This document shows, piece by piece, positions 1 to 64,000 of a DNA stretch of 64,000 nucleotides. Source of the DNA: Diphasiastrum complanatum. Taxonomy: Eukaryota; Streptophyta; Lycopodiopsida; Lycopodiales; Lycopodiaceae. The notes below the pieces were generated by a model. It was not told the DNA's origin. It searched no databases and worked only from the letters and a program-made list of their open reading frames with translations. A program made the translations under genes and the position numbers. The stretch is from positions 43,417,245-43,481,244 of the forward strand of contig CM055092.1 of the NCBI GenBank assembly GCA_029204225.1. The letters run 5' to 3'. How positions within the stretch are numbered: position 1 is the first letter of the stretch; every line of letters begins with the position of its first letter.

Positions 1-441
1 TCACAAGAAAAAGATGTTCTGCAAACACTTCAAAAGGATCGGCACCAAGTCATTAGAAAAACTAACGCTAGTTAAACTATTCGGGTAGATATTTAACATA
101 CGGGCAAAACATATTGTCCAATGAAATATTTATTTTTGCTCGACAAGAGTTTTTGAAATAATAAAAATAACCTGAAAACTTGAACACTTTTTTCTGTCCG
201 GTGAGCACTATTACAGTGTTGTACACATGTTATAAGATTATTGGTCCATTAGGAGGCTTAAAGCATGTGAAGTCAACAAAAGCATCTTTACAAAGGGCCC
301 ATTTTGAATCCAAACTTCTCCTAATGAATACTCTCAAACATCCTATGATAGACAATTACATGCATTTATTCTAAACCCTAAACCCTTCAAATGGAAAAAA
401 CAAGCACATTCAAAAAAATGAGAAAGTTGGTGGCCGCAAAC

Positions 442-549
442 TAAAATTGTAAGTAACTTAGCTCCCATCTATCCAGTAGCATTGGAATAAACCCCTAAAA
501 TTGTAAGTAACTTAGCTCCCATCGATCCGGTAGCATTGGAATAAACCCC
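442..549. repeat. Tandem duplication, two 54 bp units
   Basis: Positions 442-495 and 496-549 are adjacent copies of the same 54 bp unit, starting taaaattgtaagtaac and ending ggaataaacccc. They differ at two positions by eye (tatccag versus gatccgg). This looks like a recent local duplication with no sign of function. Confidence 0.9.
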
Positions 550-1264
550 ATCATTTATCTAGCGTCTTACTTCTTATGAACCAAAGTTTTAGGAACAAAG
601 ACCTACAATCCTAAAAAAAATCCTACATCTAAAAATGCAAAAAGAGAGGAAAACTCAAGCCTGGACAATTGACTATGAGTTACTAAATCTGGGTCCCAGT
701 TTATCTGGCTTCAACTTTACTGTTAACATCAGGAAAAAAACCTAATGTCCATTGCACAAAGTGTATCTCAACCAAAAAAAATGTTCTTATGCATTCTACC
801 TGGTTGCTTTCTTATAGCAGTATCATTTAGCAGCAGAATTAGCACTGTGTGATCTTAGAAAGCTTCACAGGTTAACCCCCCTTCTTACATAAAGTATTGC
901 AATGTGTCATTGTTTTTCATACTGAATGTTTGCAGCTTACCTTTATATATATCCTAGAACACTAGCCTCATCTGAAGATGTCGAGAAAAAATAACATCCC
1001 CATATGTCCCCTTAAGGACACATGGGGTTTCCTACAGCAGTTAAAGTGAATGAAGTATATGAAGAATGTGCTCCAACAGTTTTGGATTGTTATTTGCAGT
1101 ATAATTAAGTATTCAAGAAAAAGTGGAGTCTGAAGTTCTACTCTTCCCATCACACTAGATGTAGTTTGATGATGCCTTTAGACATTGCTTTGCCTTGCAC
1201 TCTCCTATGCATTGTAACCATTATTCTATATGATACTCAAAGTAGCCTGACAGGACAAAAAATC

Positions 1265-1266
<2 letters not shown>

Positions 1267-1329
<63 letters not shown>
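1267..1329. repeat. (GA)n microsatellite
   Basis: An uninterrupted GA dinucleotide tract of about 63 bp lies downstream of the CSLC stop codon. It creates artificial Arg-Glu and Ser-Leu open frames that should not be taken as genes. Confidence 0.95.
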
Positions 1330-1331
<2 letters not shown>

Positions 1332-2134
1332 TAAACACTTCAATCCAGTATAAAAAAATGACAGTCGCAGATAAACGGTGTACATCTAAGCAGAGCTTGT
1401 CAACACCTGCACGTTTTTCTGTAACTAGAACATATGTCTTAAGTGTTAAGCTTGGCACTGGGACATCCAGTTTATTCACATCTGCCAAAATGGTTGGTTG
1501 CAGTAAATGTGTCTTGCACTGGTGCATAAGCAAATCAATACCCAGCACACAAAAACCGTATCCAACACAAAATAATATTCCTGTGTAAAGAATTATCCTG
1601 TGTATTACAAAATCAACCTTAGGGCCTTCCAAGCGATTATAAACTAAGCTTGAAAGCCTCAGACTAGGCGCGAACATTATACTTCACTGGAAAGCGTTAG
1701 GCTCAAGCACAAAATATTAGCACCTTCTCAGGAAGGGCCAACGAACTATGTCCAACATATGATCAATTCGTAGAATGTCAAGATGCCGACTTAGGCATTC
1801 AGCTAAAATCAGCATATAATTTTCCATACGAGTGAGCATCACACTTTCCATGATCACGTTTCCAGGATCGTTCAGGGATGAACTGCTAAATAGATTGCTG
1901 TGATACTTGCAAATATAAGCCTCCAATTTTCCATTCTGACTAGTTTATAGTTTCACTGATTGTAGTTCTTAGGATAAAGTGGTGAATAAAGCTCAAATTG
2001 TGAACCTTTTGTCCAAAAATAATGGTCAATGGCAGCACCTTACATAAAGAATTTGAGAAACAAGAATGTACGAGTATCATCTATCTTATTGGTAGTACTC
2101 CATGGCACTGCTCACCTTAGGAGTGAAAAATTCC

Positions 2135-5100
2135 TCATTTGACTTGCTCACCAATGACATCGAGAGCTATTACCAAAAATGAAAGCCCTTGGAAAAGCAA
2201 AAAATAAAAATGTACCCCTTGGGCTGAGAGCAAACTTCTTGCTGCTGCTACCAGGAGGAGGCATGCTAAAGTGAGCTCTTTTCTGTACAGTCGATTCGAG
2301 TTCTTCTTCACTGGCTTTGGGGACAATTCTTGCAACTTTGAAAGCTGCTCAAAACCTGATTCGGTTCCCTGCAAAAGCTTTTGCTCCGGTTTGACTCCTT
2401 TCTCAACAACTGCTGGTAGATCAGTTTCTAAGGCTCTACCTGTTTTCTTTGTAACTATCCATTCATAAGAACTGCCCAGTTGGAAAAGTCCAGAAATCAT
2501 GGCATTAAATTTGGTAACGGACATTGTGTTTTCAAAGAGTAGGTACGGAACAAGGAAGGGAAAAGATTTTGGGGCTGGCAGCACATTCAAGAAGGACATT
2601 GTAGCAGGAACATAGCAGATGACCCATACAGGCAAATGAGATTCTGGCACAAACATGGTCATCGGAAGGATGATGCAGAAAAGGGTGAAAGAATAAAATG
2701 GTAATACGAGCTTCCTGAGCAGGAAGAAGAGAAAAATAAGATTTGACTTCTTCCACCAAGAGATCTGCACAAATCAGCCAGCATGTGAAGAAATAAATAG
2801 TCAAAGAAAAGTGAAATAGTAGGTTACAATTCTCTTCAGAGTGAATTTTAATTCTATCTAGAATTGAGACTCCAAGGAATTGTAGCAGGACTTGCATAGA
2901 ACAATTGTAGGTTAACCCACTAACAGACTCCCTTTATTAATGAATATACTGTATCCAAAAAATTTCAGCTCAACTTCACATGATTATTCCAATAAAGATG
3001 AGATTTCACAAACCTTTGCCCATATAATATCAAGGAAACACAGACGGAAAAGTTGCATTGGTCCAGAATGCCAACGGTGTTGCTGCTTACGGTATGCTTC
3101 ATATGATTCTGGCAGCTCGCAGAGGCACTGCAGGACAAGCATTAATACCAGTTTAATACAATTTTAAGAACTGGTAGTATCACAATTGAAACATTACTGC
3201 TGTTTCTTTCAGACCTCAATCAACCAGATGAATTGTTAAGAACAAAGGTGGTCAGGCTTTTTGTATGATAACTGGAAGCAACTGTTGTGACCGTAAAGTT
3301 TGTAAACAGAAATTAAAACCGTCACAGAACTGCTGGGATTCGGAAATAGGCCCAAGCGGGCTATATTTAGCAACAAAGTAAGTCAAATCTTCATCACAAG
3401 CACAGAAGAAATAATAAACTTTAAATGCTGTGAGGTAGAACTGAAGGTGGTATAGTCTAAGAGGTTGATGTACTTTAACATCATTCAAGAATCTAAACTT
3501 CCAGCCAAGTAGATGTGCACGGACGGCAATATCCATGTCCTCAACTGTGGTTCTTTCTAACCATCCACCAGACTCTTCCAGTGCTTTGATCTTCCAGACT
3601 CCAGCTGTTCCATTGAAGCCGAAAAAATTCAAAAACACACCATTAACTTGCTGCTCAACCTCAAAATGGAAAGACAGGTTTATGTTTTGCAGTCTCGTCA
3701 ACAAATTTTCATCCTTGTTCACAAAACTCCAACGAGCCTGCACTAAAGCCAGCTCTGGATCTTCCTGCAGATTACAGCATCTGGTATGAGTGCAACATAA
3801 TAAAGAACATCCTGCAAAGAAGATGTCATCACTGCTATTTCATATAAGCTCTCAGAAGTAAAACCTGAAACACTTATTTTCTGGAACTTTTTGCAATTCT
3901 CCTTAAAAGAGAGAATCAATAAGATCAGAATCAGACATATAAACACCCCAAAAACCAAAGTGGTTAAAAAGAATAACCATGAAATGGGGAACAGTTCGCT
4001 TCAAGAAGTCAGGCTTTGGCTGAAAGTCAGCGTCAAAGATAACCACAAATTCGTAATCCTTCACATATTCACAGCTCATAGCTGATTTAAGGTTTCCTGC
4101 TTTGTAGCCTGTGCGAACCTCCCGATGCCTGTATAGGATATTGACGCCCTTTTGATGCCATTTCTCCACTTCTGCTCTAATCAAATTCTGAGTATCTACA
4201 TCATCTGAATCATCTAGAACCTGCACCAGCATGCGGTGCTTGGGCCAATCTAACTGCGAAATTGCTGATATAGACTGTTCATAAACCTGCATAAATCTCT
4301 TTCATCAGTTTCTCTCACAAAGACAAACTTTTCTGCACCAAGCAGAACACACGGTCATACTGGCCTAACAGTCTTGTCAAAATTTCTGCTTCTGGAGCAT
4401 TTAGTCAGAAACCAAAAAAGGATAGGTCTGGCATCAGTCTCTGCTTCTACAATGCACGTTACAGATTTTCCAACCCGCATTATTAAGGGTAAATAACGAT
4501 AATATTTGCATGCAGCTCTTTCATCAGTTTCTGCTCATATCATGCATACTAGACTCTAGTACTTGCAGGAATATAAGGTACGAGGAAGGAAAATTACAAG
4601 GATTTGTATGAAGATCTTGCAAAAAAGCATGAACTTGAACGAAATGTGGGATGCAGGCAACCACCAATACACACACATGCACACGCACACATCTCTCTCT
4701 CTCTCTGTCTCTCTGCTGAATTCGGGATGCATTCAGGCATAAGGCTCAGGCTATGACTTGGTCAGAACATCCTATTACAAAATGCAGATCCATCACTACG
4801 TAAGCAACAGAAAATCTTGCTCAAACTATAACATAGTTGGCAGTTAGAGTGCAACTGCATATTAATGTTTCATCAGACTAGCTCACGAACAGTAAAACAT
4901 AGATTCAGGCACAACTTACTATCGTATGACTTTGGTGATCCAAAGCCAGTTGAAAGTAAAAATGCAGGAGATATAACTTCCTGATAACGGTTATGCACTA
5001 TACAAGAAACTTTTTTGCCGTTGAATGAAGTTAGGAACCAAAGAAGAAAGCTTTTAAGAGTAAGAGTTACATTAGGAGAACCAATCCGCGGGGATCTCAA

Positions 5101-6132
5101 ACAGTTAGCACATTAAAAAACTCGAGATATTCAATGATCAAGACATGAATGGCTGGAGCAAGTCGTAAAATGAGCATGCGAATCAAAAAAACAATTCTCA
5201 ATGATTTGAAAGATGCTTTAGCTCCAAAGATCTATCACATAAACGACACAATATTGGAGAGTACTGGATTACTTTCGTATATTTTCTAACTTCATGTCAT
5301 GCGCATCACCGGTTATCCTGATAAGATAATTGACGGATCAGATCCTTAACAAGGAAGACCATAAAGCTTCACGAAAAATCTATGTAGGTCATTTTTATGC
5401 TGTTCTAGAGATACTCACCTCTTTTTCGTTACACATGGGAATTTGAATGAGCACCATAGGGTATCCATCACCAGGCTGTTCCACATCGCCTGACTCAAGC
5501 AATGCCGGATTTGCCTGCGGGCTAATCCTCTTGTATTTGATCCAAAGACAGCCAATAGAGAGAACGATTCTATCAGCACTCTGTATGAGGAAAAGGACAA
5601 TGCATAGATTAGCCAGAAATTGGAGAGGAGGCGCAATGTAGTTGGCTCTGACGTACACCCATCCCAAGTATGTGCTATGCAGCAGATTCTGTAGTGAGAA
5701 TGATGAGGGCATTGGGAGATGAGGCCGAGTGAAATGCCAGCCCATGAAGTAAGCAGCAACTTCTACTGCTAACAGAAAAAGTGCACAAATCAGAAAGCCT
5801 CTCATGATCCTGTGCAGCTTTCCTTTGTGAGCTTTCTCAGAGATTGCATCGACTCCTTTTTGGAAGATCAAGCGATTTTTGAATGCCGAAAAACAAGTCC
5901 ATAATCCATGAGCCAACCAGGCAACGCAACCTGCAGCACGATGCGCTTTCAATAACCAAACCCAAGTGAGTTGCTTCGCATTCTTGCCTCTGTCCTTCTC
6001 TGCCCCAAACGCCTTCTGAGGACTCTTCAGTTCCAGCACAGACCAATCCGGATTTTCCATTTTAACTACGACAGCGGTACCCTGATGAGTTTCCTTTGTC
6101 CAGATATCAGCGAAATCAAAGCTTGGCGGCAT
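2135..6132 (-). CDS. CSLC: Cellulose-synthase-like C protein (xyloglucan-type beta-1,4-glucan synthase), 5 exons
   Basis: Five exons on the minus strand: 6132-5419, 4286-3978, 3764-3474, 3127-3014 and 2764-2135 (TGA). All junctions are GT/AG and phase 0, giving 685 residues, the usual CSLC length. Family 2 glycosyltransferase residues are all present: LDDSDD near 262-267, the DAD pair at 323-325, TVEDMD at about 414-419 and QQHRW at 453-457. The N-terminus has the typical [10 protein letters not shown] segment, followed by membrane spans in exon 1 (after [11 protein letters not shown]) and more in exon 5. From family knowledge, CSLC enzymes make the beta-1,4-glucan backbone of xyloglucan in Golgi membranes from UDP-glucose. 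The start Met sits in a good context (AGCAATGCC) and gives the expected N-terminus. It is the only complete host gene here and appears functional. Confidence 0.95.
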
Positions 6133-7314
6133 TGCTAGGGCACAAAGCTTGCCAAGGAGGCTGTAAAGCCTTGGCCAAAAGGCCTCAAGTTAAAGCGGTC
6201 ACGTGCCTGGCTGGATTATATTCTTGTTATGAATGCAGATTGAGATGGCATCTCACAGCAAGCGTCACCGATCGTTGAAAGGCAAGATCGCAACGTTTTC
6301 TTTGAGGAATGGTGGGTCTTCTACTACTATACTAGTCAAATTGAAAATTCCTTCACAACACAGATTGCACGCGATAGTTGAAGGAATATTGAAAAACAGA
6401 ATTAAACTGCTTGCATAGCGATTAGTGTTGTGCTCCATGAATGAGACATGAATGCATGATATCCGATCTCCTTTGACTGCCAAGTCTAGCAACCAGCTTT
6501 CGCGGATCTCCATCAACATCAAAACAAGAGGAAAAAAATGGCATTTGAGTTGACGCTTCAAAAGCAAGCAAACCAAACGATAATGCACAAGCCGATCAAA
6601 CTACCCACTATCTGACGCATCAGTTAAAGAATCGAAAACAAACCCACAACGCCAGGAATGCGCACTGCGAAACTACAGAGGCAGGAAGCAGCAGAAACGG
6701 AGGCCTAATAAACAACAAACCCATCAAAATGCTGCCAAGAAAAAGAGGATCAAGAGAAAATGCATCATGCTCAACTACACCTCCCTACATTCTGTGAAAA
6801 GGCGTGGCATGCGAGGAGGCAATGGCGGATGCTGAGGCAGGAAAGGATGATGATGCTGATCAAACAAACAAGCAAGAGCAGGAGGAGGCGATGGATTGGC
6901 AGGCTCTACGTGCGGGCAACAGAAGGCGATCGATCGATCGATCGATCTTCCGTGGAGGAGGAGGAGGAGGAGGAGGAGCGAGACCACATGCAAGACCTGC
7001 GCCTACGACCATGTGCACAGACCCGCAAAACAAAGGACTGGAACCGGCATTATTTCAGAAAAACGGGGTCCATAAAGTCTTTCACGGTTTTTTTTGCACG
7101 TAAACCCCCTCCATGAATTAACAGTTCTCAAGAAATCGAGGGGCTTAGAAATTGGACCTGATTTTAGGATGCCTCAAAAAATGTTTCGCGAGCACTGGGA
7201 GAACTAGTCGCTGCTAAAATAATACAATATTGAACAGGCGGCCCACGAGACGGCGAGAAAACAAAAAAGAGAAAAATAAAAAACACGTGTCAGCTGGAGC
7301 ATGGGCATGGGATT

Positions 7315-7345
<31 letters not shown>

Positions 7346-7500
7346 ATGATGGGGTCGCTGTCGCTGACGTTGGGGGGCCCTTCAGTGGCTGGCTGGCTGA
7401 AAGGCTGAAGGGTGAGTGGGCCGTTGGTGGGCCGGCGATTAACTGCTTCTGGGCCGGCGGTGACAGGCAGGCAGGCAGTCAGGGTAGCCATAATTCGCCC
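6133..7500 (-). promoter_or_regulatory. CSLC upstream region (leader/promoter) with microsatellites and TGGGCC motifs
   Basis: This is the region immediately upstream of the CSLC start. It carries a (CGAT)5 tract at 6927-6946, a (GGA)n tract at 6954-6978 (reads CTC/TCC on the gene strand, as is common in plant leaders) and a (CGA)n tract at 7316-7345. TGGGCC motifs lie at 7417, 7428 and 7450, with an inverse copy at 7240. TGGGCC/T motifs are known as site II (TCP-binding) elements in plant promoters. Assignment to CSLC rests only on position. No convincing TATA box or transcription start was identified. Open frames here encode low-complexity products and were not called. Confidence 0.45.
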
Positions 7501-8490
7501 GATACCACAACCTCTCTCTTCAACATTTTATTATTAAAAATGGATTAATTGGGGGGAGGCCCAACCTAGAGGGCTTTATGGGCCTATTAAGGATCCAAAG
7601 GAGGGTCCTCGAGGATTTCCCCTCCATAGAATTCTAAGAGAGCTGATTCGATGTCATGACCAAGGGTGCAAGCAAGGCCTTAGAGGGCTTTGCCCTCATA
7701 GGCTTAATCATTGTCGTGATTAAATACTAGGTACTGGCCATCGAGAGGGCCATCACCACAAATAATTTGGGACCCCAAGCAGCAAGTGAGAGAGGTCACG
7801 AGCTGCTCGGGGACCAGATTATCTATGGTGATGGCCTGCCCGATTAGCCATCACCGCTCATAATTGCCATTCACATGATTTTTATGCTCTCTCTTGTATT
7901 TTTAATACCAAAGAGGGAGAATAAGATTGAGGCCCTATATTATGTAAAATAATATAAGGCCCAAAAAGGTCTAAAAATCAGGTGAATGTGCAAGCAAGGC
8001 CTTTCTCTGAGTCACACATAGGTATCAAATGCCAGGTGCCCATTGTGAAGGCTAGGTTAAATGACAGACTCCTTATCTACCTGACACTCTCCCGCTTAAC
8101 TTGGACCTCACAATGGGCACTTGGCATTCAATGCATGTGCGTATTTCATCCTTAGGTGCAAGCAAGGCCCCTCGTGGGCTTGTCGTGATTAAGGGTTCAA
8201 ACAACCCCCTAGAGGGCTTTCCCTCAATGGGCTTATTCATTGTTGTGATTGAGGGTGCAAGCAAGGCCTCATCGCTGCTGCTTAAATGCACTTGTTCATG
8301 CATGTGATGTATCTGGACATGGCCAACGAAATCCTGCCACATGGCAAACATTTATTGCTCAAAATTTTTGTTGTTCAAAAAAGTCGGGCAAAATGACTTA
8401 GGGTAGTTTGTACAATAGATTGCACAATTCTTACAAATGAATAGTGGGCAAGTGGGTAAACATGAAACTCTTTACTCACATGCATTTGAA
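7500..8490. other. Repeat-rich intergenic DNA with a dispersed short motif
   Basis: No gene is seen. The phrase gtgcaagcaaggcc recurs at about 7667, 7989, 8157 and 8254. Three of the copies are linked to agagggctttgccctca-like and ggcttattcattgtcgtgatt-like neighbours, so a degenerate unit seems to have been duplicated several times. The type of repeat was not identified. Confidence 0.5.
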
Positions 8491-8499
8491 GAGAGTGTT

Positions 8500-8585
8500 G
8501 GTTTCCAGGAGGAGGTTTGAACCTAGAACCAAAGAAACTTTGGATGTTAAGCTAACCAACTAAGCAAACCCCATTGGGAGGCTAC
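8500..8585 (-). repeat. tRNA-derived SINE-like unit, copy 1
   Basis: On the minus strand this reads as a tRNA-like head. A box-A-like segment (GCTTAGTTGGTTAGC) lies near 8551-8565, and a box-B-like GGTTCAAACC at 8514-8523, separated by a core ending AAAGTTTCTTTGG. The same order and core occur at 56471-57085. Boxes A and B at this spacing are the RNA polymerase III promoter of tRNA genes and tRNA-derived SINEs. It does not fold as a normal tRNA by inspection, so a SINE-like retroposed unit is more likely than a tRNA gene. Its target duplication was not resolved. Confidence 0.55.
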
Positions 8586-8839
8586 AAAGGTTTTGACTAT
8601 GGGATCATTTTTAATAATTTGCCATATGGTGTTTTACAAACATGACAATGCCATGTGTCGAAAAAGCATTGGGCCAGCGAGCTAAAACACCTCTCATGTG
8701 TGAGACTTGTTTCCAAGACGCAAGGGCCTCCCTCCCACCTTCATCCAAACTTTATAGTTATATCAAGATCTAACATAATTATCCAAAGCCTACACCATTG
8801 GATGAGGGTGGACTTGCCAACACCCTTACTCATGGTGAG

Positions 8840-10749
8840 AAACACGCTAGACCTTTTCCCCAAGCCTAGGCCTTAGCCCCGAGCACATTGTTAGGCCTGT
8901 GTCCCTGGGCCCTCAAGGGAGAAGCACATAATAGATTCCTCGTCAAAGTTGATCTAGATTGAGGGTTAGGCAAGGCCCCACCCTCACTCAATGCTTGAGA
9001 ATCATCCATCCAAAACCATGACTTATGATGGAATATTTCAATTGATTAAGCCTCCATCAAGACAATGATGGAATATTTGAAGCGACTTGCAATGGCAGAA
9101 TGCATGGGACCATGTTTTCACTCTCGGTCACAATAAGTAATAAGATGGCTTTTTTCCCAAGTGTGTGCTTGTGAAGTTTTCCTTTTCTTTCACAACTTCA
9201 CCCATCTTGTCCCAGATGAACCTTTCCTCAAAAATTTTTAGTGAACCTTTTTTCATGTGGATAAGGCCCCAACCCCGAGGGAAAGCATGATCCCTTGCAT
9301 AATGCACAAGCATGCTTTTTTTTTTTTTTTGTTCCCTTTCTTTCAATTGCTCACACTACCTTCCATCCGACTCCCTTCAGAACTTGCCAATACATTGTCT
9401 TTAATGATGTAGCTCAAAAAATTCACTTTTAAGGCTTGTATTGCTTACTTTTTAGAGCATCATACCTTTTGAAGTCTCTAAATTGATCTATTTTGAAATC
9501 GAATTTGTGCTTTCCAACAATTTCCTTAGTGGTCAATATTAGAATATACCACCAAACACAACATCTATGCATGTATAACAAGAGTGTCACCTACATGCAA
9601 TGATATCTTTCCAGAACTCATAAAAACTTTATCAAACATCGTCTTCCATAAATTGTAACTAAAAGGAAATATCTAAACTCTTTGTAGTGAATTCATATTG
9701 AGTAGGTGCACTTGCACCACTGACAACTAGTAGTGCAATCAAGAATCATGCAATAATGGATGTGTCATGTGCCAAATCCCAAACTAATAGCAATCACAAT
9801 GAAGTAAAGCTAGAAGCAAGAAGATAACAAGACAATCATGATAGCATAACAATAGAAAGCTAGAAACAATGAGATCACAATGGAATTGCATTATTAATGA
9901 AAGAAAGAGTACAATCAATGGAAATGGAGCATTATTCATGTGGATAGGGCACATGAGACCTAGCAATGGAGATCCCTATGGCTCACATTCACAAGGAAGC
10001 TAGAAGCTCTCACTTGCAAATGAGCCAAAAGATTCACAAAATGATGTCTCTTGCCTAGTTATAGACAATGCTCTCACTTAACTAAACTTAACTATCTTGA
10101 GGGATGGTTATCCCTTGTTAAGTACTATTTAGGCTACATTGGGCCCTTGTTGGCCTATTATCCTTATTAATTACTTTGGAGGGCCTAAAGTGGTGATGAA
10201 AGTTCATGTTTGATAGCCATTGACTTATTTACACATAACACACAACAATGTTTGTTGAAGGGTCAATAAAAAATTATGAAAGTAGTTATGCTTAGATGGA
10301 AGGTAGTGTTAGCATTTGAAAGAAATTGGAAAAAAAAAATAGGGATCACAGGGTTGGGCCCTTATCCACATGAAAAAAAAGTCCACTCAAAAATTTTGAG
10401 GAAAGGTTCATCTAGGACAAGACAAGTGAAGTTTTGAAAGAAAAGGAAAACTTCACAAGCACGCACCTGGGAATAAGTCATCGTATTACTTATTGTGATC
10501 GTGAGTGCAAACACGGTCTCTGCCATTGAAAATGGCTTTAAATATTCCATCATTGCCTCCATGGAGGCTTAATTATTGAAATATTCCATCATAAGTCATG
10601 GTTTTGGATGGATGATTCTCAAAACCCTCAATCTAGTTCAACTTTGACTAGGAATGTATTCTGTGGTGCCTCCTGGAGGGCCCGAGGACACATGCCTACC
10701 AATGTGCTTGGGGCTAAGGCCTAGGCTTGGGGAAAAGGTCTAGTGTGTT
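8840..10749. mobile_element. Foldback-type element with ~0.5 kb inverted arms
   Basis: The left arm (about 8840-9375) reappears as reverse complement in the right arm (about 10285-10749). Matching landmarks are the outer aacacgctagacc / ggtctagtgtgtt ends, the CCATCCAAAACCATGACTTA stretch, the TTCCTCAAAAATTTTTAGTG stretch and the inner accttccatc / gatggaaggt ends. Arms are diverged, roughly 80 percent by eye. The ~900 bp middle has no recognisable coding. A ggtga sequence lies just outside both ends and could be a 5 bp target duplication. Foldback or Mutator-type elements with long inverted termini have this shape. No transposase was found, so it would be non-autonomous. Confidence 0.7.
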
Positions 10750-11401
10750 GGTGAATAGACTTGGAATTTAGATAAATTCTAAGGTAAAAGTGTTTCAATT
10801 TCTTAAACCTAGGATATCTCTGTTGCATAAATGAATTTCAGAGGAACGATAGTACTATCACTTGGGTTGAAATATTTGAAGAAAAAGTCCTATTTGTAAT
10901 AGAGTAAATCTTTTTGTGGAAAGCACTTATTACTGACTTTTCATGGATTTGGATATTTTCATATATCATTTTTAATTGATAATTTCTTTAAAAGGAGGGG
11001 TGAAGTGATGGGTTAAAATTATATTGAGGATCTGTTGGTTGCATAGGTTTTGGAAGAGAACCAGCTGTGGTATAGAAATGAGATTTTTCTGAAAGTAATT
11101 GATAGATTCAGAGTAAGATACCAACTTGGAACTTTTTGAATAAGAGAAATTCTCTAGGGATTGTGTGGAACAATTTGGAACTAGAACAAGTTTGAAATTT
11201 GGATCATTATCTATAAGTAGTACAATGAAAGGTCGAAAGTTACTAATTCCATTTTTATTGGAATAGGAGTAAGTTTGATCAGGATTTAAGTCTGAGATGT
11301 TTGTATTAAATCAACCTAATCTTAGTTTGAGTACTAGGATCAGTGAGAGGTCAATTGAGTGGAAGAAATGATGTTATTCATGGTAAATTGGATTGGAAAA
11401 C
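10750..11401. other. AT-rich spacer, no gene seen
   Basis: Both strands were read without finding a recognisable product, long frame or structured repeat. Confidence 0.5.
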
Positions 11402-12222
11402 TGTTGGGAGTGAATGTTAATTATCTTTGAGATTTTTCAGATATGTTATTTTTTGGATTTATCCCCTCTACTCTTCTAAATCCCATATTAATATACTTCC
11501 ATTCATCGCTACAACATTACATGCATTGTCGCACAGTCGTCTATAATTGAAGACAACAAGAGGATGGCAGTCCACTGACATATCGGCCAAACCCGACATA
11601 TTAGCCAAACCTGACTTATCCGATATATCGAAGAAGTCCGCCGACTTATCGAGCCTCCTCATGCTCGCTTCCTGTATTGAGCAACTAACTTGACAATGAC
11701 AGTAGCCACGATCTTCTTCCTTATGGCACAACGGCTCAACGCCATTCTTTTGTACATATATCTGCACAAATGTAAATCATATATGTAGTTGATCATAGTA
11801 ATCAATTTCATGTATGCAAGTAGTTAATGAGACAGACATTGTAGATGCTTTCATGCATCGATTCTTTTTTCAAACAAATTGTCAGTAATAAGCTCATAGC
11901 TTTTACAGATCGTAATTAGATTTGTGAGCATGCGATTTCGTCCGTAATTGTCTTGTGCTCACCTGCATCACTAATTTGTATTTCATTACATTTAATCTGA
12001 ATAAACTATTGTCTAGTTCTGCGTTCAGATTCTTTCTCAGTATTGCATGCTTTCAACTTTTTGTCTGACTTTCTGATTGATTTGTTTGATTGTCTACTCT
12101 TCGCTTCCACAACCACTGCGCAATCAAGCTCTAGTTCATTCTTGTGCTTGCCTACTATTAACCAATAGTGCAGGCACTCGAGGGAATTAATACTTTCTAA
12201 TGTGCATTCGCATTTCCCAACA
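11402..12222 (+). repeat. LTR of a plus-strand copia element (element G)
   Basis: The 821 bp segment starts TGTTGGGA and ends TTCCCAACA, giving a terminal inverted repeat of the LTR type. It is followed directly by a primer-binding site at 12223. It is a 5' LTR whose internal region is lost, since about 70 bp later the sequence is minus-strand integrase of element F. Confidence 0.75.
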
Positions 12223-12234
12223 TGGTATTAGAGC
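12223..12234 (+). other. Primer-binding site of element G
   Basis: TGGTATTAGAGC directly follows the LTR end. It matches the initiator-Met-tRNA complement used by plant copia elements with one change from TGGTATCAGAGC. Confidence 0.75.
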
Positions 12235-12299
12235 TTTGATATTAGAACTTATCTGATTATTTAAGCGGTTTTACGTCAGAGCTACTTTATAGCCTAATA

Positions 12300-13254
12300 A
12301 GCTTCCCACAAAATTTGATTTCTTTTTGATAAAATATACCATAGTTCTTCTAGAAAATTCATCAATAAAAATTATAGGATACTTTGCATCCTTCAGTCAA
12401 GAATTTTGCATTGGGCCACATATATCTGTTACAACATCTAGTATTCCTCTAGCAGTATGCTGATGGCTTGATCTAAATGGTTTTCTGGCCTGCTTATCGA
12501 CTAGACAGTCTTGACATACAAGTAATTCGACTTTCCTATCAGGATAGTCAAGATCAAGAACAATGGATTGCTTAGACATTTGTTGTACAGAAGCATGATT
12601 CAACTAACCAAGTCTATAATGCCAAAGAAAATTTTTATTTATCTAAATAGAAGTACTAAGAGTCTGACTAGAGGCAAAAAAACAATGACTTAATCTTTAC
12701 AACTATCCATGCCTCGTTCCGAGTGCTAGGATCTTCCTTGTCTATCGACTACTTTACACTGACCACATTTGAATTCTACTTCTGTCCTAGATCTGTAATT
12801 CAGCTGACATACTGCGTCTTGACCCGTCTATGACTGATCCGACAACAACCATTTGCTTTAGTAGGTTCTTGAACGGGGTGATGTGATTTTGCAGGGAATC
12901 ACCATTTGTCATCTTTAGGGAGTAAAATTTCTTCATGAGATGTAGCTTGGAAGCTATATCTCGCACTTCACATAATGTGCTCAAGATGTCCCAAACTTCC
13001 TTGGAGGTCTGAGCTTCAGACAGATGGCTGATTTGAGTGTCTGATATGTTGAGGATGATCAGCGTGAAAGCTTTGCCATTCTTCAGCTTCCATTGGGAGA
13101 TTGCAGTGTCATCAGCTCATGTCTTTCCTCTACACCTGTAACAACATCATATAACTCCTTGGCCATTAGCACAGTTCTCATCTTAAATTTCCACAGATGC
13201 TAATTGGCTCCACCAAGCTTGTCCATGATAGGACTGGCTTTCTCTTGGGAATCC
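12300..13254 (-). pseudogene. Broken copia gag-integrase fragment (element F)
   Basis: On the minus strand a gag starts at 13254 (MDSQ, then LWKFKMRTVLMAKELYDVV), with an in-frame TAG inside the first 20 codons. It continues with frameshifts to the EVRDIASKLHLMKKFYSLKM motif near 12980-12900. The frame then jumps to a gag-pre-integrase block (12397-12603, ends CQDC...KQARKPF) and the start of the integrase core (YPIIFIDEFSRRTMVYFIKK, 12300-12370). Protease, most of integrase, RT and RNase H are gone. The gag is the same lineage as element H. It abuts element E at about 13260-13320 with no LTR between them, so the two broken elements are joined. Confidence 0.8.
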
Positions 13255-13314
13255 ATGTGGAGGATTAGTCTAAGTGACAATAGTAACTATTAGTGACTTA
13301 AGAATGAAAATCTA

Positions 13315-15530
13315 TCTATAGTATGACAAATTGTTGTCATAACCTACCAGAAATCCATGTTTAGCTTTCTCATCAAGCTTCTTTCAAAGCTTACCAGGAA
13401 TATGTGCATAAGCTGCACAGCCAAAGATTCTGATGTGAGACAGGTTGGGCTTTCTTCCCAACATAATTTGTGTGGTGTCGTGTGAGGGACACCAGACTTC
13501 TCTGTCCTGTTTTGGATGTATGCAGGTATAGCTACTGCTTTAGCTCACAGTACCCTTGGAGCTTTCGAGTAGGCCATCATGCATCTGGCAGCTTCCATCA
13601 AGGTCCTATTCTTCCTCTCTGCAACATCATTGTAATGCGGTGTGTAAGCTGTAGTCCTTCTGTGTATGATGCCATGATCATTGCAGAAGTCAGTGAAGCG
13701 ATTCAAGATGTGTTCACCACCTCGATCTATCCTGATCTGCTTCACTTTGTTACCGGTGTATCTCTCTGCCCAATTCACACACTCTTTGAATTTATCAAGT
13801 GCTTTTGATTTATTTTGAATTAAATACACTTTGGCAAATTTACTATAATTATCAATGAATTTTATGTAATATTTCGAGCCTCCTACTGAGATCACATTGA
13901 AAGGCCCACAGATGTCAGATTGCACTAACTCCAAAATCTTAGTCGTTCTGTAGGAGTCTTTGACGAATGGAGTGCAAGACATCTTACCCTTTACGCATGC
14001 ATCACATGTGGTCGAATTGTTCACATTCGAGATGCTGACCCCTGTTATTACTCATAAATGACTTGCTTGGTAAAGTGCCATGGAATTCATGTGGCATAGT
14101 CTCCTGTGCCACAGATTGTCTGATGAATCATCATGAGTCTGATGCACCTGATCTACAGACAGCGTACCTTCAGATGATATAGATTACCTTGTCTTCTGCC
14201 TTGAGTGATCAGGGTACTGGTACTCGCATCAATAACATTGCATGCTTCATCTGAAAATGTCACACGCATCCCTGCATCAGCTATCCTTGCCACATAAAAC
14301 AAATCCTGCTACAGCGTAGGCATAAACAGAACGTCTTCGAGCCGCCTGTCTCTGTCATTCGTGTTGAGCCAGAATAAACCAATACCGTTCACTTGATGTT
14401 TGGATCCATCTCCAAGAACAATGAATCTTGAAGGATCTGTACTTCTGAAATCAGACATATTTTGTCTTGATGTCACGAAGTGTGAGGTAGCTCTTGAGAC
14501 TAGAATCACCTCCTGTGTGTCAGGTGTTGATGCTGCACACGCATCTGCACAAATGTAGGCGGACGAACAATTTCTGTTCGATCTCTCTTCACCCATTTTT
14601 GAGCTCTCAAGCTCCTCGACATAGGATGAAGTGTTATTGTTCTCCTATCTGTTCTGTGCTGATTTTTTCCTTGGGTTTAGGCAACAATCCATGGCTGCAT
14701 GACCCTTCTTCTGGCAGTGGATACATTCAATTTTTGGATTGAGCCAGCATGTATCGATTGTGTGTCCATCTCGTTGCATCTCACACAAGTCTTTTTTTCT
14801 CCACCTCGCTGTTTCGACCTCTCTTTGTTCTTCCACTTGTCCTTGTTGGTCCCCTCTGCTTGCTGATCACGATCCTGCCTTTGATTCAACTCTCTCTTAG
14901 GCTTGAATTGTTTCTTGGTCTTTTCTACGATTGCCATAGAGGGCATGGTCAGAACCATCCTTGTGATCAAGGTGCTCCCTTGCCTCGACTTTCTCTCGAA
15001 TCTCGACAATTACCTTTTCGAGGGTCATTATAGGATCTTTTGCGAGCAGGGTCCTGGTTGTTTGGAAAGATCTAGGTAAGGCTCTCAACAGATAAGTGAG
15101 CTGCTTCTCAGCTGACACTGCATTTTCTGCTCCAGAATTGTGTAGTGATAGGAATAGATCCTTCATCTTTCTTACAAAAGAAGTGAGGCCTTTCTCATCC
15201 CACTGTAGATTTGTCAGCTGATCTTCCAGCATCATTATTTGACTTCGTGATTTCGTTTGAAATCTCGTGAGCAGTGTATCCCATATCTCCTTTGCCTTGA
15301 AGAGTGTTGCCAGGTCAAGCGTGAGACTATCTTCGATGGATGATGATAGCAAGACTACTGACTTGTCATTTTTCTCCCTCCACTCGCGTAGCTCTTTGCC
15401 TAATGTTGTAGGCATCTCCTCTCTATGCCATCCGCCCAAGGGAATAAACCTTCACCCTTTAGCATCAACGAGGTCTTAACTTTCCATTCTAGAAAGTTAA
15501 CAATAATGCAACATTCAATAATATCAAACC
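13315..15530 (-). pseudogene. Broken copia gag-protease-integrase (element E)
   Basis: Minus-strand order: gag core (about 15500-14897, with KELREWREKNDK and a frameshift near 15440), and two zinc knuckles (about 14820-14690; the second is CIHCQKKGHAAMDC, the first is split by a frameshift). Next come a protease region with LVSRATSHF in place of the usual DSGATSHF (14309-14596), and an integrase core (13545-14024) with FIDNYSK, IRIDRGGEH and AERKNRT, so the D-D-E residues are present. The integrase C-terminal GRKPNLSHIRIFGC block follows (about 13450-13320) with a stop inside. RT and RNase H are missing. The paired zinc knuckles and gag wording match element D, so E and D belong to one lineage. 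Confidence 0.85.
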
Positions 15531-16184
15531 AAAGTGCAAAATTAGAATGAACAAGCGAATCAGACACATGAATAGTAGAAGACTAATTTACATCCAAGAT
15601 CATACAATCATCTAGAATAATAATGTGCACAACAGTCACAAAATCATCTATTGATTTTTTTGATTTTTCAAGCACTGCATGCAGATCCACGCAGTGCGTT
15701 GGCGTGAGAGAAAATACTGTTCTCTCACAAATTTGAGTCTTGCTTACTAGCGGACCTTGGATCAATAGATCCTATTACAGAATTATCTCGCACGCAGGCA
15801 GATTCATATTCTAAATAATTTGTCTTTTGACAATTGTCTTGCTTACTAGCATTAGACTTACTTGTAATGTGCATCAATCAGAAAGTATATAGTTCGCGAA
15901 CAATTTCATGTCGCGTTCTTGTAACTTACAGATTAGAAAGATTAAATATCTAGAACTAATTCGCGAATTACAAGAGTGGCAAATTAGCCACGATCTAAAA
16001 CACTTCTAATGATGTCATGATATCAGATCAGATATCTGCAGCCCATGGCACTTTGCTGATTTTCTTGTTGGCTGTTCATGGGGCACGACTAATTTCGTGT
16101 CGTGTCGTGTCGTGTTGCCTTTTGTCAAAGGTTCAAAATTGAAAGCTAGCAAAGCTTTCGCATTAGAAACAATTTTTTTTTTTC
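15531..16184. other. Unassigned AT-rich DNA, possibly the leader or LTR of element E
   Basis: The position suggests the 5' part of minus-strand element E, but no TGGTATCAGAGC-type site or LTR end was found. A short (TCGTG)n run lies near 16096-16117. No gene is seen. Confidence 0.4.
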
Positions 16185-17216
16185 AATCAACAATCAATGA
16201 CAAGGAACCGGATGGATGCCAGCAGACACCAGCCAACTGGCAATCGCAATTGACGATCCAATTTCTTAGCATAAATAACTGTTCATATTCATACAGTTTC
16301 ATTATCAGAAATTATCAAAAGAAGCATTTGAATAGTTAGCTCTCTTTCTCTCAAGCCTGTGAGAGTGAACACTCCTGAGCATTCTAGCTCACTTCTTAGA
16401 ATTGTTTTAGAGATTGATATTGTGCTACTGTTTATCAACATTGCACTTAATTCAGACTTTCATTTTAGCCGCTCAGAGATAGCATAGAGTACGTGGCTTC
16501 GATCCGCAACTTATTGTACTCATTTACTTCTGTTATGTTTTCATACTGAATCAATACTATCCTTTATTGCATTCAGTTTCATCTCAAAATGGATGCGTTT
16601 CTATATTTTTTCGCGACTAATTATTTGTCTAGTGATTCGTGACTAATTCGCGACAAATTATTTGTCTGATAATTCAATTGCTTAATTGTTTGGCTACGTA
16701 ATCATTGTAGTACTGATGATTTTAAAGTTAGTTACTATAAGATCAAACATGATTTCTATCACTATTGTTTTGTTTGAAATTGATAGGCGTAGTCATGCAT
16801 TGTGAAAGAGGAAGATAGTTTATTCTGCTACTGTGCACGAAAAGTTTTCTTTCTAGACGCTCGAATTATTTTCATTCGAGTTTTGTTTCGAGTTTTGACC
16901 TATCTTCACAACACCTCTTTCTGACATGGTATTAGAGCATTCCATTCTTATATCAGAACTTCTATCATAGTATCAGTGATAGATCACTATTTCTTTTATC
17001 TGAACCGCCATGGTATCAGATCTGTGATCTCTATCAGGGCCTAGTACTATTTTGGTATCAGAGCAAAATCTCTAATACTTGATATCTTTCATGATATCAA
17101 ATTGATATCATACTCTTTGATTCTTTTCAACCTTTTCGTATCAGAGAATTGATTTCTTGTTGTTGGCATTACTACATCTTAACGTCATCGATACAATCGA
17201 CAGACTAAGTTCCAGA

Positions 17217-17997
17217 TGGATTCTCAAAGTAAAGCTGGTCTTATCGCAACTAGCTGAATGGATCCAATTATCATTTGTGGAAATTTAAGATGAAGACCTT
17301 GCTAATCGCCAACGAATTATGGGGTGTTGTTACAGGTATAGAAGTAAAACTTGAAGATGACGACTCAAAGTGGAAATTGAAGGACGATAAAGCTTTCGCT
17401 CTTATTATCCTCAATGTATCAGATACACAGATTGGACACATAGATGAAGCTAAAATGTCAAGAGATGTTTGGGACATCCTGAACTCACTATATGACGTGA
17501 GGGACGTAACTACTAAGTTACATCTATGAAGAAAATTCTTCACTTTCAAAATGTCTACTGGTGATTCTCTTTAGAATCACATTAACCAGTTTAAGAATCT
17601 CTTGCAACAGATGGCCGCTGTCGGATTAGTCATAGATGATCAAGATGCAAGTGATTACACAGATCCAAGTTGGGCAGGAGATGTAGACATTCGTAAATCC
17701 ACTACCAGATTTAAATTCTTCCTCAACAATGGTCCAATTTCCTGGAACATTCACAAGCAATCTTCAATAGCTCTATTTTCCACTGAATTAGAGTATATCA
17801 CAGCCTCTCAAGCTACAAAGGAAACAATTCGGTTGAGTAATTTACTCTCAGATATTGGTTTGAATCAATATGCTCCGACAACATTATTTTGTGATAATCA
17901 AAGTGCCATTGCTTTATCAGCCAACCCTAGATTTCATTCTAGGAGTAACCACATTGAACTGAGGTATCATTTCGTCAGAAGCAAGGTCAGATTGTAG
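17217..17997 (+). pseudogene. gag fused to RNase H (element H internal region)
   Basis: The gag starts at 17217 (MDSQ), has a frameshift near 17255, then reads LWKFKMKTLLIANELWGVV and VRDVTTKLHL with two stops near 17527 and 17572. At about 17640, after AAVGLVIDD, the frame passes without a break into the RNase H domain (DPSWAGDVDIRKS, ALFSTELEYITASQATKE, LFCDNQSAIALS). Protease, integrase and RT are deleted. The RNase H acidic residues are present apart from normal variation. The fused frame from 17602 to 17997 is open, so the deletion was in frame. Confidence 0.85.
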
Positions 17998-18699
17998 TAC
18001 TGTAGAATGCAAGCCTTATGACAGCAGATATTTTTACCAAAGCATTAAGTTTGGAAGCACACAGAAGATTCTATGTAGAACTAAGTTTGAAGGTCAGAGC
18101 ATTCAAGGATTCAGATTAAGGGGGAGTGTTGGATTATTCTCCTTCTTACTATTCGACTAATCGGTTTTAATCTTCATCCATTGTTTATCCAGTTCTGTAG
18201 ATTATCTCATGTTTTTATACAGTCTGTAGTTTTACAAGTGTTTTTACACAGTCTATAGAATTACACGAAGTCTGACAATAGTGTCGTCTTTTTTGCATTT
18301 TTCACCTGTCCCCATTTGCAAATAAAAATGCAGAGTCGCATTTTTCATTTTTTTCCAAAGTGCCTCAAATGTTAAGGAAATGACTCTGGCAAACTATGGG
18401 GCAACCCTAAATGAGATTTTAAGGCACTGTCGGGTTTTTCGCAAAATCTCGACACTGTCGCCTATGGCTGTTTTAGTTCATTTCTACAGAGTGACAGTTT
18501 TGGTTCATTTATGCAAACAGACTGTTTATGGCCAATTTCCACCGCTTATCAACTATCATTGACAAGGAACCAGATGGATGCTAGTGGACACCAGCCAACT
18601 GGCAATCGTAATTGATGACCTAATTTCTTAGTATAAATAGCTGTTCATATTCATACAGTTTCATTATCAAAAATTATCAGAAGAAGCATTTGAATAGTT

Positions 18700-18906
<207 letters not shown>

Positions 18907-18909
<3 letters not shown>

Positions 18910-19295
18910 TTGGGTCTTGATATCTTCAGACTTGTGACTATGTCTTTCTTGCATATGTCATACAAGCTCCTCATGTTCAGATGATACATTCTTCTGTGCC
19001 AGAGCTGATCTTCATTTTATGATGCATTCAATATGCTATCAGAATTGCTGATAATCTTGGCTTGATAGATATTTTCTTCTCTGCATCCAATCGTCAACAA
19101 TTTGTTTGTTGTTTTCTCGATCATGCGACATGTATTGCCATTGAATAAAACTTGAATTCCAAGATCTGCCATCTTGGAGACTGATAGCAGGTCTTTTCTC
19201 AGTGAAGGTACGTAGAGTCTCCTGGCATCTTTGCTTGACCTGACAATGTTCGCAACTGTAGAGTCCCGATGCCTTTGACATCGTGTCGGCTTCCA
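18907..19295 (-). pseudogene. Captured copia protease/gag-pre-integrase fragment inside an LTR
   Basis: The minus-strand translation gives LYVPSLRKDLLSVSKMADLG and NTCRMIEKTTNKLLTIG, then LWHRRMYHLNMRSLYDICKK. This is the protease end and zinc-binding gag-pre-integrase block of a copia element. It lies opposite to the host LTR and directly against the microsatellite. LTR homology resumes at TGAGCATTCTAGCTC (19296). Confidence 0.8.
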
Positions 19296-19854
19296 TGAGC
19301 ATTCTAGCTCACTTCTTAGAGTTGTTTTAGATATTGCTATTGCGTTACTGCTTATCAGCATTGCGCTTAATTCCAACTTTCATTTTAGCCGCTCAGAGAT
19401 AGCATAGAGTACACGGCCTCGATCCGCAACTTATTGTACTCATTTACTTCTGTTACATTTTTATATTGGATCAATACTATCCTTTATTGCGTTCAGCTTC
19501 GTCTCAGAATGTATGCGTTTCTGTATTTCTTTGCGACTAATTATTTGTCTAGTGATTCACGACTAATTCGCGAATAATTTGCGACAAATTATTTGTTTGA
19601 TAATTCCTTAATTGTTTGGCTACATAATCACTGTAGTACTGATGATTTCAAAGTTAGTTACTATAAGATCAAATGTGATTTGTATCACTATTGTTTTGCT
19701 TGAAATTGATAGGCGTAGTCATGCATTGTGAAAGAGAGAGAGAGTTTATTCTGTTGTGCATGAAAAGTTTTCTTTCAAGACGTTCGAATTATTTTCATTT
19801 GAGTTTCGTTTCTTTTCGAGTTTCGACCTATCTTCACAACACCTCTTTCCGACA

Positions 19855-21360
19855 GTTAGTAACATCACTTTCATGTAAAACACTTACATGAAACATTGAG
19901 TGAAATATTAAAGTTAGGAGATTAAAGCTAAAATAAAAAAATAATAATTTCAATCTAACTTAGGAGATTAAAGCTAAAGATAAAATAGTAATTACAGTCT
20001 AAAATTATTTACAAACTTTGGTAGACTGTTCATAAAGCTACAAGGTACAATTATTCTTAGAATCCACAGTTCTAAGAGTATAATAATTCATTCAACTAGA
20101 ATCTCTGGGAGAATCATTAAGATATAAAATGATTAAAACTCAATCCTAGACACTCTTCTTGAGTTAAAAGCCCCTGTTTCTAGCATCAAATGCAAGAAAA
20201 TAGCAATCATTCATCTTAAAAGATTTGTCTTTCCCCTATGATAATTGGAGATCCAATCAAAAGAACTATACACAAGCATTTGTAGACCATAAACTGTAGC
20301 AAGATAGCATCCACTAGATAAATTAAATTCTCAACAAGTAAAAAACTTATCTTGTGAGATCCATAGGTTCTCAAATAAAATACCGGAGTTCAAAACACTG
20401 ATCTGAATTCTTACTCGATTTTAATAGATCAAGAATTAATCGTCACACTTAAGAATCATCACAATTCCTTATAATCCTCTAACAACAATTAAGTATCTAT
20501 TTATGATCCGTTAAACATAAATATTTAGATTCGTATGATTCGTCAATCATAAGTTTCCAAAATCTAAAACCATACTTTATCATTCACAAGATACCGGAGT
20601 ATATGTCCAACATAACTTAGGAAAAGTAAGAATCATTCCAAAATCTTTCCCACTAGGAATACTAGATTTTAGGAATATTCTTCAAACCGGATTCTCTGAC
20701 AAGAGTGCTAGATATTCAAGTTCTATATGCCACTGATAATTAAAGACAAAAGACATACCAAAATGATAACGACAATCAGCTTCAACCACAAAAACTTTAG
20801 ATTATCGTCTAGAATCAAATCTAGATACCCAAAGTCCTGTTGAATATCAATTCAGTTATTATTCTTGGATTCGTTATCCAATTGAGTGCTCTGGAATCCA
20901 ATCACTAATGATTGAGTCTATTCCTTAAATAAGGAATACTCTATACCAAGAATATTGTACATCCAATGCACATAATTTCCACTAATGAATCTTGACAATT
21001 CACTAATCATGCGTCTTACAAACAAATAATTCAAAACCATCAATTTCTGGTGAATCCTTTTTACACTGATCATTTTACCAATTAGCTTCATCTAGGAGTA
21101 ATCAACTACTCAAGTTAATTGCCGCTGATTCAAAAATCTCAAATGTCTAGGTGCAGATCTTAATTATACTAGTATAACACCACATTTAGATTCTCATCTA
21201 AATCATTTATAAGTTAAACCATAAATCTTTCACAGAAAGGTCCGTTAACTCTACAAGTATCTGTTTCAACAATACTTGATCACTGTCTATGTTCACCGAC
21301 TAGGTTAAGTGCACCAAATAACCCTAGTAACCAGGAATACATAGTAGATTCATACAATAG
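19855..21360. other. AT-rich DNA, no gene seen
   Basis: No recognisable frames on either strand. It lies downstream (in the minus direction) of the truncated RT of element I, where RNase H and an LTR would be expected, but neither could be recognised. Confidence 0.5.
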
Positions 21361-22545
21361 ATGTCTTCTTCGATGACTCCATTCAGATAAGTTGTCTGTA
21401 CATCGAATTGATGTATTTCAAGGTCGGCTACTGCAGCATACGATGAGAAGGCTCGGATTGATGAATGCTTGACTAGTGGACTGAAAGTCTCCTTGTAGGA
21501 TTTGCTACTAGTCGTGCCTTCCTTCGATCAATTGCTCCATTGGTGTTGTACTTGATCTTGAAGACCCATTTGCAATTGATAAGATTGCAGCCAACATGAA
21601 CTTCGACTAGTGACCATGTTTGGTTCTTGATCAGAGAGGAATACTCTATGTCCATCACTTCTTTCTAGAGATCAAAGTCTAGTCGGCTAAGTGCCTCTTC
21701 GACAGTTGTCAATTCCTTTTTCAAAAGACATGCAGACACAGACGTATACTTTGTGGGCTGTGTGCGTACTCAACTTGATCTTCTTGGAGAAAGTGGTATC
21801 GACGGATGATCCATTCCTTGAATTTGTCATTGTTGAGTAGCAGCAGATTCTTCATCTGACTTGTTGTCGGGTAGTTAATTGATTATCGGCATGCTTGAGC
21901 CAGTGGCTCAAATTGTCATGTCAGAGGCAGGTGTTGAAGGTTCATATGGAACTTTGTCTTTGCCTTTGAGGTCGATAAACTAATTCTCAATAAATATTGT
22001 ATCCTTGCTGAATAGAATCTGCTGGGTATCAAGGTTGTACAGCTTGTAAGTATTGTAAGATAAAGTGTATCCGATAAGGATGGTCTTGAGAACTTGGAAG
22101 TTGAATCTTGTCCTTGTCTCCTTCGGGGTCTGTGCGTAGGCGATGCATCCGAATACTCGAAGGTTCTTCAGTGAAGGTGTCCAAACCTCATGTGGTGTTT
22201 TGCTCGAGAGGGCCTTGGTCGAACATCTGTTCTAGATGTAGGCACTGTAGTAGAGACAGCTTCAGCCCATAAGCTCTTTGGCAAAGATGCGTGTACCAGC
22301 ATGCATTTGGCTGACTTGATCGGGGTATGATTTTTCCTCTCGACTAAGCCATTACACTGATCTACATGCCAGACATAAACACTGTGAAGATAGTCAGAGA
22401 TGTCAGATTTGATGAGAGCAGGACAATGGGCAACGAAGATCCTGTCAGCTACGAAGTTATGGAAAGACAATACTATGATCTGCCACCAGCGATAGAGGGA
22501 GCAGAAGACAAACATGAAAATGAAGATTTTTGAGTCGCTTCGCAT
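21361..22545 (-). pseudogene. Decayed copia integrase-RT fragment (element I)
   Basis: On the minus strand, the integrase end (NGLVERKN, SLPKSLWAEAVSTT) lies at 22230-22360. It is followed by the integrase C-terminal block with KTPHEVWTPSLKNLRVFGC wording (about 22080-22210). A linker leads into the RT start (EYSSLIKNQTWSLVE, CKWVFKIKYNTNGAIDRRKA, 21473-21658). A last RT block LEIHQFDVQTTYLNGVIEED reaches 21361. Several frame changes and stops. The catalytic YVDD part of RT and RNase H are missing. Confidence 0.8.
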
Positions 22546-22579
22546 TCAAGTTACAAATCAAAAGACGAAAGATTCGAGA

Positions 22580-22945
22580 GGTAGCCTTCTGCTACAATGC
22601 TTGTAAACCAGGATGGTTCCGGACCTAGCAGAGCAGACAAAGGCAAAGGCATTATTGTCCCAGGAGGATCTCATAGAAGGTCGACAAGACAATGACAAAC
22701 GCCAGCAAGATACGTGCCAGATAGCTCAGCTTCCACATCAGAAGAATTCTGTGGATTTCGTGGCGAACCAAAGACATTCAAGGAGGCAATTGAATGTCCA
22801 GAGAAGGACAAATGGATCCAAGTCATGATCGAAGAGATGGAATCCATGAGAAAGAACCAGGTATGGACGTTGCAGCCATTACCTGATAAGCGAAAGGCTG
22901 TGAAATGCAAATGGGTCTACAAGCTCAAGTATGGACCAGCAGTGC
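22580..22945 (+). pseudogene. Copia RT N-terminal fragment (element J)
   Basis: Plus-strand open frame (22714-22962) reading EPKTFKEAIECPEKDKWIQ, MIEEMESMRKNQVWTL and KAVKCKWVYKLKYG. This is the conserved linker plus first RT block of copia polyproteins. It is cut off after KYG, just before the RT fingers, and has opposite orientation to element I, which it nearly touches. Confidence 0.8.
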
Positions 22946-22962
22946 ATGTTCTTATGGTGTAG

Positions 22963-25400
22963 TTGTTGCATAATTTCCTACGGAGATGTGGTTGTGGCGG
23001 CCATCATTATCTCCTAGAAATTTTAGATATCATGTTAAAGTCTCTAGCAAGCATTTAGTCAATTTTGGCTATATTGCATTCTCACCTTTCTATAAAGCCG
23101 AGATGAAGAAGGCCATGTCAAGGTCTGTTGGTTGCCAAATTTCACATTTATGTCAATACTTTGGAGTTTTGAATGTGCAAGAATAAATTGTTCTATTAGA
23201 ACAAATACTTTCAGATGCAATATTAGATGATGACATGCAAAAAACGATGATGGATATCTATGTGACCAGGTGATACCATAATTGAAATTGACGATAGTCA
23301 TACTATTTTACATTTAGGACTAGAGAAAAAGAAGTTGAATGCATGTAGATGCTCCAACTGAATTTTCAAATCACATCCTTGAGCAAATGACATCTCCATA
23401 GCTACCATCAATCACAAGAAGTTCCCATGTATTAGGGGGATCAACAATTGGCCTCATTATCTACTCATGAAGAGTAAATCGATGCTATTGTATGTGAGGA
23501 AGAGGTTGAAGTAATAGATATGACATGCATAAGATCTCATGTCTACAAGTTAATTCAACACATTGTCCATGCGGAATATGAGTGAATCATTCTCAATAAC
23601 CACTGTGACAATTTGTTGAAAGAATTGAGGAGTTTGAATAATACAAAGTAGGCTTGGAAGATGAAATTAGTGAGTTAAAATATGAAATGAACAAGAATGA
23701 AAAAAACATCAAACTCATTTTGACAAGATCATAAGTCTATTATGTCATAGTAAAAAAAACAAAATAGCTACCAAGTCTCAAGAAGAAATAAACCTTCTAA
23801 AAGTCAACTACAATTTACCAAATGTTATAGGATAAATCAAGACTATTATTGACTAGAAGCTCACTAATCTTTGATGAAAAAAGATTTGGTAGAATTGGAG
23901 CATAAAGCCTATGTAAATATTGGCGTGGTCAAGGTCAAGGAAGCTTTACATCCAGAAAAAACTATCAAAAGATTCCAACAAGACATATTGAAAAAGTTTT
24001 GCAAAAGAATGAACAATTGAAAGATGAAATCATCATGTTGAAAGAGCAACCAACGTTGACATCACAACCATGCCCTGGAGTGAAGATATATGAAGATTTC
24101 AATAATGCCCAAGAAAAGGTCCATTCTTTGAAACTTGAATTTATGAAGATGTAGTAAAAAATTGATGAGTTGCAACACTAGTATTGGCCAACAATACCAT
24201 TGTACAAGAGTCAGGACCTACAAAAAAACATCTATAGCTACCAATTCATCAATCTAAGAAGACTCTATAAACATTGCCAACCAAAATTTTATGTTGAAAA
24301 AAATTATTGCTTTCATGAATATCACAAGAAGTCCAAGTACGGACTCCATAGGCTATAGGTCGAGCTAGGGAGGAAGAAAAACATTCATTGAAGGGTGAAA
24401 TTAAGTTACCAATGAAAATTCTTTGAAATGACTTTTTTTGTAAGTGAGGTAGAAAGCTCAAAGTGGCCTTCAAATTCATTAAAACATTAAAAAAAAAAAC
24501 TTTGAAGGGCCTTGAAATTCAAATTCAATTTAATTTCACTATAAAACTTCAGTTTGAAGTCTAGTTCAATTTCTAGACAAATTGGGCCATCTCTAGTTTT
24601 AAGAGCATGTTATCTCCGATTGTCCTCAAACAAAAGACGATATGGATGATAAGCCCCTACTTGAATTTTGATTCCACTCCAAACTCTGCATGTCACAGCT
24701 ATTATGCCTCTCAAGTTTGAGCAAGATTCGAATGTCTGGAATTTTACTCATTATTCAAGTTGTAGAGATCAAAATTACAATTTTTGCATTTCTACTTAGG
24801 ATCGAGCAACAGGAAATCCTGATTCGAAGGTCTACATATTTACTTAGGATTCGAGCAGCAAGATCTATCAAATTTGAAGCTCAAAGCATTCGAAATTCCT
24901 TAGAATTTTCTTCAAATTTCACTCGAATATGGCTTGAATAATTGAATTTCATTTGGATTATTTTCATTGAATTTTGGAAAGAAAAAAAACTACTATTCCT
25001 TTCACACAGATAACTTTTTGATGGTGATGATGTATGGAAACCAATGCACATCAAATGCAATCTAACTGTTGGACCTATCGTATTCTAGGACAATAGGTTT
25101 CATGGTATTTCTATAAATAAAAACAAAAAATTGCCATCTTTAAGCATGAAAGCTATGAAGCAATCTTTTATTGCAGTCATAGCTATAGCCTCTCAAGCTT
25201 TAGACTTGAAACTCCTTAGAGTTTTTTTTTTTGCTCTCTATAGTTCAAAAAATAGAACACTATTTTTGAACAAAAATTTTTAGTGATTAGTCCTCAAACT
25301 TGGATTATGATCTTGAGCTCTGTCACATTCAATTTTAATAATCTAGAACATAAGCATTTTGGTTCAAATTATGTGCTCTTATTTCGAAACATATAAAGAT
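22963..25400. other. Unidentified degenerate region with coiled-coil-like coding remains
   Basis: No intact gene. Between about 23600 and 24250 the plus strand gives broken, charged, Lys/Glu/Leu-rich segments such as VGLEDEISELKYEMNKNEKN and KNEQLKDEIIMLKEQP, which look like coiled-coil protein. They are interrupted by stops and frameshifts. The product is not recognised. The rest (24500-25400) is AT-rich with nothing identifiable. Confidence 0.35.
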
Positions 25401-27925
25401 CGAAATTATGGATAGCGGTGCTACCCAACACATGACCTCTCGCAAAGAATGGTTTACTGAGTACGCAGGTTACAACAGAGATCAATTCATCTGCCTCAGA
25501 GATTCAAGCACCATACGCGTGTAAGGCAAAGGAAAAGCGAAGATCACATTCAACAATGATCTATATATTTGTGTTCCCAATGTCCTTCATGTTCCTCAGC
25601 TATCAAAGAACCTGTTATCAGTCTCTAAGATAAGATGAGGGCTACACTGTTACTTTCTCATCTGAGCAGTGTACAATATTCGAGGAAGATACTACTCTGA
25701 CTACATGCACTAGAGTCGGAAATCTTTATGTACTCTCTAATTCAGTTGCATTAGCTAGTATCTCAAATGAAAATGTAAATGATAATGCTATTCTGTGGCA
25801 TAGTTGATTTGGACACGTGAATACGAGATCACTTTCCTATATGCGTTGTAATAATTTAGTTGATGGATGGTATTTCCCTTCTTCATTAGATAGGAAATAT
25901 TTCTTTTGTGAATCATGCATCTATGGCAAACACTCTAGAAGCAAGTTTCCCAAATCACATTCCATCAAAACAAAGCATGTATTGGATCTTGTACATAACG
26001 ATCTTTGTGGGCCAATGCCAACTCCGTCCTTAGGAGATGCAATCTATTTTATCACTTTCATAGATGATTATTCTAGATGGTCTACAGTCATGTTCATTAA
26101 GCACAAATCTAAAGCCTTTGAATGCTTCAAGAGATTCAAGGCCACGGCTGAGACACAAACGTCTACAAAAGTAAAGGCACTCCGAACTGATGACGACGGC
26201 GAATACATCTCTAATGAGATGTCCGACTACATGGCTGAACATGACATTAGAAGACAGTCCACCACTTCTTATTCATCTTAACAAAATGAGATTTTAGAAA
26301 GGAAGAATCAAACTCTTCTCAACTCAGCCAGATCCATGCTACATCAAGCACACCTACCTGCGAAGTTCTAGGTAGCAGCTATTGCCACATCTTGTTACGT
26401 GTAGGACAGATCCAGCACCCAAGCCGTCAACAACAAAACTCCTCATAAAGTTTGGCATGGGCACAAGCCTAGTGTCAGCCATTTGGTTGTATATGTTTTG
26501 TTCACATTTCTAAATAGCTTAGGAAGAAACTGGATCATAGGACAAATAAATGTATTTTCATTGGCTATCCTGATGAACATAAAGCTTATAAAGTTTATGA
26601 TCCATCCACCAATGTAGTATTTGTCTCTAGGGATGTAATATATCAAGAACATACATACTATGATTTCAAACAACCATCGATAAATGATGCTATGTCATTT
26701 CATCATATTTTACATAGCATGGATTCTTCCAACATTGATTGTCCTTATATAGAACCTGCAGCTACAGCTACAGAAGCCGAGCACTCGACAATACTTGTCA
26801 TCAGACCAGACCAAGCTAGCTCGAGCAGATCTGAAAAAATTCAAGAAAAAACATCATCGCATCCTGGTCAACCAAATGTTCGCAGATCGTCATGGACTCG
26901 GACAATTCTTGAGAGGTATACACCTCAATCGTTCTGGACTTCATCAGAAGAACCAGAGAGCCTAGCCGAAGCAATTAACTCCAAGGATGTTGTGAAGTGA
27001 CAAAAAGCTATGGAAAGCGAGTACAACTCACTTTTGACGAACCAGACCTGGACACTGGTCGACTGGTCGACTTCCTCACTCACAAGACAATTATCGAGAA
27101 CAAATGGATCTTCAAGAAGAAGATCAACTCTGATGGTTCCATTGATAAATGGAAAGCACGGTTGGTGGCTAAAGGATTCACTCAAGTCCAAGAAGTGGAT
27201 TATCAAGAAAATTTTAGTCTTGTCATCAAGATGCAGTCAATCAGGGCTCTGATTGCATTAGCAGCCACAGAAGACCTCGAAATGCACCATATGGATGTCA
27301 AGACAACATTCCTCAATGACAACATCGAAGAGGAGTTGTATACTTCCAACCGGAAGGATTTGAAGTGAAAGGACAAGAGCACAAAGTGCGCAAGCTGCAC
27401 AAAGCAATCTACAGCCTGAAATAGGCTGCAAGAGCATGGTTCGATAGAATCAAATCTCATCTCATTCAATTGGGATTTGCAAACAATTCAGCTGACTGTA
27501 ACGTTTACTCAAAGCATATAGGCACCCATTCAGCTCACATAGTTCTTTACGTAGATGATGCATTTATTTTGTCTAATGACACTTCTCTTCTGCACACTAC
27601 TAAGAGTGATCTGTCAAAGGAATTTGACATGACTGATTCAGGAGCTGTCCATTCTTTGCTAGGAATTCACATTACTAGAAACAGGCTTTAGAAGAAGATC
27701 TATCTTAGCCAGTAGGCATATCTAAAAGGCATTTTAGAAAAGTTTCATATGTCTGATCTCAAAGCAATTGATACTCCAATGGATCCAAATATAGTATTGA
27801 CTAAACCTACTAGTGCTGATTCTGATAATGAAGTACTCGACATAGCAAAGTACCCTTATCATTCACTAATAGGATCTTTGATGTATGCAATGTTGTGTAC
27901 TAGACCAGATTTCATGCATGGACTC
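25400..27925 (+). pseudogene. Decayed copia protease-integrase-RT (element K)
   Basis: Order on the plus strand: protease active site MDSGATQHMTS at 25407; VLHVPQLSKNLLSVSKI; gag-pre-integrase zinc block; integrase core open from 25817 to 26281 with CESCIYGK, FIDDYSR and LRTDDDGEY, then NEILERKN after a stop. The integrase C-terminus is heavily shifted. RT follows at 26997-27368 (NKWIFKKKINSDGSIDKWKA) and 27470-27691 with the catalytic LYVDDAF. A further block SLIGSLMYAMLCTRPDF ends at 27912. It has many stops and frameshifts. gag, RNase H and LTRs were not found. It is the only copy here that keeps the RT catalytic motif. Confidence 0.85.
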
Positions 27926-27969
27926 AAATAGTCATCCATGGACATTTTAATAATGCATAACAACTTCTG

Positions 27970-28023
27970 GTAACCAAATGGATGTGAAATCCACATTCTT
28001 GAATGGTGACCTAGAGGAGGAAG
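27970..28023 (+). pseudogene. Short copia RT fragment (L)
   Basis: The reading QMDVKSTFLNGDLEEE is the conserved RT block with the first catalytic Asp region. It is a different copy from element K, which has its own version (HHMDVKTTFLNDNIEEE) at 27288. It is interrupted exactly where the LTR of element M begins. Confidence 0.7.
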
Positions 28024-28730
28024 TGTGAAGGTTTTAGCATGTGAGAACTTCGCCACACACCCTACAGGATCTTACTGAGGTGTTGTGATTGCACAAGATT
28101 GATCAGAGAACAGTATACTTGAAAAATCTATGGCAAGAGCACAATGGCATACATCTAATGAAAAAAATCCAATTTGTCACTATGAGAATTGAATGTCATA
28201 AATAATTCTAAGTGCTTAGTATGGGAAAAACAGCCCGCTCTTGGGTAGAGAGAGAAAATCAATGAAAGAGAACTCGGGTAGAGAGAGAATGAGTCCAAAT
28301 CACCAAAATCTCACTATTTACAATATGGCAAAACATGCCAAGCTTTCCCTACATGAGAGAGACTCAAATTTCTACAGTGGAGCTGCATGGAAAGTCCACT
28401 TAACTGAACTAATTCACCTACTAGAGATTCAAATGTGTAACTACATGCATGGATGTTGCATGTACTGCATGTCAACTCATAGAATTTCCTAGACATGTGT
28501 AGATCACAAAAACCACTTTGCATGTTGCATGCACTGATTGCATGTGGCTTGCATGCATACTGTATAACATTGCATGCTATCTAAACTTCTGCATGTATCT
28601 ACCTAACTCAAATCTGACCTATACTAGAAGGTTATGTTAAACTTTTATGTACAACATGAAATATAGTGGAAATAACCATGGACATGGCCCAAACTCGAGA
28701 TAAGAAGATAATATTTTAATAATCTTCACA
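28024..28730 (-). repeat. 3' LTR of copia element M
   Basis: On the plus strand it starts TGTGAAGGTTTT and ends AATAATCTTCACA, so it has inverted TGTGAAG/CTTCACA ends, and is 707 bp long. The adjacent 28731-28740 reads as a polypurine tract (TAAGGAGGAG) on the minus strand. It interrupts the RT fragment L. Confidence 0.75.
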
Positions 28731-28740
28731 CTCCTCCTTA

Positions 28741-29229
28741 AAATCTATGTTCCTATCAACATAGACTTTGAAATTAGGCCAAGGTTAGTCCTCATCTTGA
28801 TAAAGACATTCTTGAGTAGGGCTTGGTGAGAAAATCTGCAACACAATTTGTAGAATCAACATGTTCCAGTGAGATCTGTCTCCCAATGACTTTTTCTCTT
28901 ACAAAATGATGAGCTATTTCAATGTTTTTGCTCCTTGCATGGAAAATTGGTTAATGCAAGAGCTTGAGCAGAAATATTGTCATTCTTGATAATTGGAGGA
29001 TCTTCATCTGCATAACACTTTAGCTCCAAAAGTAGCCTTTTGATCCATAAACCTTCTTTGTTGTCGTTGTAAGAGATTTGTACTCAGCTTCACAAGATGA
29101 TAAGAAAATAGTTGTCTGCTTCTTTGATAGCCAAGAAACCAAGTTTCCTCCGAGAAATATAGTGTAAGCACTTGTGGATTTTCTATCCAACCTGTCTCTT
29201 GCAAAATTTGAATCTGAAAAAGCAATCAT
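28741..29229 (-). pseudogene. RNase H domain of truncated copia element M
   Basis: On the minus strand it begins abruptly at 29229 with IAFSDSNFARDRLDRKSTSA. It runs through LSSCEAEYKSLTTTTKK, then, after a stop and shift, FHARSKNIEIAHHFVREKV and the C-terminal CVADFLTKP, and reaches the polypurine tract. Everything upstream of RNase H is absent. At 29230 the sequence is that of the Pif1-like helicase relic. Confidence 0.8.
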
Positions 29230-31213
29230 AGTATTTGTTATAGTTTCTTACATTTTCTGTGTGTGTGCATATGATTGTGAGATCAAATTTGATCATTTGC
29301 AAGAGTTGGTCTTCTAGAACAATTTGTGTGTTCAACGTATTGTCAATCTCTTGCAATGTTGGTTTTCGAAATCTTATTGTGTTAAAAAAATGATAGGTAC
29401 AAGATGTCAGATGAATGTCTAATTGAGTAATTCAAATGCATTTGAGTGGCCATTTTCCAATATATAGATGTCGAAACGGTGACATATCAAGCATAGATTT
29501 TCTGCTCAATGTCTACATATTGCTGTTAATTGTGCATGATCATTGACTAGTAGTAAAATATAATTTTTAAAAGGCTCATTGCATGGATTGGATTTTATTT
29601 GATTTATTTGAAGCACAACAAGATGCAATGTCTGTGCGGCCATCATGGACATCTCGTCAATAACAATAAAGTCAGCGACAAATGTATGTCAGCTGACATT
29701 AAATTCTATATATATAAGCCATTAACAAGGATGGAAAACATGTTGTGCATTGTTCTTGCATGTTTGCTAAATCTTGATGCAGTGACACCAATAGTGAGCA
29801 CAAAGCAATACAGATGTGTTCGTCTTCTAAAGCGAGTATGCTAGATACTTTACCAAATGCGTTTTTCCACTTCCAAGCGTACCTGAAAGCACAAAAATAC
29901 CCGAAGTTTCTGACATCAAAAGAGAATAGATATTTTTTTTGTTCACTTGTCAATGAGGTATTTCCAAGAAATTCAAATTCGTGTAAAATACCCAAGGCGT
30001 CCTTGGTATATTTTGTCAAGATGTCACATGTCATGACAAAATGATTTGTGTTGCAGTAGAATGGTCATGATCTATTGTCGTTGCTCATCTTGAAGCATTT
30101 GTTTATTTGTATAATCCTCAACATGGCATTCAATATCTCTTTCATTTTTAAGGCGTTCAATTTCTCGAATCTTTTCAGCATCGCCAAGGTGTGCGAGAAG
30201 CTTAGTAGTGGGGTTCATGGAAAGTTCAATGGCAGCATCAATCATGTGTTGTCGGATATAAAGAAAGACAAGGTAGGATTTGACAACATCTATAGCAGGT
30301 TTATAAAACCAAAGGAAGAAGGCATTAAGCTGATTTTGTAGAGAAACACCAGAGAAGAATTTGGAAAGATTATTCATTATGTACTAGATAGAGTGATCAA
30401 ACCAGATAATAGAAGAATTGTTTTTGCATTTGTCACCACACCTGCACTTAAAGAAAGGTCTTTACCAGTTCCAAATTCTAGCTTGATGCAGGTTGATCCT
30501 ATTGAAGCCAGTGTCAAAGTGGCCCCTAGTTCTAGCCGAGGTCTACTTAGAAGTACATCTCAAGGGTTCAAATCTGATCATTTTGATGACAATATCAAAG
30601 GCAATATGAGGATCAAAGGAAAGATTCTTATGTAAAGCGGCAAGTTTGCAAGCTTGGACTTCTACATCAGTAAGATGAGAGAGAGCGATCCAAAGCTCAA
30701 TAGGGATGGGTGCGAGAAAGTTGACAGAAGGTAGGCTCCAAAGTTTATAAGCAATTTTTGCATATTTAAACTCAATGATACAACTAGGTACCAAAGGTAC
30801 TTGGCGACTATTGGCTTGACAAAATTCAAAGGCGGATTGATTTCCCACTTCACAGATTTTTTGTAAAAGAAAGACTCTAATTGGGAAGCACTATTTTCAT
30901 CAAGGTCTTCGGTAAAGATCAAAGGGTGAGACGAAGTAGGAGAAGCAATAGGGAGAGGGGTATTAGCAGTAGAGTCACCATTTTCTTTTTCCAAGCAGGT
31001 AAATACTTTTCAAATATGTAAATGGCAGAATTTTTCTTCAGCAGAAATACGTTCAGCATTGTTTGAGAGGTCCATATAAATTTTTTCAACCATGCTTAAG
31101 GTTTTCTTATTTTTAATAAAGTCCATATAGATTCTGATCCAATCCGTGGTGGTCATCAAGTCAACAAGACAAAAGATTTTATCATCCAGGCCAGCAACAT
31201 TACAAGTAGTCAT
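29230..31213 (-). pseudogene. Pif1-like SF1 helicase relic, C-terminal and middle part
   Basis: On the minus strand a P-loop reads FVLSGTLGSGKTHLVKYLAY (about 29855-29920). It is followed after a shift by GVTASRFSKHARTMHNMFSI, the Walker B/motif II FIVIDEMSMM (about 29641-29675), and a motif III-like DHAQLTAICRH with a nearby Cys pair. Then KPTLQEIDNTLNTQIVLEDQ and FDLTIICTHTENVRNYN (about 29235-29350) follow. These are the landmarks of Pif1-family helicases. Upstream (30060-31213) lies an N-terminal extension of several hundred residues that I do not recognise (for example NPTTKLLAHLGDAEKIREIE), with at least one frameshift. The Helitron-type motif III wording (GGDFRQ) is not seen. Stops and shifts show it is dead. 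It is split by element A. Confidence 0.65.
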
Positions 31214-31860
31214 TGTGAAAATTGTCAACATTTCCTTGTCTAGTTTTAGGCCAAAATTGCTAAAAATGGCACATAGTTTAGGATCTGACTTTTCACACGT
31301 GTGAAACAGGTCTAGATATTTTTAGTAAGTGTATTTTTTCAGTATGAAGAAGTGTCAAACTTCAAGACCTTCGAAATGAGTCCATTTTCATGTATTTTGG
31401 ACATATATGCCAATTTTACCTATATAGGGCATATTTTAGGTAAGGAGGGTCTAGAGAGAGGAGAGAGAGTCATCTCTCTCAGCTATATATAGCAGGTAGG
31501 CCGTGGAGAAACAGGTTGGAGCAGATCCATTGTATTCATTTGCTTAATGAGAGATTTTTCTATTGGGTTCTCCTTCCATTGTTGGCATTGTGTAGTGATT
31601 GAGTTCAAGCTTTGTGTGTATGATCTTAGGTGCTTTTCAAAAGTGGTAGGCTGATGTATTATGGACTGTATAATGCTATTTTGGGCCGCACTTGATGTTT
31701 ATGGAAGTTTCCATTTGTGATAAATGCTTTTTGATCAAGTTCTTTGCATTCTAGGTAGCATAGAATGTGTTGCCAATTCCTAGCTTATGTAGTTTGGAGT
31801 GCAAGCATTCAAGCCAATGATCTTGGAGTTTAGATCCACTTAGGATCTGTATTTTACACA
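31214..31860 (+). repeat. 5' LTR of element A
   Basis: Starts TGTGAAAATTGTC and ends TTTTACACA. It contains a TATATATAG sequence near 31485 preceded by a purine-rich GAGAGAGGAGAGAGAG stretch, a plausible core promoter of the element. Confidence 0.95.
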
Positions 31861-31872
31861 TGGTATCAGAGC
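31861..31872 (+). other. Primer-binding site of element A
   Basis: TGGTATCAGAGC directly follows the LTR. This is the initiator-Met-tRNA complement typical of plant copia elements. Confidence 0.9.
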
Positions 31873-33032
31873 TGGTTGGCTTCTATTTACAGTAAGTATT
31901 CCATTTTTGGTGATATTTGGATGTTTGATCAAGTTCTAGCATGATTTTGCATTGCTTTGTTGATCAAATCTTACTAACCTTTGTTTTGTGAGTTGAACTT
32001 GTGGATCAAAAGCATATTTCAGGTCTATTGAAGATCAGAGGCTGAAAAGAAACTATTTTGGATCAGATCATAACACCTAATCATTTGTGATTGTGAGGCT
32101 TGTGCATATTCAATACTAACAATGTTCTTTTCAATTCTATTGTTGACAATCTCCATTCTTGGATGAACACTCTCCTTAAGTGGATGAAACTTGTCCTTAA
32201 GTGGATGACAAATGCTCTTTTGAGTGAGTTGTAATTCTCCTAAAGGCTGAGCAAAGCTCCCATTTGGATGAAAGATCCCCTTTTTTGGGTGAACATATTG
32301 TAAGCTCCATTGTGAAGAGCATATTGTAAAGATTGTCATCAATTTTGGCATAAATTTTGGTGTACTTTGTTGAGCATGTAAGTAACTCTCCTTATGTAAT
32401 TTGATTGGAGCATTTGCTGGAAGGTGTTAACCATTATGCAAGTGTGTTTTCAGGTTCTTAACAGGTTGAGGAACATTCTCATGTGAAGTGATCTTAGATC
32501 TACATCTAAACACCAAGATTTGACAAGATAGTGAAGCTAGTCTTGTGATTCACTAAGTGTGCTCATTCATTCACCTCTAAATCTTGTATTTATCACTTGC
32601 TGGAGTTTATAAACTTTTAGAAGTGTGGTTTACATGTGGTTTTACAGGTTGAATCAATATCTTAGTGTGTTGATCATATGTTGATCAAGTTTGTTCATTA
32701 CTAGGTAATCTTGGCATCCTAGTTTTGGGTATTTTCTAAGAATGCAAGTAACTCTTCACACCATAACTTGATTTGGTCACTTGCTGGAAAGTTTGAGAGC
32801 TTAAGCAAGAGTGTGTTCAGGTTGGTTTGATTTTGTAATCCATTCTTAGTGTGTGCAAAGTGTTGCATGTGTTTCAATCTTCCTTTCTATGCTTGGAAAC
32901 CATCTAGGTTCAAGATAGAAGTGTTTTAGGGTCCTAAATCTTCATAGATCTCTTTATCTATCATTTGTTGAGAGAAAAGTGAGTGCTAAGTGCTTTAGGA
33001 CAGAACCTAAAAGTTGAAGAAACATTAGAATC
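31873..33032 (+). other. Leader of element A with internal imperfect repeats
   Basis: No long coding frame. A segment with the wording ACTTGCTGGAA followed 30-50 bases later by CAGGTT recurs about every 190 bp (near 32412, 32596 and 32779), and CTTAAGTGGATGA occurs twice near 32175-32205. The size and repeats are notable for a leader. A role in RNA packaging or splicing is only a guess. Confidence 0.6.
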
Positions 33033-36000
33033 ATGGCTTCCAATGGTGGGATCATGCTAGAGTCTAGTGAAAGGTTGAGTTCATCAAACTACTCTACTTG
33101 GAAAGTGAGGATGGAGTCCTTACTTGAGTTGAATGAACTCATGGACATAGTTGCAGAAATTGAAGAGAGACCTCTCACACTTCAAGAGCAACAAAGGTTT
33201 GATAAGAAGGCCAAAAGGACTCTTCATATCATTAAAATGAATGTTACAAATGAACTTCTCAAGGAAGTTGGAAAGTGTCAAAGTGCAAGTGAGGCATGGA
33301 ATGCCTTAAAGAAGCTCTTTGAATCAAAGTCCACATCTAGGGTATTGACCCTAAGGAGACAAATATTTTCTAGTAGGCAAAGAGAGGGTGAAAGTGCTCA
33401 TGCATTTATCTTGAGAGTTAAGTCCCTAAGTGATGATTTAGCATGCATTGATGAGAACATAAAAGATGGTGAAATAGTCCAAGTTATGTTGAATGGTTTG
33501 CTAAATGAACATGCTAACCTTGTGCAAAGTTTTGCCATTCAAAGAGTCTTGCCAAGTGTGGTTGACTTGCAAGAAATCTTATTGGCTGAAGAACATAGGT
33601 TGCAATCAAAGCTTGATGGTGCATCCTTGCAAGGTGGAGGTGAAGAGGCTTTCTTCACAAAAGGCAAATTCAAGGGCAAAGGTAAAGGCAAAGGGAAATG
33701 GTCCAAAGGTGGTAACTTTGATCATGATGATCACTCTTCCTCTTCCTCTTCTACTAAGAACAATAAGTCAAAGTTCAAGTGCTTTTATTGTGGGATAAAA
33801 GGACATTTTGCAAATGAATGCCATAAGAAACAAAATGCTAGATCTAGGTTGAGATCTAATGTACTTCTTGGAGATGATAATTGTTGTGCTAACTTGGCAA
33901 GCTTTGGTGAATCTATGGTCAATTTTTTGGATCCATTGGATCTTGAAGATGCACTAGTGTTACCTACTAGTCATATGGAGTCATGTGGAGCTAAATTAGC
34001 ATCATGTTTGTACTCTTCTACTCATGGACTTCCAAGGCTTGTTGGTTCTTCAATGGTGCTAGATGGCAAGTGCAAAAATGGAAAAGGTAAGGAAGGAGCT
34101 AACTTCATCAATGGAGTTGATGAAGATTCTTCTTTGGAAGTGATTGTTGCTAATGACTTGTTTGTTCATATGGAAAAAGATGGAGATGCTAAGTGTCATT
34201 CTTTGCAAGAAGATGGTTGTTCTTCTAATTCTTTTCATATTGATGTATGTAATCATGTGGGAAAAGATGATGGTGCTTTGAGCATGCTTGAAGGAAATGG
34301 TTCTTTTACATCTTTTTGTGATAAAGTCATTTGTGCAACAAGTGGTGTCACATTTCTTCATAAAAAGAGTAGATCAAAGGTTTCTATCATGAGACTTGGT
34401 GAGGGAGATCACAAGTCAAAAGGAAGAGAAGTATGTGAAGTGTTCAAAGTAGGATGTACTTTGAATGATGTTTTTATGAACGATAGTGAGGAAGAATCAT
34501 TATCATATGACTCATTACCTAAATCATTGAGTAGAAGTTCATGTTTGAAAAGAGAGAGTACTTCAATCACTCTTATGTTGAAGGTACTAAGGATTCTTTT
34601 CTTGGCTTCTAATATTCAAGAGTCTTCTACTTCTTATGGTGCAACTATCAAGAGGGAGGTTTCTAACTTTTGTGGTGCTAGCATTAAGAGGGAGTCTTGT
34701 GAAGGAAAGGGCAATGGAAGAGTGGTTCTTGGGAAGATCCAAAGCATGCATCTAACATCTCTTCATCAACTCAAAGCATTCTATGATTGTGGTGGATTGT
34801 TCATTCATGGTCAAGATGGCAAAAGGTTGGTTGAAGAAGACTACATGGAGCAACTCAAGTGGCAACTTCTTCAAGGCAAGGGAGATATCATTGGTGAGCT
34901 TATTGAGGTTTGTTATGAACTCAAGAGGGCTGTTTTGATTAGGTTTGATACTCATCTTCACCTACTCTACTTCATGTTAAATGGAAATGTTGGAATCTAT
35001 CTTTTGGTTTATGATGGTGGCATTGTTTTCACTAACTATAGTGAAGGGTCAAATTTGAGCATTGATGAGATCTTGTGGGATCTTAATCATGTGTTTGAGA
35101 GGGAGTATCTTCAGAGTTTCAGATCTGAAGATGTTCACATATGCAAGATCTTTGATGTCTTATTGGAAGATCAAGAGGTTGATCTTGGATTGCTTCATCA
35201 ACACCAAGAGACAAGTGGCAATTCGAAGCTAGTGAAAAGCATCAAAGAAGAGACAAATGGTCAAGGCATTTTGGATCTGTTTTTACAGGTTCTTGAAGGT
35301 TCAAGTAAGGTCTTTGGAGCTGCAAGGAAGTGTCTTCTTACTCTACCTCACTTGCCTAATCTCATGTATGAACATTGTTATGTCAATGTGTTGAAATTGT
35401 CAAATTTCAATAAAACTAGTTCCATAGTTTTGCATCCTTTGGATCTTGGAGATGGAATAGTTATCATTGCTGGTTTGTATGATCAAGTACATGAATTCAT
35501 TCAGATCTTGAAAGGTATTGAAGTGGTCAATATGTTTTCTTTTGAACAAAGTTCAAGATCTAGTATTCTAGTGTTGGCAAATTGGCAACTTGTTGACATT
35601 GTAGGATCAAGCGTTGTGTGCAAATCTTGTGGAGGTACTTCAAGTATTTCAAGTTCAGGTTTTGGTCATTCAAATGGAGTAGGGAACACATCTTTTTGGC
35701 ATTCATTCACTCAAAGGCTTTCATGGATTGAAGATCTACAAAGGCAAGGTGGTGATGGAAGTTCATTCATGGAGATACATGTTGCATTCACTATATGTAT
35801 AGTGAAATGTGGAGGAGGCATGAAAACACTTGTTGATCACTTTCATTTACAACTTGTTTGCTGCTATTTTACAGAGAAACCAGAGATGGATACATGGAGG
35901 AATTCATTAATCGAGATTCTATATTCTTTTACATGTACCATTTTTATGATTCTATGTAAAATTGATGTAAGAAATAGTGAAGCATCCTATATGGACACTA

Positions 36001-36125
36001 TTATCTATATCAATTATGTTGTGTCCTATTTTGTACATATTAGGATCCTTGAGAAGAGATCTATTCTGATGATGGAGATCATTCTTAAGTTGGAACAAAG
36101 TAGTGTTGTAAAACTAGCAAGTTAA
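33033..36125 (+). CDS. 1030-residue gag-fusion protein of element A; C-terminal ~750 residues unidentified
   Basis: Residues 1 to about 200 are a copia gag (SSNYSTWKVRMESLLELNE, then LHIIKMNVTNELLKEVGKC). A Lys/Gly-rich stretch and an intact zinc knuckle CFYCGIKGHFANEC follow at about 250-263. After that no protease DSG motif, integrase HHCC/DDE, RT YVDD or RNase H is found. Residues ~270-700 are Ser/Lys/Glu-rich and unrecognised. Residues ~710 to the end contain a module homologous in the same frame to element B: EDQEVDL, then LVKSIKEE, DLFLQVLEGSSKV, ARKC, and near the end CKIDVRNSEAS. A 3.1 kb frame without a stop in such AT-rich DNA is very unlikely by chance. From family knowledge gag proteins form the virus-like particle. 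The role of the rest is unknown. The start is the first Met after the leader and matches the gag start of element B. Confidence 0.85.
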   Translation: MASNGGIMLESSERLSSSNYSTWKVRMESLLELNELMDIVAEIEERPLTLQEQQRFDKKAKRTLHIIKMNVTNELLKEVGKCQSASEAWNALKKLFESKSTSRVLTLRRQIFSSRQREGESAHAFILRVKSLSDDLACIDENIKDGEIVQVMLNGLLNEHANLVQSFAIQRVLPSVVDLQEILLAEEHRLQSKLDGASLQGGGEEAFFTKGKFKGKGKGKGKWSKGGNFDHDDHSSSSSSTKNNKSKFKCFYCGIKGHFANECHKKQNARSRLRSNVLLGDDNCCANLASFGESMVNFLDPLDLEDALVLPTSHMESCGAKLASCLYSSTHGLPRLVGSSMVLDGKCKNGKGKEGANFINGVDEDSSLEVIVANDLFVHMEKDGDAKCHSLQEDGCSSNSFHIDVCNHVGKDDGALSMLEGNGSFTSFCDKVICATSGVTFLHKKSRSKVSIMRLGEGDHKSKGREVCEVFKVGCTLNDVFMNDSEEESLSYDSLPKSLSRSSCLKRESTSITLMLKVLRILFLASNIQESSTSYGATIKREVSNFCGASIKRESCEGKGNGRVVLGKIQSMHLTSLHQLKAFYDCGGLFIHGQDGKRLVEEDYMEQLKWQLLQGKGDIIGELIEVCYELKRAVLIRFDTHLHLLYFMLNGNVGIYLLVYDGGIVFTNYSEGSNLSIDEILWDLNHVFEREYLQSFRSEDVHICKIFDVLLEDQEVDLGLLHQHQETSGNSKLVKSIKEETNGQGILDLFLQVLEGSSKVFGAARKCLLTLPHLPNLMYEHCYVNVLKLSNFNKTSSIVLHPLDLGDGIVIIAGLYDQVHEFIQILKGIEVVNMFSFEQSSRSSILVLANWQLVDIVGSSVVCKSCGGTSSISSSGFGHSNGVGNTSFWHSFTQRLSWIEDLQRQGGDGSSFMEIHVAFTICIVKCGGGMKTLVDHFHLQLVCCYFTEKPEMDTWRNSLIEILYSFTCTIFMILCKIDVRNSEASYMDTIIYINYVVSYFVHIRILEKRSILMMEIILKLEQSSVVKLAS

Positions 36126-36138
36126 GTTCAAGAGGGAG

Positions 36139-36785
36139 TGTGAAAATTGTCAACATTTCCTTGTCTAGTTTTAGGCCAAAATTGCTAAAAATGGCACATA
36201 GTTTAGGATCTGACTTTTCACACGTGTGAAACAGGTCTAGATATTTTTAGTAAGTGTATTTTTTCAGTATGAAGAAGTGTCAAACTTCAAGACCTTCGAA
36301 ATGAGTCCATTTTCATGTATTTTGGACATATATGCCAATTTTACCTATATAGGGCATATTTTAGGTAAGGAGGGTCTAGAGAGAGGAGAGAGAGTCATCT
36401 CTCTCAGCTATATATAGCAGGTAGGCCGTGGAGAAACAGGTTGGAGCAGATCCATTGTATTCATTTGCTTAATGAGAGATTTTTCTATTGGGTTCTCCTT
36501 CCATTGTTGGCATTGTGTAGTGATTGAGTTCAAGCTTTGTGTGTATGATCTTAGGTGCTTTCCAAAAGTGGTAGGCTGATGTATTATGGACTGTATAATG
36601 CTATTTTGGGCCGCACTTGATGTTTATGGAAGTTTCCATTTGTGATAAATGCTTTTTGATCAAGTTCTTTGCATTCTAGGTAGCATAGAATGTGTTGCCA
36701 ATTCCTAGCTTATGTAGTTTGGAGTGCAAGCATTCAAGCCAATGATCTTGGAGTTTAGATCCACTTAGGATCTGTATTTTTCACA
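36139..36785 (+). repeat. 3' LTR of element A
   Basis: Starts at 36139 after the polypurine tract AGAGGGAG (36131-36138) and ends TTTTTCACA. It has the same length as the 5' LTR and differs at two positions by eye, which indicates a young insertion. Confidence 0.95.
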
Positions 36786-37255
36786 GTCATATCATAAGTA
36801 GTAATCAGTTTGTGAACATCAATAGCTTTCTTCATGCAACATAAAATAGTCCGGACAAAGGGACTAGGAGGAGGAAGGGGCTCCCCATAGCCAAGAGAAA
36901 TTGCGTCATGAAACCATTTTGTGGACTAAACCATGAAACAGACCTGGTTAGCCATAAAATACAAGTAAAGGTAAAGGTTTGGTATTACCCCAACCAAAGG
37001 GTAGTCGAGGTGGCATCAAAGATACTAGAGAGAGAGTAACAAGATTTCACATAGTCCCTGTTGACAAGAAAAGACCAAACTCTTTGAACCCTTCAATTTA
37101 AAGCATAATAGGTAAAATCAATGCTGTATAAAGTCTAACAGTATAGAGAGTACCATAAAGTGAAACAAGTCCTAAGAGACCCAACTGTTTGTAGAACAAC
37201 TGATCAGACAGATCTTGATTCTACCAACAAAGCGCACAGTTTACTTGACAAAGGA
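36786..37255 (-). pseudogene. Helicase relic, N-terminal part beyond element A
   Basis: The minus-strand frame KWFHDAISLGYGEPLPPPSP, with FVRTILCCMKKAIDVHK behind it, runs into the target duplication. It continues on the other side of element A as VAGLDDKIFCLVDLMTT. Further upstream FLVNRDYVKSCYSLSSIF is readable in another frame, with shifts and a stop between. The domain is not recognised. The relic ends near 37255, where sequence resembling the LTR of element D begins. Confidence 0.55.
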
Positions 37256-37395
37256 TGAGAAAGAAACGGACGCGAACTCAAAACATTTCTATTCGTGACC
37301 AACTCGCAAAAGTTCATGAAGGATTTGCGAAATTTGTCTTGCAGTCAACTCAAAAGATTCCCAAAACAATATCTTGTGGAAGCTCGTGGCTTTCT

Positions 37396-38153
37396 TGTTG
37401 AAGTTTGAAAGATTCGCGAACAAAATCTTTTCGTGAAATTTCTCTGTTTTTTGGTCAAGCCTTAGATGTCGCGAAAATGTCGCAAACAATTCGTGAAATA
37501 TTCTGGATTGTTCTTCAAGCCCACCTGTCACAAAATTGTCTCGAACAGTTCATGAAATATTCTAGCTTCCTTTCAAGCTCAAGAATTGTCATCTATCACG
37601 AACAATTCATGAATGACGAAAATGTCGCGAAGAGACAAGTATCGCGAACAATTCACGAATCATGAAGCTGAAACGAAGAGACAGACTATCGCAAAATATT
37701 CGCAAACCAAATCTATTCAACCCTGAAAACAGAGCGTCTATTTGAATATCAACCGTCGTAAATGGTTAGATTTCTACTATTACAATATTAAAAGGCCAAA
37801 AGACCTGTAGCAATATAAATACATATGCATTACTTGTTGAAACTAACTCATTCAGAGACACAACAATGAGATAAAACAACAAGAGATGTATATTGATGAA
37901 TCAGATTCAGAGTATAAAGATTCGTCTTTGATCAGTAGTTTCTTATTGTCTAATGGTCTTGAGTTATCTCATACTTCCACATATAGTATCTTACTTTTGC
38001 ATATAATTTTTGCACGCATATTCAATCAGAATAAATACTGTTCTATTAGTATATAGGCTAGATAAAGTCGCGATTAAAGACACTAATATTAGTTTGATTT
38101 ACTCGAACTTACATCGTGTTCTTTGTGGAAGAATAATTGCTATCTTTCCTACA
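37396..38153 (+). repeat. 5' LTR of copia element D
   Basis: It ends TTTCCTACA one base before a primer-binding site (TGGTATCAGAGC, 38155-38166). A TGTTGAAG start is placed at 37396 because the same sequence restarts at 50499 after the pol remnant. Similarity continues about 15 bp to the left of both points, so the start is uncertain. The LTR is rich in TTCGCGAA-type short repeats. Confidence 0.65.
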
Positions 38154-38154
38154 G

Positions 38155-38166
38155 TGGTATCAGAGC
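38155..38166 (+). other. Primer-binding site of element D
   Basis: TGGTATCAGAGC one base after the LTR end, as in other plant copia elements. Confidence 0.85.
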
Positions 38167-38271
38167 ATCATCGGAATCAAAAGTTGATACAGTGGTATCT
38201 TCGTATCCCTCTCATCATTCTTTATACATGCATCAATAAGCCGCTATTTGGAGGTTATTCAGAATTAGAAG

Positions 38272-39156
38272 ATGTCGTCGATCATCAATATTCAAGCTAA
38301 GATCACTACAATCTTGGACCTAGAAGGTTCAAACTACTTGATTTGGAAATTAAAGACTCCACTCTTGTTGAAGGGCAAAGGTCTATGGCAATGGGTAGAA
38401 CCAATTGAGGAGAAGCCAGAAGCTACTCTTGGCAAAGAACTTCGGGAATGGATTTTAAAAAATGACAAAGCTATAGCAATTATTGCATCTTCAGTGCATG
38501 ACAATATAATACTAGATCTTACATCAATTTCAAACACAAAGGATTTATGGGAAGAATTGCAAACCAAGAATGAGACTCGATCTCATAATCAGATCATGTT
38601 TTTGGAAGACCAATTAACTTACTTACAGTGGGACGACAAAGACCTGAACACATTCGTGCGAAAGATAAAAGATCTATTTATTTCCTTGCAGAATTCTGGT
38701 GCAAAAAATACAATTTCCAAGGAAAAACAACTCAGTTATTTTCTTTGAGCCCTACCCAGATCTTTCCACACAACTCGAACCTTATCGGCGAAAGATGCGA
38801 CAATGACACTTCAAAAGGCAATAGACAGAGTAAAGGAGGAAGTAGAATTTCGTGAACGCTATGACAACAATGGTGATTCAAAAAATGCTCTATTTACTCA
38901 GAAGAATAAATCTTCTAAGAAGTCTAAGTTTAAGAGGGAGTCGTCTAAGAAGAATGAGTCTAAGACTAATGAACAACAATCTGGAAAACGACAGAAGAAT
39001 TCTGGTGATAGGAAGATCTGTAACAGATGCCGAAGATCAAGTCACACAGAAGAAAAGTGTTGGCTAAATCCAAAGATTGAATGCATTCATTGTCATAAAC
39101 GGGGTCATGCAGCAATAGATTGCTATCAGAATCCCAAAAACAAAAAAGGATCATAA
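38272..39156 (+). pseudogene. gag of element D with one internal stop
   Basis: Starts MSSIINIQAKITTILDLEGS. Core wording is LREWILKNDKAIAIIASS and LEDQLTYLQWDDKDL. One frame covers the whole domain except a TGA at 38746-38748, which sits where CGA (Arg) would be expected. Two zinc-binding knuckles follow: CNRCRRSSHTEEKC and CIHCHKRGHAAIDC, the first lacking the usual Gly before His. It is the same two-knuckle gag lineage as element E. Confidence 0.9.
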
Positions 39157-39159
39157 TCG

Positions 39160-39483
39160 AAGCGAACCTTCATATTCAAACTATGTCGAAGACAAAGCAG
39201 AATGCTCCAGAGTGGCAGAAGACAGGGCACCAAGGAATTTAGCAGCTTATGTTAGTACTGATCTATGCTGTTCATCTAATTCAATTCAAGAAGTAGTACT
39301 TGTTTCGGGAGACACTTCCCATTTTGTTTCTTCGAAACAAATTTTGTTTGATTACAAGAAGACGAACGATTCAAGATTAATTATACTTGGAGACGGTTCT
39401 AAACACGTGGTTGATGGAACTGGTGTACTATGGCTGGACATGAATCAAGGTGACAAGAAACTGGAGGAAGTTCTCTATATCCC
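39160..39483 (+). pseudogene. Protease region of element D, cut by element C
   Basis: Reads EVVLVSGDTSHFVSSKQILF, then LGDGSKHVVDGTGVLWLDMN and LEEVLYIP. The active-site triad DSG is replaced by VSGD, so catalysis is doubtful. The frame differs from gag. At 39484 element C is inserted inside the LYIPTL motif; the continuation (TLDKDILS) follows at 49171. Confidence 0.85.
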
Positions 39484-40046
39484 TTTTCATGTGCCAACCT
39501 TAGCATTCAAACATCTAATCCATTCATTAAACATCAAATTACAATGGAAATGCAAGAAATCAAGAAATTAGTCAAAAATCAAGAAGATAGCTAAAAGTAA
39601 TAAAACTTCACCAAAATAGGCAAAGTAAGGTATCTTTATTCATGATTATTGATCATTCACAAGATAGGGCCTGATTTTAGAGCATGATCATAGGTCTCAT
39701 GTGATTTTAGGCACATGAACCACTTTCTACATCAAGAAAGCTCTCCAAGAGAAGCTCCAAGATATCTTAAAACTCAAAATTACAAAATGAACAATAGCCT
39801 CCAAATTCAGCACGACCTTAGCTATTTATAGTTGTCATTTGTGCCTCTACTATAACTTTGGGGCCTTATTTGACTAATTTGGGCCTTACAACCATTATTA
39901 CAAGTTCGCTATTCACAAATATAGCGAGGTTGTTCGAACCACCTTATTAGCTGTCCTAATGACTAACTCTAGTCTACTTTAGCTCCATGGCCATATTTGG
40001 CAATTCATTAGTAAGCTCATGGGCTAATTACATGCGGCACATGACA
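39484..40046 (-). repeat. 3' LTR of element C
   Basis: On the plus strand it runs from TTTTCATGTGCCAACC to GCGGCACATGACA. Ends are imperfect inverted repeats (CATGTGCC/GGCACATG). It is close to the 48608-49166 copy. Confidence 0.85.
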
Positions 40047-40472
40047 CTTCCCCTACTTTAAGCATAAATAAAGACCATGTAGCTCTTCTGTTGAGTGCCA
40101 TGCTTCATGCCGTTGGTGGGAGTCGAAGATATTTGGCGAATCTTGAGTAAGAAACATCTTTTCTTGTATTATTCTTTCAATAGCCATCTACCATTAGATT
40201 TTGTTGCCTCAACTTTTTAGCGTAGAACAAGGTTGCAATGAGAATTAAGAACCTTTGATCTACAACTGATTCCATAGAATTAATAAGATCACTGAAGAAG
40301 AGATTGATGAAACACAAGAAAGTCTCAAGTTGCATTAGTTCTGCATGGGTTGACAGGATCCAAGCAACAGACATTCGAAAGTCTTCTTCCTCAGTATCTT
40401 CCTTGATTGGATGGGTTATCCAATTCCAGATGCGTCTTTTTTTGTCCCTGCATCCGGTGCTATAGCCTTATG
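40047..40472 (-). other. Internal region of element C, downstream side of insertion B
   Basis: The minus-strand frame 40374-40177 (starting MSVAWILSTHAELMQLE) is open for 65 codons and is rich in hydrophobic residues, but the product is not recognised. The frame coming from 46443 continues here for about 20 codons (HKAIAPDAG...) before a stop. Confidence 0.5.
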
Positions 40473-40477
40473 CATAG

Positions 40478-41163
40478 TGTGAAAGATTTCAGATCCTTAA
40501 GATCCAATCTACTTGAATGATCTTTGGTTAGAAAGAGAAATACACTACCAATTTCACCAATGTAGAAAAATCAGCATCTACACACAATTTGAGATGCAAA
40601 CACTAATAGAACTTGATCAAACTTGAATGAAACAAACACTAATAGAACTTGATCAAACTTGAATGAAATGATTATGTACTGTTGCTGTCTGTACACAACC
40701 AGCAAGCTACTGTATTTCACACGTGTGGATCCAAAAATAGCAAATATAGATCATTCTACACATAGAATTGCAAGCAATCACCAAGATAGTGCACCAATGG
40801 ATAGTAGAACCCAAGAGAACCATGTATAAGCATGAAATGAGATAGAGAAGAGAGAAGATGACTCTCTCCACGAGTTACATCCTTTTATAACAGGTCCAAA
40901 CCCTATTTGGCCACTTGGCTTCCCCACCAAAATGCTAACCCTACCAATTTTGGGTCTAGATTCAATGTACCCAACTTATTCAAATTGAATCTACTCAAAC
41001 TCGCATTCTATCTTTCCCACACTTTCAAAAAATGTTTATTCAAATGAAATTTAGACTAATGAACTTTGAAAAGTCAACCTCTAAGTCTAAAACAAGTTTT
41101 GGCCTCAATATGCCAAATATGAAAATATTGCAAAATCTGATGAAACTAGTTGAATCTTTCACA
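40478..41163 (-). repeat. 3' LTR of element B
   Basis: On the plus strand TGTGAAAGATTTC to AATCTTTCACA. It includes two adjacent copies of a 36 bp unit (containing AATAGAACTTGATCAAACTT) near 40607-40680, where the 5' LTR has one. The polypurine tract GAAGAGGGAG lies next to 41163 on the minus strand. Confidence 0.95.
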
Positions 41164-41169
41164 CTCCCT

Positions 41170-41760
41170 CTTCAACTAGTTTTAGCATAGACTTTGATAA
41201 TACTCCAAGTGAAGTCCTATGCTTCATGAAAAAGTCTCGTCCCAATGCTTTGGTGAAGATATCAGCTACACATTCCCTTGAAGACACATGTTGAAGCTCC
41301 ACCTCCTTTGCAATGACTCACTCCCTCACAAAATGATATTGTATCTCAATATGCTTGCTCCTAGCATGAAAGATAGGATTGGAAGCCATTCTTTGGGCTG
41401 ATTGATTGTCACAAAAGATGATTGGGCTCTCTGAAAAATCCAGCAAGTGAAGATCCTTGATCATCCTTTTGATCCATACCATCTCCTTTGTGCAATGTGT
41501 AAGAGCTTTGTACTCGGCCTCACTAGATGACAATGAGATAGTGGCTTGTTTCTTTGACATCCATGATATAGCTCCATCACCTATGAAAATACAATAAGAA
41601 ATAATGGATTTTCTATCCATTACATCTCCAGCATAGTCCGAATCTGAAAATCCAAAAAGATTAGGTGATGATCCCTCATACGATATGCCAAAATCTCGAG
41701 TTCCGATGATGTACCTCAAAACTCGCTTTCCTAGCTTCCAATGCTCCTAGCATAGTTTTT
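41170..41760 (-). pseudogene. RNase H domain of element B
   Basis: Reads HWKLGKRVLRYIIGTRDFG, FSDSDYAGDVMDRKS, SSSEAEYKALTHCTKE and IFCDNQSAQRMASNPIFHAR, so the D, E and D catalytic positions are kept. A TGA follows FVRE near 41318, after which the C-terminal block (CVADIFTKALGRDFF) continues in the same frame up to the polypurine tract. The domain begins immediately after the shared module, with no palm domain of RT before it. Confidence 0.88.
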
Positions 41761-42290
41761 GCCAATAGAACTTTGATCCATCATAAGAATGATCTTCTTC
41801 CTAAGAATAGATCTCCTTTCAATGATCATGTAATGCTCAAAATAGAAACAACCATAATTGATATAGAGAATAGTGTCCACTTGGGATGCTTCACTATTTC
41901 TTACATCAATTTTACATATCAAGATGTGACTAGAACATGAAGAATCAATTAGAAAAGTAAATGAAATGATTCACCAAGAATGCTAGTACAAATCCAACAT
42001 CAAAACAATGCTCACCAATGTAGCTAGTTTTACCATATCTTGACAATTTGCACACATCCACATGAAATTGCTCAAACATGAGATAGAACAAGTAAAGTAA
42101 ACTTGAACAACACTTCCTTACTGCTCCTTTGACCTTACTTGAGTCTTCAATATGCTGCAAAAACAGATCCATAACACCTTTGCCAATAACCTCTCCTTTG
42201 ATGTTCTTGACTAGCTCCAAATTGCCAACTTCCCTTTTGACTAGTTGAAGCGCTTTGAGATCAACCTCTTGATCTTCAACTTGATCATCA
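41731..42290 (-). other. Module shared with element A, in the RT position of element B
   Basis: Minus-strand translation gives EDQEVDL, LVKNIKGEVIGKGVMDLFLQ, EDSSKVKGAVRKC and VCKLSRYGKTSYI. After a stop at 41945 it gives ICKIDVRNSEASQVDTILYI. The same blocks in the same order occur in element A at about 35160-36110, in the A open frame. Similarity also exists at nucleotide level, about 70 percent or more by eye. The left part (to 41945) is in frame with gag-integrase. It ends just before the RNase H block HWKLGKR. Function unknown. Confidence 0.8.
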
Positions 42291-44881
42291 AAGTCATTGA
42301 ACAAACTTTGTTTTCCAGATCCAATACTTGATTTTACAGCAAGACAACATCCATCCACTTGCATAGCTCCATGTACACAAGAAGATCTTCCAAAAGATGT
42401 TCCACTCTTCATAAGAGATCGATACTCAAGATCCATTGCTTGGATCCACTCCTCTTCTTTCCTTGCTTGATCTAAACTTGTAGGCTCATCCAAAGAGGTT
42501 AGGAAAGCAACATAATTTCCAGAAACTACTTGCTTACCCTTTTGATCATATGTGAGCCTTGAAGGTACTTGTCTTTCTCTTGATGTTCTCCTTGGCTTTT
42601 GACTTGATGAAGGTCCATCATCACCACCATCCAAAGTAGGATCCTTCTCATCAACATCAAGAATGTTAGATCCATCTACTTTACCATCAATCATGCTTGA
42701 AGACACCTTTGGAATGTTTCCCTCATCAAAAATGACATCTCTACCAACAATCACTTTGTTAGTAGAAGGAATGTAAACCTTGTAGGCTTTACTCACCTCA
42801 CTATATCCAACAAAAATACCTCTTCTTGAAGATGGATCCTCCTTGGTCCTATCATCAAGAGTAATGTTGACATAGCATGTGCATCCAAAGGTTCTTAGAA
42901 AGTTGACACTAGGCCTCCTCTTGAATAGCATCTCAAAAGGTGTCCTTCCATCCAAAATAGCACTCAGCCACCTATTGCACAAGAAATTGGCACACAACAA
43001 AGCTTGATCCCAAAATGGTTTGTCAAGATTAGCACTTAACCTCATAGCTTTAGCACTTTCACATAAAGTTCTATTCTTCCTTTTAGCCACTCCATTTTGT
43101 TGTGGGGTCCTTGATGTTGTATACTCCCTCTTGATCCCATGCTCATCACAAAAGGCCTTGAACTTGTTAGATATGTACTCACCACCATTGTCACCTCTCA
43201 AGCACTTGATCTTTGTGGAAAATTGGTTCTCCCTTGCATTCTTGAACTTGACAAAGACATCATACACTTCATCCTTGCTCTTTAGTAGATAGATCCAACA
43301 AAATCTACTAAAATCATCAATGAATGTTACATACATCTTAGCTCCGCTATTGCTAATTGTAGTAAATCCATGAATATCCGAATGTACAAGTTGAAAAGGC
43401 TTTGTAGATCTAGAAATAGATCTAGTATAAGGTAGTCTATGTGACTTAGACAAAGCACAAGACTCACAAACATGCTTGTCATTACTTAAGGAACTTGGAA
43501 GACTAATCACAACCTTCTTCCTTACCATTACCTCCAATGACTTGAAGTTGAGGTGTCCCATCCTTTTGTGCCAAACCTCTTGAATAGAAATTTGCTCCCT
43601 TGCAACACATCCAACTTGGTTAGCAATAACACAAGCATCAAGTTTGAACAACTTCTCTTGCCTTTTACCTTTTCCAATCAAGACATCCTTCCTTTTGATC
43701 AAACAAGCATCTCCATCAAACTCCACCTTGAGGCTCTTACTTAGCATTTGACTCACACTAAGCAAATTCTTGGTAATAGATGGAATAAACAAGACATCCT
43801 CCAAATGAACATTCCTATTTGTAGAGAGAGAAATAGGAATTGTGCCAATCCCTTTGATTGCACACTCACCATCATTGGCCGTGTAGATCACCCTCTTGTC
43901 ATCTCCATATGCCAACAAAGAAGTGAAGTACTCTTTGTGAAAGGTCATGTGTGAACTTGCTCCACTATCAATCCACCAAGGATCTAGATCTCCATCATTA
44001 GCAAGCATACATGAAGACATCACAAAAGCATCATCATTTGCATCTTGCACATCCAAACCATCCTCATCAAGAGTAAGATTACCTTGCTTGTCTCCTTGAT
44101 CTCTCTTCTTCTTGTAGCACTCACTTGCAAAGTGTCCTTTGATGCCACAATAGAAGAACTTGAGCTTTGATCTATCCTTCTTTTTGCTACTTGAAGAAGC
44201 ATCCACTTGATCTTGCCCTTTAGACCACTTGCTTTTGGTTTTGCCCTTGAATTTGCCCTTTGTGAACATAGCATCTTCTTGAAGTGTCGATGTAGATCCA
44301 CCTCTTGCTTGAAGCCTATATTCCTCATTGATCAAGATCTCTTGAAGATCCATCAAACTTGGCAAAGTCTTTTGAATAGCAATACTTTGAGCAATGTTAG
44401 CATGAGCATCCAAGAAGCCATTAAGAATCACTTGAATAAGCTCTCCTTCCTTAATGCTTTCATCTATGCAAGCTAACTCATCATTCAATGCTTTCATTCT
44501 CAAAACAAAAGTACTCGGAGTTTCTTCATTCTTTTGCAAACAAAAAAAGATTTGCCTTCTTAGAGTCAACACTCTATAAGTAGACTTGGATTCATAAAGC
44601 TTCTTCAATAAATTCCAAGCTTCCAAAGATGATGTGCACTTACCAACTTCCTTGAGAAGTTCATTGGTAACATTCATCTTTATCATGTGTAGAGCCTTCT
44701 TGGCCCTCTTGTCATACCTCAATTGATCTTGTTGTGTTGCTGGTCTCTCCTCCAAACCTACAACAATATCCAAAACATCATTCATCTCAAGAAGTGACTC
44801 CATCCTCACTTTCCATAATGAATAGTTACTTGAGGTAAGCCTATCATTGGCTTCCAACATGACTCCAATTGAGGTTGCCAT
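41945..44881 (-). CDS. gag-protease-integrase-module polyprotein of element B (978 residues, defective)
   Basis: gag at residues 1 to about 200 (SSNYSLWKVRMESLLEMND) closely matches element A. The zinc knuckle reads FFYCGIKGHFASEC, so its first Cys is Phe. The protease motif WWIDSGASSHMTF is intact. The integrase HHCC block (VWHKRMGHLNFKS...CESC) and the first two catalytic Asp (FIDDFSR, RGDNGGEY) are present. The Glu is replaced by Lys (NGVAKRKNRT instead of NGVAERKNRT). The frame passes EEEWIQAMDLEYRSLMKSG, the normal start of RT, then switches to unrelated sequence and the module shared with A. It is open throughout, which is striking for a defective copy. From family knowledge the Lys substitution should abolish integration. 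Confidence 0.9.
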   Translation of the reverse strand: MATSIGVMLEANDRLTSSNYSLWKVRMESLLEMNDVLDIVVGLEERPATQQDQLRYDKRAKKALHMIKMNVTNELLKEVGKCTSSLEAWNLLKKLYESKSTYRVLTLRRQIFFCLQKNEETPSTFVLRMKALNDELACIDESIKEGELIQVILNGFLDAHANIAQSIAIQKTLPSLMDLQEILINEEYRLQARGGSTSTLQEDAMFTKGKFKGKTKSKWSKGQDQVDASSSSKKKDRSKLKFFYCGIKGHFASECYKKKRDQGDKQGNLTLDEDGLDVQDANDDAFVMSSCMLANDGDLDPWWIDSGASSHMTFHKEYFTSLLAYGDDKRVIYTANDGECAIKGIGTIPISLSTNRNVHLEDVLFIPSITKNLLSVSQMLSKSLKVEFDGDACLIKRKDVLIGKGKRQEKLFKLDACVIANQVGCVAREQISIQEVWHKRMGHLNFKSLEVMVRKKVVISLPSSLSNDKHVCESCALSKSHRLPYTRSISRSTKPFQLVHSDIHGFTTISNSGAKMYVTFIDDFSRFCWIYLLKSKDEVYDVFVKFKNARENQFSTKIKCLRGDNGGEYISNKFKAFCDEHGIKREYTTSRTPQQNGVAKRKNRTLCESAKAMRLSANLDKPFWDQALLCANFLCNRWLSAILDGRTPFEMLFKRRPSVNFLRTFGCTCYVNITLDDRTKEDPSSRRGIFVGYSEVSKAYKVYIPSTNKVIVGRDVIFDEGNIPKVSSSMIDGKVDGSNILDVDEKDPTLDGGDDGPSSSQKPRRTSRERQVPSRLTYDQKGKQVVSGNYVAFLTSLDEPTSLDQARKEEEWIQAMDLEYRSLMKSGTSFGRSSCVHGAMQVDGCCLAVKSSIGSGKQSLFNDFDDQVEDQEVDLKALQLVKREVGNLELVKNIKGEVIGKGVMDLFLQHIEDSSKVKGAVRKCCSSLLYLFYLMFEQFHVDVCKLSRYGKTSYIGEHCFDVGFVLAFLVNHFIYFSN

Positions 44882-45469
44882 GTAGCAATGACCTGATCTT
44901 CTCTTTCAGCCTGCTTCAATGCACAAAGCACTCCTTTGAGCAACAACAAATGCTTTCAAAAGAAATCACCAAGATTTGAAACTATCTCACAAATTCTGTT
45001 CTAGCACTTATCCAAGCAAATCAACACATAGAATCATGGAATCTTGATCAACCTATGATCTATCCTCAATCTAATGCCTTTTGCCACTTTCTAAGATTGA
45101 AACACACTCAAATGAAGTCCAGCAACCTCACTATCTAGAGATCCAATCAAAATTAGGGTTTTGACAAAATCACAAAAAATTGACTATTCCAAATCTACAT
45201 GCAAATGCTGAAAATTTGATATGCAATCTATAAGCCACCACTTAGGCCTAACCAATGATCCAAAAATTGGCCAAATCCAGCATGTGAATTCAAAAAACGG
45301 AATTGAACAAGTATATTGACCTATTTAGTGTTTTGATCTACAAAAGATCCAATCTACAAAAGCAAAAAATCCGATTTTGGTGTAGAATCCTCTCTAGCAT
45401 GCTCTAGACTTGATATCTTCACCAAATCATTGATAGATCTGATTTCCTCCTTCATAAACTGAAACACAA

Positions 45470-45481
45470 GCTCTGATACCA
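45470..45481 (-). other. Primer-binding site of element B
   Basis: Reads TGGTATCAGAGC on the minus strand, directly after the 5' LTR end. Confidence 0.92.
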
Positions 45482-46131
45482 TGTGAAAGATTTCAGATCC
45501 TTAAGATCCAATCTACTTGAATGATCTTTGGTTAGAAAGAGAAATACACTACCAATTTCACCAATGTAGAAAAATCAGCATCTACACACAATTTGAGATG
45601 CAAACACTAATAGAACTTGATCAAACTTGAATGAAATGATTATGTACTGTTGCTGTCCGTACAAAACCAGCAAGCTACTATATTTCACACGTGTGGATCC
45701 AAAAATAGCAAATATAGATCATTCTACACATAGAATTGCAAGCAATCACCAAGATAGTGCACCAATGGATAGTAGAACCCAAGAGAACCATGTATAAGCA
45801 TGAAATGAGATAGAGAAGAGAGAAGACGACTCTCTCCACGACTTACATCCTTTTATAGCAGGTCCAAACCCTATTTGGCCACTTGGCTTTCCCACCAAAA
45901 TGCTAACCCTACCAATTTTGGGTCTAGATTCAATGTACCCAACTTATTCAAATTGAATCTACTCAAACTCGCATTCTATCTTTCCCACACTTTCAAAAAA
46001 TGTTTATTCAAATGAAATTTAGACTAATGAACTTTGAAAAGTCAACCTCTAAGTCTAAAACAGGTTTTGGCCTCAATATGCCAAATATGGAAATATTGCA
46101 AAATGTGATGAAACTAGTTGAATCTTTCACA
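45482..46131 (-). repeat. 5' LTR of element B
   Basis: 650 bp, TGTGAAAG to CTTTCACA on the plus strand. It corresponds to the 40478-41163 copy minus the 36 bp duplication. Confidence 0.95.
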
Positions 46132-46136
46132 CATAG

Positions 46137-47045
46137 CTCCTTGATGTAGCATAGTGGTATCCATTTCTAGCTCCAGAGCAGTTATTACAGCCATGCATCC
46201 CACATTCGGATTCATCAAATCCCATGCAGTGTAGGGATCTTCTTGGTCATCTATACACAAGGAATTTGACGGTTTTGAAATTAGTTTCCAAGTTAGCATG
46301 TTTTCCTTGTTGATAGGATTGATGACATTCCCCAACGCCAGAATATTTAAGGATTTTGCACCAACTCCTTCCATCAATATCACATTAGATTCGTTGATTG
46401 GTAACTCAGTGCAGATTTGCTTCAGATCTTTGGATGGATCCATTATTATTGACTTCCTTGAAGCAATGTTGATGCCAATTTCATCATCAAAAAACTCGTT
46501 GCTGTATTGCTATTTGAATTTTGCATCAATGTTATATCGCTCGCTTGATCCATGTTCAAGAATAATTCCATATAGATCATTATCAATAATATGGTCATAA
46601 CCACTGATTTGTGGAGTAGAGCATAATTCTCGGCAATCGAATTGCACTCCGTAATTTAACTACAGTTGTAGAAGTTTGTTCTGCTCATAGTATATTTTGC
46701 TAGAAATGGATACCACTATGCTACATCATAGTGGTATATAGAAGTTTGTTCTGCTCATAGTATATTTTGCTAGAAGGTTCATGTTGCTCTTCACTTTGCT
46801 TATCGTTGTTGAAATCTTCAGAGTAATGGTCAAGTTCTGAAGTGTCATTGTAGTCCTGATACTGATCATCATTAGCAAAATCATTGTTCTGGTCTTGATA
46901 CTGATTGTCATCAGCGATGTCATCATTTTGGTCATATTCTTCGATATAGTCGTCACCTTGATCCCAATATTCTTCTACATCAATGTCATAATTGTCATCA
47001 CAGTATGACTAATTGTCATCCTCTTGTTCATAATGCCAATCCATT
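46137..47045 (-). pseudogene. Unrecognised coding remains in element C, acidic Asp/Gln/Tyr-rich
   Basis: On the minus strand a Met near 47043 starts MDWHYEQEDDN, then, after a stop, a strongly acidic run (DNYDIDVEEYWDQGDDYIEE, DQNDDIADDNQYQDQNND) to about 46740. A second frame from 46443 (MDPSKDLKQICTELP, later DDQEDPYTAWDLMNP) reaches the B insertion point and continues beyond it. A small hairpin with a 36 bp direct repeat breaks the acidic part (46670-46776). It is not a copia or gypsy domain that I recognise. It may be a gag-like protein of element C. Confidence 0.45.
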
Positions 47046-48592
47046 AGAGTCGATGTGGAATAGCTAAATCTTGTAACTGTGGATTGCAATCTTGGGAAGA
47101 ATTTGGAAATGGTATGGAAACCAGTTTTAACAAGGTGCAGTTAAGCGATGACAATAGGCACGAGTTTTTCGATTAGAGCAAGTAAAAAAAAGACTTTTGA
47201 AAAGGTCTAAGTTTGATCCAAATAAGACTTCTACACTGACAATCTTGTTGAGCTAATGAAGTTTGCTTTCTATGACACTGAAATCCGAGGTCACATAGAG
47301 TAGTTATGAGAATTCAAAGAATTCAAAAAATTCAATGTATATAAGAACTTAGAAAAGGGTAACGACAAATAGAAACATAAAATAAAATTGGAGAAATGAT
47401 TACGGAAGTAAAGTTATTGTATTGGGCTCAAAGAACTGAGCACTTTTCGCTCGTGCAGTACTGAAATCCGGGATCATATGAAAAAGTATGGAAGTTTAAA
47501 AAAAACTTGGTGGAGAATAAGAAATGAACGAACTTAGAAATAGGGGCCTTAAGAGAAAAGTTTGGTTTCTTTGGAGCATTGGACCGTTGAATAAATGGAA
47601 ACCGTAAGCAACCTTGGAATTTGACGATATTTTTTTTCTTTGGTCATTGAGATGGATGAGCCATGTGCTCGTGAAAGAGACATGGACCACTAAAGGAATA
47701 AGAAAGACCAAAAAAAATGCATATCTTTTTTTTTCTCGGGCACTTCAATGGGGCATAGGAATAAAATATTCGTCGAATACTCTCCCTGGAACATTCCGTA
47801 CTGCAGCCGTGGCCTGTGGCACGTCCGCAGAGAGCTGAGAGATAGAATATTCTGAGGAAAGAATAAAGAATATTCGGGTATCAGTTAAGGTTAGGTTTTA
47901 ACTCTCTTTTTTTTCTTATTGTTTAAAAGCGGAGTTATGGTTGAGAAAATTGAGCAGAGTATCTTTCTTTGTTTTTTGCACTTTTTTCTTCCTTAACCTA
48001 ACTTGCGAGGGTAGGATTAGGGCTGTGCGAAGGTAGGGTTAGGTTGTTTTTTTTTTTAGTAAACCTGCGAAAACTTCACAATGAAGAAATGAAAAAAAAT
48101 TAACAAAGGAGCCAAACTTCAGAAATGAAAAGTTGAAGTGATTCTCTCCCAAATCTTCACTAAAAACTAGTTTTAGACCTCTTTCACAAGAACTATCGTA
48201 TCTCTTTCAATTTTTGCTGCAAATTGGCTCAAATTCAAGCAAAGAGTGAGATCTACAATCCTATAGAAATATAGTCATAAAATTCGGCCAAAACTCCAGC
48301 CAAAAATGGAAAAAAGTAGACTACAAAAATTGTCACTAACTAAAATTGGAATGAAAACACAAAAATGGCCATAACTTGGTCATGATAGCTCCAAATCAGA
48401 AAATCTCAGTACCTCCCAGAAGCTAAACAAAAGATCTACTGATATAAAATAAGAAATCACACAAAAAATGAAGATGAAATGGTCAAAAATTGAATCAAAG
48501 CTTGCTGAAAATTGAAAAAAACAAGAAAACAAGAACAAGAACTCTACCAAATTTAACAAAATCCACCAAATCTGATGAGGAAAGGATCTAAT
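47046..48592. other. Leader region of element C, no gene seen
   Basis: AT-rich. Wording around CTGAAATCCG occurs twice about 190 bp apart (near 47278 and 47461), so an old internal duplication is possible. Open frames are short and unconvincing. Confidence 0.5.
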
Positions 48593-48604
48593 GCTCTGAT
48601 ACCA
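48593..48604 (-). other. Primer-binding site of element C
   Basis: TGGTATCAGAGC on the minus strand, three bases from the LTR end. Confidence 0.85.
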
Positions 48605-48607
48605 AAA

Positions 48608-49166
48608 TTTTCATGTGCCAACCTTAGCATTCAAACATCTAATCCATTCATTAAACATCACATTACAATGGAAATGCAAGAAATCAAGAAATCAGTCAAA
48701 AATCAAGAAGATAGCTAAAAGTAACAAAACTTCACCAAAATAGACAAAGTAAGGTATCTTTATTCATGATTATTGATCATTCACAAGATAGGGCCTGATT
48801 CTAGAGCATGATCATAGCTCTCATGTGATTTTAGGCACATGAACCACTTTCTTCATCAAGAAAGCTCTCCAAGAGAAGCTCCAAGATCTCTTAAAACTCA
48901 AAATTACAAAATGAACAATAGCCTCCAAATTCAACACGACCTTAGCTATTTATAGTGATCATTTGTGCCTCTACTATAAGTTTGGGGCCTTATTTGGCTA
49001 ATTTGGGCCTTACAACATTACAAGTCCGCTATTCACAAATATAGCAAGGTTGTTCGAACCACCTTATTAGCTGTCCTAATGACTAACTCTAGTCTACTTT
49101 AGCTCCATGGCCATATTTGGCAATTCATTAGTAAGCTCATGGGCTAATTACATGCGGCACATGACA
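48608..49166 (-). repeat. 5' LTR of element C
   Basis: Second copy of the element C LTR, next to the primer-binding site, bordered outside by the ATCCC duplication. Confidence 0.85.
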
Positions 49167-49170
49167 TCCC

Positions 49171-50498
49171 TACTCTTGACAAAGATATTCTATCCAGAGC
49201 AAAGATAGTTGATACAAGCATGTCAGTATCCTTCACAAAGAACTCTTGTAAACTGTTCGAGGAAGATTCTGATAACCTGGTTGCTAAAGGCAACAGATAA
49301 GGAAATTTGTATCACCTGAACATTCGAACAAGTCAATCAAACTCGGGAATCAACAGATGTACTATGGCACAAAAAGCTATGTCATATGAACATGGAAGTC
49401 TTGTACCAAGCCGATAAAAGTCAGAGAATTCAAGAAGTCAAAATCAGAAGTAGAGATATTCGAACTACCTGCGAATCCTGTCTTAAAGGCAAGATGACTA
49501 GAACACCTTTCAGTAAGGATGTTTATAAAGCAACTAAGGTACTTGAAATTGTGCATTCAGATATTTGTAGACATTCGGAGTATTGTCGTTGGGTGATGCA
49601 AAGTACTTCATTACGTTTATTGATGACTTCAGCAAGTTTGTTGTAGTATACTTTATTCGTACCAAATCTGAAGCTTTCAAGAAATTCGTTGAGTATGCGA
49701 ATTGGGCTGAGAAGCAGACATGCAATAAGTTGAAGCAAATTCGCACAGATCGTGGAGGTGAGTACATTTCCAACGAATTCAAAGCTTACTGTACTGATCG
49801 AGGTATTATGCACACAAAGACTGCATCTTACACACCTCAGCACAATGGAATAGTTGAACAAAGGCATCGTACATTGATGGAAGCTGCAAGGTGTATGATG
49901 GCTCATGAGAAAGCACCAAACAGTTGTGGGCAGAAGCAGTGGCTACATCAAATTATCTTCAGAATCGTATTTTGAAATCTCGAATACCGGATAAAACTCC
50001 TCATGAGATATGGTGGAAGTCTAAGCCAAATCTTGCACATGTTCGAACATTTGGATGCGCAATATATATGCACATACCAGATAAGCTGAGAAAGAAACTC
50101 GATGAGAAGACAGAACAAGGTTTTCTGGCAGGATTCGAGTTACATTCATCATACTATCGTGTTTATGTACCTGAAACTGGCAAGATAAAAGTTGTTCGAG
50201 ATGTTAAATTTGATGAGATGAAATACATAGCAGACAGTGATCTAGTCGGCTATGAAATTCTCAAAAATTATTATGAGGTACCAACGACAACAAAAGAAAA
50301 ACAAATAGAAGATGAAAGAGAGTTACCAGATCCAGAGGGAGGTCAAGATCGAATGCCTGACAGACTCGAATCTCCATCTCGAATTCCAGCAGAAAAGCTC
50401 AAATCAGAATCAAACTCGAAACCTGCAAAATCGAATTCGAAACCACCTGTGAGAAGATCAGACAGACAACGAAAACCACCAGAAACTCGAGGCTTTCT
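49171..50498 (+). pseudogene. Integrase of element D (continuation after element C)
   Basis: Resumes the interrupted protease motif as TLDKDILS. Next come a stop near 49300, the zinc block LWHKKLCHMNMEVLYQ with CESCLKGK, then the core with FIDDFSKFVVVYF, IRTDRGGEYISNEF and HNGIVEQRHRT. The D-D-E residues remain, but frameshifts fall near 49570 and 49920. The last open frame (49924-50667) carries the C-terminal HVRTFGCAIYMHIP and VYVPETGKIKVVRDVKFDE blocks and the linker up to RRSDRQRKPPE. It then enters LTR sequence, so RT and RNase H are deleted. Confidence 0.88.
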
Positions 50499-50720
50499 TG
50501 TTGAAGCTCAAAAGATTCGCGAACAGAATCTTGTCCCAAATTTCTCTGTTTCTTGTTCAAGCCTCAAATGTGGTGAAATTGTCGTGAACAATTCGCGAAA
50601 TATTCTGGACTGTTCTTCAAGCTCATCTGTCGCAAAACTATCTCGAATAGTTCACGAAATATTCTAGCTTCCTTTCAAGCTCAAGAATTGTCATCTATCG
50701 TGAACGATTCACGAATGACA
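50499..50720 (+). repeat. Truncated 3' LTR copy of element D
   Basis: TGTTGAAG followed by AAAGATTCGCGAAC, later GAAATATTCTAGCTTCC and AAGAATTGTCATCTATC, matches 37396-37616. After GAATGAC the two copies diverge. Only the first ~220 bp of the LTR are present. Confidence 0.7.
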
Positions 50721-50863
50721 TACCAATTTTCCCACCATTTAAAAAAAAAAAATTCGTGTGGTTTCTTCTAACATAATAAAGCATTTCTAGGTTTGTACAA
50801 GACAAATGCTTCCCGCAAAAACTTGTGGTGCAAATAAAGTAGTATATGTATGCAATAGAGCCC

Positions 50864-50906
<43 letters not shown>

Positions 50907-51059
50907 ATTGCGCAGATAAAACAATGCCTCTGTAGCTTGCAACGTCGATTGCAAAAGTTGCTACTACGTAATCCCATTTTTAATTTTTTAACAAAGGAAA
51001 TGGTGGCAGCTCACCGGGAGGAATCTTTGCAAATTTTTTTGAGAAAAATTTACATGATC
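50721..51059. repeat. Spacer with (GA)n tract
   Basis: No gene seen. A GA dinucleotide tract covers 50866-50903. Confidence 0.8.
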
Positions 51060-51660
51060 ATTTTGCAGAGCAGAATGTGCATGTAAATTTTTACATGCAC
51101 ATTCCGGACAGAAGGTGCTTGTAAAAAAAATTTACATGCACCTTCCATCCGGAATTTGCATGTAAAAAAATTTTTACGAAAAAAATAAAATATAGAAAAT
51201 GAGATGGGGGAGGGAGGTCCTGCTCCAAGGCCCTTCCGCTTCGAAAGACTGTGCGCCCGAGGGTGGAGGCTCGAGGGCGCACACTCTTCCGCGGGCGGAA
51301 GGGCCGAGGAGTCGGCCCTTCCCTTCCGTGAATTCTATTTTTACATTTTTTTTTCTTTTTTTTTTTGACGTAAATTTTTTTTTTACATGCACCTTCTGGG
51401 CGGAAGGTGCATGTAAAATCCCTAAATTCTTTTATGTGCCCGTCCCGGTGTCCGGAACATGCCTGTAAAATAAAATTTGTCCCACAGATTACGTTCTGTG
51501 AGGCATCACCATTTCCTTTGTAAAAATTTAAAAACTGATTTTACGTCCGGGAAAGCTCGGCTCCTCAGGCCCTTCTGCCCACGAAAGGGCCTACGGCCAC
51601 GGGCCTCCGCCCTCGGCCTCAGACCCTTCCGGGGCGGAAGGGCCGGTCCCCCCCCCCCCC
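51060..51660. repeat. Cluster of perfect hairpins, locally GC-rich
   Basis: Two strong AT-flanked palindromes share the motif TTTACATGCAC. One is at 51073-51104 (15 bp perfect stem, 2-base loop) and one at 51381-51418 (16 bp perfect stem, 6-base loop). A third with one mismatch lies at 51111-51145. Between and after them are GC-rich stems: 51251-51258 with 51275-51282, 51286-51301, GGGCCGA/TCGGCCC near 51301-51318, and CCCTTCCG/CGGAAGGG near 51627-51645 just before a run of C. This differs sharply in composition from its surroundings. No coding function is inferred. Confidence 0.8.
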
Positions 51661-52139
51661 AACAGAAGATGTCGAGTCCATGTGCAAGAGATAGCAGCAA
51701 ATCAGTCCAAACAAACGACAGCACAAATCTAACGTTCCAAGACTGAAAACCATGCCATCACTTTAATACAGAAACATAAACTTAAAATAGAATTTAAGGG
51801 TGGATTTTTTGATCGAAAAATCGTCCCGATCTACAACCTTGGTCGTTTTATTTATGGCAGACGAGACTGGCATGGTTGGTGGGACAGAAGAAGAAGCAGA
51901 TCCTACATGCAAGGTAAATGTTGAATTTACTAAAACATAATAATGATATGGGATGGAGCTTTTTGTTAGCTGCTGTTAGACGTTTTACTACTTCCCTCTG
52001 GAATGTGCATAGTTGACGAGCTCTGTGTTTTTGGTCGTGTACAGGATTTCGTATATATTTTTTTGACCTATTTTAGGACGTGTTTCTTGCTTGCTATCAC
52101 TTATTGTAACAAACATTTCGTTAGCAAATTTCACTTATC

Positions 52140-52692
52140 ATTACAAAATGTTCGTTACCATATTCACTTGCATCATCTTTGAGACATTGTATTCTGATTT
52201 TCGTGCCTTGTCCTAGAGGCTCATTTTCAGTGTCCTCTGTCACTGCAAAAGCTCCAACTGCTTTTGACTCCCAAGTATATTGCTTATCATCGTTATGTCT
52301 GCTGATGAACTCCATATAAGTAGCAGCCAAATAGACAGAGTAAAATCCAACACCGAATTGTCCAACGGAATTCAAATTGCCACCTTTACACACTTCAACC
52401 AAAAGTGTCATTATCCCAATGTTTTTTATATTGAGACAATCTTTTGTCATACCAATGCCTCGATCCCTAATTGTAAGGTTCCCTTTGTCTGTGTCTACTT
52501 TTATCTGAAACTCAAGTCTTGCCTCATCCCCTTCTCCAAGAATAGCCTTATTAGTGAGAGATAAGAAACGTTTTTTTTCCTGAACATCTGATGCATTGGA
52601 AATAAGAAATAAGTTCTGGAATAAAATTGTCCTTGTTGTTGTATAAAGAGTTGATGATGATATCCATCAACCTGGACACCTCCGCCTAGAAC
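52140..52692 (-). pseudogene. GRP94: GRP94/endoplasmin-type HSP90 N-terminal domain fragment
   Basis: The minus-strand translation shows EVSRLMDIIINSLYNNKDNF, then SNASD after a 5 bp disturbance near 52600, TNKAILGEGDEARLEFQ, IRDRGIGMTK and GQFGVGFYSVYLAATYMEFI. It ends KIRIQCLKDDASEY. These are the ATP-binding motifs of HSP90 proteins, and the wording is closest to the ER paralogue. Two stops precede EVSRLMD, about six residues are missing before GQFGVG, and homology ends near 52140. No other part of the gene is present and no intron is seen over 550 bp, so it may be a truncated processed copy. Confidence 0.85.
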
Positions 52693-53533
52693 TAAAGTTT
52701 GATCTTTGCATGGCTCCTGAGTCAGCTACAAAACTCCCACTCAATCCAAATTCATCGTTACATGTAGTCATCCATGTATACAGCATGTGCCTCCATCGAG
52801 AATCATTCACAGGTGCTCATGCAACTCGCTGCCCCTGCAAACACCTAAGGAAGTACACAAGATTGGCGAAATCTTCCTTGTCCTCTACATCCAGAATTTG
52901 CAAGAAAATGAAGTGCTCTCACAACACAAATCACAGAAACAACTTGTGTAGATCCTCTATAGTCACTGCCTTCTGCAATAACCACCTGCAAACCAAAAAA
53001 AATCAAGAGCCACATCACACCTCTTCCATGTGCAATTTCTTGCACTCCCACTGTTTTGCAGTTCCACCCATTTACACACAATATGGCTCTTATTTCAAGC
53101 TCACAATCAAGAAACTCCTTTCTTGACTCAATGTAAATAAGCATGCAAACCAACCACTGATATTGTCCTTACTCAAGCAACTCCGTGCTTTCCACTACAA
53201 CCTTCAATGTCATGCCAAATTGCAACCTCTTTCACGAATCACATAGAATAAGCACAAAAGCTTCTGAATGAGGTTCTTCAAGAGAATCTGATACAATAAC
53301 TTGCGACCCAATAAAGTTGCCATCCGAGAAATTTGCGTGACAACCAAAGACTGATCAACATTCCCTCGTTGACACTCCTCATGCAATGATTCTCCTATAA
53401 TCATGCCCACCACAATTGTCTCCACTCTTCAAGCACTTCACTGCATGGAACCCAATGTCATTGATGATTGCAGCCTCCAAACTAAACTCCAAGCTTATTT
53501 GATTGCTTGGCCCTTCAAGCAGCCAACACTTGC
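52693..53533. other. Intergenic, no gene recognised
   Basis: The open frames on both strands (for example 52710-53126 plus) have compositions and contexts that do not suggest known proteins. Nothing could be supported. Confidence 0.4.
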
Positions 53534-53745
53534 TTCATGACATTTCCTTCCAAGCTCCTCTTGCTTCATCCTTCAAGCAAATGCTCGCTTCTCAACGTCA
53601 ATACAACCACCACAGGGCTGCCACTCCACGAACTTCATGACATTACCTTCCAAGCTCCTCTTGCTTCTTGACATCAAAATAGCCACCACCTCATTCCTCC
53701 ATTTTCTTGGAACACTGACAAAGCTGCTGCTCCACGGATCTTGAA
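53534..53745. repeat. Two degenerate ~100 bp direct repeats
   Basis: TTCATGACATT(T/A)CCTTCC followed by AAGCTCCTCTTGCTTC occurs near 53536 and again near 53636. Each copy is followed by an ACCACC-rich stretch and a GCTCCACG-like end. Confidence 0.6.
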
Positions 53746-55239
53746 TCTGTCAATCATTCTTCCTTGGTGCATGGGCCCATAACCATTGTTGACATCAGAG
53801 TGATCAGAAACTGATTCAATAATGTTAGATATGTTAGCAATCTTTGTCAAAACGTTAGGAAACGTTGTCAAAGCTTCACTTGATGCGCTAACCTTGCAGC
53901 AAGATCACAGAGCAGCAAGAATGAAAACAACGAAAGAGCACCCAAACTACCAATACTCTATTCTGAATACATCTATATACAACAATACAGCAGGCTTGCC
54001 AAGATAGCTTAATCTGGAATCCTGCCAAGAAGATCCCTTATTTGGTCACTCACCTTATAACATTATCCACTTAACCGATTAGACTTATGACACTTTAATA
54101 ACTAACTTAGACCCCTACTATATGTGCTCATCCATTGCCTATTTATAGGTCCTATGTTATGTTTACACTTGGTCTGTGACCATTGACCTATGCACAAATC
54201 CAGATATGTATTAAGCATAACTCCCAACACGAATGAGTTTGGCTCCACATGTTCGATTATATCATGTGAATTGCATTTCCATGGTAGTTCCATGATCGTT
54301 CATACTCTTCCTACTCGCGTGAAGCTTATTGCAAAGGCAGTCTATCAGGAATTCTTGTTCATATAGAGAGGTGACAGGGAACTGTGGCGTGATGTCATGA
54401 AAAGCTTCATGTACAAAAAAATGTATGGGGAATTTTTACGATGAAAGGAGGGGCTAAGAGGTTGAATGCATGCGTTGAAGTATATGTTGCTCTTGATGGG
54501 ACAAGGGAGATAGAAGAACGCGAACTGAGAAGTGAGCAGGAATATTGCGGAATAGCTCTCCCGTTACAATCAGCTGCTAGATGCAAAAACAATCTGATAG
54601 AGAACTTATGTTAAGTATAATCAAACCTTAAAGTGTTCTAGTTGCCCAACAGGATCTTAAAAATTAGTTCATACTCACAAATGAGAGTACAGTCCACCGA
54701 AGAGATTAGAGATGGTTTATGTGTGTGTGTGTGTGTGGTATTACTGGAAGTCGAATTCAATATGAAGTTTTGTTCTGAAATAGATTGCAATAGCAGTATG
54801 ATATCGCGAGTCCCTCAAGGGTCAAAGACAGTCATCGTCTGATCAAAAACTGAGGAGTCGTAGACGCCCGTGTTCTGATCAGAATGAGTAAACAAGCGCG
54901 ATCAAACAACGATAGAGTGCATTCAAATCACAATAAGCATTCATCTACATTATACACAGATAGAAAAGCATATTGCTACTATATTACACTGAAGCACAAC
55001 AATGACAATTACAACCAGAATGACGGTGTAACTGGCAGGCTCAAAATAATACGTCTCATGGACGGACCATCTCAATTAATCTGTGCTGGGATGATCTATA
55101 TATAGATTGCATCCATGTATTAACTACATTAAATGATTGTCACCTAATTAGGTAAGCTGTTGTACTTGGAAGTATATGGCTTCTGTGACAACTGTACATA
55201 ATGTATACTGTCAACCCGTAGGGAATGTTGACATGGACA
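53746..55239. other. Intergenic, (GT)n tract, no gene recognised
   Basis: A (GT)n tract lies at 54720-54738. Sequence style resembles decayed LTR DNA, but no boundaries, primer site or coding domain were found. Confidence 0.4.
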
Positions 55240-55915
55240 AGGCCATCACAATTTCTCTCACTTCGCATTTTACGTGAAGTGGTTTTCTCTCACTTTGCAA
55301 ATTTTGGGAAGTGATTGGGAACGTTCCTCGTTCAAAATAGACGACCTTTGGCATTTTCTCTCTGTTCGAGATTTTGCAAAAAAGCCGAAGGTGCCCTTAA
55401 AAAGATGAAGGTGCGCTCAAAAAGACGAAGGTGCCCTGAAAAAGGCGAAAGTGTCTTTAAAACAGTTTAACTCATGAAAATAGATGAACTTTGAGAATTT
55501 TCTCTGGGTCTTCGCGAACATTTCGCGAAAACGTTGAAGGTGTTAAAAACAGTTAAGCTTTTAAACTATGCAAGTTTTGCGAAACTGTCGCAAAACTTTC
55601 GCGAAATAGTTTGAACTGTTGAACTATGCTAGTTTCACGAAACTGTTGCGAACATAGTTCATTTCTGTAGACTGTCGCGAAAGTAATGTATTTTTGCAGA
55701 CTTGTTCTAAATGCTAATTTCGTGGAAGTCCTTGAAGATGGCCAAGTTTTCAATGATTTCAAATTATTGAACTTAATATCTGAACTTGAAATTATGACAG
55801 GATTGGTTAGCCTTTGCTGGAGATCAACCGGAAGCCCGTTGTAGACGTTCTTCAAATAAATTGGCTGTCTAGTTTTGTGATTCCAAGGAGACAACTGTGG
55901 GCTTAACTTCCAACA
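55240..55915 (-). repeat. 3' LTR of copia fragment P (left boundary uncertain)
   Basis: It ends CTTCCAACA on the plus strand and is preceded on the minus strand by a polypurine tract (TAAGGGGGGA, 55916-55925). It is rich in TTCGCGAAA and GAAGGTG short repeats like the LTR of element D. The other end was not resolved. Confidence 0.5.
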
Positions 55916-55925
55916 TCCCCCCTTA

Positions 55926-56458
55926 AGGCCACAGTTGGTGCCTTAGTATCTTTGTCAGGTTCAGCATGTTGAAGAACTTCTGATGCTTGATCCTGGGAAG
56001 CGCTTTGGTGAAGATGTCTGCGACCATTTCTGTTGTGAAGCAGTTTCTATGTGCCTGGATTCGCCATGAAATCTGGGATTCAGTGACAGTGAAATACAGC
56101 TCAAGTTGTCACACAAATTGGTGGTAGCATTGAGCTGAGTGTGAGGTAAGTCGTGAAGTAACAACCTGATCCATACAGCTTCTTTTGAAGCTTGACATGC
56201 TACGATGTACTCTGCCTCAATCGAAGAAAGTGCAACTGATTTTTGCTTCCTTGAGTTCCACGAAATCAGTCCCCCTATGTCAGATAGAAATAGAACCCGA
56301 AGGTAGATTTTCTGGTAGAGACTGTTCCTCCCCAATCTGAGTCGAGTAGCCTCACAGGATGAGTGGGTCGATAGCATTTCCATCATAACATAAAATGTGA
56401 TCTAAACTTCCCTGAATATATCCATCACTCTCTTCAATGTTTTCCAATGAGATAGCTT
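55926..56458 (-). pseudogene. RNase H domain of copia fragment P
   Basis: The minus strand reads LSHWKTLKRVMDIFRE, DSDWGGTVSTRKSTFGF, SRKQKSVALSSIEAEYIVAC and LNPRFHGESRHIE, with at least three frame breaks. It begins right at the SINE-like unit, beyond which (57098 on) no RT follows. So P was already truncated or lost its upstream part. Confidence 0.8.
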
Positions 56459-57097
56459 CATTATCACCTCCTGACCCAAAGGGGTTGGCCTAGTTGGTTA
56501 GCTTGGTATAAGGGAAGCTCCCTAAGATCCTGCTTACAAGATAACACACAATAGGAACACACTATGGAGCAACCACCCAACCAAGTAGAAGCAGCCAATC
56601 AACTCTAGAAGCTTCACCCCCAAGCCAAGGAACAAGAGGCATGAATGTAGAGTGAAACCATGGCAATGAATCCATGATCACAATGAGGAGTAGGGCGAAT
56701 TTGGCCTCTTCTTATAGAGCCATAAGCATCTTGGGCACATAGCCATCCATAGCCCTAAGTTCCCTATACATAGATTCACCTAGGATAGAGTCCTATGCAT
56801 GGACCAACTATTCATAGAATTGCTATTGATAACTCTACACATGCATACATTGTCTCATACCTTGTCTAAACTCCATTTAGTGTGTTCTGGGCCTCACAAA
56901 GATATTAGTTACTTTCAGGTCACATCCAGTATGACGTGGCATAACTAACAACTTGATTTACTGGAGTATCATCGTGTATCCAAGACTAGGAGTATACTGA
57001 ATCCTACTTACTGGTCATGGACATAACACTTGGCATCCAAAGTTTCTTTGGTCCCAAGTTCGAGCCTCCCTTGGAAACCAAGAAGCATTATCACCTC
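56459..57097 (+). mobile_element. tRNA-derived SINE-like unit, copy 2, split by an insertion
   Basis: The 12 bp duplication CATTATCACCTC lies at 56459-56470 and 57086-57097. Inside it, minus the insertion, is an ~88 bp unit with a box A-like GGCCTAGTTGGTTAGCT (56487-56503), the core CATCCAAAGTTTCTTTGG and a box B-like AGTTCGAGCC (57057-57066). It shares these with copy 1 at 8500. A long target duplication plus internal polymerase III boxes is typical of SINE retroposition. Confidence 0.7.
56507..57028. mobile_element. 522 bp insertion inside the SINE-like unit
   Basis: Flanked by a CTTGG duplication (56502-56506 and 57029-57033). Comparison with copy 1 shows that only one CTT(G/A)-type sequence is expected, so the insertion site is exact. 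It begins TATAAGGGAAG and ends GGACATAACA, has no clear inverted ends and no coding. A solo LTR with unusual termini or a small non-autonomous element would fit. Confidence 0.65.
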
Positions 57098-60000
57098 TTG
57101 GCTTTTTTTCTTCCCCTGTAAAATTGCTCATCACAAGTAGATTTTCAATTTGAAATTTCAAAATGTAAGATTCTTGCCATCCAATTTGCCACCTTTTGGA
57201 GGCATAAACATCCTTTTGATTCATTTTCAATAAATTGACTGTCCTTGTAATTCAACCTCCACAAGGAAATTCACAAATTCTTGCTTCAAATGACAGAGTT
57301 GACTTACCACCTTCATGCTTATATCTCCAATTATGTCTATATTTTGGATTGATTTTTTCTAACTAGAAAAATTATTGCTATTTCATAAAGGAAAAATAGA
57401 AATTTCAAGGCTAATTGAGATAATTTTTACATCTAATTACTTGCCAAACCGATGCACAATTTGGAAGTTGTCCCAATTGAAAATCTAGCCTCTTCTGTGT
57501 ATTGACTATGGACTTTGCGCCACTATATATGAATCATTTCTCTATATCCAAAAAGCAAAATAGACACACACATGTGCACGCCACACGCACACGCGCGTGT
57601 GCACAACACACACACACACACAAGCATAGACATTGAACCACATTCCATAAACCTTGAAAGAGCATAAATCACTATAGTATGAAATGAGAGTACAATAGAG
57701 GTTTAGTAGAAATCCCTAGAAGCCCTACAAGCAACAACTAAGCACTTCTATGCTACTCACATGGGCCACATGGGCTAACATAGGTTCATTACATTGCTAC
57801 GGTTGCACTTGGCACTCGAGATATGTTGAGTGTACTTTTTGCTAAAATCAATATTGTACATCTATAAATATTTGTAGTATTAATGTAGCAAGAGAATAAT
57901 TCACCCAAGCAATTTAGTTTGACATTAAATATCACTTAAGCTATCTTCACTTATAATGTTTTCTTAAATGTAGCTAGTTTGAATGAATTGTCTCAAATAT
58001 CAAAATTCGACATGGAGGTTAAAGGGGCTATAAAGACTACAAGTATGTTGTTAACTTTGTAGGGACACATAGGATACTTATAGTTATGTCTAGCATTATT
58101 GATAAGAAGAGAAGAAAAACACAACCAAATGTGTGTTTTGCAACTCAAAATTGTACATGAGGGATGTATTCTATTTTTCTCACATAAAAGTTGAGGGCTT
58201 AAAAAAGAAAGAAACTTAAAAGTGCATGTGAAATGTTAGTCTAAAACATTCATGATTGACCTAATTTTTCCTTTTGGAGGTTCATTTAGCCTCTACAAGA
58301 TAATCAATGAAAAAACATCATGCATCAAACATAAGATGATTGTCAAGCTTATTATTTGATTGAAAATGCACATTATTTACTAAATAATTCCTAATCAACT
58401 TATTGTACATTTGACATCATGTAAGAAAAAAACACCAATTATCTCTCTTTATCTACATGCTCACACACACACACACACACACATCTATTTTCAACTAGAT
58501 CTTCTTTGAATATAGTGCCTTATGCACTTACATGAACATCAATAAACTTGAGATGCACAATCATTGAACATGGAGTTGCAAGGATCCCAAATTACGAAAT
58601 GCATGCAATATTCACTATTCAAAGTTATGTCTCCCAAGTTTAAAAATATATTGACAAATATAAACTCGATGTATAAGTATCAAGGAAATAATACTTGACC
58701 AATAATTTTTCATGCCATGATTGAAGCAAGAGGCTATTTAAATGAAGAAATTTGAAAAGAAGCATAATCTTGATCAATATGCATGCTTCATGCCATGAAA
58801 ACTTGTAAATTTTCATGCGTGACTATCAATCATGATTGACTATTGCATGTTTTGCTAGTGTGTATAGTGCTCTACAATAATTTGCTCTTTTCTCCTTTTA
58901 GGTCTACTATAAGGTAAGCAAGCTTATAAAATGACTCATAATACTTATTATGCCTACTTATTTAGAAATTATATCATATCTCATCACTCTATTTGACCAT
59001 GGTAACATTTTGATGATATAGTATTGTATAGAATTTTAAGGATTCTAATCTTTATGACTCATGCTTATGTCACTAAAATGATAATATTCGTAGAAGATTC
59101 TTAGTCAATCATGTGTTGCACCCTCAAAAAGATCCACAATGAGATTGTTGATAATCATATATAATAGCTTTACAAAAGAATCATGTAGCTCAATTTGACA
59201 CTTTTTATGCCTATGATTTGGTGTAAATGGAATCTAATAGTGATAGACATGTGTTGGAGACAAATAACACAACCACTACTCCATTATGGGAGGGACACAA
59301 ATCACTTTTTAGTTGGAATTTGAAGGGCATGTTGTAGAACTATGAGGACACAATAGGTCACACCATTAAGGCCTTGAAGTTTGATAAAAATATGCCAAAA
59401 ATATAGAATTTGAATAATTTAATTGAAAAAAGGAAACTCAAAGGAAGATAAATTGTTTCATACATTATTTTCACCTATCTTGAGAAAGGAGGACATCTAC
59501 AAGACATATATTGGAGTAAGCTATGAGAAGCTCAAATTACAATATAATCTAGCCCATTATTTCATTGGGAACAAAAGGTGCCTCTAAAGGATGGAAAAAC
59601 TAATCATTGGGGAAAATCAAAGAGCCAAGATTTCATGTTTCAAATGTCTTCAACGTCCACTACAATGGTAATTTAACAACAAATTGAGGATAAGCTAGTG
59701 AACTTCATGAAATATTTGAATACAGACTCAAATATATACATAAATGGCCTACACATATGTGCATGAGGTTTTGTTAGCAAATTATGTGCCTTGTTCATAG
59801 TTTGAGCATAGCTGATTACATTAGGTCTAAAGTAGGATCTTAAATGATGTCTCCTATATATTAGGAGCCTAAAACAGAACAAAAAAACTAAATTTTTTCA
59901 CTCTCTCTAAGTTTTACAATCTACTTGCTCTCTTACCAAATGATACTTCTCTAAGCATAAATGTGGATAATGTTAGAAAACATTATTATAATGCTTCATA

Positions 60001-60676
60001 ACTGGTATGAACAAAGAAGAATACAACAAAGCATGGAAAAAGTGAGGTGTGACAAGTGTTTGGGGTCCAAAAGTGTTTATAGTGGTTGAATAATGATCAC
60101 CTAATGAATATAGACACTATTTTTAGAAATGAGCATTCTAGTATCATTGTTCATGCATGAATTTACCAACTATATAACTTCTTATGTGTACTTAGACTAC
60201 ATAGCAAAATTGGTAATTCCACAACCTCAACTATCTATAATACAAGCCATACTTATATCATAAAATTTGTTGCTATCTTATTCATATTGGTCAAAGCTTG
60301 ATCATAAGTGGTCAAATTTATTATGACACAAGAATGAACCCAATAGTGGCAAGAGCATAACATTGGAATGGAGAATATTTGTTGAGGATGGTTCATATCA
60401 TTTTTCTTTTGTGTTTATTGGATTTGTGGATTATCTTAGAGAGAGACTCTATTTCTGGTGAAAATTAGATATTGATATCTTGTATTGCTTTGTTGATGTT
60501 GTGTTTGACATATTTTCAACAAATGACATTTAACGAAGTAACGAAGATCATCATTTCACATTATTGCATCTGAAACCTAACTAAACCATGGTGTTACTAG
60601 ATGTAAGAATCAAATATATGTGTTGTTGAAGCGATGGCAAGGACGACGACTAATACCGAGGGAATGGCACACTGGG
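57098..60676. other. Long AT-rich stretch without recognisable genes
   Basis: No protein domain, LTR pair or RNA gene was recognised. It contains CA-rich alternating purine-pyrimidine DNA at 57563-57623 with a 16 bp palindrome, and an (AC)n tract near 58461-58482. Weak frames in 59200-59900 are not supportable. Confidence 0.5.
57563..57623. repeat. CA-rich tract with perfect palindrome
   Basis: Alternating purine-pyrimidine DNA with GCACACGCGCGTGTGC (57587-57602), a perfect 16 bp palindrome. Such sequence can adopt Z-DNA or cruciform structure in principle. Confidence 0.85.
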
Positions 60677-61199
60677 TTTTTTTTTTTTTTTTTTCCCTCA
60701 TAAAGACTAGCCATAGATTAATAATTTTATACAAGATACAAACTGAAATCTCAAAGAAATTAATTAGAGATAGATTAACTTATCAGCCTCTTTAAAAACC
60801 AGCAAGCGAAAATAAGAAAATCATCGTTCCCAAATTCCCTGTTATTTCTATCAAGCCAAATGTTCCAAAGGGTAATAACTCTAAGCCATTGCCAATAGGA
60901 ATTGGCAGTAGCATCATCAAACAAAATATCGGCCAGCAGTAAGGCGATATGGCTGAATCTTTTGAATTCAACATGAAAAGGTGCAATAAAAGATCAGCCA
61001 CTGAATTCCAATATGGAGCATAGCAATGGAAGAATAAGTGTGGCACGTCCTCAATTGATGTTTTGCATATAGAGCAGACATGCGACACATTGCCCCTATA
61101 TTTGTCACGAACAGGAAGAGCAAGCTGGAGGATTCTAAGGGAGAAAATGTGAAAGTACTGTACTTTAGGACCATAAATGGATCTACAAAAGATCCACAA
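60677..61199 (-). pseudogene. 3' end of a LINE retrotransposon (zf-RVT domain and poly(A))
   Basis: The minus-strand open frame 61199-60792 reads GPKVQYFHIFSLRILQLALP, then HVCSICKTSIEDVPHLFFHC. This matches the zinc-binding domain after RT in plant LINEs (CxxC...HLFFxC). Downstream an 18 base T run on the plus strand (60677-60694) is the poly(A) tail. It is strongly 5' truncated. No clear target duplication was found. Confidence 0.8.
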
Positions 61200-61849
61200 G
61201 AGTGATTGGATGCTTGCTTAACAATCTATCAAAAAACTAGACACAAAAAAGTTGATCTAGATTGGCAATTTGACAAACAACAAGCATTAACAATCAAAAG
61301 CATTGATCAACATTGAAATACGAGCCCACACATGTGTACTACAGGCTGTAGTACGGCCTTCAACCTGAGAAACAAGTATAAACTGATTTGGTTTCATTTG
61401 GATCACAAAAACTCAATGTACATAGTGAACTAGCTTGAGATTGTCAATGAGCTCCAAAAATTTTCTATCTACTCACTATGGAGAGAGGGAATACATAGCA
61501 AATTCGACTTCCTTCTTGAAGTTAGGTGGATTTCCAGCATGTAATAAGGAATTTAACTCACTCTCCTTGACCTAAAATGAAACCCTAGTCTATTTCCTAG
61601 AGTCATGCTTGGTAGATAGCTAGTTGGTCAAATTTTCACCTTAAATCTAGGATTTAGGTCCTATAAACTAGGAATCACTACCAAAATGACATGACCAACC
61701 CTATGGACTTGACCTAACCTACATTAGGAGTGGATTTCCACGTGGCATCTTGGCCTCACATGTGTGGAATCCACTTATGTACAAAATTTACATTATACTA
61801 CATGGTTTGTGATCAAGCTAGATTTGCCAATTTTTGGCAATTCTTCACA
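61200..61849 (-). repeat. 3' LTR of copia element N (outer boundary uncertain)
   Basis: It ends GGCAATTCTTCACA on the plus strand. The adjacent CTCCTCCTCAAA (61850 on) is a polypurine tract on the minus strand. The assumed length of ~650 bp follows that of the related A and B LTRs. The true left end next to the LINE was not seen. Confidence 0.55.
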
Positions 61850-62822
61850 CTCCTCCTCAAATTTAGCTTGATCTATCTACAACTCTCTTTCTAGATGAAT
61901 GAATGCTTTTAGAAGTGTCTAAAAAATCCAGCTACAAGCAAGGAACTTTTGAGACTCCAATAGAGAATGTTGTCCATGAAGGATCTTTCACCACCTCTTA
62001 GAGGATTCCTTACAAGATGTTCCACAAAGTGTCTATATACATGTAGCACACTTCAAAAACTATACATCATGCCAAGCCATGGATTCCAAGGCATTTTGTG
62101 CACTTGATAATACATCAATAAAAACTATCAAGTGCATAACATATTGTTGCCAAAGACATCTTGCCTTGCTTGATCCATATGATTGAGCCTAGATGACTCC
62201 ATCTTGATACTCATGGTTCTTCTTGGAGTCCTTGGGTCTTGAGCTTGCTCCTCCACTTGACTTGACTCCAAACCATCAATGAATTGAATAAGGTGTTTGA
62301 TCCAAAGGTGCTTCTTCAAGTTTACAAATCTTCCACTCTTGAAAGATCACATTTCCACCATTGACCAATTCTTTGGTTGAAAACAAGTAGATTCTATCTC
62401 TACTTGAAGAGCAAAACACTACCATTATTCCTATCATTGAAATATTATAATATTTGGTCCTTACATTGGAATGATCTTGCACAAAGCATTTGGACACAAA
62501 GATTTCCAAAGAAAATGATGTTTCATCTTTATGACTCTAATCAAACTATTACAAAAATAGTTATCCAATGAAATTGCTTTATCAACAACAAATGTAGATT
62601 TCAAAGCATCTCATTTCATTGTCTTGTCATACAAAGTAATAAACACCATGAATCTTAAGGTAATAAACAAGTCACCTCATGTCCTACTACTACTTTCCAA
62701 AACTAATTCAAAGACAGTAGACTCTCCAATGCTCACCACCCTTGCAAGATGCACACTTGAATGGACAATTTGCATGCAATTTGATGACTCGGCCATTGTC
62801 ATTGAGGACTCCCTTGGAACTC
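61850..62822 (-). pseudogene. Element N: integrase C-terminal remnant and linker
   Basis: The minus strand around 62509-62276 shows IYLFSTKELVNGGNVIFQEW, the equivalent of the VYIPSTNKVIVGRDVIFDE block of element B. It is followed by a linker and ALESMAWHD near the start of RT (about 62070). The integrase core, RT and RNase H are absent. Confidence 0.65.
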
Positions 62823-64000
62823 TCATGCTTTGAAGCTGATCCTCAAGATCTTCCTCCTTTTGATGCTCCTCCTCAATGCAAGCAAGATCACACTTTGCAC
62901 CAAGATCTCCTCTTGAGTGATCTCCTCCTTTGCCAAGCTCATTCTTTCAAAAGCAACACTAGCTTCCAACTTAACCAATCTTCCATGTTTAAATCCCTTT
63001 GCAATGCAAACATCATTCTTCAAGATGAAGCAAACACCATGCTTAAAGTGGACATCCAAACCACTTTCTAAGAGTAGACCAACACTAAGCATATTCTTGG
63101 TGATTGATGGCACATAAAGGACATTTTCTAGATCCATGCATTTTGAGGATTCTAGACACAAAGAGATGGTGTGGCACCATCTATCCTACACTCTTCATCA
63201 TTTGCAGTAAAGACAAACGTTTTAGCATGCATTGAAAGAGTGTAGGTTGAGGAAAAAGTCCTTTTCACAAGACATGTGGGAGCTAGCCCACTGTCGATCC
63301 ACCAATTGTCTCTTGAATTGCTATTGCTTGTTGGTGAGGATGTAGATGCCATCAAGAATACATCTGCTTCATCCTCCTCCTCCTCCTTTGCAAGGTTTCC
63401 GTGTTTGTCCTCCTCCACTTGTGCTCTTAGCCTCTTGTAGCATTCAGATGCATACTGCCCCTTCTTTCCACAAAAGAAGCATTTCTGCTTTGACTTGTCC
63501 TTTGAGCTTGATGCATCATCCTCTTCTTTGGCCTCCCTTTGGATGATTCTTCTTTCCATTGGTCTTCTTTTTGCCCTTGAATGAGAGATTGCTTTCTCAT
63601 CACCATCCTGCAAAGACAAGGAACTCATCCTAGAATTTGCATGGAGCATCCTACACTCTTCAGCCACTAATACACTATGAAGTTTTTCTATAGTTGGCAA
63701 AGTGTCTTGGATGGCAAAAACTTTGGACCAAATTTGCAAAGTCATCTTCTAGACCATAAAGGACAATTTGTACAAGCTCTCCATCATGAATCTTCTCTCC
63801 AATGGAAGCCAACTCCCTATTTAGAGACTTCATTTTGAGTACATAATCCTGTGCACTCTCCTCACTTCTCCTCATGCTTTGCCAAAATCTGATTTCTAAG
63901 CATAAGAACTCTAGAAGTATTGCTAGATTCATAGATTGATTTTAAAGACTCCCAAGCCTCTTTAGCACTAGTACATGCTGATACTTCTCTCAACAAATCA
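62823..64000 (-). pseudogene. Element N: gag and protease, running off the window
   Basis: The minus strand shows gag blocks (LLREVSACTSAKEAWESLKS, SRVLMLRNQILAKHEEK) and KSLNRELASIGEKIHDGELV. The zinc knuckle is CFFCGKKGQYASEC (His replaced by Gln). The protease WWIDSGLAPTCLVK is followed by LYVPSITKNMLSVGLLLESG (62823-63161). Frameshifts lie near 63880, 63740 and 63170. The gag wording places it in the A/B lineage. Its 5' end is outside the window. Confidence 0.82.

What the first reader, a model, noticed from the sequence alone, without database searches (positions are those of the whole stretch)
33780..36125. A recently mobile copia-type element whose pol is replaced by a ~750-residue open reading frame of unknown function
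Element A has LTRs differing at two positions by eye, an exact GTCAT target duplication, an intact gag and zinc knuckle, and one uninterrupted 1030-codon frame. Everything after the zinc knuckle lacks protease, integrase, RT or RNase H motifs. A 2.3 kb stop-free extension in AT-rich DNA suggests selection on the protein or a very recent in-frame fusion. Non-autonomous LTR elements that keep only gag are known in plants (TR-GAG type). A long gag fusion with an unknown C-terminal half would be a distinct variant.
Basis: partly seen in the sequence, partly recalled or inferred. Interest (0 to 1): 0.8.

Follow-up and report, generated by a model that had tools for sequence, protein, structure and literature searches.

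The report
Gag-only copia retrotransposon with decayed pol
This is a young, abundant plant jumping gene that still makes its shell protein but seems to borrow its enzymes; the mysterious second half of its long gene includes a dead reverse-transcriptase remnant and, where it could be tested, shows no sign of being a new functional protein, although its reading frame has stayed open for unknown reasons.

Summary
The element is real: 31214-36785, two 647-bp LTRs (2 differences), GTCAT target duplication, one 1030-codon frame starting with a copia Gag and CCHC knuckle. The host genome (1.74 Gb, unnamed) holds many near-identical copies; 16 of 20 fetched keep the full frame. Post-Gag codons have no Pfam or PDB match and no confident fold, but codons ~585-689 are an in-frame relic of a copia reverse transcriptase with YVDD lost. 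Other pieces are shared with a second family (B, also in this window), where the same material replaces the RT between integrase and RNase H; one RT-bearing partner of B was read. Between A and B, Gag is under strong purifying selection (dN/dS 0.16), while the 275 testable post-Gag codons evolve like non-coding DNA (0.85-1.01), though stops are far fewer than neutral drift predicts. So 'selection on an unknown protein' is not supported. A is a Gag-supplying non-autonomous copia element, closest to the gypsy element RLG_Quinta of wheat. Unusual is a 2.2-kb frame kept open without visible amino-acid constraint; evasion of nonsense-mediated decay is my preferred, untested cause.

The parts
31214..31860 (+). 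5' LTR of element A (647 bp, TG...CA)
31209..31213 (+). target duplication GTCAT (left); right copy at 36786-36790
31861..31872 (+). primer-binding site TGGTATCAGAGC, identical in element B (the name and tRNA role are recalled, from no call)
   Evidence: sequence; 36-bp A/B match at 86% over LTR end and PBS
33033..36125 (+). single 1030-codon ORF: Gag plus post-Gag extension
   Evidence: full-length in 16 of 20 fetched copies
33033..33878 (+). Gag (codons 1-282), purifying selection: dN/dS 0.13 (A1 vs A2 cassette), 0.16 (A vs B)
33777..33821 (+). CCHC zinc knuckle (codons 249-263)
   Evidence: E 0.0035, below Pfam cut-off
33894..34046 (+). shared segment X2 (codons 288-338), 77-80% DNA match to the middle of the B-family X
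34785..35099 (+). reverse-transcriptase relic (codons ~585-689): VEEDYMEQ..., YDGG in place of YVDD, with a deletion of some 11-17 residues (depends on the alignment) relative to the intact RT
35151..35450 (+). shared segment X1 (codons 707-806), about 70-72% DNA match to B-family X
35748..36119 (+). shared segment X3 (codons 906-1029), including a 34-bp run identical to B copy L055
36126..36138 (+). polypurine tract; ...AAGAGGGAG directly before the 3' LTR, same in B (role recalled)
   Evidence: sequence
36139..36785 (+). 3' LTR of element A
40478..46131 (-). element B: related non-autonomous element, TSD CTATG, LTRs 45482-46131 and 40478-41163
   Evidence: sequence
41945..44881 (-). ORF of element B, 978 aa: Gag, Pol_BBD, GAG-pre-integrase, integrase, SH3, then part of X; about 413 bp of X present in most fetched B copies is missing here
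41318..41746 (-). RNase H remnant of element B (142-codon open stretch ending at a TGA), in another frame than its ORF
   Evidence: sequence and frame; no Pfam hit at E 0.001; assignment by eye (recalled) and by its in-frame continuity with RT in L061

Best explanation
Element A is a non-autonomous copia-type LTR retrotransposon that still supplies functional Gag and is copied with pol enzymes supplied in trans. SHOWN: young copies with TSDs, Gag under purifying selection, swapped Gag cassettes on near-identical backbones, no pol domains, an RT relic in frame, and post-Gag codons (where testable) with no measurable amino-acid constraint. SHOWN for family B: the same material sits where the RT lies in an RT-bearing relative. 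INFERRED: the backbone arose by deletion and template switching from an autonomous gag-pol element; a partner with compatible PBS, PPT and LTR ends (of the kind that drives B) supplies RT, RNase H and integrase. INFERRED, less sure: the post-Gag region is not a new protein domain but a translated filler. Its frame is kept open because a stop soon after Gag would leave a 3' UTR of about 2 kb or more and expose the RNA to nonsense-mediated decay or related surveillance; in A the ORF ends 13 nt before the 3' LTR.
For: Structure, TSD, LTR identity. No pol domain by Pfam; no PDB match at E 10. Copies: 40 of 40 scored hits about 100% over 1 kb, out of 2522 candidates of which only 40 were scored; 14 of 20 fetched have exact 5-bp TSDs, 16 of 20 full-length frames. 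Gag cassette swap: the six A2 copies have 50-62 differences in each of three 250-bp bins over Gag, 18-30 in the two bins beside them, 0-5 in the rest. dN/dS: Gag 0.13 (0.08-0.22) and 0.16 (0.09-0.26); X 0.85-1.01. Among 30 B copies pairwise pN/pS is X 0.85, Gag 0.67, PR-INT 0.51, and for variants shared by 3 or more copies 1.02, 0.41, 0.57 (PR-INT was the search query, so favoured). RT relic: score 72, shuffles 33.3 +/- 5.4, 0 of 1000; other five frames 29-47, reversed RT 42; BLASTP 3e-4. B has 1061 nt of X where L061 has 876 nt of RT, between flanks 97-98% identical; L061 RVT_2 8e-80. Stops expected under neutral drift: 4.7 (A) and 5.6 (B, on copy L055), none seen, chances 0.008 and 0.0025. 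AF2 of post-Gag: mean pLDDT 29.6, all 748 residues below 50.
Against: A's own partner was not found: the Gag search meant to show it did not complete. Only 275 of 748 post-Gag codons could be tested for dN/dS. The bootstrap range (0.62-1.44) allows mild constraint, or a mix of constraint and diversification. As a control, other frames of the same codons gave 0.63, 0.86 (forward) and 0.95, 0.88, 1.19 (reverse), so one unused, stop-rich frame scored lower than the real one. X shows coding-like periodicity. In B, X is complete and unbroken in only 10 of 30 copies and holds more stops per kb (0.37) than Gag (0.18) or PR-INT (0.04; query-favoured): single copies tolerate breaks, so openness holds for the copying lineage at best. 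L055 and A were both chosen with open frames. A 34-bp identical run in X3 (16 of 5000 shuffles as long) hints at nucleotide constraint or recent exchange. In B more than 1 kb (RNase H, LTR) follows the ORF, which weakens the NMD argument. The AF2 result is weak: two rows, and the Gag control could not be run.
Confidence: 0.65

Rival explanations
1. The post-Gag region is a real, fast-evolving protein (a Gag-linked accessory domain such as DUF1 of RLG_Quinta), under weak or diversifying selection, that works in packaging, RNA binding or host evasion.
For: Frame open in A far beyond chance and in the longest B frames; coding-like base periodicity; bootstrap limits for dN/dS reach 0.62; second codon positions change most (85 against 78 and 66), as diversifying selection could give.
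Against: dN/dS 0.85-1.01; third codon positions change least. Variants among 21 A copies (element A and L009-L028) in codons 283-1030 are 19 non-synonymous to 4 synonymous, roughly as expected without constraint. No confident fold, no Pfam match above cut-off, no PDB match. One stretch is a dead RT. X broken or incomplete in 20 of 30 B copies.
Confidence: 0.17
2. The region is constrained as RNA or DNA (packaging, dimerisation or PPT-proximal signal), not as protein, and the open frame is a by-product of ancestry.
For: X diverges far less (0.35 per site) than Gag synonymous sites (0.92 A1-A2; 1.77 A-B, near saturation); 34-bp identical run; element C's 3' part aligns with B X3 at DNA level, score 287 against a maximum of 242 in 300 crude 2-mer shuffles.
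Against: Low X divergence is as well explained by recent exchange between families: exchange is seen at Gag and at the RT/X replacement. Nucleotide constraint alone does not remove the expected stops, which were computed from the observed divergence.
Confidence: 0.1
3. The open frame is simply young: coding sequence was captured so recently that stops have not had time to arise.
For: A copies are almost identical, with few variants; LTR divergence 2 of 647.
Against: The A-B split in X is old enough (0.35 per site) that 4.7 and 5.6 stops are expected on the two branches; none is seen in A or in L055. Over 30 B copies only 10 stops occur in 27,015 bases of X. The RT relic is only 29% identical to the RT of L061.
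Confidence: 0.08

Closest known systems
RLG_Quinta (gypsy, einkorn wheat; PMC11302176, passages read)
   Same: Non-autonomous; ORF encodes GAG plus a domain of unknown function; shares PBS and LTR ends with an autonomous partner; two lineages with strongly diverged GAG on otherwise over 90% identical sequence, attributed to template switching.
   Different: Ours is copia-type; part of the unknown region is identified as an RT relic; the shared part was tested and shows no amino-acid constraint; a second family carries the same material in place of RT. In the passages I read, DUF1 is said to have no known function and perhaps to have been acquired later; I saw no selection test of it.
RLG_Sabrina / RLG_WHAM 'semi-autonomous' elements (gypsy, wheat; PMC9744471, passages read)
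   Same: GAG (with protease) kept, RT and INT absent, other segments swapped in, high copy number.
   Different: Gypsy; there GAG-Pro itself is replaced by other short coding segments in some Sabrina variants; ours keeps Gag in one long fused frame without protease.
TR-GAG class (definition read in PMC6022998, passages)
   Same: LTR element whose only recognisable domain is GAG (or GAG and protease).
   Different: A 748-codon in-frame extension follows Gag; the passages I read say nothing of such an extension. The original TR-GAG paper was not read.
Athila of Arabidopsis (PMC2410132, passages read)
   Same: Pol-less families with Gag under purifying selection and recombination between families.
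   Different: Intact ORFs reported there are Gag and Env; no pol relic fused to Gag in the passages I read.

Membership tests
Ty1/copia superfamily | copia-type Gag domain | tested here: met
   Retrotran_gag_2 E 2.1e-21
Ty1/copia superfamily | integrase upstream of RT | tested here: inconclusive
   A has no integrase match; its RT relic is copia-like. In L061 integrase precedes RT.
TR-GAG (non-autonomous with GAG only or GAG plus protease) | intact LTRs and TSD, GAG present | tested here: met
TR-GAG (non-autonomous with GAG only or GAG plus protease) | no recognisable integrase, RT or RNase H domain | tested here: met
   no Pfam pol match after Gag; the RT relic lacks YVDD
RLG_Quinta-like GAG+DUF partner element | single ORF of GAG plus unknown domain, no RT or INT | tested here: met
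RLG_Quinta-like GAG+DUF partner element | autonomous partner with same PBS, LTR ends and PPT | tested here: inconclusive
   A and B share PBS, PPT and LTR ends (sequence); B has an RT-bearing relative whose LTRs I did not read; A's own partner was not found (search unanswered)
RLG_Quinta-like GAG+DUF partner element | gypsy (RLG) element | tested here: not met
   Gag and RT relic are copia-type
Autonomous copia element | functional RT with YVDD | tested here: not met
   YDGG at the aligned place, residues missing

The most novel reading that the evidence does not exclude
A retroelement frame of about 750 codons is kept open by selection on translatability alone: any amino acids will do, but no stop, so that ribosomes cover the packaged RNA up to the 3' LTR and it escapes nonsense-mediated decay or translation-linked silencing. 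Dead pol would then persist as a 'translated filler', and families exchange such fillers (X in A; X in place of RT in B) by template switching. 'Domains of unknown function' in other Gag-only elements such as RLG_Quinta DUF1 could be the same.
Probability: 0.25. Interest if true: 0.7.

Novelty: new variant of a known kind. Interest (0 to 1): 0.45.

Why it matters
Gag-only plant retrotransposons with unexplained ORF extensions have been reported, and such an extra domain invites the guess of a functional protein. Here one such extension can be traced in part to dead RT and shown, where it can be tested, to have no amino-acid constraint while staying stop-free in the copying lineage. That makes a general question directly testable: is selection on these ORFs for protein or for an open frame? 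The window also shows a clean RT-for-filler replacement in a second, abundant family with an RT-bearing relative in the same genome.

Tried and rejected
RNase H or RT-connection origin of X1, X3 and codons 283-560: by eye I saw similarities, but of ten alignment tests nine were no better than many shuffles and one was borderline (codons 691-1030 against the RT end, 46 of 1000; 251 of 1000 with looser gaps), so I dropped them; only codons ~585-689 stand as RT. With looser gaps the RT alignment extends over codons ~563-797 (1 of 1000), which I do not rely on. The single decayed RT in this window (about 27 kb) gave no significant match to the relic (scores 35/28/34; 110, 416 and 45 of 500 shuffles as good). 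Internal repeats within A: only a 34-bp pair at 85%. Element C (gag plus PR at 62900-64000) as a third family: its frame is broken and its similarity to X is weak at protein level (best: A X3 against C frame 0, 1 of 500 shuffles as good; five other frame pairs 33-418 of 500; tblastn 0.001 against L055 in another frame), so it is not used as evidence of selection. Structure prediction: uniformly low, not searched against fold libraries. Host species not determined; a guess led to a paper search with no result.

Literature searched (open-access PMC only; I saw the listings and the starts of abstracts). I found no report of a copia Gag-only element with an in-frame RT relic, but subscription papers, including the original TR-GAG paper, were not read. 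Papers opened, passages only: PMC6022998, PMC9744471, PMC2410132, PMC11302176, PMC5031192.

Full report
OBSERVATION. Element A spans 31214-36785 on the + strand, with LTRs of 647 bp differing at 2 sites, TSD GTCAT, a PBS directly after the 5' LTR and a purine tract directly before the 3' LTR (sequence). At a borrowed rate of 1.3e-8 per site per year (recalled; not calibrated for this host) two differences correspond to about 0.12 My. One frame of 1030 codons runs from 33033 to 36125. Pfam at E 0.1 sees Gag, and below its cut-offs DUF4219, the CCHC knuckle and a weak ubiquitin match inside Gag. The 748 codons after Gag hold no stop, against 36-75 in the other five frames and 48.9 expected.

COPIES. 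The window lies in an unnamed 1.74-Gb genome. A 1-kb piece of the post-Gag region gave 40 of 40 scored hits at about 100%; there were 2522 first-look candidates and only the best 40 are scored. I fetched 20 of these 40 places. Fourteen have exact 5-bp TSDs. Sixteen keep the whole frame (1030, 1025 or 1024 codons), three are broken (L014, L026, L027) and one (L010) lies partly in N. Because the rows were picked by similarity they are biased to young copies.

MOSAIC GAG. Thirteen fetched copies are of the window's type (A1), six of a second type (A2: L011, L013, L014, L019, L022, L025), and L010 is A2-like as far as it can be read. A2 differs from A by 50-62 sites in each of three 250-bp bins across Gag, 18-30 in the two bins beside them, and 0-5 in the rest, including LTRs and the post-Gag region. 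Gag dN/dS between A1 and A2 is 0.13, limits 0.08-0.22. So Gag cassettes have been exchanged, most simply by template switching, and Gag is functional.

ELEMENT B AND ITS PARTNER. On the minus strand at 40478-46131 lies element B (TSD CTATG; sequence). Its 978-codon frame holds Gag, the protease-region Pol_BBD, integrase and SH3 domains, then a tail homologous to A (52% identity over A codons 707-806). Searching its PR-INT part gave 80 scored rows, 96-100% identical; the 189,248 first-look candidates need not be B copies. Thirty were fetched. In the longest of them (five of 30 with frames of 1195-1196 codons by the table) the frame runs Gag-PR-INT-X; RNase H follows in another frame. An RNase H query gave 150 rows at 96-100% identity. 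Many have the short 195-codon frame of B, but 11 of 150 (my count) have frames of 700 or more codons, up to 1325. It has the same integrase end (97.9% over 822 bp), an intact copia RT (RVT_2 8e-80, YVDD) and the same RNase H start. B therefore has 1061 nt of X where this RT-bearing relative has 876 nt of RT. I did not read the other ten, nor L061's LTRs.

WHAT THE POST-GAG REGION IS. It is a patchwork. Codons ~585-689 align with the L061 RT (score 72; shuffles 33.3 +/- 5.4, 0 of 1000; other frames 29-47; reversed RT 42; BLASTP 3e-4, 29% identity over 119 columns), with YVDD replaced by YDGG and some 11-17 residues missing, depending on the alignment. Segments at codons 288-338, 707-814 and 904-1030 are shared with B's X, in another order. 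I found no convincing link of these to the RT connection or RNase H; their origin, and that of codons 339-584 and 815-903, is unknown. There is no Pfam match above cut-off (best E 0.017), no PDB match and no confident fold (mean pLDDT 29.6). The best blocks of the model (35-43) lie over the RT relic, but all residues are below 50.

SELECTION. Over 275 aligned codons dN/dS of A against seven B copies is 0.85-1.01, limits 0.62-1.44, and substitutions by codon position (against L055) are 78/85/66; in Gag of the same pair they are 76/54/134 with dN/dS 0.16. The same count in wrong frames gave 0.63, 0.86, 0.95, 0.88 and 1.19. Within B, X has pairwise pN/pS 0.85 against 0.67 for Gag and 0.51 for PR-INT (PR-INT is favoured by the way copies were found). 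Yet stops are scarce: simulated neutral drift over half the A-B distance gives 4.7 stops on A's branch and 5.6 on B's, with chances of none of 0.008 and 0.0025. A and L055 both have open frames by choice, but over all 30 B copies X holds only 10 stops in 27,015 bases. Against this, X is complete and unbroken in only 10 of those 30, and has more stops per kb than Gag (0.37 against 0.18); so single copies break freely, and it is the lineage that stayed open. X differs by 0.35 per site between A and B, while Gag synonymous sites differ by 1.77 (near saturation); exchange of X between families after their Gags split is the simplest reading.

MECHANISM. Shown: young mobile copies, functional Gag, dead or lost pol, cassette exchange, an RT-bearing relative for B. 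Inferred: A is mobilised in trans by a pol compatible with the PBS, PPT and LTR ends that A and B share (sequence), and pays back in Gag. Inferred and least certain: the post-Gag frame is a translated filler. A stop after Gag would create a 3' UTR of more than 2 kb, and long 3' UTRs favour nonsense-mediated decay (PMC5031192, passages); A's stop lies 13 nt before its 3' LTR. B weakens this, since RNase H and the LTR follow its ORF.

KNOWN RELATIVES. RLG_Quinta of einkorn wheat is the closest described that I saw: Gag plus an unknown domain in one ORF, pol supplied by RLG_Cereba, two diverged Gag cassettes on nearly identical backbones (PMC11302176, passages). RLG_Sabrina and RLG_WHAM (PMC9744471, passages), TR-GAG (PMC6022998, passages) and Athila (PMC2410132, passages) are the wider kin. 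Element A works like RLG_Quinta but is copia-type, so it is a counterpart, not a member. New here, as far as my searches show, are the RT relic, the measured lack of amino-acid constraint, and the replacement of RT by the same filler in a second family.

Noticed in passing
40478-46131 (-): Element B: abundant copia family with gag-PR-INT kept, RT replaced by filler X, RNase H left out of frame; the window copy also lacks about 413 bp of the filler. One LTR carries a 36-bp tandem duplication.
   Followed up: yes
61148-64000 (-), continuing into N beyond the window: Element C: decayed gag + protease copia element; no integrase or RT was seen in this stretch by tblastn with B's ORF or by RT motifs. 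It has its own 3' LTR and purine tract (sequence); its 3' part aligns weakly with B's X3.
   Followed up: partly
31873-33032: Long leader (about 1.2 kb) of element A with repeated phrases of the type 'aagtaactctt...cttgctggaa' (by eye); not analysed.
   Followed up: no
52121-52666 (-): Open stretch with a weak GHKL/HATPase match (E 1.3e-4, below Pfam cut-off), perhaps a host gene exon.
   Followed up: no
3252-3839 (-): Open stretch matching glycosyl transferase family group 2 (E 7.4e-9), perhaps a host gene fragment.
   Followed up: no
39484-40046 and 48608-49166: Direct repeats (97-99% identical) on both sides of element B, so B may be nested inside an older repeat-flanked element.
   Followed up: no
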